Assembly: GCF_910592395.1 (NCBI RefSeq) | Contig: NC_088316.1 | Coordinates: 14,694,001-14,758,000, forward strand | Reading direction: 5' to 3' | Source: Lineus longissimus | Lineage: Eukaryota; Nemertea; Pilidiophora; Heteronemertea; Lineidae | DNA length: 64,000 bases | Part shown: piece by piece, positions 1-64,000 of the stretch | Position numbering within the stretch: position 1 is the first letter of the stretch | Layout of the letters: each line of letters starts with the position of its first letter | The notes under the pieces: generated by a model | What the model was told of the DNA's origin: nothing | What the model saw: the letters and a program-made list of their open reading frames with translations, nothing else | Databases searched by the model: none | Translations under genes and position numbers: made by a program

Positions 1-2274
1 CAGGGGAATGCACACCGCACTTTGATTGTAATTATGACTATACGAATGAATCCGAGATGCTTAAGTTATCAAGTTTCTCAGCTTTGTTTCGTTATAAGGA
101 GATCAAAGTTAGTCCCTCAATTATTTATGGCCGATTGGCGCGTTTAACTGTCTTACCAGCTACTAGTAGTAGACAATTGGCTCCGATCTCGCATCAGTCG
201 TTTAAACCCGAATTATACCAAGAAACCCTCAACAAATCTTCATTTACATGTGCAGCATCACAAATTGACATTAAGTTAGATAAGAAGTTTGATACCCATT
301 CATTTATTTCACTAATCCGTACTGCATAATTGATGCCAATGGTGTAAGAGTGATGGGGCTCCATGTCAAAGGACTTATTGTGTCGTTGAGGGGTAGATAA
401 TTCAGCAGAGTAAGTTATACCCGTGACCTGACTGCCCAAAGAAGCCCACACAATGGCCGAAACTGTCCTTGTAGCAGAGAAATCGGAATAAAAGTTAAGA
501 AAATACAACAACTACCCCGATTTTAAAACACCAGAGCCATGGCAGAGTAGGCTCCTGTTTCTTCTCTGTTCAGAGCTCTAATCACAATCTACACAAATCT
601 AAAGGATGCCGTTTTTAAAGGAAACCTATAGCGAGACGCTGATAAAATGATCCCTTTAATCGGCATGTGAAGGCACAATGATCAGACAGGCCTCCTACTT
701 CAGCCATCAGAGAGAAAAAAGCAAGATATACAGATACACCGGTGGAAAGTATAGCCTGCATAGTTACCTCCATATACATAATATGCACTGTACCTGCGAC
801 AAAAATCCAATATGGTTATGATGCCGGCTCTGATGATGACAGAATGATGATGATAGGTTATGAATGGGAATGAGCAAGTGTCCGGAATATTTCTTATGGA
901 TGGTTGACACGTCTCATTATGTTCCTTTTTAAATGCTTGCATGTAGTTTTTCTTCTTGCAACCAGGCAGACGCTTTTTTCACCGAACGAAAAACAACAAA
1001 AAGGTCGACAGCGCAACAAGATGATAACGAATTAAGTGACGAAGAAATCATTGTTTATACCAGACGGCTTGCCAGAATCTGTCAAAGGAACCAGCCAAGA
1101 AGAAGCATAAAGAATGTCAATTGCATAAGGGAGTCCGCAGTTCATTAGCCAGAGAGAAATGGATGTCTCCGCGACTGAGCCCGATATGACCATTTAGTTC
1201 AGATGGCGCTAAATGATTCGCCCCTTGGCAGATTAATAGAACATGAGGACAGATTGTCTTGAGAGCTAGCGATTTAGACAAAATGGATTGCGAGGTTGAT
1301 ATAAAATATATGTTTTTGGAAAGCGCCGACTTCTGGACTAACCGAGAACTAACATGCAGCATTACCTCCAGCATTGCCGATGTAGGATGTATCTCAATTG
1401 CTTTGTACCTCTTATCGACAGTTATGGTAGTTTGAGAGGATACAGGTCTCAGCTTAATAATCATTCTCTTAAACCTGCATGGTTTTCGATATGATATCAC
1501 AACGGCACGAAAGGTGTTCTTTATTGAAACATCCTGATAATTTTTGATTTCATTCAACGTACATGTAACTACATAGGCGCCTCGGGCGAATAACGCCACT
1601 TCCTCTCAGATTCTGGTCAGTGTTGGATCCTTCGTGCTGGATACCATACAACATGTACAAGGAACTGCTTAGATGTAAGTAACGTCACTCTCCTATCAGC
1701 ATCCAGCCGGTGTTGTCATAACCTCAGTTCAACCTCAACACATGCCAATGACAAAAATGACAGAAAATAAAGTGACAAAGCATGTGACCTAGTTTATTAA
1801 ATCAAGGTACGTGAACATGATTGTAGACTGTAGTCGTCATGATTTTTCTGCGTTACAGAGTTATAAAAGCGTTCCGTCTAGGAATTTGTTCATTCTATGG
1901 AATACAATTTCCGGTTTTCATTTTAAATATTTCCGGTGTCTTCGATATTTAAGTCGCTGAAAAGAGCAAATTAATCACATGAATCGTATGTCATTATCAG
2001 TTACAGAAACGTCTACTTTTTTTTAAATTCACCAAAGTCATTCGTAATTTTGAACGTGCTTCATGTACGTGTACGTGTACATCAACCGGGAACCTGCACA
2101 ACAAACCAATCATATCAAATCAAATTTGGGGGTTCAAGAATGTGGATTACAGAAAAATATCGGATATCTAAGCGGCTGTAAAGAATTGAATTGATCTCAA
2201 GAATCGTTAATCAATCAATGCACTATTCTATCGGCACAGAAATACTGTTAATGCTCGCGCGTGCTGAAATGATG
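1..2274. repeat. Segment 'a', copy 1: no recognisable gene
   Basis: This is the left-most copy of the part of the unit lying between the TRPV-like 5' flank and the duplication junction. Short open frames exist on both strands, for example 933-1148 plus and 1117-1599 minus. None has a recognisable domain, and the changes between the three copies fall freely on coding positions. I see no gene. Copies 2 and 3 are 7444-10120 and 15349-17628. Confidence 0.6.
933..1148 (+). other. Unidentified 71-codon frame kept in all three copies
   Basis: The frame is present at 933-1148, 8367-8582 and 16282-16497 with the same length. A good acceptor-like tract (pyrimidines followed by CCAG) lies just inside its left end, so it could be part of an exon. 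The predicted peptide is hydrophilic, with an acidic patch followed by an arginine-rich stretch. I do not recognise it. The copies differ at three residues (Asp/Asn, Arg/Lys, Pro/Gln), and there is no sign of selection for coding. It is probably a chance frame in a young repeat. Confidence 0.15.
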
Positions 2275-2351
2275 TCATTTGCAGGAGCCAATCAGATAGC
2301 TCAGGTTGAGTGGGGTCATGAGGTTTGATTGTGTATCCAGGTTGATGCAGT
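2275..2351 (-). pseudogene. Relic of last exon of PAN-like secreted gene (junction 1)
   Basis: Read on the minus strand, this stretch ends in the same 25 codons and TGA stop (CINLDTQSN...GSCK) that form the C-terminus of the intact gene at 17629-17735. The homology stops at 2351, inside the exon. The first part of the exon and its splice acceptor are missing and the palindrome-bearing segment is joined on instead. This is a duplication-junction fragment, not an expressed gene. It shows that the right edge of the duplicated unit lies inside that gene. Confidence 0.85.
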
Positions 2352-2449
2352 ACGGTGGCCCATAGATGCAGTGGCCCATAGAGGACATGAGTTTATTTTC
2401 AATATAATAGAAAATTTTTCTTTTTACAATGCGTTTTTTTTCTCTCGAA

Positions 2450-2712
2450 TTACAACCGCCGTCGGATTTATTTCTCACCGCCGAAAAAATAATTTCCACC
2501 GCCGGGTAAAAAATAATAATTCCCACCACCGCCAAAGAAAAAAATATCCACCCCGGTGGAAATTAATATTGACCGCGGTGGAAATTAATATCCACCGCGG
2601 TGGAAATAATATCCACCGCGGGAGCTAATTCGTTATTGACACCGGGCGGATATTATTTCCACCGCGGTGGATATTATTTCCACCGCGGTGGTTATTATTT
2701 CCACCGCGGTAT
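2450..2712. repeat. Array of CCACCGCGGTGG palindromes in a large inverted repeat (unit 1)
   Basis: Perfect 12-bp palindromes CCACCGCGGTGG, each with a SacII core, and degenerate versions recur every 21 bp with AT-rich spacers such as AAATAATAT. Clear units start near 2570, 2592 and 2613 on the left and 2659, 2680 and 2701 on the right. The two halves are inverted copies of each other around a loop of about 25 bp centred near 2635. The region can therefore form a long stem as well as many small hairpins. Degenerate units continue left to about 2450. An equal copy lies at about 10296-10558. Copy 3 of the repeat ends just before where the array would start. Confidence 0.9.
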
Positions 2713-3724
2713 CATTGGCTACAATGACGGTAGACTTCACGAGCATGCATAGATATCGATTTTTTTACAATTTATTTTATCGTTGATGTTAGAATAAATG
2801 TACATCTATTCTAATGTCATGTATTATTTTATCGTAAACACTAGAATTCATGTATTCCGGTGTCCGTGATAATTTACCGGTGATTTCGACCAACAGTTAT
2901 CCAAAGTGTCAGTTACACCTGATAACCATGCAGAGAGAACTATTGCTTGAATATTAAGTCAGCTTCAGAGAATGCCCGCACCCATTATCTACCGTGGTCT
3001 CGAAGATGTAACACTGGGTACGGTACGGTATGCCTGTTTCTTAGCAATGTATACAAAACTATTTTTCTTAAAATAAAAAGCACTCTCACAATGACTGCCA
3101 CGACAAAAAAAAGCAGAAGATTCTGTGGTGATATGTACTAATTAGTTCATTTTTATTTGTCAAGCAGAAGGTTACACAATGGATACAAGCACGTTGACAC
3201 CATACACTATCACCGGGCTGTGCATTCGTCAGCACTAAATATCCGTTGACCGCGCTCAGCCCCTTTTAGTGATCCGAAAACATTTCAATGCACACATACA
3301 AAGCAACATGAAACATTACTCGTCAAGTTGGGTGCAGATTTTAAATGTTTCTATAAACACAGTGTGTCTCATTTGTAGAATATTTGAAAGTTTTGAACAC
3401 ACAACAAACAATCATTGCAAAACGTTAGTCTAATGTGTATGTATAGAGAGATCTATCACTATCCTTATATCATCAAGTCAAGAACAGCAGTGTCTTGGGT
3501 CAAAGTGTTAAGAACCGTGGCACAAACGGGGCTCAGGTTCTTAATAGGTATTCAGGTGGCTACATGCATATTGTGCACATATTATATTCCTCATACAAAC
3601 GTGAACATTTTACTATGTTCTGTATTAAGATAGAAGAGGCCCTGCCTTCGTGTGACTTAATCTGACATACCTGGCTCACGCCTACACTAGTCTCTCTTTA
3701 AATTTCCATTCCCAAAATGTCAAG
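2713..3724. other. 3' flank of TRPV-like gene, unit 1
   Basis: There is no coding signal here. It lies downstream of the minus-strand TRPV-like gene and probably holds its 3' UTR. A minus-strand AATAAA is present (TTTATT at 3152-3157), about 570 bp after the stop codon. The equivalent stretch in unit 2 is 10559-11573. Confidence 0.4.
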
Positions 3725-5749
3725 TCATCCTCTCACCGCTTTGGCTGCATTCTTCAGAACAAGAATCTTATGATCAAAAACCCGCCGCTTGCAGCGAAAG
3801 GCCCAGCCTAATACAAATGCAATCCTCCGCTCGACAGTCATGGCTATCTCGAGGCGATGGAGTTTGTGAATGATCGTGCCGTTCTCTGTAATCTCCGAGT
3901 GTTTGGTCGACATGACAGCGATCAGGAAATTGATGAGGAGAATGGTCACAACAACAATAAAGGCGATGTGAAGGATCTTAATGAGAAATAAGACCTGGAT
4001 CTCTCGGAATTCCGTCACTTGCACCATGTTTAACATAATGGTGAATGTGCTGTAGAAACCATTGGCATAGTTTGCGAATTCCATTCTGGAGCAGTCCAAT
4101 TTCAGAAGCTCTGTAAAGATCAGTGCGAATGAAAGGAATATAAGCAAGAAAACAGCAGAGAACTGGGCTAGAGCCATCATCATGCGCTGGAAACCAATCA
4201 CAAACATTCCCAAGCCTGGGAGACATTGCATGAAGTAGAGCAAGCTCCAAATAGTCATCACTTTGGCTACGCCGTATGATGTGACCGCGAATCGGATGAG
4301 ACCCGAGGAGTATGCGGAAGGGTTCTCTGCAGTTGGTGAAGCAGATAGGATGTTCATGCCAATTGCGAAGAAGATCATGTACCCAACACTGAACAGGAAA
4401 AAGGCAGCCCTGAAAAATGCCGAACTGATAGCATGACTTTTCTTCCCTGCGAGTTTTTTAAATTTTCGGTTTCTCCATCTGCGTATCACCACCAAGACCA
4501 GCTCAACGGCATCAATGCTGAGGGAGAACGCTCCTATGGCTATTAGTATGCTTCGCGAATCGTCAACAAATTCATCACTTTTAGTCCGCGATCTGTACAT
4601 CTTGAATAAGCCTCTAGTAATGCACACCAATGAAGCATTCTTATTTCGCGGCAAATTTGGTACAAATGAGTACATCTTTGCAAGAATATCAGCATCGGTT
4701 GTTGCGTTTGAGATATAGGTACCAATAATTGCTTTCCTATTGTTGTCGCCGGTAAGCAATACGTATTCCATTATCCTAAAAAGTGCCTCTGAGCCGATCA
4801 TGTTTATGTACACGAAGATCAAGTAGACGACTCGGTAGAGGAACCAGGCGATCACGGCTGGGCGCATCAAGGAGATGATTCGGCTCTGCCAGGCATCGAT
4901 GACTGGCGAGGACATCAGGCCACTCTTTCGGAGCGCGCACATCCTGTCCTCAGTTACATTAACCAAGTCTCTTAGCGGGGATAATTCCCTCCTTGACCCG
5001 GCCATGATGTATTCACTAAAATCATACCTGCACTGTACGACAGGACCGGACACCTCTTCCTGTAACTTGTAGACACCTTTTGTTTCTATGAAGCTATCTG
5101 CGATTTTGAATTTGCCAAGTTTGGTAGCTAACTCAAGTGGCCTCAGTCCGTCCTCGTTTTCTGCATGAAGTAATCGTTTCCTTTGGTGTTCTTTTCCATA
5201 AAATCGCAAAAGCCTTTGATACAAATCAACATATTCCGTCTCTTCTGCAAATTCCATAGAACTCCCAAGAATCAGTGCATGCGCCATGTTGCTATTCCAA
5301 ACATCCGTCGTCTGCAGAACTTCGTCCCCAAACCCTCGGCACAAGTACTCCAGGATTTGTTTTGAACAGAACATGGCTGCCAATGTCGCAGGGTAACAGA
5401 AGTAGCACATTTTGAGGAAGCCTTTGTTATAACTATTCTCAAAGCCGTGTTTGAATTCATCATTTTTTATCAGTAAACTCACAATTCGCTTCTTGTCCAC
5501 ATTCTCAGATAGATTCTCCAGAAGATATTTAAATGAACTGATATCATCTGACTGCAGTATTTCCAATAACTCATACTTGCTTTCGCCAGCCAGAATTGGT
5601 TGTGGGTTTTGAAGCACAGAGTTCATGGTGGTGAGTGTATCCTGGCATGGTTGCAGCGAAAGTTCTTCGACATTTTCATTCTCGTACCACATATTCCAGG
5701 GCTGAACTTTGGATGAAGAGGCCAGCTCGGGCTGACCCCCGTTCTTCAT
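3725..5749 (-). CDS. TRPV-like ion channel, tandem copy 1 (674 aa)
   Basis: This is a six-transmembrane TRP-type cation channel of the plasma or ciliary membrane, encoded in one coding exon. The N-terminus (about residues 60-245) is helical and ankyrin-like. It contains NEDGLRPLELATKLGK, close to the finger repeats of TRPV proteins, then YDFSEY before S1. Membrane helices fall near 297-316, 399-421, 445-467, 485-505, 525-547 and 588-614. The pore is FYSTFTIMLNMVQV (about 565-578), and a TRP-box-like IHKLHRLEIAMTVE follows S6. Two Asn glycosylation sequons lie in the S1-S2 loop. ATG 5749 was chosen because it follows a splice acceptor (GCAG/GTCAAT, exon start 5755). A donor CAG/GTAAGT at 6100/6099 implies a 5' UTR exon and a 344-bp intron (5756-6099). 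The stop is TGA at 3725. TRPV-like is my best placement; TRPA or a lineage-specific TRP group is possible. Confidence 0.88.
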   Translation of the reverse strand: MKNGGQPELASSSKVQPWNMWYENENVEELSLQPCQDTLTTMNSVLQNPQPILAGESKYELLEILQSDDISSFKYLLENLSENVDKKRIVSLLIKNDEFKHGFENSYNKGFLKMCYFCYPATLAAMFCSKQILEYLCRGFGDEVLQTTDVWNSNMAHALILGSSMEFAEETEYVDLYQRLLRFYGKEHQRKRLLHAENEDGLRPLELATKLGKFKIADSFIETKGVYKLQEEVSGPVVQCRYDFSEYIMAGSRRELSPLRDLVNVTEDRMCALRKSGLMSSPVIDAWQSRIISLMRPAVIAWFLYRVVYLIFVYINMIGSEALFRIMEYVLLTGDNNRKAIIGTYISNATTDADILAKMYSFVPNLPRNKNASLVCITRGLFKMYRSRTKSDEFVDDSRSILIAIGAFSLSIDAVELVLVVIRRWRNRKFKKLAGKKSHAISSAFFRAAFFLFSVGYMIFFAIGMNILSASPTAENPSAYSSGLIRFAVTSYGVAKVMTIWSLLYFMQCLPGLGMFVIGFQRMMMALAQFSAVFLLIFLSFALIFTELLKLDCSRMEFANYANGFYSTFTIMLNMVQVTEFREIQVLFLIKILHIAFIVVVTILLINFLIAVMSTKHSEITENGTIIHKLHRLEIAMTVERRIAFVLGWAFRCKRRVFDHKILVLKNAAKAVRG

Positions 5750-6100
5750 ATTGACCTGCAATGAGTGAATTTGTTAAATTGTGTACCGCTTTTGTCAATA
5801 AAGCCTCTGACAAATAGAAATTGATATTCCGATTTACCAGATGACGTGTGTGAGCATAAATGTTGCGCGCGGTCTCTGCGGACTATTTGGTTTTCCTCCT
5901 CGAAGTTGACAGTACGTTGCCAGGGGCGATGCAAACACACAATGTGACTAAAAGCATTTTTAGGAAGCAGGTATCACGCCAGTATACAGTTTTAAATCAG
6001 AGCACTGGAAATGCACTTTTAGGTATTTGCAGGAAATTTCTGAGAATATCTTATGAAATTTTTTATGAATATCTAATCAGAAATGGATGACAAACTTACC

Positions 6101-7443
6101 TGCACTTGAAAACGACTATTTTGTGATGATTTCCTCTGGCTGATCCGATATCATCCGTGAAAGCCCAACGCAACCGGATGCTAATTCTATTTGGGAAGTC
6201 TTTGTCATGCAGAACCGTAACATTTGGTCAGCCTGACAGTTGCCACAGTTTTAGAATGTTTAGTAAATATACCAAACCAATGACATTATCTAGATATTGG
6301 TTTATAATGTGAAATCAAATTGCTCTCGAATAGTATAGTCATGGTCATACTGCTTATAAAGGAATGTCGATAATTTAAAAAAAAATGTATCATGGATGGC
6401 CAGCACCGTGGAATGGCACTTAACAAATTGGAGAGAGAATTTAGGCGAACAAAGGTAGCCGATGTTGCATTTGATCTATGACGTTAATGACATCGTGCAA
6501 TTTATGAGACACTAGGCCGACACGATTTTTAAAAACGTTCACATAATTTGTCAACAGACGCGACAGTGGATCCATATTCATGACAAACTTTGCCACAATT
6601 TCCCCACTGTGTCATTGTATTTTTTTTGTTATTAATTTTAATTCCGAATTTATGAATACATGCGCGACGAGATGTACATTAAATAGAGATTTGCATCCAT
6701 AACTCCAGAAATTGAGGATGCTACTGCAAAAAAAGTACCAAGCGTAATGTTTTGCATTCTGAACTAAGAATAGGCAAAATCCACAGCGAGGTTAATGAAC
6801 AATGCATTACTTCCTGCAGGGCCATGCACTGGCGGCGCAAGAAGGAGTATTTGGCTCCTGGCAACGCGTCTAACGCGCAGGTTATCCCTTCAAACGGCTG
6901 ACCCTGGTATGTGCTTTTGCGAAATGATTTAAACAAGGGTGTAAACAAATCTACATGTTTGCACTGACAGTTATTTGTTCCGGAATTCTGATTCGCCATG
7001 ACATGCAGTTTTGCGATGGCATTTAATTCGTTTATAGCGCCTTTGATATATCAACCCAACAATGGAATGTAAAGGACCAGTGTGTAGTCATGATGCAGCG
7101 AGATATATTACAAAGACTTTTTGAAGCCACTGGGGAGAATCTTAAAAGAAAAAAGACATAATGAAGTCCAATCGTTCTAAACTCATTTTTATTGGGCACT
7201 TAATTCGATTGCATCGCCATGATGAAAGTAGCTAAAATGTTCATGTAATTTGTATTAGACTTGCAAATAATGGCTTCGTCGGGAGGGTACAAAGATTTTG
7301 ATGAAACCATTGGGACCGACAAAACTAGGAATCAATGTTGGCGCCATGGTGAAATTTCACCAAATGTCAACTCGAATGCAACATTTATGTCATTAACACA
7401 AAAAAAAAATTGGTACTTTGATACACGTCGAAAGGTTTTTTAC
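6101..7443. other. 5' flank of TRPV-like gene, unit 1
   Basis: Presumed promoter side of the minus-strand channel gene. No core promoter motif stands out. A minus-strand frame at 6721-6999 corresponds to part of the longer frame in unit 2 (14409-15077) but is broken here by small length changes in A and T runs. A short plus-strand frame starting at 7270 (MASSGGYKDFDET...) is also present in unit 2, at about 15175, with four residue changes in 45 and an early stop. Neither is recognisable. Confidence 0.3.
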
Positions 7444-9075
7444 CAGGGGAACGCACACCGCATTTTGATTGTAATTATGACTATACGAATGAATCCGAGA
7501 TGCTTAAGTTATCAAGTTTCTCAGCTTTGTTTCGTTATAAGGAGATCAAAGTTAGTCTCTCAATTATTTATGGCCCATTGGCGCGTTTAACTGTCTTACC
7601 AGCTACTAGTAGTTGCCCTCTTGAGTATGTTAGACAATTGGCTCCGATCTCGCATCAATCGTTTAAACCCGAATTATACAAGAAGCCCTCAATAAATTTT
7701 CATTTACATGTGCAGCATCACAAATTGACATTAAGTTAGATAAGAAGTTTGATACCCATTCATTTATTTCGCTAATCCGTACTGCATAATTGATGCCAAT
7801 GGTGTAAGAGTGATGGGGCTCCATGTCAAAGGACTTATTGTGTCGTTGAGGGGTAGTGACCTGACTGCCCAAAGAAGCCCACACAATGGCCGAAACAGTC
7901 CTTGAAGCAGAGAAATCGGAATAAAAGTTAAGAAAATACAACAACTACCCCGATTTTAAAACACCAGACCCATGGCAGAGTCGGCTCCTGTTTCTTCTCT
8001 GTTCAGAGCTCTAATCACAATCTACAGAAATCTAAAGGATGCCGTCTTTAAAGGAAACTTATAGCGAGACGCTGATAAAATGATCCCTTTAATCGGCATG
8101 TGTAGGCACAATGATCAGACAGGCCTCCTACTTCAGCCATCAGAGAGAAAAAAACAAGATGTACAGATACACCGATGGAAAGTATAGCCTACATAGTTAA
8201 CTCCATATACATAATGTGTACTGTACCTGCGACAAAAATCCAATATGGTTATGATGCCGGCTATGATGATGACAGAATGATGATGATAGGTTATGAATGG
8301 GAATGAGCAAGTGTCCGGAATATTTCTTATGGATGGTTGACACGTCTCATTATGTTCCTTTTTTAAATGCTTGCATGTAGTTTTTCTTCTTGCAACCAGG
8401 CAAACGCTTTTTTCACCGAACGAAAAACAACAAAAAGGTCGACAGCGCAACAAGATGATAACGAATTAAGTGACGAAGAAATCATTGTTTATACCAGACG
8501 GCTTGCCAGAATCTGTCAAAAGAACCAGCAAAGAAGAAGCATAAAGAATGTCAATTGCATTAGGGAGTCCGCAGTTCATTAGCCAGAGAGAAATGGATGT
8601 CTCCGCGACTGAGCCCGATATGACCATTTAGTTCAGATGGCGCTAAATGATTCGCCCCTTGGCAGATTAATAGAACATGAGGACAGATTGTCTTGAGAGC
8701 TAGCGATTTAGACAAAATGGATTGCGAGGTTGATATAAAATATATGTTTTTGGAAAGCGCCGACTTCTGGACTAACCGAGAACTAACTTGCAGCACAACC
8801 TCCCGCATTGCCGATGTGGGATGTATCTCAATTGCTTTGTACCTCTTATCGACAGTTATGGCAGTTTGAGAGGATATAGGTCTCAGCTTAATAATCATTC
8901 TCTTCAACCTGCATGGTTTTCGATATGATATCAAAACGGAACGAAATAAGTTCTTTATTGAAACATCCTGATAATTTTTGATCTAATTCAACACTCATGT
9001 AACTACATAGGCGCCTCGGGCGAATAACGCCACTTCCTCTCAGATTCTGGCTAGAGTTGGATCCTTCGTGCTGGA

Positions 9076-9517
9076 CGCAAGGGCCCAAAGCGCCGCGTAG
9101 CGGCAAAAAAGCGAAGCTGGCGAAACATTTATAACGGGTCACCGTCACTTATTATTGGACTTATAGCGCATTTACGGGGTTGCAACTATTTTGCTTTATA
9201 GTGTCACCAGGAAATAAAAGCATGCGACCTAACGCCGATCTATTTGTATAAAGTGATAATTGGAAGGTATATAGTAGGAAATATCAATAAAATAATCATT
9301 CCATGTCGTCTTTTGAGGGCATATTTGATTGTAAAAAATATATGTGTACGTCACCGGAGTCTCTGCAATGATAATTTTATCACAGCAGTCTCGCGCAAGT
9401 AAAAGTTCTTTACCTATTAGTTCTTCACTTATTAGTCTCAATGTCTGGCGCAAAGCCAGACGTTTTCCATTACGATTTCACTACGATGTTTGACAAGAAG
9501 GAGCAGTGCGCGAGATT
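9076..9517. mobile_element. 442-bp block present only in copy 2 of segment 'a'
   Basis: Between identical flanks (CTGGA on the left, GAACTGCTTAG on the right), copies 1 and 3 have only 20 bp while copy 2 has 442 bp. The block begins GC-rich with alternating GCGCCGCGTAGCGGC, then becomes AT-rich, and contains a small hairpin (CTGGC-GCAAA-GCCAG, 9445-9459). I see no target-site duplication, terminal inverted repeat or transposase frame. It is either an insertion in copy 2 or ancestral sequence lost from the others with 20 bp of filler. The second is plausible because both short copies share the same filler. Confidence 0.5.
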
Positions 9518-10120
9518 GAACTGCTTAGATGTAAGTAACGTCACTCTCCTATCAGCATCCAGCCGGTGTTGTCATACCTCAGTTCAACCTCAACACATGC
9601 CAATGACAAAAATCACAGAAAATAAAGTGACAAAGCATGTGACCTAGTTTATTAAATCAAGGTACGTGAACATGATTGTAGACTGTAGTCGCCATGATTT
9701 TTCTGCGTTACAGAGTTATAAAAGCGTTCCGTCTAGGAATTTTTTCATTCTATGGAATACAATTTCCGGTTTTCATTTTAAATATTTCCGGTGTCTTCGA
9801 TATTTAAGTCGCTGAAAAGAGCAAATTAATCACATGAATCGTAATGTCATTATCAGTTACAGAAACGTCTACTTTTTTTAAAATTCACCAAAGTCATTCG
9901 TAATTTTGAACGTGCTTCATGTACGTGTACGTGTACATCAACCGGGAACCTGCACAACAAACCAATCATATCAAATCAAATTTGGGGGTTCAAGAATGTG
10001 GATTACAGAAAAATATCGGATATCTAAGCGGCTGTAAAGAATTGAATTGATCTCAAGAATCGTTAATCAATCAATGCACTATTCTATCGTCACAGAAATA
10101 CTGTTAATGCTCGCGCGATG

Positions 10121-10197
10121 TCATTTGCAGGAGCCAATCAGATAGCTCAGGTTGAGTGGGGTCATGAGGTTTGATTGTGTATCCAGGTTGATGCAGT
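10121..10197 (-). pseudogene. Relic of last exon of PAN-like secreted gene (junction 2)
   Basis: This is identical in content to the relic at 2275-2351. It holds the C-terminal 25 codons and stop of the PAN-like gene, cut at the same base and joined to the palindrome-bearing segment. That both junctions break at the same base means they descend from one duplication event followed by further unequal exchange, not from two independent breaks. Confidence 0.85.
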
Positions 10198-10295
10198 ACG
10201 GTGGCCCATAGATGCAGTGGCCCATAGAGGACATGAGTTTATTTTCAATATAATAGAAAATTTTTCTTTTTACAATGCGTTTTTTTTCTCTCGAA

Positions 10296-10558
10296 TTACA
10301 ACCGCCGTCGGATTCATTTCTCACCGCCGAAAAAATAATTTCCACCGCCGGGTAAAAAATAATAATTCCCACCACCGCCAAAGAAAAAAATATCCACCCC
10401 GGTGGAAATTAATATTGACCGCGGTGGAAATTAATATCCACCGCGGTGGAAATAATATCCACCGCGGGAGCTAATTCGTTATTGACACCGGGCGGATATT
10501 ATTTCCACCGCGGTGGATATTATTTCCACCGCGGTGGTTATTATTTCCACCGCGGTAT
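10296..10558. repeat. CCACCGCGGTGG palindrome array (unit 2)
   Basis: This is the second copy of the array at 2450-2712, with the same order of perfect and degenerate palindromes and the same central loop. The two arrays are almost identical in sequence. For a structure prone to slippage and deletion, this implies very recent duplication or ongoing homogenisation. Confidence 0.9.
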
Positions 10559-11573
10559 CATTGGCTACAATGACAGTAGACTTCACGAGCATGCATAGAT
10601 ATCGATTTTTTTACAATTTATTTTATCGTTGATGTTAGAATAAATGTACATCTATTCTAATGTCATGTATTATTTTATCGTAAACACTAGAATTCATGTA
10701 TTCCGGTGTCCGTGATAATTTACCGGTGATTTCGACCAACAGTTATCCAAAGTGTCAGTTACACCTGATAACCATGCAGAGAGAACTATTGCTTGAATAT
10801 TAAGTCAGCTTCAGAGAATGCCCGCACCCATTATCTACCGTGGTCTCGAAGATTTAACACTGGGTACGGTACGGTATGCCTGTTTCTTAGCAATGTATAC
10901 AAAACTATTTTTCTTAAAATAAAAAGCACTCTCACAATGACTGCCACGACAAAAAAAAGCAGAAGATTCTGTGGTGATATGTACTAATTAGTTCATTTTT
11001 ATTTGTCAAGCAGAAGGTTACCCAATGGATACAAGCACGTTGACACCATACACTAACACAGGGCTGTGCATTCGTCAGCACTAAATATCCGTTGACCGCG
11101 CTCAGCCCCTTTTAGTGATCCGAAAAAATTTCAATGCACACAAAAAACAAAGCAACATGAAACATTACTCGTCAAGTTGGGTGCAGATTTTAAATGTTTC
11201 TATAAACACAGTGTGTCTCATTTGTAGAATATTTGAAAGTTTTGAACACACAACAAACAATCATTTTTAAACGTTAGTCTAATGTGTATGTATAGAGAGA
11301 TCTATCACTGTCCTTATATCATCAAGTCAAGAACAGCAGTGTCTTGGGTCAAAGTGTTAAGAACCGTGGCACAAACGGGGCTCAGGTTCTTAATAGGTAT
11401 TCAGGTGGCTACATGCATATTGTGCACATATTATATTCCTCATACAAACATGAACATTTTACTATGTTCTGTATTAAGATAGAAGAGGCCCTGCCTTCGT
11501 GTGACTTAATCTGACATACCTGGCTCACGCCTACACTAGTCTCTCTTTAAATTTCCATTCCCAAAATGTCAAG

Positions 11574-13598
11574 TCATCCTCTCACCGCTTTGGCTGCATT
11601 CTTCAGAACAAGAATCTTATGATCAAAAACCCGCCGCTTGCAGCGAAAGGCCCAGCCTAATACAAATGCAATCCTCCGCTCGACAGTCATGGCTATCTCG
11701 AGGCGATGGAGTTTGTGAATGATCGTGCCGTTCTCTGTAATCTCCGAGTGTTTGGTCGACATGACAGCGATCAGGAAATTGATGAGGAGAATGGTCACAA
11801 CAACAATAAAGGCGATGTGAAGGATCTTAATGAGAAATAAGACCTGGATCTCTCGGAATTCCGTCACTTGCACCATGTTTAACATAATGGTGAATGTGCT
11901 GTAGAAACCATTGGCATAGTTTGCGAATTCCATTCTGGAGCAGTCCAATTTCAGAAGCTCTGTAAAGATCAGTGCGAATGAAAGGAATATAAGCAAGAAA
12001 ACAGCAGAGAACTGGGCTAGAGCCATCATCATGCGCTGGAAACCGATCACAAACATTCCCAAGCCAGGGAGACATTGCATGAAGTAGAGCAAGCTCCAAA
12101 TAGTCATCACTTTGGCTACGCCGTATGATGTGACCGCGAATCGGACGAGACCCGAGGAGTATGCGGAAGGGTTCTCTGCAGTTGGTGAAGAAGATAGGAT
12201 GTTCATGCCAATTGCGAAGAAGATCATGTACCCAACACTGAACAGGAAAAAGGCAGCCCTGAAAAATGCCGAACTAATAGCATGACTTTTCTTCCCTGCG
12301 AGTTTTTTAAATTTTCGGTTTCTCCATCTGCGTATCACCACCAAGACCAGCTCAACGGCATCAATGCTGAGGGAGAACGCTCCTATGGCTATTAGTATGC
12401 TTCGCGAATCGTCAACAAAGTCATCACTTTTAGTCCGCGATCTGTACATCTTGAATAAGCCTCTAGTAATGCACACCAATGAAGTATTCTTATTTCGCGG
12501 CAAATTTGGTACAAATGAGTACATCTTTGCAAGAATATCAGCATCGGTTGTTGCGTTTGAGATATAGGTACCAATAATTGCTTTCCTATTGTTGTCGCCG
12601 GTAAGCAATACGTATTCCATTATCCTAAAAAGTACCTCTGAGCCGATCATGTTTATGTACACGAAGATCAAGTAGACGACTCGGTAGAGGAACCAGGCGA
12701 TCACGGCTGGGCGCATCAAGGAGATGACACGGCTCCGCCAGGCATCGATGACTGGCGAGGACATCAGGCCACTCTTTCGGAGCGCGCACATCCTGTCCTC
12801 AGTTACATTAACCAAGTCTCTTAGCGGGGATAATTCCCTCCTTGACCCGGCCATGATGTATTCACTAAAATCATACCTGCACTGTACGACAGGACCGGAC
12901 ACCTCTTCCTGTAACTTGTAGACACCTTTTGTTTCTATGAAGCTATCTACGATTTTAAATTTGCCAAGTTTGGTAGCTAACTCAAGTGGCCTCAGTCCGT
13001 CCTCGTTTTCTGCATGAAGTAATCGTTTCCTTTGGTGTTCTTTTCCATAAAATCGCAAAAGCCTTTGATACAAATCAACATATTCCGTCTCTTCTGCAAA
13101 TTCCATAGAACTCCCAAGAATCAGTGCATGCGCCATGTTGCTATTCCAAACATCCGTCGTCTGCAGAACTTCGTCCCCAAACCCTCGGCACAAGTACTCC
13201 AGGATTTGTTTTGAGCAGAACATGGCTGCCAATGTCGCAGGGTAACAGAAGTAGCACATTTTGAGGAAGCCTTTGTTATAACTATTCTCAAAGCCGTGTT
13301 TGAATTCATCATTTTTTATCAGTAAACTCACAATTCGCTTCTTGTCCACATTCTCAGATAGATTCTCCAGAAGATATTTAAATGAACTGATATCATCTGA
13401 CTGCAGTATTTCCAATAACTCATACTTGCTTTCGCCAGCCAGAATTGGTTGTGGGTTTTGAAGCACGGAGTTCATGGTGGTGAGTGTATCCTGGCACGGT
13501 TGCAGCGAAAGTTCTTCGACATTTTCATTCTCGTACCACATATTCCAGGGCTGAACTTTGTATGAAGAGGCCAGCTCGGGCTGACCCCCGTTCTTCAT
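11574..13598 (-). CDS. TRPV-like ion channel, tandem copy 2 (674 aa)
   Basis: Near-identical paralogue of 3725-5749, with an intact frame and the same start context: acceptor GCAG/GTCAATATG and exon start 13604. The 5' UTR intron is 13605-13948, with donor CAG/GTAAGT. Nine residues differ, numbered from this ATG: S13Y, A217V, Q288R, I291V, A322V, A372T, E393D, A470S and I485V. By eye the coding region has about 10 replacement and 7 silent changes, which suggests at most mild constraint since duplication. The ankyrin-like region, S4-S5 linker, pore (FTIMLNMVQV), S6 and TRP-box are unchanged, so both copies look functional. Its product is expected to do the same job as copy 1, raising dosage or giving separate expression. 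Confidence 0.88.
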   Translation of the reverse strand: MKNGGQPELASSYKVQPWNMWYENENVEELSLQPCQDTLTTMNSVLQNPQPILAGESKYELLEILQSDDISSFKYLLENLSENVDKKRIVSLLIKNDEFKHGFENSYNKGFLKMCYFCYPATLAAMFCSKQILEYLCRGFGDEVLQTTDVWNSNMAHALILGSSMEFAEETEYVDLYQRLLRFYGKEHQRKRLLHAENEDGLRPLELATKLGKFKIVDSFIETKGVYKLQEEVSGPVVQCRYDFSEYIMAGSRRELSPLRDLVNVTEDRMCALRKSGLMSSPVIDAWRSRVISLMRPAVIAWFLYRVVYLIFVYINMIGSEVLFRIMEYVLLTGDNNRKAIIGTYISNATTDADILAKMYSFVPNLPRNKNTSLVCITRGLFKMYRSRTKSDDFVDDSRSILIAIGAFSLSIDAVELVLVVIRRWRNRKFKKLAGKKSHAISSAFFRAAFFLFSVGYMIFFAIGMNILSSSPTAENPSAYSSGLVRFAVTSYGVAKVMTIWSLLYFMQCLPGLGMFVIGFQRMMMALAQFSAVFLLIFLSFALIFTELLKLDCSRMEFANYANGFYSTFTIMLNMVQVTEFREIQVLFLIKILHIAFIVVVTILLINFLIAVMSTKHSEITENGTIIHKLHRLEIAMTVERRIAFVLGWAFRCKRRVFDHKILVLKNAAKAVRG

Positions 13599-13949
13599 AT
13601 TGACCTGCAATGAGTGAATTTGTTAAATTGTGTACCGCTTTTGTCAATAAAGCCTCTGACAAATAGAAATTGATATTCCGATTTACCAGATGACGTGTGT
13701 GAGCATAAATGTTGCACGCGGTGTCTGCGGACTATTTGGTTTTCCTCCTCGAAGTTGACAGTACGTTGCCAGGGGCGATGCAAACAGACAATGTGACTAA
13801 AAGCGCTTGTAGGAAGCAGGTATCACACCAGTATACAGTTCTAAATCAGAGCACTGGAAATGCACTTTTAGGTATTTGCAGGAAATTTCTGAGAATATCT
13901 TATGAAATTTTTTATGAATATCTAATCAGAAATGGATGACAAACTTACC

Positions 13950-15348
13950 TGCACTTGAAAACGACTATTTTGTGATGATTTCCTCTGGCTGATCCGACAT
14001 TACAACCCTGCTCATGACTCCTCAGTCATTGTTATCATCCGTGAAAGCCCAACCGGATGCTAATTCTATTTGGGAAGTCTTTGTCATGCAGAACTGTAAC
14101 ATTTGGTTAGCCTGACAGTTGCCACAGTTTTAGAATGTTTAGTAAATATACCAAACCAAAAACATTATCTAGACATTGGTTTATAATGTGAAATCAAATT
14201 GCTCTCGAATAGTATAGTCATGGTCATACTGCTTATAAAGGAATGTCGATAATTTAAAAGAAAAATGTATCATGGATGGCCGGCACCGTGGAATGGCACT
14301 TAACAAATTGGAGAGAGAATTTAGGCGAACAAAGGTAGCCGATGTTGCATTTGATCTATGACGTTAATGACATCGTGCAATTTATGAGACACTAGGCCGA
14401 CACGATTTTTAAAAACGTTCACATAATTTGTCAACAGACGCGACAGTGGATCCATATTCATGACAAACTTTGCCACAATTTCCCCACTGTGTCATTGTAT
14501 TTTTTTTTGTTATTAATTTTAATTCCGAATTTATGAATACATGCGCGACGAGATGTACATTAAATAGAGATTTGCATCCATAACTCCAGAAATTGAGGAT
14601 GCTACTGCAAAAAAGTACCAAGCGTAATTTTTTGCATTCTGAACAAAGAATAGGCAAAATCCACAGCGAGGTTAATGGACAATGCATTACTTCCTGCAGG
14701 GCCATGCACTGGCGGCGCAAGAAGGAGTATTTGGCTCCTGGCAACGCGTCTAACGCGCAGGTTATCCCTTCAAACGGCTGACCCTGATATGTGCTTTTGC
14801 GAAATGATTTAAACAAGGGTGTAAACAAATCTACATGTTTGCACTGACAGTTATTTGTTCCGGAATTCTGATTCGCCATGACATGCAGTTTTGCGATGGC
14901 ATTTAATTCGTTTATAGCGCCTTTGATAACAACACAAAAATGGAATGTAAATGACCAGTGTGTAGTCATGATGCAGTGAGATATATTACAAAGACTTTTT
15001 GAAGCCACTGGGGAGAATCTTAAAAGAAAAAAGACATAATGAAGTCCAATCGTTCTAAACTCATTTTTATTTGGCACTTAATTCGATTGCATCGCCTTTT
15101 AAGTCAATACATGATGAAACTACATCCCGAAAGTAGCTAAAAAGTTCATGTAATTTGTATTAGACTTGCAAATAATGGCTTCGTCGGTAGGGTACAAAGA
15201 CTTTGATGAAACCATTGGGACCGACAAAACTAGGAATCAATGTTGGCGCCAGGGTGAAATTTCACCAAATGTCTACTCGAATGCAACATTTATGTCATTA
15301 ACACGAAAATAAAATTGGTACTTCGATACACGTCGAAAGATTTTTTAC
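13950..15348. other. 5' flank of TRPV-like gene, unit 2
   Basis: Presumed promoter side of the second channel copy. Relative to unit 1 it has an extra block of about 35 bp near 14000 and one of about 25 bp near 15105. Apart from the unidentified frame at 14409-15077 I see no coding or named regulatory signal. Confidence 0.3.
14409..15077 (-). other. Unidentified 222-codon open frame upstream of TRPV-like copy 2
   Basis: This is the longest frame in the region apart from the channels. The middle part has several cysteines and a basic stretch. The same DNA in unit 1 is interrupted by length changes in homopolymer runs, leaving 92 codons (6721-6999). It lies on the channel's strand, upstream of its 5' UTR exon. 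I recognise no domain. It could be decayed mobile-element sequence or chance. The loss of frame in the sister copy at under 2% divergence argues against a maintained gene. Confidence 0.2.
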
Positions 15349-17628
15349 CAGGGGAATGCACACCGCACTTTGATTGTAATTATGACTATACGAATGAATC
15401 CGAGATGCTTAAGTTATCAAGTTTCTCAGCTTTGTTTCGTTATAAGGAGATCAAAGTTAGTCCCTCAATTATTTATGGCCGATTGGCGCGTTTAACTGTC
15501 TTACCAGCTACTAGTAGTAGACAATTGGCTCCGATCTCGCATCAGTCGTTTAAACCCGAATTATACCAAGAAACCCTCAACAAATCTTCATTTACATGTG
15601 CAGCATCACAAATTGACATTAAGTTAGATAAGAAGTTTGATACCCATTCATTTATTTCACTAATCCGTACTGCATAATTGATGCCAATGGTGTAAGAGTG
15701 ATGGGGCTCCATGTCAAAGGACTTATTGTGTCGTTGAGGGGTAGATAATTCAGCAGAGTAAGTTATACCCGTGACCTGACTGCCCAAAGAAGCCCACACA
15801 ATGGCCGAAACTGTCCTTGTAGCAGAGAAATCGGAATAAAAGTTAAGAAAATACAACAACTACCCCGATTTTAAAACACCAGAGCCATGGCAGAGTAGGC
15901 TCCTGTTTCTTCTCTGTTCAGAGCTCTAATCACAATCTACACAAATCTAAAGGATGCCGTTTTTAAAGGAAACCTATAGCGAGACGCTGATAAAATGATC
16001 CCTTTAATCGGCATGTGAAGGCACAATGATCAGACAGGCCTCCTACTTCAGCCATCAGAGAGAAAAAAGCAAGATATACAGATACACCGGTGGAAAGTAT
16101 AGCCTGCATAGTAACCTCCATATACATAATATGCACTGTACCTGCGACAAAAATCCAATATGGTTATGATGCCGGCTCTGATGATTACAGAATGATGATG
16201 ATAGGTTATGAATGGGAATGAGCAAGTGTCCGGAATATTTCTTATGGATGGTTGACACGTCTCATTATGTTCCTTTTTTAAATGCTTGCATGTAGTTTTT
16301 CTTCTTGCAACCAGGCAGACGCTTTTTTCACCGAACGAAAAACAACAAAAAGGTCGACAGCGCAACAAGATGATAACGAATTAAGTGACGAAGAAATCAT
16401 TGTTTATACCAGACGGCTTGCCAGAATCTGTCAAAGGAACCAGCCAAGAAGAAGCATAAAGAATGTCAATTGCATAAGGGAGTCCGCAGTTCATTAGCCA
16501 GAGAGAAATGGATGTCTCCGCGACTGAGCCCGATATGACCATTTAGTTCAGATGGCGCTAAATGATTCGCCCCTTGGCAGATTAATAGAACATGAGGACA
16601 GATTGTCTTGAGAGCTAGCGATTTAGACAAAATGGATTGCGAGGTTGATATAAAATATATGTTTTTGGAAAGCGCCGACTTCTGGACTAACCGAGAACTA
16701 ACTTGCAGCACAACCTCCTGCATTGCCGATGTGGGATGTATCTCAATTGCTTTGTACCTCTTATCGACAGTTATGGCAGTTTGAGAGGATATAGGTCTCA
16801 GCTTAATAATCATTCTCTTAAACCTGCATGGTTTTCGATATGATATCACAACGGCACGAAATGCGTTCTTTATTGAAACATCCTGATAATTTTTGATTTA
16901 ATTCAACGTACATGAAACTACATAGGCGCCTCGGGCTAATAACTCCACTTCCTCTCAGCTTCTGGCCAGTGTTGGATCCTTCGTGCTAGATACCATACAA
17001 CATGTACAAGGAACTGCTTAGATGTAAGTAACGTCACTCTCCTATCAGCATCCAGCCGGTGTTGTCATACCTCAGTTCAACCTCAACACATGCCAATGAC
17101 AAAAATGACAGAAAATAAAGTGACAAAGCATGTGACCTAGTTTATTAAATCAAGGTACGTGAACATGATTGTAGACTGTAGTCGCCATGATTTTTCTGCG
17201 TTACAGAGTTATAAAAGCGTTCCGTCTAGGAATTTTTTCATTCTATGGAATACAATTTCCGGTTTTCATTTTAAATATTTCCGGTGTCTTCGATATTTAA
17301 GTCGCTGAAAAGAGCAAATTAATCACATGAATCGTATGTCATTATCAGTTACAGAAACGTCTACTTTTTTTAAAATTCACCAAAGTCATTCGTAATTTTG
17401 AACGTGCTTCATGTACGTGTACGTGTACATCAACCGGGAACCTGCACAACAAACCAATCATATCAAATCAAATTTGGGGGTTCAAGAATGTGGATTACAG
17501 AAAAATATCGGATATCTAAGCGGCTGTAAAGAATTGAATTGATCTCGAGAATCGTTAATCAATCAATGCACTATTCTATCGTCACAGAAATACCGTGACT
17601 GTTAATGCTTGCGCGTGCTGAAATGATG

Positions 17629-18983
17629 TCATTTGCAGGAGCCAATCAGATAGCTCAGGTTGAGTGGGGTCATGAGGTTTGATTGTGTATCCAGGTTGAT
17701 GCAGTGATCATCCCTTGTACAGTGGAGAATGAGCTCTGGATGTGCAGTAGAACCTCCAGAGCGACGCAATGAAAATTATATGAAATCACGTCCAGAGTAT
17801 GCCATTTCGATAATGACTATACCTACCCTTTCTGAACTGATTGTAGGCCGGATTATCCGTATACAGCAGCTCATGGTCCAAACAGTTTTTCGATTTTAAC
17901 CAGCATTCGTTTTTTCTCCATTGGAAAGACCTGCACCTACTCATTGCTGAACACTTAAATCCACAATCCGCCAAAGATATGTAAGTCTGGTGGTCGATGT
18001 TGAAGTCTGTGTAGGTGTTCGGGCAATCGCCAAACGAATGGACGAAGTTCTTTGAGACGCTGAAAGCAGGGAAATATATATTTGACGGCATCTGAACCTT
18101 CTGTATCAGCGAGGTCGCAGCGTCTTCAGTTCATGTTTGGGGAGCCGAGTACTCCGTGGGTGAAGGACCGAGAAAGTGAAGGTGCCATACTTTGTCTAAT
18201 TGTCTCTCTATCACCTTGTCGAACTGTAAAACATTTCATAAAGGAGTTATGTTGTTAAGCGGCGCGCTTGTAGTACAATATTGATTCTGATAATTGCTTT
18301 GAATATGATGGCTCAAATAAGATAAAGGTGTCGTTAACAGAATCACGTGTGTCTTCATGTTAATCTTTAATTTCATTAACATATTTGATGTAATAAACTT
18401 ACTCTGCGCTTGCTTTAGTAAGCTGATCTGTAAATATTCAATAAATGCTGTTTTAATGAAAAGCATAATTAAGTGTATAAAAATACTGATTCAGGACTTC
18501 TTGTTGCACACTTGCGCTGTTCGCCGCTGCTCTTCCCTTGCCTCTCAATTTCCATCTTGCGCCAACGGGCCGTGAAGTGTAGGGAGCCTTTCATGAGTTT
18601 CTGTAGGCAGCCAGACGGGATATCAATTTTATGAAAATCAGCTGAATTATTGGTACAATGTAGAATCCTCTACTATCATATTCAACCCCAAGTTAACTGA
18701 GCCAACGAAACTTACCCACTTGTGCGATAAGGTCCTTCACGATATCTTTCAAACTGACTATTGTCATGGCTGTAGCCTCCGCTTCGTCCTTCAATTCTCC
18801 AACCTTGACATCCAGATTGACTACAGCCGAAGACACCTCGCCCTTTAAACTTGTGACAATTGCTTGAGTAGATGGACAGAAATATTTGATCATTTCCACC
18901 GTGTTCCCAGTATCACTCGTGTGTCCGAGTGTAAAAAGGACCAAGAGCAGCAGGATTGCTGATGACTTCATCTCGTAATGCAT
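17629..18983 (-). CDS. Small secreted coiled-coil and PAN/apple-like protein (225 aa)
   Basis: Four exons fit in phase: 18720-18983, 18191-18223, 17827-18100 and 17629-17735. Exon 1 gives a signal peptide (MKSSAILLLLVLFTLG from the second Met at 18971) and the start of a helical stretch. Exons 1-2 form a heptad-like coiled coil, with LKDIVKDLIAQ joined to FDKVIERQLDK. Exon 3 encodes a PAN/apple-like fold: a spaced cysteine pattern with YTDF, ADCGFKCSAMSRC, FQW and CWLKSKNC. Exon 4 adds CTRDDHC and ends GSCK. It is probably an extracellular binding protein that oligomerises through the coil. The donor of exon 1 is uncertain: CAA/GTGGGT keeps frame with exon 2, whereas the stronger G/GTAAGT four bases further on does not. 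Exon 4 straddles the duplication edge at 17705. Confidence 0.75.
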
Positions 18984-20351
18984 CGTTTAGAACTTCTCAA
19001 TACGTACAAAAATTTGTTTTGATTCGAGAATTTGCTGATCGTGTGAGCAGCCGTGTTTAAATAAAGTGTTTATCGGTACTCTCTCTCGAACTATAAAGAT
19101 AAGGTTATCAAAAAAGCTGGCATCTCCCATCCCATTTATCTCGACTAACCAACAAAAGAAGAATCATTCACCAGTACTAAAGTCGGTCATGTAACTACGG
19201 GTTTTTTAAGAACTAAATATCCTCGTCAATTTGGGCCACTGTGCAAAGCCTAGCTTGCCTAACTGGTGTAGGATGGTTAACTCTATAGATATTCATCAAG
19301 TCATAGCTGTATGCTAGACACTTTCCGTTATAATTCAAATAACACGAAATTTCAAAAACATATATTTGTACAAACTGAACTGCTCAACACATTACCCCCA
19401 ACAATAGATGACTGGTTTCTAATCCCACGGGATGGCACACGTGTACATGTATATACCATGTTCAGATACAATGTTTGCCAATGTTTGAGTGAAAAAACAC
19501 AACAAACGGTAGGTAACGTCCGTGTACACACTGACATCAAAACGCAGCCAGCATACAGACTCTGACATACAGACATACAGACGAATATCATGAGATTTCC
19601 CCTGTGACCAACAAAACGACTATTCCATTGACGTAATGTCGGCATATGGTTAGATAAGCCTTTTCTTCTGTTTGCTCAAAATGATGTTTGTCTGGCGAAG
19701 GTAAATACGCCTCAACTAAACTAAGGTAGGTGTGACAGACCAACATCTCTTCTACATTCGAGTAATTGGTTTCCCCCACCCCATTTGCTGCCAAACTGTT
19801 TTATGTTTTTGCAACATTGGCAAAGTATCGGAGGGGGTCCTTGGTTACCCGCGAATCCATGTAAACGCATAATATTTGGACGGTTCATTGATTCATTTAC
19901 AGAGTAAGCTAAACTGCTGGTTACTTTCTGTTCAAGTTGGGTATCTAGAGGGTATATTTGAAATATTTGATCATGTATCGAAAGCCATCAAATTCCAAAA
20001 AAACTGTCACTCTTGCATATCGTTCTGGAACAAATAATCAGATTTCATAACTCCAACTTTGACTTGTTGGGGTTGCACAAATATATTTAGCTATAAATAT
20101 GTTGTTGCGCATTATTTACTTGGGTTTATTGAGAGTATAAAGATCCATTTTGTTCCATAATGCTTTTAGTCAAAAATCTGACAGAGCCTCAGGACAAAGT
20201 GTTTCTGCATCCTTTCCCCAAGTACCCAATGTAAGTGACACAGATTATGACGTGGATAATAGATGCTGCTGCTTATTAGTGAAGCCATACCGACTACATT
20301 AACGCTAATTTCAACCGTTGTTGTCTGAGGGAAGTGATCGGCAAACCAGTG
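18984..20351. other. Intergenic, between divergent PAN-like and TRPV-like genes
   Basis: This holds the promoters of the two flanking genes, which point away from each other. I see a short imperfect run of CATACAGA units near 19553-19582 and no coding exon I can support. A possible acceptor (GTTGTTGTCTGAG) at about 20328 suggests that the TRPV-like gene to the right also begins with an upstream 5' UTR exon somewhere here. Confidence 0.4.
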
Positions 20352-22061
20352 ATGCACCACAACAATCAGGTAATGCCAACAGTCGAGGTGGTTTCGTTCA
20401 CCCGCTGCGGGGTAACCGATTCGCAATCCGAATTCCTAGCAGCTCTACAGCGCTGCGACAAGAAAGCGCTGGAGCTCTTTCTCTCCGATATACCACAGGA
20501 CGAATTGGTTACATTTGTCAACCAACCGATTTGTAGTAATGCGGAATGCCCGGAACCCAATGTATTCGGAGGTCATATGAATTTCACGCTACCCATTTTC
20601 CTGGCGTGCTCTTTCGGCTCGGTTGAAACTGTGGAACTCTTGTGCAATGCAGGCGCGGATATCTACGGTGTGGACAGTGGGAACGTCCCGCTCATTCAGG
20701 CATTGTGTTGGACCTCCGCTTACAAACCAGACTTGGAAGAAAAGCTGTGTTCTGTCTTTAGGGCAATTATGGTCCATGCTGCAACTGTGAAGATGCGCAC
20801 CTTGTTGCTTTTGACTCTGGATTCCGATGGTTACAGGCCAATTGAACTAGCAAGCCGAGTCGGGGCGTATCTACTCCTTGCTGCGATCGTGGACGTACCA
20901 GGCGTGTATAAGATCATCTCGGAAGAGACCCCTACGTTCAGGACTGTAACCTATGACGTGTCGGAGTACGAAGCCGAGGGACCCATACAACGACACCGGA
21001 CGTCCCCTCTCAACCTCCTAATATATCTGACCAATAAAGATCTAGAAAAACCCGGTAGCAGGAAGATATTTGAACATCCACTATTTCGCAATTGGATCAG
21101 CTTAAAAATGCGACGGGAGATTCCAGGATTAGTGATCTCGTTTTTTTGGTATTTTAACTTCATTGTAATGTTTACGATAACGGACGACACTGGTTACAGG
21201 GATAATACCAACTGCACTTGGAACGGAGAACAGAAGCATACCTACAGGATGCTTCCAGATAACAGCCGAGTTGTTATCTTCAATTTTTTAGTAGGTGTAA
21301 ACGTATTGGTAACAGTCGCGGAGATGGTTATATTCTCAATAGAAATCGCTAAAACTAAACCCCAATGCCGTCCACTGGACGTTACAAGAGGAAAATCACC
21401 AGTGAGCGTCTCCTTTGGTGTGACATACACATTATACGTCCTGTTCCAACTCATCTACTTTATACTGACTCTTAGCGATGCTGGCGAAGATAACAGCACC
21501 ATGGCAGAAGCAAGGCTGGTCCTACGCGTCAGTATTGTCTTATTCGCCTTCACCATGCTTCTCTACTACGTCCAGTTCCTGCCAGTAATAGGCCACTACG
21601 TCATAGGATTCTTCAGCTGTGTATCCACGTTCATGTACTTCGCTGTAATCTACATGATCGTGTTTTTGTCCTATGCGGAAGGATTCCGGGTCGTGGCGAT
21701 CTACTATTGTGTGGATAGTATAGGATATGACACGGAAGCGTACTACTCCACCTTCCTCGTGATGCTAAATATGATAGATTTCAAATCTCTGTTTAGTAAA
21801 GTACCGATTTCTGTCATATTTCTCCATGTTAGTGCAATAATTTGTCTCGTGTTCCTCATGCTGAATTATATCATCGCCATTTTGAGTGAAAATATCTCAA
21901 ATCTCGCGAGGTACAGCGGTATTATTCGTCAACTCGTGAGATTAGCCGGGATCTTGGATATGGAGTATTTGAGGCGTACGGTCGTTCGTATTGTAAAGTG
22001 TGGCCGCAAGTGTCGGAATCCGCCCCGCGTTGTGATACAATACAAGGAGCTAATTTACTGA
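20352..22061 (+). CDS. TRPV-like ion channel, diverged paralogue (569 aa)
   Basis: This is a single-exon relative of the two tandem channels, on the opposite strand. The order is the same. An ankyrin-like region contains NAGADIYGVDSGNVPLIQAL and SDGYRPIELASRVG, followed by the pre-S1 motif YDVSEYEAEG. Six membrane helices follow (S1 near 260-277, S6 near 490-512), with the pore YYSTFLVMLNMIDF near 464-477 and TRP-box-like IIRQLVRLAGILDME after S6. The S1-S2 loop has an NCT sequon and several charged residues. It is about 100 residues shorter at the N-terminus than the tandem pair. The frame is open upstream but without ATG. ATG 20352 is the first in frame; ATG 20373 is an alternative. The stop at 22061 lies 449 bp from the stop of the convergent channel gene. 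An ATTAAA at 22407-22412 could be its poly(A) signal. Confidence 0.88.
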   Translation: MHHNNQVMPTVEVVSFTRCGVTDSQSEFLAALQRCDKKALELFLSDIPQDELVTFVNQPICSNAECPEPNVFGGHMNFTLPIFLACSFGSVETVELLCNAGADIYGVDSGNVPLIQALCWTSAYKPDLEEKLCSVFRAIMVHAATVKMRTLLLLTLDSDGYRPIELASRVGAYLLLAAIVDVPGVYKIISEETPTFRTVTYDVSEYEAEGPIQRHRTSPLNLLIYLTNKDLEKPGSRKIFEHPLFRNWISLKMRREIPGLVISFFWYFNFIVMFTITDDTGYRDNTNCTWNGEQKHTYRMLPDNSRVVIFNFLVGVNVLVTVAEMVIFSIEIAKTKPQCRPLDVTRGKSPVSVSFGVTYTLYVLFQLIYFILTLSDAGEDNSTMAEARLVLRVSIVLFAFTMLLYYVQFLPVIGHYVIGFFSCVSTFMYFAVIYMIVFLSYAEGFRVVAIYYCVDSIGYDTEAYYSTFLVMLNMIDFKSLFSKVPISVIFLHVSAIICLVFLMLNYIIAILSENISNLARYSGIIRQLVRLAGILDMEYLRRTVVRIVKCGRKCRNPPRVVIQYKELIY

Positions 22062-22510
22062 GAGTAACCACACACCACCTTCTGGGCTACGTCTAGTCTG
22101 GCAGTTCTACCTTGGACGACTGGAAGACAGAGACTGACAGTCTGGAACGCTTCTCAAAAATTCCGAAAGACGAAGAAGAAGCAGAAGTAACATTGTCAAT
22201 TGCTTTTAGCCTCTGTTTAAGGTTGTTGAACAGAAGACTAGTAAGTCTAGGAGGAAACAGAAAAACTTTGATGAATAACAAGTATTTATTTACAAACTAT
22301 TAGCATTTCTTTTGTTTTCCACAAAAAGAAGGATTCGTCAATTAAGTATATATACAAATGTACATGTACATGCATGTTCGATGAGAAAAAAATGTTTTTG
22401 CATATCATTAAAACAGATTACATGATTGTATAATGCACATTTATCAACTATATTTATATTGTGTATACGTAACCCTATACTGGTCTCAGCCAAACATCAA
22501 TTAAATGTTA

Positions 22511-25500
22511 CTAAAGCCAAAGAGGGTATTTGATCCAATAAAACAGATTGAAGATGAAAAAGGCCACTGGGAAGGCCAGTCTTGACCAATAGTCTATTGC
22601 TACAGACACCGGTCTTTTCTTTTTGAGGGCGAGGCAGCTACATCGCTCTGTTGCGTCTGGTTCCACCACTGTGACTTTATGATTAGAACGGGACTCGGCA
22701 CCCCCTGAGGCTTTGCCATCAGTTGGCGTGAGTGTGTTACTGCCGGGATGGTTGCTGGTACCTCCAATCCACCCATTGCTGTTCTGTAGAAAAAAACCAA
22801 TGTTCATGTACAGTAGCGTTGTGCAATGTTCATCGCATAAAAACTTTTCAACTGATGTATGGCAATCTTCTTGTTCTGCCTCATTACTTACTGTGGTGAC
22901 GAACAGTTTTTCGCCTTCACATGCTAAGGAATTCCGTCGTCAGACAATTGGTTCAAACACCTATCTTCGACATTACATTTTCATCATTATTCTTATTGCT
23001 TCACGTTTTGTAATGGCGGCGACACCTTAAAATACATTGGAGTCAATACTGACCTTTCCGTGAAAAGATGCCTCTCCATTCCGAATACTGTTATCGCCAC
23101 CGCTGCGGTCTACGTCCTCCGGAGTCGGTTGAACTTTAGGTCCACTCGGAGGCAGATTCGGTTTAGGCGAGTCCTCCTTCTTCTCACAATAGTTCAGAAC
23201 ATAATGTACCAAACAGTATTCCGCAAATGCTATGAGGACGAAACTAAGGCACGTGGACATCCAAACGTCTATCGCCTTGACGTAGGAGACCTTTGGAAGT
23301 TGACCAAGCGAACCGGAGCTCTTCGTCGTAATTGCCAAGACCGTCAAAAGGCCGAGGGCGACCCGTGCGGGAACTGCCTTCGGATCCATGTAGAAGTTCA
23401 ACCATGACAACATGACGAATATGATGGTCGGAATGTATGTCTGGATGATGTAGAACCCAGTGTCGCGGTCGAGTTGTATCTCAGCTTCGATGCAAGAAAA
23501 GCTACCTGGAAGTGGAGAAATTTTCAACACGTTTCAATGAGATGATCATGAATTGTTGGGTTGGTATAAAATGCGTCAAAGCAGATTCTTGGTAAGTGGA
23601 TTATGCCCACGTTTGAGTTGTTCCAGAATAGAAGTAACCTTGCTGTTTGTATTGGTTGTCTCACTATTAAACATCGCTCGGATGGAACTGTAATTTCGCC
23701 CAATATCTCGGCTGCCGCGGCGGTTTTAACCAAAATGTTATCTCTAGTCCACCCTCGTGGTGCTAATTGGTGTGACAACCAGTTCGGTATCGATTCCTTA
23801 AATAACTGGTAGAAGTTTTGGTAACATCGTGAAACCCTTAACCGGCTGGTAGCTTTATAGGACCCACTACCTTGCGGTTTCGCCCTACGAATAATGACGG
23901 GAACAAAAATAGATCTCTACAAGATTCCGGCATGATTCGTACCTGTAACCGTTTCATGTACGCATCTGGACGTATCCACCTTTGCTACGGTGAACTCGGG
24001 GAGATGCATAGCTGGATCGTACTTGACACCGTAACTGTTCCAGGACAGCCTCAGCTCATCCGTTGGGAAGCCGACTTCAAAATAAAAAGGCGCAATGCAT
24101 GTCATTTTATCAAACTCAGACCCGGAAAGGAACAAATATATTTAGTCTGTTGTAGAAACTGGTGTGTAGAGTGATCACAATCTTTGAATCGGTGATCTAT
24201 TTTTGAACAGAAATTGTTCTACATATATGTAGCAGTCCGAAGCGCGGTGGCTATTTGACATCTTATCGAATCTTACCAAACTTCTTATATAACCGAGCAA
24301 AAAAATAATCTGAGATCGTTGTATTCACAGAAAACATAGAGGCGTAATTAGTCACCGGCCCCCGAAACCATTAACCTGCTACTTCCTTGCAAAATGTCAA
24401 CGAAGCATGATTGTGTTCGGCTGACTCGGAAATCGGGTGGTCGGCATGCAGATGGCAACACTTAGAAACTGTTGACAGATGATTACTCTCGGAAACGATT
24501 TCCCCAACTTCTGATTGATATTATACTTACAGCTAGACAGGATGATGTGGCAGTACTGTGTATCATGTGGGAAGTAGTAAAGATTCATCTGACAGTTCAG
24601 AGTCGCAGTTATTCTGAAAGAATGCACGACAATCAAAGACAATGGCCAAGACACGAACCTGGTCATATGTTATCATACGTGAGAGAGGAGAAAAAGAATG
24701 ACAATCGTTGAAAAAGTATAGGAAACTTGCCAAACGTTGCCATTATAAATAAGAGACGAGATCAGATCAGACAGTGCTGGAAATCATGGTTCGGTAGGTT
24801 TAGAACATGGACAAGGACCCAAATGTTGTTGTCTCAATCATACGTATCTTCCTTTGCAGTTATTGGGGAAAATCGTCTTACTGAGCGTGACGCCTCCAGA
24901 AGGTGCTCTAATTGCGCAAACATTTGTATCACATGTGTCTTTTTATCGCCAAATAACTTACTTTTGCGCAAGGGTGACAACTCCTTGCGGTGTCACATGG
25001 ATATATCTGTTGTCGTGCGTCACCGTATGCACGGAGGCGCTCCTGGCATTCTTGAAGAACGTGTCCGGTGTCCATATATCGTCGTAGTAATAGCTGAGGA
25101 CCAAGCTGTGGTTGTAGGCGGGGTAGTAGTTGAACCTTTCGTCCGTCCACCATTGGTATAGGACCAATTCTAGGGTGTATTGCTGCACAATCAATGGAAG
25201 CACACGCGATATTATCATGATTAAAACTTGATTATGCGTGAGATAATTTCCTCTTAACGGTATAACGAGAACATGAAGAAATTTTTTACTACCGTACCAC
25301 AAAATCAATATATGCATATTACTCTTCAAAGTCGCAAATGCATTTAGCTTGTCGAGGTGCTGGATTAAAAAGTCGATTTCTATACCGGCCAATTATAAAT
25401 CATACTGCTACATGTAATACAACTTATACTGAGCAGAAGTTGGTAACCGTGGTATACAGAGATGGCACATTCTTCCGTAATTTCTCAAATTCGTCTGAGA

Positions 25501-26998
25501 AATGATTGTCTTAAAAAGAAAACGAGAAATAAAGTTCGGACAAACCGGAAAAATAACAGAAGAAATTGCCCTTTGCCACTGTGTGACGAACGCCCACTGC
25601 ATGTACTATGGAAAATAAGCCTTCAGAGACGCCGTCACCGAATATATGATGTGCATGCAAGAAAGAACATCAACGATATGATAGATAAAAAAAGTATTTT
25701 GTTAACATCAGCCAAGCATAAGCAAGAGAAGAGACGATTTAATCCACTGAAATACTTCAAACATCTTATGCTTTTGCTGTCTCATCGTAGGACGGGCTGG
25801 ATTACGTAATCTCGCGTGAATGGTCACCAACCGTCGACAGCAGACAGCAAGGATAGTGATGTCATGATAGCTTTACAACCAACACTGTTACCCGAGTATG
25901 GTTTAGTTGACAATTTCGCATTGGAAATTATCTTTGCGATGGAAAATATCGTCTCTATCCAAAATCTTACCATATGTGCTGTATCTACTGAACTTATACT
26001 TTTGATATACACTCCAATCTGGACATCATCGATAATTTCTGCAAGCAAAAAGCAAAGCGACATGCAGTGGCGACATTGCGACGAGCAGCAGAACCGTCTG
26101 AGAGGTCGCCAAAATCGAGGGGGCCAAGGAACGAGAACAAAAGAAGGCGTAACTCTTTTCGCGGATAGAGATTCGCGAAAATTCATTAGAGAAGCAAAAA
26201 GTGACACAAAGCCTTACCATTTCTTTATCATCAACGCCACCTATCGTATTTAACTGCATGCCAATTGACACAGCCATTTGTTCCTCTATCAAAATAAAAC
26301 AATGGAGAAAATATTCAACTTGACGTTGTTGCCTGCTGAATCTACGTATCTAACGTATTAATCTCTCTTGGCCAAAAATGATGCGGCACAAACGCACGGC
26401 CGGGTTAAATGTGGTCTTGAAGTGGTTTTTATTCGTACTGCCAACAACGGACTTTCATCTGGGCATATGTGAAATTCCGTTAATGCTTACCCGCTTCTAG
26501 GCCAGGTCGTAGATATTTATTGTACCCATTCAGAAGACGGTCAATGAAGTCTTCGTGGGTCTCGTTGTAAACGCTGATCCTATTTTGAATAACAAATAGA
26601 ATCTTTGAAAAGTAAGATAAAATAGGCGGTTCGGGTTGTTTGGGGCTTTAAACAAACAAATTGGCCCATTCATGTATTGGGCATTCCAGGACATGAGAAA
26701 TCATTTTCAAGCAAAATTGTTGCTTCTGAAAACACACGGTTAACCTATTTCCTATATTTGCCAGTCGATTTGGAAAAATTGCGGATACAGTAGAACTTCC
26801 CTATCAAGGACACCCTTGGGACTGACATACTAAGTATGATGTACTTTAAGGGAGGTGTTCTGATTACAGAATGAGAATTTTCGCGAAGACCTCAACCTAC
26901 CTCAGGTTCGCAAATGCTTCCGATCCAGGAAGGTGAACTAGTACTACGGCAGCTGCCGTAATGTAAAGGAGTAACCATCCGGAACTCTTCATCGCCAT
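22511..26998 (-). CDS. Cys-loop ligand-gated anion channel subunit, glycine/GABA/GluCl-like (471 aa)
   Basis: Eight coding exon positions agree in phase: 26901-26998, 26491-26579, exon 3 (26218-26285 or 25971-26038), 24962-25182, 24531-24613, 23943-24074, 23054-23505 and 22511-22783. The 68-, 221- and 83-bp exons are the classic set of this family. Exon 1 is a signal peptide (MAMKSSGWLLLYITAAAVV). The Cys-loop is C166-C180 (NLYYFPHDTQ inside). A second pair, C224-C235, is spaced as in glycine and glutamate-gated chloride channels. M1 is near 247-268. M2 follows the PAR signature of anion pores (VPARVALGLLTVLAITTKS). M3 ends before a proline-rich loop, and M4 (RLAFPVAFFIFNLFYW) is close to the C-terminus. 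Tyr94 replaces the agonist-binding Arg of GlyR loop D, and position 6' of M2 is Leu. The ligand is uncertain. A minus-strand poly(A) signal (TTTATT) lies at 22285-22290. Confidence 0.95.
25971..26038 (-). other. Alternative exon 3B (68 bp) of the anion channel
   Basis: Acceptor GCTTGCAG and donor ATG/GTAAGA bound exactly 68 bp. It encodes the same structural element as 3A with a different sequence (DDVQIGVYIKSISSVDTAHM). It lies 179 bp downstream of 3A in transcript order. Including both exons adds 136 bp and shifts the frame, so only one can be used in a productive mRNA. Confidence 0.88.
26218..26285 (-). other. Alternative exon 3A (68 bp) of the anion channel
   Basis: Acceptor TTTTGATAG and donor ATG/GTAAGG bound exactly 68 bp. 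The encoded segment (EEQMAVSIGMQLNTIGGVD..., ending KEM) is the first beta strand of the extracellular domain, with the family pattern V-I-G-x-x-I-x-x-V-D. It enters at codon phase 1 (exon 2 ends with a single G) and leaves at phase 0. This is identical to exon 3B, and both complete a Glu codon at the junction. Confidence 0.88.
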
Positions 26999-29660
26999 CA
27001 CTGTCGAATGTTCAGGACCTTGAAAAATTGAAGTTGGGGGAAATGTCGTAGTATCTGAAGAACTGATTCTGAAATATCACTCAGTGCCATGACCTGAACA
27101 CTAGTTTCAACTAAACATGTACTCTCCTTTTCAGATGACCATGATTACTGGTCACTAGTCTCGGATACGGGTTATTTAACGGATAGGACCAAAGATCGTG
27201 AACCAAGCGCAACGCGATCCATCTGGTTCTGTTGATTCCTATGCATACATGATACAATCATTCTGTAACAGGCTTCAATGCTCAACAATGATTGTTTGTT
27301 TGACAACATCCCAGCAGCTGTCAATTTTCAACTCTCTTGACCATAATATGGGGTAATACAATCTGTACTCGAAGGCGTCCCGGCTCCAATCCTCCGTCCA
27401 AAGGACCATGCAAGCAAAATGCAGTTAAAGGCACATTGACCGAAATGGTTCTTACCTTAGGCATCTGTTTGAATACGTTTAATCCATTTTAAATTTTGGT
27501 GAAATATGCGAAGGAGTAAATTAAGGTTGTGTGAAAAATGGGGCCGGTCTTTCCTTAAACGCGATCCTTTCTAATTCTGTTATGTCCGAGGTTATTGGTC
27601 AATGCAACTCCCGAAAAATATGCAATATATATCGTTGTATTTTTACTTTATACTAGGTTCGACCACTGATAATCCTTATGAAGTGGTAAGCCATACAATC
27701 ATCCATTAAGACACTGTTCATCCGCCTTGAAATTTAGTTCCTCAAATGTCGAAAATTTGATGAGTTATATCGTTTGTCACAACTCTAAATTACCGAAATG
27801 CTGTAATGTTTTCATTTCGAGTTCGATCCTGCTATCACTCAGGTTCACAGCCAGTAATCGGTCCTGAACAACCTCCGTCGATATCCATGCCGACTTACCG
27901 GTCGGTGAACATAACCCTCAGTCTCCTCAATGCGCCCAACGAGCGGCCGTAGATCGGCATGTCTATATGGCGCTCTTCTCGAGTCTTTCGGTATGTGCTA
28001 CGGTACTGGTCAAAGGAGCAATTTATTATCGATGGAATATCCTGTCTCGAAATTGGGAATACACACACAATATCAAAATATTGAGCTGATTTTTTAAGTT
28101 TTTATAAGGTAGACCGATGTGATGTTATTAGCGTGTGTATTCTTCATCGAAAGCTTTGATAAACAGCAACCGCTATGGGCTGTAACCCTAAAGCCCATTA
28201 AGAATATTTTATGGGCATATATCGCGCTAATTAGTTGATCCACATTATAAAGTTATTGTGGAATGCTTATAACACTTACAGCATGAACACATCAATAGAA
28301 AGTTGTGAATATGTCAATCGGAGTGGGCCATATCGTGATGGGAGACATCGAGAATCAATCGGATATATTTCCAATATAGCGTGGTCAGTGTTATCATACT
28401 GGAGTGTTAACTGTCAGAAATCGATCCCCGTTTTTTTTAGTTGTCACCAATTCGCCCTCATATCCGTAGAATCGACTGCCGTGAGCGCCTCATGTCAGAT
28501 GTTGTTTGGCATGGCTTTGGCATCATCACAATACACCACCATTACAGTCCGTGGCAACTTCTCTCACGAGAATATCCTATGTGCAGTGGCCAAGTCATAA
28601 AGAGTAAACCACCTTTCCGTATGCATTAATTATATCAAAACATCGTAGGTCAAGATGCCAGGCGAGAAGCTGCTCTAACTCTATATATGGAGTCTCTAGA
28701 TAGCTGTAATCCCACCCGTCTAGACTATATCTCAATACTTACATCATTGTCAATATGGTTCAAAGGTTTACACTCTTTGTGTTCTTTGAGCCCAGCTACA
28801 TGTGGTTTGAAATATACTCCGCCTCTCGATTTTGTATACGATGTAGGAGTGAGCATCAAAAACCTGTATCTCCGGATGCTTATCCAAGGGATAGATCAGA
28901 ACGGACGCGAAGGAGGTTAATAAAAGTGGCCTAACTAACCCATTCAGACTCCTGAGTTCTTTACATGTGAAAGAAATGTATTGGTCGTTTCAAGGAAGAA
29001 CACTTACTACGAAATATCAGCATTTAATGACCTTACCATCACTTTTTCATCACTGACTGTTTTCTTCGGCTGAGCTCTCTCGCCACAGCTAACACGTTAG
29101 AGAGTCGTAACTGACAATAAGGCCAGACCTCAACTTAAAATTTTTAACACCGGATAAAAACATGATCAATTGGCCTTCAGCGTTAACTTTCACTAGCCAA
29201 TTAAACTGGAAAAGCGTGTAATATTGCAAAACCACCTTGCCAAGATATCAAAATAATTTAAATACCCCATGTACACATGCTCATGCACATGCATATATCG
29301 GCACACGATTACTACACTGTCTGCAACTACTTGTTACGAATAAAATCTATATATAAAAGTTCCTTTGAACTGTTAAAAGGTTTTTGCAAAATCTTGTTTT
29401 TGTTTTGGAATTTTGCTTTATTCCGTTACGTGGTTTAAAGTTTTGGTTATTAATATTAAGGGCAAGTGCAAATTAAAAGGTTTTAACGATTATCCGATCA
29501 ATTACCTTCCCTGTTTGAAAACATGCAAGTTACTCTCGACGCTTTTCCTATTCCGTGATTCCGGGCCTGCCTGGGATGGAGATGGGTGCCTACGGTAACA
29601 TGGGACTTTCTCCTTACGTTTCTTCAGCATTGACGTATTCTTTAGATTCGTTATATCAAG

Positions 29661-29885
29661 CGGAGAAAGCACGTCCATTGCTGTCGATGCCAAGAACCCA
29701 TAGACAGATCAAGGTGCATTTTTACAGAAGCCAAGATTATATTGACAGATCAAAGTGCATGGGTAAAGATACCAACAACCCATCGACAGATCAAGGAGCA
29801 TGGTTATCGAGGTTAAGAACCCATTAACAGATCAAGGTGCATGACTATAGGAACCAACAAGCCCTTGACTGATTGAGGTGCCTTG
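29661..29885 (+). repeat. 41-bp minisatellite, five clear units
   Basis: The motif GACAGATCAAGGTGCATG recurs with starts at 29702, 29743, 29784, 29825 and 29866, a constant spacing of 41 bp. A more degenerate unit may precede it from about 29661. The units diverge by several substitutions but not by length, so the array is old and not actively slipping. Confidence 0.9.
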
Positions 29886-32800
29886 CATCGCAGATCGACT
29901 CCCCGCTTTCCCCAAGAACAACAATGAAAGCAACTACGATATTCAACAAAGTTTCTTTTATTTCGTTCTTTTATAAAATATGCGACATATCATACATCCT
30001 ATGATTGTATGCGTTTTGAATGAGTATATCGACAGCCCCCATAGTACATTTTAAGTAAACCTATCAATATTTCGCTATTATTTTCAGAAGTTTATCCATT
30101 CTCACACAATCAATTTTTCTTGTTTGCCTTCATCGGATGGACGATCACTTTACCCAGGTTTTTCTACCAGAAATATATGTTTCTCAGGGAAATCAAAAGC
30201 CCTTCGAGGGTTTTCACTAGGTCAGAAACTTTTAATGGTTTTCCATTTTCCTGAAAGATACTTTGGGATGCATACATATGTCTGCGTTGGCTGAAAAACC
30301 CTAACAGGCTTTTAAACGCTCCGAACCCCTTACTCTTCAGAGTGTAATGTTTTCTGCTACTTGAAACGTCCCACCCAATATCAAATGCGAATCTTTTTTT
30401 TTTCACCAAATAATACATTATATAGACCTCGGAGGGATCTAACATTACTGAACAATTACATAACTGCATGCGCACATTTGATTTGCAGTCTTTAGTTTAC
30501 ATTGTGTGACGTTATAATATGTGCAGGAATATATAATGAATCTTTCACATTTCATGCTGGGACATACCGAGCCTTTCCCCCGAAGCATTTCCCATCCAAC
30601 CTCGTTCAACTGGAGCACGGCATTATTCCAACACAAATTGTTACATCCCAGGAGAGTGGACCGTGACGACATCAGAGCCGAGGAACTACGATGCATGTAA
30701 ATACTATTGGCATTATTATATGGTATGAACTCAAAAAGAATGATGATATCATCACGTTACCTCCTCTCTGAATGTACACCCCAAGCAAACGAAGTATTAA
30801 GCTAGATGTACATGTACATGTAAGTGTATGTCATATTCAATACATAAGAACAGAAGACATTTTAGTTATTTACAGTTGACCAAAATGGCCAAAGTTATCT
30901 CTGTACAAAACCGTAGATTATTTGATGCTGTTATGGACTTCAACTTCCATATAAAATCATGGGCTATTGTACAAATTTCGCCTGCAAATTCATCGGACAA
31001 AATCTCGAACTAAGTGGTTGAATGTTATCAACAAAGAGGCTGTGGTGCTGTCTATCAGTTGTTCGAAATGACTTCTAAAGAATATAATATTTCGAATTGG
31101 TGACAATGAACATGAAATATCACACATATATAACTTGTATGCGGCTGATTACCCTGCAAAGGAATCGATTTATACAGTTTTACAGACGGATACAATATAT
31201 AATGATAAGATTGGGAAGCAAATTCTGTATAGGTATCTAGTCTTTATCCATGTTATTGAAACTGGCATTGCTATAGATCTGTCCTCAAGTCATCCATTCA
31301 TGGATTTCAAAGAGCAGAATTTTGAGGCTACTTCCGGTGAATTTGCTAACCAAATTGCCGAAATTTGCATCTCCGGTGATATTGTCCGATCAAATTGCCT
31401 AATTTTAGAGCTATCGGAAATCGGTGGATATCATATAAAAAGTTGATCTTTCTCCGACAATACAGAGGTTTAGTAACGTATTACGTTACGAACCATAGGG
31501 CGGTTCTTTCGATCTTTTGTATACAAAATGACAATAAAATCATAGTCAGTGAAGAAGAATACCGGTTCTCAGCGCAAACGAACGTCAACATAGTTTGGAG
31601 TAGATATTAGGAAGGTAAACCTCTCCATTCCTAATGACGAAAAATGGATATCATAAGAGCTATGATTTGGCGGCGTAGTACTTAGTTTGAAACCTACTTT
31701 ATCAACCTCCAACAGCAGGCATTTGTATCGTTCTTAGAATCCAAAGGCTTACTATGAGAGGATGTATCCACATATATAAAACTTATTTACGAACTACATG
31801 TGAGCATGTACAAAGGTAAGTTACACTACAATGTACACAAAATTGATAGGTAGAAGAAATGTATGTTCATTTTCCAAACGTTGAGAAGGTGTCGATGTCT
31901 TCTTCGGGACTACTCAAATGAACTCATCAGTGTAACATCTTTAGTTGTCCCTATATTTCAGTGTTTCAGTACAATAGAAAACTAGAGAGACCGTGACTTT
32001 CCAAAGGAGGAAATGGCAGAAAAACGTGCCAATCTACGTTTCGGTGTTTCCAAACAATAAGGAGAGACACTGAGAAACGGAATCACTTAAAAAAGTTGCA
32101 ACTGTCTGATTTAACATTTGAGTAGGAGAAATATATAACATTCATGTACGAGTCCGACTAAGATGAATATTTACATAATTTTGGCCATAATTATTGTAAC
32201 ACTCAACACAATTCCAAACCGTGTCCCCAAAGTTCTATAAAAGACTGAATAGATTTTTTGAGTAAAGTATTGGGGGAAGAAGACGCTATTGAGCCTTGGG
32301 GACCAGGTTACCGTGCTTATTTAGCGCCTATAAATTCAAGAACCAATCAGCAGGCAGCCAGCCGGGTAACTGGTGTCCAATAATCGGCAAATGTAACCGT
32401 GTGGCAATAGAATGTGACCGTCCAAAACTCCCCCTAGTACTAGAGTTTTGAACTGACACGTAAAGACGATTCATTGTAAATCGGCATGGAAAACAGACGT
32501 TACATGTAATTGCTGCGGAACAGTGTCGAAACAATACCAATATGTTCGAAGTTCGAAGTCAGATGGACTAAAAAGACAATTTTCATATTTGGAGTATCTT
32601 CAATTGGTAATATCGTCATACCTCTTACTGTGTATCATTTAGTGGCAGAAAAGTGACTTAGGGTAAATTGTGGCAAGTCTGATTCAATTGCGGCAAAAGC
32701 AGCATTTCAAACGGTTACGATAAAAGAAAATTCATATACTCATTATACACAGTAAATACCATATAATGTAATTATGACATACAGGATGCATCAGAAAATG

Positions 32801-35144
32801 CTAACTACTTCAACCTTGGAATAGATCAAAGTGAAGAACATTTTGAGGAACATTTACGCGAAGGTGTGGTGATTGATATATGAGTGTACAAAGACACCTA
32901 TGTTGCAGCATTGTTCTTGATGCCTCCTGTATATCAATAGAAAATCACGGCTTCATCAACGCAAAAAAACGTACGATTGAACTAATGATACTGTATATCC
33001 CAGGCGCCCAGGAAGGATATCTCAATGTAAAATCACTAAAAAAAGCCACGAAAATAAACCCACACATACCATTCAATAAGACCGCCACGTTTTAATTTGT
33101 ATCAGCTGGAAGTATAAAATTTATGCACAACTTTAGGCGCTTTTGGTTGTTTTGAATGTAAATGCATAAGCCTCGTTCTGGTTGCATGATTGTATATGTG
33201 TAACGGCTTGAGTTGAAATAAAATGCTAATCTTCATTAGCAATATCTGTTAAACACTAATTTTATCACGCGATATATTCGGAGTAGAAATCGATATTTCG
33301 ATATTCGTTTTCTACAAAACACCGTTAGGAGGAGCTGTTACTTCACTGAAAACTTCAGCAAAGCGCTTTTGATTTGGTTTCATTTTAGTGCCACTCTTGT
33401 GACCAACCAAAACCGCCAATTTTGAATTTCAATTTTTGATAAAAAACGAACTGATAACGATGGTTTTGCTGAGAAAACGTAAGACGACGAAATGCTATTC
33501 GTACTTTTCCTGATAACTTAGTATCATCAAGACTTATCTCAGATAATTCATAAAATTGGCTGAACTATGCTTGTCCCTTTTACAATGTAGCAAGTCCTGA
33601 GTTAAAAGTGACACAAATTCGAACAGAAACAACGAGCAAGTGGATGATGAAATGACAGTTTAGCCGGTCAGAGATGTCAGTTTTAAAAATCAAAACCCAA
33701 AGTAAACAATTTATTTACGGATTTAAAGTAAAAGATTAAGCAACTCCATTCTCATTGAAAGTGACAAAATTTTATCGCCTTTCGACCCAATATATTGTTA
33801 TCTAATAAATGTTATGTCATTTAAGACAGAAGTATCACGTATCCGGAAGAAGAGACACCCAGATGGGGTGTTGCAGTTTAAATAAAGAATGCTGTAAATA
33901 TGGTCAGGGGCCGTTGTGGTGTTGTCGCCTTAAAAGTTTCGACAGGTCCTGGCCAATTCCACAGCCGTAGTAGCATCGATTGGTCTCCACACAAATTACA
34001 GTAATATACAGATTATATAACATAAATATAAAAAACGGAATAAATACAATCTACGAACACGTGCTGTACTCTTTGCTCCACCAGTAAGCAATCCATCCTA
34101 ACTTCATGCCAAGACATGCAAACTTTCTCTACAGTCGAGTGCACATGTCTTGGGTCAAGTAGAATATCACAAAGCCAACATTTCGTTGCCCGATTTTAGC
34201 TAATCGACCAATGGAGCGTAAATAAGGGATACTGTTAGTACAACTATGTTTTCTTGTTTTTACTTATAAATACATTCTTTTAGCTAGTTATGGTATTTCT
34301 AAATTAAGTATGCCTCATAGTCTATTGGCTTTTGAAACTAGTTTTAAATGTGACTAAGTCAGTGTATCTACATTGTGTTTTGTGATGCGGGAAGTAGTGC
34401 CAATAAAATATTTTGTGATTCTAAAGTTCGGAAATAAATGCAGAGATATTTTTTTCGAATAATCACCCGACGATTAAGTGGTTGCTGATAGAAGATTTTG
34501 GAGTGTAAATATTTACTAGGCTCCTTGCGTCGCCTGCATAGAAAATGTCCGTATCATGTTTTAATGCAGCAGTAAATCCATTGCGTATAAACACCAAATA
34601 AACGAATCATGAGCCGATACGAACTATAACTGAATTGGCAATATAGACGTACATTGTACTTGTATTTACGACATCGTATTCCCACAGACTCTTCTTTTAG
34701 CAGTTTCTCTTAGTTCCGTGTTTTCTTGTGATGCGCTACAGACAATGCAAGCAATGCCACAAGTCCACAAGGAATAGCCAATGGACGCGCCGCTTCACAG
34801 AAAGTGCGAAAGTGGATCATGCTCCGGACCGATTCACAGTATCAACACACTTTTGTTTAGAAAAAGAAATAGACAGCGCAATAAAAGATAGCTGAAATAT
34901 TTCAACGAAATGCTCCACCCGTTTTCGGAGTTCCAAATAACAGAAACTGCCAGTGCGATTAGGAATATATCATTTAAAAAACAAATAGTTTTGGTAATGA
35001 TAATGTATATATATATCAATACTTCCCACACTCATTTGAATTCCTTCACTTCTGAGGTAATCAACACAATTCTAGGCTAACTATATAGGGCTATAACGGC
35101 AGCTTAAAGAAAGAAATTATGACAATGGAAAGCCCACGTCGGGG

Positions 35145-35245
35145 TCGACGTTATAAAGATTTGCCCTGAACCCATTGATAAGACAAAAGAACAATGGAAC
35201 TTTAGATCAGGTGTGAGCGGGCTTTGTTTAAAGACAATAAACGGT
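35145..35245 (+). repeat. Dispersed repeat, copy 1
   Basis: The core GGCTTTGTTTAAAGACAATA, preceded by a GCGAGC-like box and an ATGG-rich stretch, is shared with 60575-60657 (same strand) and 50277-50320 (opposite strand). There is no coding capacity. It is probably a short non-autonomous element or the remains of one. Confidence 0.65.
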
Positions 35246-36489
35246 GCATTGAACTCGGCCTGAAGACCATGATGATTTAAGGCATTATCGTGCGTCAGTG
35301 TTTTATATAAGGGAAGGTACCCTATATGTGCATTAATGTATACCTTTAGCTACAGCTGTACTGCGGCTGTACTAGGGCTCTATTAACTGTACTTTACCTT
35401 ATCTAGAGTACACACACAAGATTTTCGGTGGCGGCGAATTTCGATTTGTTGTCATCATGACACAAGAACAAACTCAAAAATAGTCAGTGTTTTGAAAAGT
35501 AAAGGCGTCTTCAAAGTCAAGACTCAAACAGTTTTACATAATATCATTTCGGAACATTACAACCCATAGAAAATATTTACCAAGCAGTATGATCTGTGCA
35601 GAAGCGTAATCTGTGCTCTGAAAATACAGTAAAAGGGCTTTATGGGTTCTGTAATATTCAGCGCCATTCGCACATCATAGTAGCCTTATTGATATAAACT
35701 CAGTACACATAACACACTGGACAATACTGGACTACTAGTTTCAAAAGGTCTCAATAGGCCTACTAAAGTCCAAATGCGTTATCATCCAAACCAAAAGTCC
35801 AAAATATCCGACACTCATTTTCAGAAACTAATAATTTGTTTCCATTGTTTTTATTGATTTACAATCATTGTAAAAACGATCAGTTATTACATAGTTTACA
35901 AAAGATTATGTGGCAAACTGTTAGTCGCCTTTCACAGATTTATAAACAAGAGAGTTAGTTCTATTCTACGTACTTGACACCGACATCAAATCTACATTTC
36001 AAGTTCAGCAGTGAGTGACTAGCAAACCACATTTCGAAATGTCAAGGGACAAGCAGGGCGTGAGAATTCTTCATTTTCCCTACCCGATGGTTTCCAGTAG
36101 ACAGGAACACTGAAAAGATATGAAACTGCGCCAAACAGTAGGCCTGCCGCCAATTTATTTCCAAATCCAACTCACAGACACTTGTTACAGCTTTGCCAAG
36201 GCCTCGCTAGAGTATTTTAAAATTATAATACAAGCAGCACCGCCTAGTGGCCTTTTGGGTTATTACTTATTATCCTCCAACGAAATAAATCCCACGCCCA
36301 AATTGTTCCTTTAAAGTATGTTCACCATATTAATATGATTGGATTTCACGTGCAGTCAGAGTGAACATGTGTGCTTTACTCCGTACACATTATACACTTC
36401 GGAGTTTAAATCAATCTGAAATGGTTCACACATCGGAGTCGAGTTGCCTTGGCAGTTTTCTGGGGTACCATTTCCCGACTTTACGAGCG

Positions 36490-48376: not shown

Positions 48377-50276
48377 CTGTGAAGATAAAGGAGAGAAACC
48401 TGGTTAGTGAAAGCTGGATACTCGAATCAACAGTGGATGATCGCTGGCACTGATGGAGAATTAGAAGAATCACGTCGGAAATGCTGGGAAGAAACCTTCA
48501 ACGACAGTTTACAAACATTTGTTTATGTCTGCAGGGTCCACGTTGTCGGTTTCGCAGAATGCCTCAGTAAGATGCTTACGTACCTTAACCAAGTATTTTG
48601 TAAGAGAGGCATTAAGCTGGCGTACATTGTACACTGTATCTTTGGACGAAGCAAAATGTTTAATTTGATAGGGCTCGCGGGATGGATACGACAATGTCAA
48701 CCTAAAGTGTTAAATTTGCCAGGAGCAAGCTTTTCTTCAGTCGTTGATAAGCAGATGTGACGGAAAAAAACTCTCATGACGGATGGGTATACTTCGTCCA
48801 TATAAGAAAGTAGGGGTTGGGAATGTATTGTACGTTTAGTGATAAAAAACGTTCCAGCGATCATCCACTGATAGATGGTCAGGCCGTAATGGACTTAGCC
48901 TTTGAGGTGTCACTCGCACTGAATCTATCAATGTATCAGGACGAAAAAAAGGCAGTGCATTCTGCTATTCTGTTGATTTGGAGGTGTCTGGCTCTGGCAA
49001 AAGAAGCTTGGTTGGAGGTAGGGCTTATAGACCAACCTAAATCCACAAATTTATACGGTTTTGCGGGATATGTGGGTTTTTGCGAGACTATAGACAAGAG
49101 TCAGGGGTCCGAATTATAGTCTCCAGGTCTAAAATGCACAGATAGTTAACTGTGGCTGGTCACCAGACTAAGTAATCTGGTGAAAGAACTACCAATCGCT
49201 ACCCAAGCGAAAACCATGTCTCTCAGCGCAATGTGACAAATCGCAAAAGTACTCTGTTAACACGATAAGCTAGACCAAAAAGATGCAATGTTAGAAAGGT
49301 AACAAGAGTACGGCGAGCTCTTTGAAGTTCAATACCTTCCTACACATCATTACGGTAGACAGATATCTCTCTGTAGAACCCCCCAGTAACCTGGTTGTCA
49401 TTGTTCTAGTTTTTTCCATTACCGCCACATCTATATAAGCTTACCTCGATAAAACATTTTCGTTCATAGTGTATAAAACTTGAGTCAGCCACGTGGGAGT
49501 TTATCACTCCGCGATATTAAAAGACTTTCTTCTTTTTTTGTTAGCTTTGAAGATTAACTAGAAATATCTCGGGAGTGTTTCACGTAAAGACATGTTTTGT
49601 CTACAGGATTTTTACAAGCAACACCTTGCCTCTGCAGAATCTTTGCTGCTGCACTAACCTAGACAGCTATAGTCATTTCGTTTACGTTTTGTCCGCATTG
49701 TTTTGGGCTCTGGGGCGCGAACTACTGTTTGGATTTCTTAGTTGAAGTTATTCGTAACGTAAAAACCAACAACACTTTTTGATGTAATAATCCTAAAAGC
49801 AGCTATTTCACCCTGTATATAGCTGAGCGATTAGATTCACTAGCTGGGCTGACGGATTAACCTAGGCGACCTTGTCCACCTTATGACCACTTGACCCAAG
49901 CAGTCCAATAACTCCGGACTAAACGCGAATTATCCCTTGCTGGCTACGGTTTCATCTATCTTCTATCTCATTATCAGTGATTAAGAGAGTAGCTAGGGTC
50001 ATCAATGTTGCTAATCTAGCTCGGATGATCGTAGCGCCGAGGTTATACGGGGATCAATGTGGCTCTCTGGGCCTTCCTCTTGTACAGCAACGGTGAAATG
50101 AAGTACATGTATTCGCCAGATGGAGTTTTTCACTGCCACCCCGTTGCAGAAAGCAACGACATCAAAAACTGAAGAATCATGTAGACATGGTAAAGTTTCT
50201 TCAACTTCCTTCATGAAGTGTCATTACGTTCCCCGAAGTTAAAATAAATCAGGCTTAGCCCAATATAATACGCGGT

Positions 50277-50320
50277 CTATTGTCTTTAAACAAAGCCAGC
50301 TCGCGCAATGGCCAGAACTC
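50277..50320 (-). repeat. Dispersed repeat, copy 3 (reverse)
   Basis: The reverse complement reads GCGAGCTGGCTTTGTTTAAA followed by GACAATA. This matches the cores of the copies at 35145-35245 and 60575-60657. Homology fades outside about 45 bp. Confidence 0.6.
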
Positions 50321-50576
50321 CCATTACGAGACAGCTTTCTTGGGGGTCGATATCGCAAATAGACGTAGAGATCATTACATGTGACTGCTGCTTTTACAAG
50401 CCGGCAATAAAGAGTTAACAACACTCTGGTGTACACTACAACATCGAGCGAGAAAAACAACGGAATAATTTCCGGGGAAATTGAGATGCAATCAATCTCG
50501 TCGTCAACAAGCTTGTTGGAGCGATCAAATCAGATCACTGATGTGATGATATGTAACCTATCATGTTTGTATCAGT

Positions 50577-50895
50577 GGCCAATCAACCTCGCAGTGTGGG
50601 GGATATCGATATAGTGTGGGGTGGTCGGTGGAATCAAGTTGCGACGAGACGCGCGGGGACAGATATTGGTGACGGCTTGTCCTGTTTTTAGGCGAGAGCT
50701 ACCGGAGATGGAAACTGGAATCAACGTCAGGAGCCAATCAACCTCTTAGTGCGAGGGGTATCGACACTAGAATTGGATGATTGGTGGGTTATTTTTGCAT
50801 GCAGATCAAAATGCAGCAGATATTGGTGACAACGTGTTGAGTTACGTCTTGTTTTCTGGGCAAGGCTAGCATTGTTACTGATCGCGGCTTGGGAA
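50577..50895. repeat. Imperfect direct repeat, unit about 155 bp, two copies
   Basis: GCCAATCAACCTC followed by AGTG-GGGG-TATCGA begins near 50577 and again near 50731. In each unit CAGATATTGGTGAC follows about 80 bp later, then a TCTTGTTTT/TCCTGTTTTT and GGC-AGGCTA stretch. The two units are strongly diverged, so the duplication is old. Confidence 0.75.
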
Positions 50896-53800
50896 AAAGA
50901 CACTAGAAACATCGTAACTAGGAATAAAACGATTTAGACTCCTTGTTTTTTCCCATTTCGTGTTCATTTATTACCAAACAACCTCCACAGAATGCACTTT
51001 TACACACAGCTTCCTCATCACAAGCCTGTGGATACATGGATAAATTCCGCTCATCTGATTACTAATCACATAAAATAGATTCTATATGATTGAATAGTAG
51101 ACTCTTCCACATGGCCAACATTCAATTTTCTGTGTTCATCATGAGCCCTAAGCGAATCATAGTGAAAACTGAATCAGTGTTTTGTCTAACCAAGTGGACA
51201 TTTATCAGATCGTCTATTTAAGATCTCGATTTATAAAGTTTATTACTGCTCTATAGTCCATTTCAAGAGAAAATAACACTCGGAGTTTGTGGAGAAAGTG
51301 CAGCAGATGGACACTATTTCATCTTCATCTGAAACTTCCGAGGTACCTCCTCCACACTGGTTTATGATCGTACAAGCCCCAACGTATTGACGCCGGAACC
51401 GTTTCGCTTTCTTAACCTCTCAGTTGCTACACACAGATGTTTCTCCAGCGCAGGCGTATTTTCCCGATTCAGTAACACGCGCCTATCACTTAATCCTCAT
51501 CGAGTTTCCTCCACAACAAGATCTCACCGAATCCAATTGTCCGCCTTATCGTGTCATATAAACGACACTTGTCAATTATGTAAAAATCCTTGCCGGCAAC
51601 CGCGTCACCTCGTTGGTTCGAGTGAGCAAATCTGCTGCAGCTTGCGGTGATTAAAAGCTCTTGCCCTCTACTTGGACACCCCAATCCATCTTCTATTTTC
51701 TGTACCGAAATCGAATGACTTTATCTAATGGAGCCCGATTCGATTTGGTTTTGGCTAAAGCTCGCTTTATCATGGCATACTGAAGAAAATACAGCCCAAC
51801 TCCAGGCCAGCTCTAAATAATCGCAATTTTTTTTCCAATATTTTCTTTAACCAAATGAATGTTTCTCTTATCCATTTGCATATCACTATTCTTTGAGCAA
51901 AATACGGGGAATCAAAGCAAGCGCATTGTTATTGCACTGTTTCTTTAAGTAAAACTCGGGCAAGGTTTACTTCGGTAATAGCCAAGGGGTTTTAGGCCGT
52001 CACCTTTACCCCCTATTATGGTAATGAACATGGTCCGATTCTATTGTTTTCCTTGTAAACCGGAAGAAAGTGGACCAACGACACGAATTACTCCACCGGT
52101 TTGTGCGAGCACTTCTTGTCAGCGTTGTAGCATTGTCTCTGGTCCGCTCAAGCCAACTACAAGAAGAAACTGCTATTGAGTGATGATTTGGTATTCTAGT
52201 TGTCGTTTTAATTCGGCAGCCAGTTGGCTCGTATTCCGCAGGGAATGTCCCTAGACGTCGTAACCAGCCCTGATTAAACTGTGCCGTGAAAACAGAAAGA
52301 GGTTTACGGGCCAGACATTGGCGGACTCTGCAGAGTGATGCTTCGAATTTGATATCTCTGGGTATGTGGGCTTCCAGAAAACAAGGAAAATGCTTTGGGG
52401 ACTTCAAATGCATTACATCGTACCGAGTTTTTGGTTATGTGACAGGCCATATTAAGTCAGGTTGTTGTCAAAGAATGGTCAGTTCATCAACAAAAGCCAG
52501 AGTCATTATCAGCTATCCATATAATACACATATCGCACTTTTAAAATGTGTTTTTTTTCAGTCTCTACGGAGTTCAACTGTTGATTGGTTTCATACGTTT
52601 TTGCCATTTAGAATATATTATCTTCTAAAAGCTACTTTATGGGGCCAAAGCGGACCTGACTGGCCGCCAATTGCCTCCACCCCAGGCAAAAGATACCAAA
52701 ATTGGGGAAGCAGAATCTGACAGCGGTATTGCCAAGGGAGCGGTTCCGGCTAACACGTAATTAGAAATCGATGCATAACTAGAAGGGTGTAATTACGCGG
52801 ATTCTGCACGCCATTTGACGGGGCCTCCAAGGAATGACGATGAGCCGTTTGTTTATGCGCTTGAAATCAACAAGTCTGTTAGCCAGACTGGACTTGTTGC
52901 ATATTACGATTGAATCAATCTATGAGTCAATGGCACAGTAATAGGTGTTGAGTAACGCTGCCTCACAAATTCTTCCACTTTCACGTAAAGATAGGCAATG
53001 AATAAAACGATATCAAAATGACATACATGTAGTGGTATTATCAAATTCAGCAATGTTGGCGTCAATTAGGTCGGCAATCTTAACCGCTATTACATCAGCA
53101 TCACTCTCACAACATATTTTCCCCAAGCCTTTCTTGAGGCAATTCATGATTCATCTCCCGTACCATCATCGTAAGTATCTAATTCGCAAGAATGCTACAT
53201 AATAAGGATATATCGCAGCAATGTTAGTATAAGTTTGGTCAATTAGGGCCGGCCTCTGGCACTTGCGCGTATTAATCACAGTGTTCCACTCTGTCTCCGA
53301 TCATGTTATTGCCCCGGCGTAAGAGGTCGAGCGTGATTGGGTTAGAGTTACGCGGTGAGGTCTTATTGATAGCAGTTTCAGGAGATTGAATTAGAACCAA
53401 GATCGAGAAGTGAAGCCATAGATTAGGTGCGATCCTGCCCCGAGCATTTCATCTTTAAGAGAATCCACGACTACTTTACCTCCCTGTACATGTTAGTGTG
53501 TCTGATTTCGAAGTGTATGTAATTTACTTACTAAAAGCAATCATTCAATAAATTTTGTATTTGCTTATAGAATTGGATTTTATCCATTTTAGACCAATCG
53601 GGTAATTTGTCTGTTCGACTTGAGAATTGCGTTATGTTGAATGACGCTTTAGTTGCTGTATTTACCCAAGACAAGCTTGAGTTTGAATACATGCATGTAG
53701 GTGAACGTAGTTATGAATCTCACATTGCCCCATAAATCATGATAAGGATATTAAAGTATCTGATGCTGACGTGCATTCCCGCTTTTTGTGACAAACTGTA

Positions 53801-56800
53801 CAAACAATTCACAACGAACTTGCCCATAAAACACACACCATTGAATCTATCCACAACATCACAACAGAAGCCATATCTCTGCAATCGCATGGAATGATAT
53901 TATATTCTGATTAATCACAATACGACGCCATTTTTTCCACTCATCTGCAGACCGAAATCCCACGGAGGCCGGGGAACGCGGAGTTATTTGTCGTTTTGTG
54001 TTATCATAAAATAACATTATCAAAATTGGTCGCTTATTTTGTCGATTAGTCTTAGTTATGTTTTTTGATGAGGTATCAGTGCAGGGATTAATCTGCCCAG
54101 TCACGTAAATGACTCTGAGGACACCGATATCATATGGATTGGGCTCACGGGCGTACCCTGCATGAACTAATGTATATTTGCGCTGGAATGTCGTAGCATT
54201 CCGGGTTATTATCCTTGGTATGTCCTCATCAATAAATCAGGCTTGACATAACCATCGACACTCAATACCTGATCTACAGATCATCCTGTCAATGACATGA
54301 TTCCTTTAGCTAATCCATGGCAGCTAATCATTCATGTCACCTATTATTTCACAGAATGTCCCCAAAATCCCTGACTGGATGAGCCATCAGCAGCCACGAC
54401 TGGCATTCGATCTGGTAAGCAGCTCAGCGGACGCTAGCTTTCATTACAACATTTTACCTTTTACCATATCTTATGTCAGAAAGACTCATACAACTTTTCA
54501 ACCACATCATTCTTGTTCATGTATTTTTGTGTATCGTTCAATAGAAAACGTTGAACAGCTTATAGATACATCTTCCTTAACTGGAAGTACAGCATGGCTT
54601 ACGATAGAAATTCGCAACCGTCTCCTCGTTTATGAAGAAGATATTATACATTTTTATGAATGTTCGAATAGAAACAGACTCAGATTTCCAACTGTAATCA
54701 ACAGGTATCTATGTTTCAAAAAACAAAACTAAATCCTTCTATTGTAAATATCCGCAACAAACTCCAACCACCATGAAAGCGAAGGACAAAAATCGTCTGA
54801 AATCACTCTGAATGAGTCATCCATTGTGACATAAGCCTCCGAAAATCCGCCAGCTACAAATGCCAAAGAGGAAGATGACTGTAATCTTGGTTATTATGGC
54901 AAGATTACCAACATCAGCCACACAAAATGCCCACACCGCGAGAAAAAGTCCGACACATCCTCCAATTACTTAGGAAGTCCATTACAGGGAAACCGCAATG
55001 CGGAAGACGTTAGCCACGAGTATCCTCTCGGCAGTGATTCCAGACTTACATGGTTGGAAAAGACGTACCTTGTCTGCATGCAATGTACATGTGATCTGAT
55101 AGATTTCCGGCAAGGACGAACAAGAGGTATAGTGGTACATCAGCAACATAACAAGCAAAGGCATGATGGAGGTTATGGTGGGGAAATTGGTCGTTTATTA
55201 ACGTTCCCAACTTCGTGCTTTGTGCATGTCTAGACTCTGTTGGCCATTTATAAGACTGAGTTACTTCGTAACGTGGTAACAACTTCATAAAATACTGGTT
55301 ATAGATAGTCTTACCAATGTTTTACGGATATCACAAATTGATGACAGAGTTTCTCTGAAACATCATACGTTTACGAAGTAAGTGTTCTGCCTACAAATGA
55401 ATTGCTTTGCCTGTCCATAGGGTGGCAGCTACAAAGTCACCGTTTTACTCATGTTGTCATTCTGACTGCCGTACCTTATTGAGGAAGTATCCAATCTAAT
55501 AGCAATGATGTATCTTCTGAGACTCTACTTCATCCAAACGGCATTACCTAGCATTGAAGCAGTTGAGTTATGATCACTGGGAACACGCCGGGCGGGTGTT
55601 TGGCTCTGACTGGCTACGCTCAATTGATATTTGAGCCAAACAAATTTGCTTCACGTTTCGGGTAGATCATTAGCACGTTAGGGAATAGCATGCAGAATTA
55701 TGAGGTTGGGCTGCGGAAGAGAATGACATAGAATTTCCGGCGATAACTGACACAACAACAGTTTTCCCTCTGTTTTAACTGTTTTTGAAAGAGTAGAATG
55801 GGACTAGAATCAATGGTGACAGATAGCTAAAGCTAGAACTATGTTTAAAACATGCTTCACCGGAAAGATGGCAATGGCTTGCACCTCGACAAGAAGTCAT
55901 CATTTATTTGAAGTGGCGCTTTCACGTAAAGTGAGACGTATTCGCATTGACTCGCGATATAGTCAGCCAGCGGCTTCAGTGGTTGACGGAGCCAGCCACG
56001 TTCCAGGGGTTCCTTGCTCCACATGTGTTGACACAAGTATGCATATCTAGTACTTAATATGACCTCGGGGATGTTATAGCCTGATCTTCGATTCGGTGGA
56101 GGGATTCAGGGATAGGAATATGCCTTATGACTTATGCATGTGAATTATGTATGCATGTATAGGAGTTGGCGGCCAAAATGGAGCATGTATAGTTGGTGAT
56201 AGATGTATCAATGGGTCAGGGTCGCATTGCCAGGTTTTTGATGGAATGATGTTGTTTCGTCTAGACTGTTCTTCGCTTTGATCCTACGGGGCTTATAGCA
56301 CGCTATCATGTTTTGAGGTGATTGCTTAACTGCAAATCCTCGGTGATATGTGATCGGAAACAGAACCACGGAATCTAGTATTCACCAATGCAGTACAACG
56401 TTTAACGCGTTTTGGCTGTTGCATTTCCATCTACCGTTCAGGGCAAGTTGTCCTTACGGTGAAAGTTATCTATTGAGCAGATGGGAATCAAACGCTCAAA
56501 GCAAGAATATGCAATCCTTCGCCAAGTTCATTTCATATTGCACTGCGTTAACCTCTTATGTCGTACGCACTAATGAGCTGCACAACGAAGTAAGGAATCA
56601 TCCCCACCAACATGACACATGCACATGGAACAAACTACAAATGACGTTTAACACTACAAAATACGTCACTCTAAAGATGGTTGCTTTTATCTGTCCTGAC
56701 GTGTTACATGTCCCTAAAGACCTGTAGCGCTGTAATAGCTTTTTCAGTTGCCTAATTGGCATCTTGACTTATCTAGTCACAACTCATCTCATTTATTTCA

Positions 56801-59800
56801 ATCATGCACGAGAGACGCCACAAAAACAGTCATTAAAAACAACCGTGGAATCTAATTAATATGCCATTCCGTAAAAATATTGATGAGTTTATTCATTAGT
56901 GAACTTGCAACTGTGCTGCTATATCCATAGCTGTCAAACGCGATAAATGGAGTTGAGTATGCAGAGGAATTTGTACTCAATTTTTGCAAGAACAACATCA
57001 AGGGCAGACAAGGTCATGAAAGTATAGAGATCATCTCTCTCAATTTTGCAGGGTCAAGGCCGGAGTACGCGTTATTTTATTGGACATAGCAATGCTCAGC
57101 TTCTGTTGTGCTTCTCGCCCGCAAGGCGGCGCTCATCAAAGCTTAATTCAACTCGACTAATCAGTGTAAACAATCAAGCAGAAAGTGAGTTCATGTACTC
57201 GAGTGAACATCACATTATGGCCCTCGGGAATTCAGATTATCATCCGTTGCAGAGTAGAGATGAGTCAACTAAACCGCTATGAATTAATCCGAAGAGACAT
57301 CTCGTCACCAGAGGATCCGCCGCCATGTTGGAATCAACAGGAGCCCGTATGTCAACAAGTTGTCGTCTGCGTTCAGTTCGCGGCTTGAAGTGGGAAATGC
57401 AGCGCGAAATAAGATGCAAATTGTGGTCTTGATAGGAAGTCATCCTTTGAGAGTGAGCGGTGAGACAGTTCAAATCAATGATAATCGAATGGAATCCGAT
57501 CAAACTGGTTGGTGTCCCAGTTAGTAAACACTCAAAAGATTATTGGAACGTCTGCTGTTTTCATCCGGGAACTCTAAGACACGTTGGTTGGAACTGTTGT
57601 TTGTTTTGGTTGGACTGTTCCAAAAAATGTCAATATGTTAGAGGCAGTGAACTTAATAAAAAGAAGAAAACTATGAAGATAGCAGGACGGGTCCTGTCAT
57701 CATCACACACAATCACAAATTGTCACCTCTGGTCCAAGAGATGCATTATCCCTACTCCTTTCAAAAACCGATATCCAGATCAGTCAAATTTTGACCAGAT
57801 AACGAAATTGGCGTTCAATTGCATATCCTGGAGCTCGATTCTCTTCTACAAAACCAATGTTCAGAAACCGAATGATTTTATGATTAACGAGATTTGACAG
57901 TCTCATCAACTATTGACTACATGTAGATCAGTGATGTAAATAGAGATGAACCACTCACCACGAATATTTGGAAATGACAACTTGTGAGGCACCTCGTTTT
58001 CCAGTCCTGGTTAACTTGACAAGACCGACGCAGTATCTTTTCTCAAAAGGTGGGTTGGAATAATAATGGATCATGTACTTTATTAAACAGGCTTATTCTT
58101 GCCGCTTTTCCTTCGCTGATGAACGGGTTTTGTCCTGTAGTCAAACCTATCTACAGATCAAGGTCCGGTATCAACCTACCGGCTCACCCCGGGACATCGA
58201 GGCGAGACGAGATATTGGCATTAAATCATTAAGTGAAGTCAATGCGATGCGCAGCAAGTACGTGACACCACTTTAACGGAATCAGTACGTCATCACGCTC
58301 AATACAAAGACCCCTCATTACAACCCGATGACACCTCTGATGAGTCTAGTGGGGTACCAGCAGATCTATCTCTGTCACAGCCTAGCGGTGATACCACCAA
58401 TTTGCCTGTCCTTGTTGAGGATAATGGTGGTCCAATCATTCGCGTTGCCGGGGTATTGGTACCCACTGTGACAACCCATCTTATAGGATGAAGTAATTGT
58501 GGCTTTAAACCCACGGCTGGCTTACTGTGCACCGCAAGAGGTGAGACACTTCCAGCTGCATGACAACGGCTTGCAAATGATGACGAAGACTATTGGAGAC
58601 ATATTAGAGGTATTGAGGTCGTCATATCACTTACAAAATGTAGATCGTCCAAGTCTTCCATCAGAGCAAAGGTTAAATCATTTGGCCGTGACACCAAATT
58701 TGTACAAAACCTCGATTGCTGTAAATAAACGTGTCTCTAAAGATAAATGCTATCTCGTCAAAGTCAGCAGGCTACCGCTTCTGACTGCGCAGAATCAGGC
58801 TTTTGGGGACGGTTATGTAGTCACAATCCGCGGGGCAGTGAGAATGTCAACTTATCCAAAATCAATGTCCTTTCTCATCGAATCTCGATCCGGAAATGTC
58901 TCTTCAAAATCAATCAGTGGCGATCAATCCGCGATATTTGATTTTATTGATTTTTATTGAATGGTCATAGATTAGTATTTTTAACTGATTGCCCGAATTG
59001 TTGATTGGGTGGATGGGCTTCCATCAATATTCGGACGAAGTGCTGTCTCACAGCCGACCTTAGACATGTCAAGTTTATTTATTGTCAGTTAGTCTTGGAG
59101 TGGCTCTTGCTTGATTTGATTATGTGGGTGTAGGCGGCCAACGCGTAGGTAATTGGCAAACTCTATCTGGGATAGGCCAGCACGTACAGCGCATCTTCGA
59201 TCTTTTGAAACATTCGCTGTTTGATCTTCTCTAATTTTCTCGAAAAGACCCCATCTTCCACAGTTTTGATGATCCCAATAAATGGTAGATTAAACAAGGG
59301 GCAGTTACGTGCTGGTTGATAAAGTTACATGGTAAAACTCATGATGGTTTAAGGTATTGGTAATGGTAATGGATAATCCTTGCTTTGATACCAAGGACGG
59401 TCTTGACCTGAAATCTGTTCGGGCCAATGCTTTTGTACACACGAATGACAGATTTTTCCATGACTGGAGACTTGTCCTCAGATTTTTAGTGTCGTACCAG
59501 TTTGAATCAATTAGTATTCAAAACTGGAATTTTATGACTCAGCGGAAAGCAACTGTTAACAATTGTTCTCAATTAAACACCGGGTTTTAAAAAATACACT
59601 CTCAATTGTAATAATTGGCACCCAATTTGCTTCCGAAAATTCTCACTAGCGGTTAATTGTAGCACTGCAGGTGATGGGTGCATCATTTTAAGGTGACTCA
59701 CTAAAAGCATGGGAATGGTATTATTGTCAATTTGTACGATAATGGTCTTAATTGGTTTATTTTGAGAAAAACATCATGTTAATAAAACACGGCGGCGTCA

Positions 59801-60574
59801 GTGACGTCCGGGAGGAGCCTACTTGAAATGTGGAGCAGAGTCCGCCAATGACAACTATAACCAACGCGCCGTTGAGGCAAATATCCGCGTCTTACAGCGT
59901 ACAATCATTGATTCTGCAGGAGACAACTTATAATTATGAGAAAATGAACTGTTTGAAGATTCTTTGAGAGAATCGAAGAATCCTTCTGGTGATGCTGCTC
60001 GGATACCACAAATCGACCCGATTAAGCCACCAAACTCCAACAATATGTCCTCAAGGAGCTTTCGCATCACAGTTATTGATTGACCTGAGGTAAACTATCC
60101 CTCACAAGAGCTAACAGATTGGCCAAAATCAAGCGGCCGAATTCCGGGCACGTCCGGACCATGTTCCAAGACTCAAGACAGACAGACAACATGATTAAAT
60201 CATGTAATACACAGAGTAATCTAATTATTCATTGCAAGGGAATTGGTCGATAAAAACGGCATAATTTGGCCTGATCGATCCCCATCCGGCTGCAGCGGGA
60301 CTTGGACTGATCCCTGGTTGTGCCATGGACTCGCGATATATCTACCTTCTGCCCAATTTGAGCGCTCCATCTTTTGCAAGGGCTGGCATGAATACCGGCC
60401 AAGCATTACAACTGATGTCATTCTGTTCCTTTTTTTGCATCAAAATCTCTTAAAAACTCAGCAAAGTCATGAGGCTGAGAACTTAAGGTCAGTTCCATTA
60501 CAGAGGCAAGAACGGAGCCCCCATTGAGTTTGTCTGGCCTTGCTCGTTTAGGCCTATCGACTGTTTCGCGGGGT

Positions 60575-60657
60575 CAATGTTATCAAGATTTGCCCTAAGA
60601 CAGTTAAACACTGGAATTTCGTCCCAGGTGCGAGCGGGCTTTGTATAAAGACAACAG
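60575..60657 (+). repeat. Dispersed repeat, copy 2
   Basis: It shares the order GATTTGCCCT, GGAA-TTT, GTGCGAGCGGGCTTTGT and AAAGACAA with 35145-35245 over about 80 bp. It is one of three family members in the window. Confidence 0.65.
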
Positions 60658-62000
60658 GCCTTAATTCTTTTAATTGATGTGTAAACCTGGTGGTGCAGCC
60701 TGGGCGACCTCTCGTTGAGTTCTACCAGAAAAACGTTTCTTCGGATTTTTCTGCATTCCTTTACATCTACATTCAAAAGAGGCAGCAGCTCCATATAATA
60801 GTCTTAAGGTTTACCTCATTTCCTTCTTATAAAGGTTACCATATTTCCTTCTCTGTAGCTGTTTTGTCCTATTTAAGAGACAGCAATTTTTAACTGTGTC
60901 ATTCTGTATCGGATCAGCTACTACAAAGCCGCGTAACCGAAATAAGCACTTTGTAACATTCACCATTAGATAACCATTGAGAATGCCAGCAGCTTCCATT
61001 CATACGGTACAAATGCAACATGAGATTCTGCACATCGAGTCATAGCGGTAACAAAGCAGCCATTCTCTCTCGAGATACGCATCAGTCTCGTCAACTCCCC
61101 AGATAGCGACTGAGAAAAGTATCAGCTATTTGTAGATAGCATCAACTAGAATATGATGTAATCAAATTCCACTTTATATAACCAAACCGTTGTCTTGTCG
61201 ACAATTTTGACGTCGCTCTTTAATCAAATTTAGAATTACGTTCTATTCCATTGAGAGCAATAGCGAACGGATTATATGGTATCATATGATGAGTTCGATT
61301 GATTAGACCGGAGGCTTGAATTTGAATGGCTGCATCTACGAGGAGATATTGTCCGTAGTTGCATAAAGTACGGATAGTAATTCAAGGCCAGAGACATCCA
61401 TAATTAGTGTCCTTCAATGTTAGTTGATACTTGCAACTATGTAGAGAAATTAGGGCGCAATGATATCATTTTCCCATTCTTTTTAGAGGATTGTTTGGTG
61501 TGTTTGATTTCATGCTTCATCTCGGGCAGAAGCAGCAGTAGGCCCCAAAAACAATGTTGATGCTTCAAATGCAGCGTCTGCAAAACCTCAGTGCGACAAC
61601 GTGGCAGCGACCTCGTCGTCCCGACGCCTGTGTACTTTATCATTTCACAGTGAAATAGTATCTCGATCGTTATTTTAGAACGACCTTGAAGAATGGCATA
61701 ATTGCGCATCGCCCCATCCTCTGCCGCCAATAGGCCCATCAAGGCGCCACGCCCGACAATCCCGCGATAACTGGCGCGCGTGAGCCTTGTTAGCCAAAAG
61801 GCAGGCTATACCGCCCCGCGCGGATTCAGAGACGTCACGGCAAGGATGGAAATTGGTTTATGACCGACTCTTAGATCATTATCTCTTTGGATGATTTGCA
61901 GGCAATGTTGGTAAAATATTGCTCTGATAAAGCGATCTGTTTGGATGAGAGTTGATTGTCGCTGGATGTAGCGGCACAAACACACGCATCGTTAATTGCA

Positions 62001-62160
62001 CAGCGACTTCGGGTGAGGACGGTGTACTAATGATATAATGCCGAAAGGAAACAACCTAAGTTCGAGCTGGGACATTTCTTTTGAGCAGCGACTTGGGTGG
62101 GGACGGTGTATGTACCAAAAGGAGACATCCATAGCTCTGGCGGGGACCTTTCTCTGAGTG
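62001..62160. repeat. Imperfect 85-bp tandem duplication
   Basis: CAGCGACTT-GGGT-GGACGGTGTA starts at 62001 and again at 62086. In both units it is followed by CC-AAAGGA-ACA and later by AGCT-GG-GGGAC. There are two units only. Confidence 0.75.
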
Positions 62161-63342
62161 CTTTCACTATAGACTTGGGAGGCTGAATGCTTGAACCCGC
62201 GGAGCCTGGGGACTACTTAAATCCTGAGTGACTCATCTTGGACATACCATGACAAAAATACGACATTACATACACTGTTCTGTAAAGGTTTCTTCACATA
62301 AAGGGTCATTAAATCAACATGAAATTTAATTACAACTTCATGTAATAAATAAGTGTCAAGATAGTGTGTCAAATCTAATCTATCCTAAAAGTCTTAAAAT
62401 TGCGAAAACAAAAACTGCCCCATCCGACATTAGTACAAGAGTATTTTCCGCATTAGAATCCTGAATCAGGTTCATTATTTTCCTCTTTGTGACGAGGTGG
62501 TTCTAATTATTAGCTAGAGTATACAATGACCAGTCAGTATAGAAATTATTAATGTTGTCGACAGCGGGTGGGAATCACTAATTAAAGACTATTCATTAGA
62601 TGTGTGGTTCTTATAAGTCTTCCTACGCAGCGATTCTAAGAGTTGGCTATTTTCGACCGAATATCGCCAATTAGGTCTCATTGATTCGAATGAACTTGCA
62701 TGACCCGGGGATAAATCTCATTAAGAACACATTGACGAAGATGTGTCGTGGTTAGCTAGGCTAGGCAGTTGAGGTAGGGATGGGCGTAAGGCTGATGTCA
62801 AATTTACGTTTATCCTTTCCAAATTCGCTTTGATTCCAAATTGATAGTAAGAAAGCGAGGCTCAGCTGAGCTTTCATTGGCCATGATTGCCACTAACTAA
62901 GCTATGATGAGCGCCTTCTCTCAGGCGCTTCAAGCAAACAATACGGCCCTTCAAATAGGGTGTTGCTAACTTCTGCTGGCCATTCACGTCATCAGTCCTT
63001 GATGGCTGAAAAGGTCCATCGAAGAGACATCTCTAAAGGACTGTGTTTTCCGCTTTAAAGTGAGCAACAGAGGCAACAGAAAGAGCATCTCTTACATCAT
63101 TTCCGGGAGCCCTGTCAGTGTGTAGAATTTTCGTCTTTACCTAGACAGTTCACCAATACCCTCTCCCCCTTCCACCACACCGCCTCCGCCACACAGCTAC
63201 TTAAAAGTATACGCAGCCGATTGATACGGTAGCTACGTGTTCCTCACTTCATTAGTTAACTATCTGACCGTGTAATCTTTAAAAGACTGATGTTCCTCTA
63301 ATTGGTCGTTAATGATACTTTGGATGTTCGCTGGACCGCACG

Positions 63343-63690
63343 ATGGCCATAGACAACGCAGGGAGACCTTTTTACCATGTTATCAGAAGTAATTACTTTG
63401 GAAAATAAACGACAGAGAAGATACTGTAGCCTAGATAGAGCAAGTCACAGTCTTTTGTGATGCTGTACTGTTGAAATTACGATACTTCAGTGCAACGCGA
63501 TTGTAGCTCGACTGCACTAAGATGGCATGCAATGAGAGCGTAGGGAGACCTTCTTTATATAATGATATATTACTTCGGAAAAAAAGAAATGACCGTCTAT
63601 AGATAAAGCAACCGAGATAGAGCAAGTCTGTCGTTATCTTGGCATGATGAAGTTACGATGATTTGGCTGAATGTGCAATTGGGCTGTGTT
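63343..63690. repeat. Imperfect tandem duplication, unit about 178 bp
   Basis: GGC-AT followed by GTAGGGAGACCTT or GCAGGGAGACCTT begins near 63343 and again near 63521. Each is followed at similar distances by ATTACTT-GGAAAA, AGATAGAGCAAGTC, TGAAATTACGAT or TGAAGTTACGAT, and GTGCAA. Both copies are diverged and non-coding. Confidence 0.75.
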
Positions 63691-64000
63691 TTTAGACCGT
63701 GTTGCTTCGAAGCAGATCTTGAGATAAGACCGTTGATTCATTATTGACTGTTCGGCCATCACATACTAGCAGGTCGACACGTCTGCAAACTCATTATCGA
63801 TATTGCCCTTATGTCGCACTTAAACAACGGATTGAGAGACAAGAAGTGTTTCAATGGCTTATGCCATGAGAACATTAGTTAGCAATGCCTTATATCTAAG
63901 TAGATTTGCAGTTCTTAAAAGTTTCATATACATTGCTTTTTCTCTTCATTATTACTTCTTAAATGATTGATTATTTGACAATGCACAATTTCTTAACACT

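What the first reader, a model, noticed from the sequence alone, without database searches (positions are those of the whole stretch)
25971..26285. Two mutually exclusive 68-bp exons encode the first beta strand of an anion-channel receptor
Consecutive exons 26218-26285 and 25971-26038 are both exactly 68 bp. Both enter at phase 1 and leave at phase 0, and both encode the same element with different residues (VSIGMQLNTIGGVD versus VQIGVYIKSISSVD). Using both, or neither, would break the frame. Alternative 68-bp exon 3 cassettes are known in insect Rdl and GluCl channels. Here the same position is duplicated in what looks like a non-insect animal, so it is either convergent or very old. Each form would give a receptor with a different beta1 region and probably different agonist sensitivity.
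Basis: partly seen in the sequence, partly recalled or inferred. Interest (0 to 1): 0.8.

Follow-up and report, generated by a model that had tools for sequence, protein, structure and literature searches.

The report
Swappable exon pair in worm receptor
A ribbon-worm gene for a glycine-receptor-like chloride channel carries two alternative copies of one small exon, so the animal could probably build two versions of the receptor that differ in the part linking transmitter binding to channel opening; the same trick is known in insects and vertebrates, so this looks like a further case of a known kind.

Summary
A glycine-receptor-like subunit gene of the ribbon worm Lineus longissimus (minus strand, 26998-22511) has two consecutive 68-bp exons, 3A and 3B; either gives an intact 471-aa protein, while both or neither give an early stop. 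Of 161 open AG-N68-GT segments in the window, 3B and 3A rank first and second against a profile of relatives' exon 3. The recorded protein 'isoform X1' is exactly the 3A form. No transcript with 3B could be seen, so mutual exclusion is inferred, not shown. The cassette covers strand beta1 and the beta1-beta2 loop, 'loop 2'. 3A and 3B share 8 of 23 residues. 3A keeps the acidic loop-2 residue found in 216 of 222 relatives; 3B has Thr. The subunit lacks several usual agonist-site residues, so its ligand is unknown. I found no support for competing RNA structure or steric exclusion. New member of a known kind.

The parts
22511..26998 (-). GlyR-like Cys-loop anion-channel subunit gene, coding part from ATG to stop, 8 constitutive coding exons with exon 3 in two copies (3A, 3B)
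   Evidence: exon joins give a 471-aa protein; 3A form identical to the Lineus longissimus protein P0001
26901..26998 (-). coding exon 1 (hydrophobic start, signal peptide by eye)
26491..26579 (-). exon 2, leaves after the first base of a codon
26218..26285 (-). exon 3A, 68 bp, EEQMAVSIGMQLNTIGGVDDKEM; present in the recorded isoform X1
26039..26217 (-). 179-bp intron between 3A and 3B; pyrimidine-rich (65%), eight YGCY, one TGCATG at 26066
25971..26038 (-). exon 3B, 68 bp, EIIDDVQIGVYIKSISSVDTAHM; not seen in any protein record that I could read
24962..25182 (-). exon 4, 221 bp, begins at a codon start after either cassette
24531..24613 (-). exon 5, 83 bp, Cys-loop
23943..24074 (-). exon 6
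23054..23505 (-). exon 7, M1-M3 with PAR motif before M2
22511..22783 (-). exon 8, end of the M3-M4 loop, M4, stop codon

Best explanation
The gene encodes a glycine-receptor-like anion-channel subunit of the ribbon worm Lineus longissimus. A 68-bp exon 3 was tandemly duplicated long ago, and the spliceosome joins exon 2 to either 3A or 3B and then to exon 4. Because 68 is not a multiple of three, transcripts with both or with neither stop early and far upstream of the last junction, so they would be degraded or give no receptor; only one-or-the-other transcripts make a channel (frame logic shown from sequence; actual exclusivity and the regulator inferred). The swap replaces strand beta1 and loop 2, part of the zone that relays agonist binding to the pore, in an otherwise identical 471-aa subunit. 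I infer that the two isoforms differ mainly in gating, apparent agonist potency or surface density, as reported for exon-3 forms of GLRA2, RDL and GluCl, and that a tissue- or stage-specific splicing factor chooses between them.
For: Both exons intact, same length and phase, GT-AG splice sites. Ranks 1 and 2 of 161 candidates by family profile. Both and neither give stops 911 and 616 nt before the last junction. Neutral-decay simulation, 20000 trials per start and distance: at 0.46 substitutions per site 0 trials from either exon kept open frame, splice dinucleotides and 3B's score, 0.07% (from 3A) and 0.2% (from 3B) kept 3A's score; at 0.2 per site 0.04-0.4% and 1.7-7.8%. The 3A form is exactly P0001, labelled isoform X1. 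Cassette residues 63-85 are beta1 (66-81) plus the beta1-beta2 loop in the model. Best sequence and fold matches are glycine receptors. Analogues, from passages: GLRA2 3A/3B and agonist potency, aphid RDL1 ad versus bd forms and GABA EC50, silkworm GluCl exon 3 and surface expression.
Against: No RNA reads were available, so use of 3B and exclusivity are untested. P0001's cluster has 3 members but only the 3A representative could be read. No ortholog with the pair was found: residues 30-165 of P0001 matched only P0001 among 78 candidates, so conservation between species is unknown. The simulation does not exclude an exon that died recently. No exclusion mechanism was identified. Among the analogues, Anopheles GluCl exon 3b and 3c forms are reported to have similar ivermectin sensitivity, so an exon-3 swap need not change every property.
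Confidence: 0.85

Rival explanations
1. One of the two (more likely 3B, absent from the readable record) is no longer spliced in: a relic of the duplication.
For: Only the 3A form is seen among the proteins I could read. A recent loss would leave the exon looking intact; at 0.2 substitutions per site 0.4% of simulated 3B copies still score as 3B does and 7.8% as 3A does.
Against: A copy unselected since a split this deep would not keep open frame, AG/GT and the family pattern: 0 of 20000 trials at 0.46 and at 0.92 per site reach 3B's score. 3B is the more family-like cassette (closer than 3A to 152 of 220 relatives, 3A closer to 7, ties 61).
Confidence: 0.08
2. Both exons are used, but exclusion is only apparent: splicing is unregulated, double-inclusion and skip products are made and removed by nonsense-mediated decay, perhaps as a way to tune the amount of receptor. 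(A variant of the best explanation, not exclusive of it.)
For: Both-in and both-out products stop 911 and 616 nt before the last junction. No steric block is evident: the AG-free zone before 3B's acceptor is 57 nt, so the branch point is probably over 100 nt from the 3A donor. No significant structure. Clones lacking exon 3 are reported for aphid Rdl1 and Rdl2.
Against: Nothing found speaks against it; the pyrimidine- and YGCY-rich intron would fit regulation but is a weak hint.
Confidence: 0.3
3. 3B is the start of a separate short transcript from its own promoter rather than an alternative internal exon.
For: The frame of 3B stays open for 58 codons upstream into the 179-bp intron, with an ATG 7 codons before the exon. 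I did not search for promoters.
Against: Such a protein would lack exons 1 and 2, thus the signal peptide and first helix; 3B has its own AG after a pyrimidine tract and takes the phase that exon 2 supplies. For 3A the upstream frame meets a stop after 21 codons before any ATG.
Confidence: 0.03

Closest known systems
Vertebrate GLRA2 exons 3A/3B (glycine receptor alpha2A/alpha2B)
   Same: Same receptor class and same exon position; the two kinds of alpha2 cassette among my hits differ at positions 51-52 of GLRA1 numbering (SIA in P0014, SVT in P0016, from two bird species), in the same loop; the alpha2 forms are reported to differ in two residues and in agonist potency (passages of PMC3484359).
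   Different: Two residues differ there, 15 of 23 here. NOVA is a stated regulator of glycine receptor alpha2 splicing (passage); YCAY, its motif, is not enriched in the 179-nt intron (2 copies, reached by 79% of windows) and is 2.4 and 2.2 per 100 nt in the flanking introns against 1.7 in the gene's other introns, untested.
Insect Rdl exon 3a/3b(/3c)
   Same: Alternative exon 3 of a GABA-gated Cys-loop anion channel near loop D (passages of PMC2064938); aphid RDL1 ad and bd forms differ in GABA EC50.
Insect GluCl exon 3a/3b/3c
   Same: Alternative exon 3 of a glutamate-gated chloride channel; silkworm exon 3 choice affects response size, probably through surface expression (as cited in PMC12960926).
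   Different: Glutamate-gated; up to three cassettes against two here; Anopheles 3b and 3c forms had similar ivermectin sensitivity.

Membership tests
Cys-loop anion-selective receptor subunit, GlyR-like | Neur_chan_LBD and Neur_chan_memb domains | tested here: met
   E 1.4e-41 and 6.6e-28 for P0001
Cys-loop anion-selective receptor subunit, GlyR-like | Cys-loop (two Cys, 13 residues between), second Cys pair, PAR motif before M2 | tested here: met
   C166/C180, C224/C235, P276 A277 R278
Cys-loop anion-selective receptor subunit, GlyR-like | nearest solved relatives by sequence and fold are glycine receptors | tested here: met
   PDB sequence best hit GlyR alpha2, 1.3e-77; best-ranked Foldseek hits GlyR alpha2 and alpha3; model mean pLDDT 73.4
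functional glycine receptor | agonist-site residues R65, E157, Y202 (GLRA1 numbering; their roles are recalled) | tested here: not met
   here Tyr, Ser, Thr; relatives have Arg in 215, Glu in 184, Tyr in 193 of 223 rows, many of them vertebrate receptors
functional glycine receptor | gated by glycine | not testable with these tools
   needs oocyte or cell recording
mutually exclusive exon pair | adjacent homologous exons of equal length and phase with intact splice sites | tested here: met
mutually exclusive exon pair | both or neither breaks the frame | tested here: met
mutually exclusive exon pair | transcripts with each exon, none productive with both | not testable with these tools
   3A form present as a database protein; 3B form not seen; no reads held
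exon-3 alternative cassettes of Rdl, GluCl, GLRA2 | same position in the receptor | tested here: met
   for GLRA2 by alignment; for insects from paper passages only
exon-3 alternative cassettes of Rdl, GluCl, GLRA2 | descent from the same duplication | tested here: inconclusive
   23 residues cannot settle it, and insect cassettes were not aligned; the two GLRA2 cassettes share all residues but two, which suggests a separate and younger duplication or strong constraint

The most novel reading that the evidence does not exclude
The pair is a very old gating switch: the 3A/3B duplication predates the split of this gene from its Lineus paralogue P0003, and splicing toggles the near-universal acidic residue of loop 2 (acidic in 216 of 222 relatives; Asp in 3A, Thr in 3B) in a subunit with an altered agonist site, giving one receptor two coupling modes. 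Its relatives in other spiralians would then hide a second exon 3 that annotation has missed.
Probability: 0.15. Interest if true: 0.65.

Novelty: new member of a known kind. Interest (0 to 1): 0.42.

Why it matters
It puts a far more divergent exon-3 switch in a ribbon worm beside the insect and vertebrate ones, and suggests that one 68-bp exon, whose odd length itself punishes double use, is a recurrent target for making receptor variants. It would give a natural pair of receptors that differ only in beta1 and loop 2, useful for asking how that element sets coupling.

Tried and rejected
Competing RNA structure: the 179-nt intron folds at z -1.21 (25 of 200 shuffles as good), 451 nt around both exons at z -0.12 (49 of 100). 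Of five pairings of introns and exons tested, intron 3AB with intron 3 had a longer perfect complement than most shuffles (11 nt, 4 of 100) but an ordinary duplex energy (45 of 100); the other four were ordinary. Over five tests this is not significant. The 11-nt pair would bridge exon 3B (26060-26070 with 25594-25604) and is left as a lead.

Steric exclusion: a branch-point-like CTAAT at 26189 lies about 30 nt from the 3A donor, but AGs follow it; the AG-free zone of 3B's acceptor is 57 nt. Rejected as the likely branch point, without branch-point data.

Splicing-factor motifs: nine motifs counted in the 179-nt intron. YGCY (MBNL-type, recalled) has 8 copies, reached by 0.08% of 179-nt windows of the sequence; pyrimidine 65%, reached by 0.11%; TTCT 4, 3%; the wider PTB-type set 8, 6%; TGCATG 1, 10%; YCAY 2, 79%. 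Windows overlap, GC is higher in this intron, and the motifs were picked by me after the fact, so this is a hint only.

Third cassette: none with splice sites and a positive score. Flank homology of 3A and 3B: none beyond words of 10 nt or less; the one longer hit is the overlap of the two queried flanks. Isoform pairs differing only in exon 3 among held proteins: none but ours (224 of 230 proteins aligned, six left out for length), but clustering at 90% would hide them. Search of the worm's own assembly for paralogue loci: not completed.

The charge role of loop-2 E53 is contested: in GLRA1 neutralising D148 had noticeable effects, neutralising E53 did not (PMC11503617, passage); the D148 equivalent is kept here (D176). 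So the Asp/Thr difference need not act through charge.

Full report
What is there. On the minus strand between 26998 and 22511 lies a complete gene for a Cys-loop receptor subunit. I located its exon ends by sequence and splice sites: exon 1 26998-26901, exon 2 26579-26491, exon 3A 26285-26218, exon 3B 26038-25971, exon 4 25182-24962, exon 5 24613-24531, exon 6 24074-23943, exon 7 23505-23054, exon 8 22783-22511. With 3A or with 3B the joined frame is 471 codons; with both it stops after 99 codons inside 3B, 911 nt before the last junction; with neither after 152 codons in exon 5, 616 nt before it.

Whose gene. The best protein match in the 5.77-billion-sequence collection is P0001, 'glycine receptor subunit alpha-1-like isoform X1 [Lineus longissimus]' (7993 candidates scored, 120 of 973 hits listed). 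It is identical to the 3A form predicted here, and the window matches it without a difference inside each exon, so the window is from this ribbon worm or something nearly identical. That it is a RefSeq model is my reading of its name. The cluster has three members, of which only this one can be read; 'X1' suggests other isoforms but I could not see whether one uses 3B. A search with residues 30-165 found nothing but P0001 among 78 candidates: no close ortholog was found, so conservation of the pair between species could not be tested.

Is it more than chance. I built a profile from the 23 different exon-3 cassettes (at most two gaps) among 114 of the first 120 homologues; P0001 itself and five of unsuitable length were left out, the Lineus paralogue P0003 was kept in. 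In the window there are 448 AG-N68-GT segments on both strands, 161 open in the required frame. 3B scores 22.9 bits, 3A 13.8; the other 159 average -18.8 (sd 6.4), best -2.0. Without the splice-site condition one unrelated peptide reaches 14.0, so for 3A the conclusion rests on score plus splice sites plus position, and on the recorded protein. In a neutral-decay simulation (20000 trials each) at 0.46 substitutions per site (half of a Jukes-Cantor distance for 53% difference) 0 trials from either exon kept 3B's level, and 0.07% (from 3A) or 0.2% (from 3B) kept 3A's level; at 0.92 none and at most 0.005%; at 0.2 the figures are 0.04% and 0.4% for 3B's level, 1.7% and 7.8% for 3A's. Both cassettes have therefore been under selection as coding exons for most of their separate history; a recent loss of one is not excluded.

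How different and how old. 3A and 3B share 32 of 68 bases and 8 of 23 residues. Their introns show no similarity beyond short words. Among 78 relatives thinned below 85% identity, pairs whose cassettes are 30-40% identical (1219 pairs) have a median identity of 50% in the rest of the protein, 5-95% range 45-56%. The two exons are thus about as far apart as separate receptor subunits, though this gauge is coarse, since 2160 of the 3003 pairs lie between 45 and 55% anyway. The nearest paralogue, Lineus P0003 on a contig of the same length, is 46% identical in the rest, 52% in the cassette to 3B and 26% to 3A. Of 220 relatives with a readable cassette, 152 are closer to 3B, 7 to 3A, 61 tie. So 3B looks like the conservative copy and 3A, the recorded one, the derived copy; either the duplication is older than the gene's split from P0003 or 3A has evolved fast. 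I cannot decide between these.

What the cassette does. In the AlphaFold2 model of the 3A form (mean pLDDT 73.4, 25-row alignment) residues 63-85 are strand beta1 (66-81) and the beta1-beta2 loop. The best-ranked solved folds are glycine receptors. On GLRA1 numbering the cassette covers residues 35-56, the part in which mouse Glra1 exon 3 holds the A52S (spasmodic) and N46K (nmf11) mutations (table passage). Loop 2 with the Cys-loop and pre-M1 linker forms the transition zone that relays binding to the pore (passage of PMC3222680). At the E53 position 204 relatives have Glu and 12 Asp of 222 with a residue; 3A has Asp, 3B Thr. At 54-55 3A has Lys-Glu and 3B Ala-His; at 46 3A has Asn, as 151 relatives do, and 3B Lys. 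The relatives counted are rich in vertebrate receptors. I infer different coupling or gating. Against a simple charge story: E53 neutralisation in GLRA1 did not have the effect that D148 neutralisation had, D148's equivalent is kept, and both isoforms carry Asp at position 52.

Is it a glycine receptor. By domains, Cys-loop, second Cys pair, PAR motif and relatives, it is a GlyR-like anion-channel subunit. But the R65 position is Tyr (Arg in 215 of 223 rows), E157 is Ser (Glu in 184), Y202 is Thr (Tyr in 193) (the roles of these residues are recalled). The agonist is therefore unknown and it may work only in mixed pentamers. The statement that the isoforms differ in agonist sensitivity is an analogy.

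How the choice might be made. Exclusion by branch-point crowding is unlikely (57-nt AG-free zone at 3B's acceptor in a 179-nt intron). Competing RNA structure is not supported. The 179-nt intron is unusually pyrimidine-rich and rich in YGCY, which would fit a repressor of 3B or enhancer of 3A of the MBNL or PTB kind (their habits recalled), but this was picked out after counting nine motifs and is a hint only. The odd exon length makes any failure of exclusion non-productive, which by itself favours one-or-the-other among functional transcripts.

Compared with what is known. Insect Rdl and GluCl have two or three alternative exon 3s (passages of PMC2064938), with reported effects on GABA EC50 in aphid RDL1 and on surface expression in silkworm GluCl, but similar ivermectin sensitivity of Anopheles 3b and 3c (both as cited). 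Vertebrate GLRA2 has alternative exons 3A and 3B giving proteins that differ in two residues and in agonist potency. Cassettes of both kinds appear in my hits as SFGSIAETTM and SFGSVTETTM. Thus the position has been duplicated in insects, vertebrates and now a nemertean; the near-identity of the GLRA2 forms suggests that at least that pair arose separately. The ten paper searches (open-licence PubMed Central texts; some lists capped, such as 20 of 49 and 15 of 81) listed no title or abstract start about an exon-3 pair in a nemertean or other spiralian anion channel; I saw passages of ten of the listed papers, no whole text.

Verdict. A real and well-preserved pair of alternative exons, very probably used one at a time; ordinary in kind, notable for its divergence, its phylum and the atypical subunit it sits in. 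The decisive test is junction reads.

Noticed in passing
window 1-17705: A segment with a period of roughly 7.9 kb is tandemly repeated (1662-6148 with 9518-13997 at 98.7%, and 1-2351 with 15349-17705 at 98.6%); two copies hold an intronless 682-codon open frame (3725-5773 and 11574-13622, minus strand) matching Ion_trans.
   Followed up: partly
window 20283-22061 (+): An uninterrupted 592-codon open frame, tail to tail with the receptor gene, shows weak ankyrin and TRPV3-like similarity; perhaps a TRP-like channel.
   Followed up: partly
window 17789-18130 (-): Piece of a coding frame with a PAN domain (22.8 bits against a cut-off of 21.4); by eye a signal-peptide-like start lies upstream near 18980, perhaps of the same gene.
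   Followed up: partly
window 29686-29843: Tandem repeat, period 41, 3.9 copies, upstream of the receptor gene.
   Followed up: no
window 26060-26070 and 25594-25604: Perfect 11-nt complement that would loop out exon 3B and contains TGCATG; 4 of 100 shuffles do as well.
   Followed up: partly
window 26039-26217 (-): The reading frame of exon 3B stays open for 58 of 59 codons upstream into the intron, with an ATG 7 codons before the exon.
   Followed up: no
P0001, P0003, P0121, P0155: Four Lineus glycine-receptor-like proteins are recorded on a contig of the same length (20,549,149), which suggests a linked receptor family; P0003 and P0121 are labelled isoform X3 and X2.
   Followed up: no
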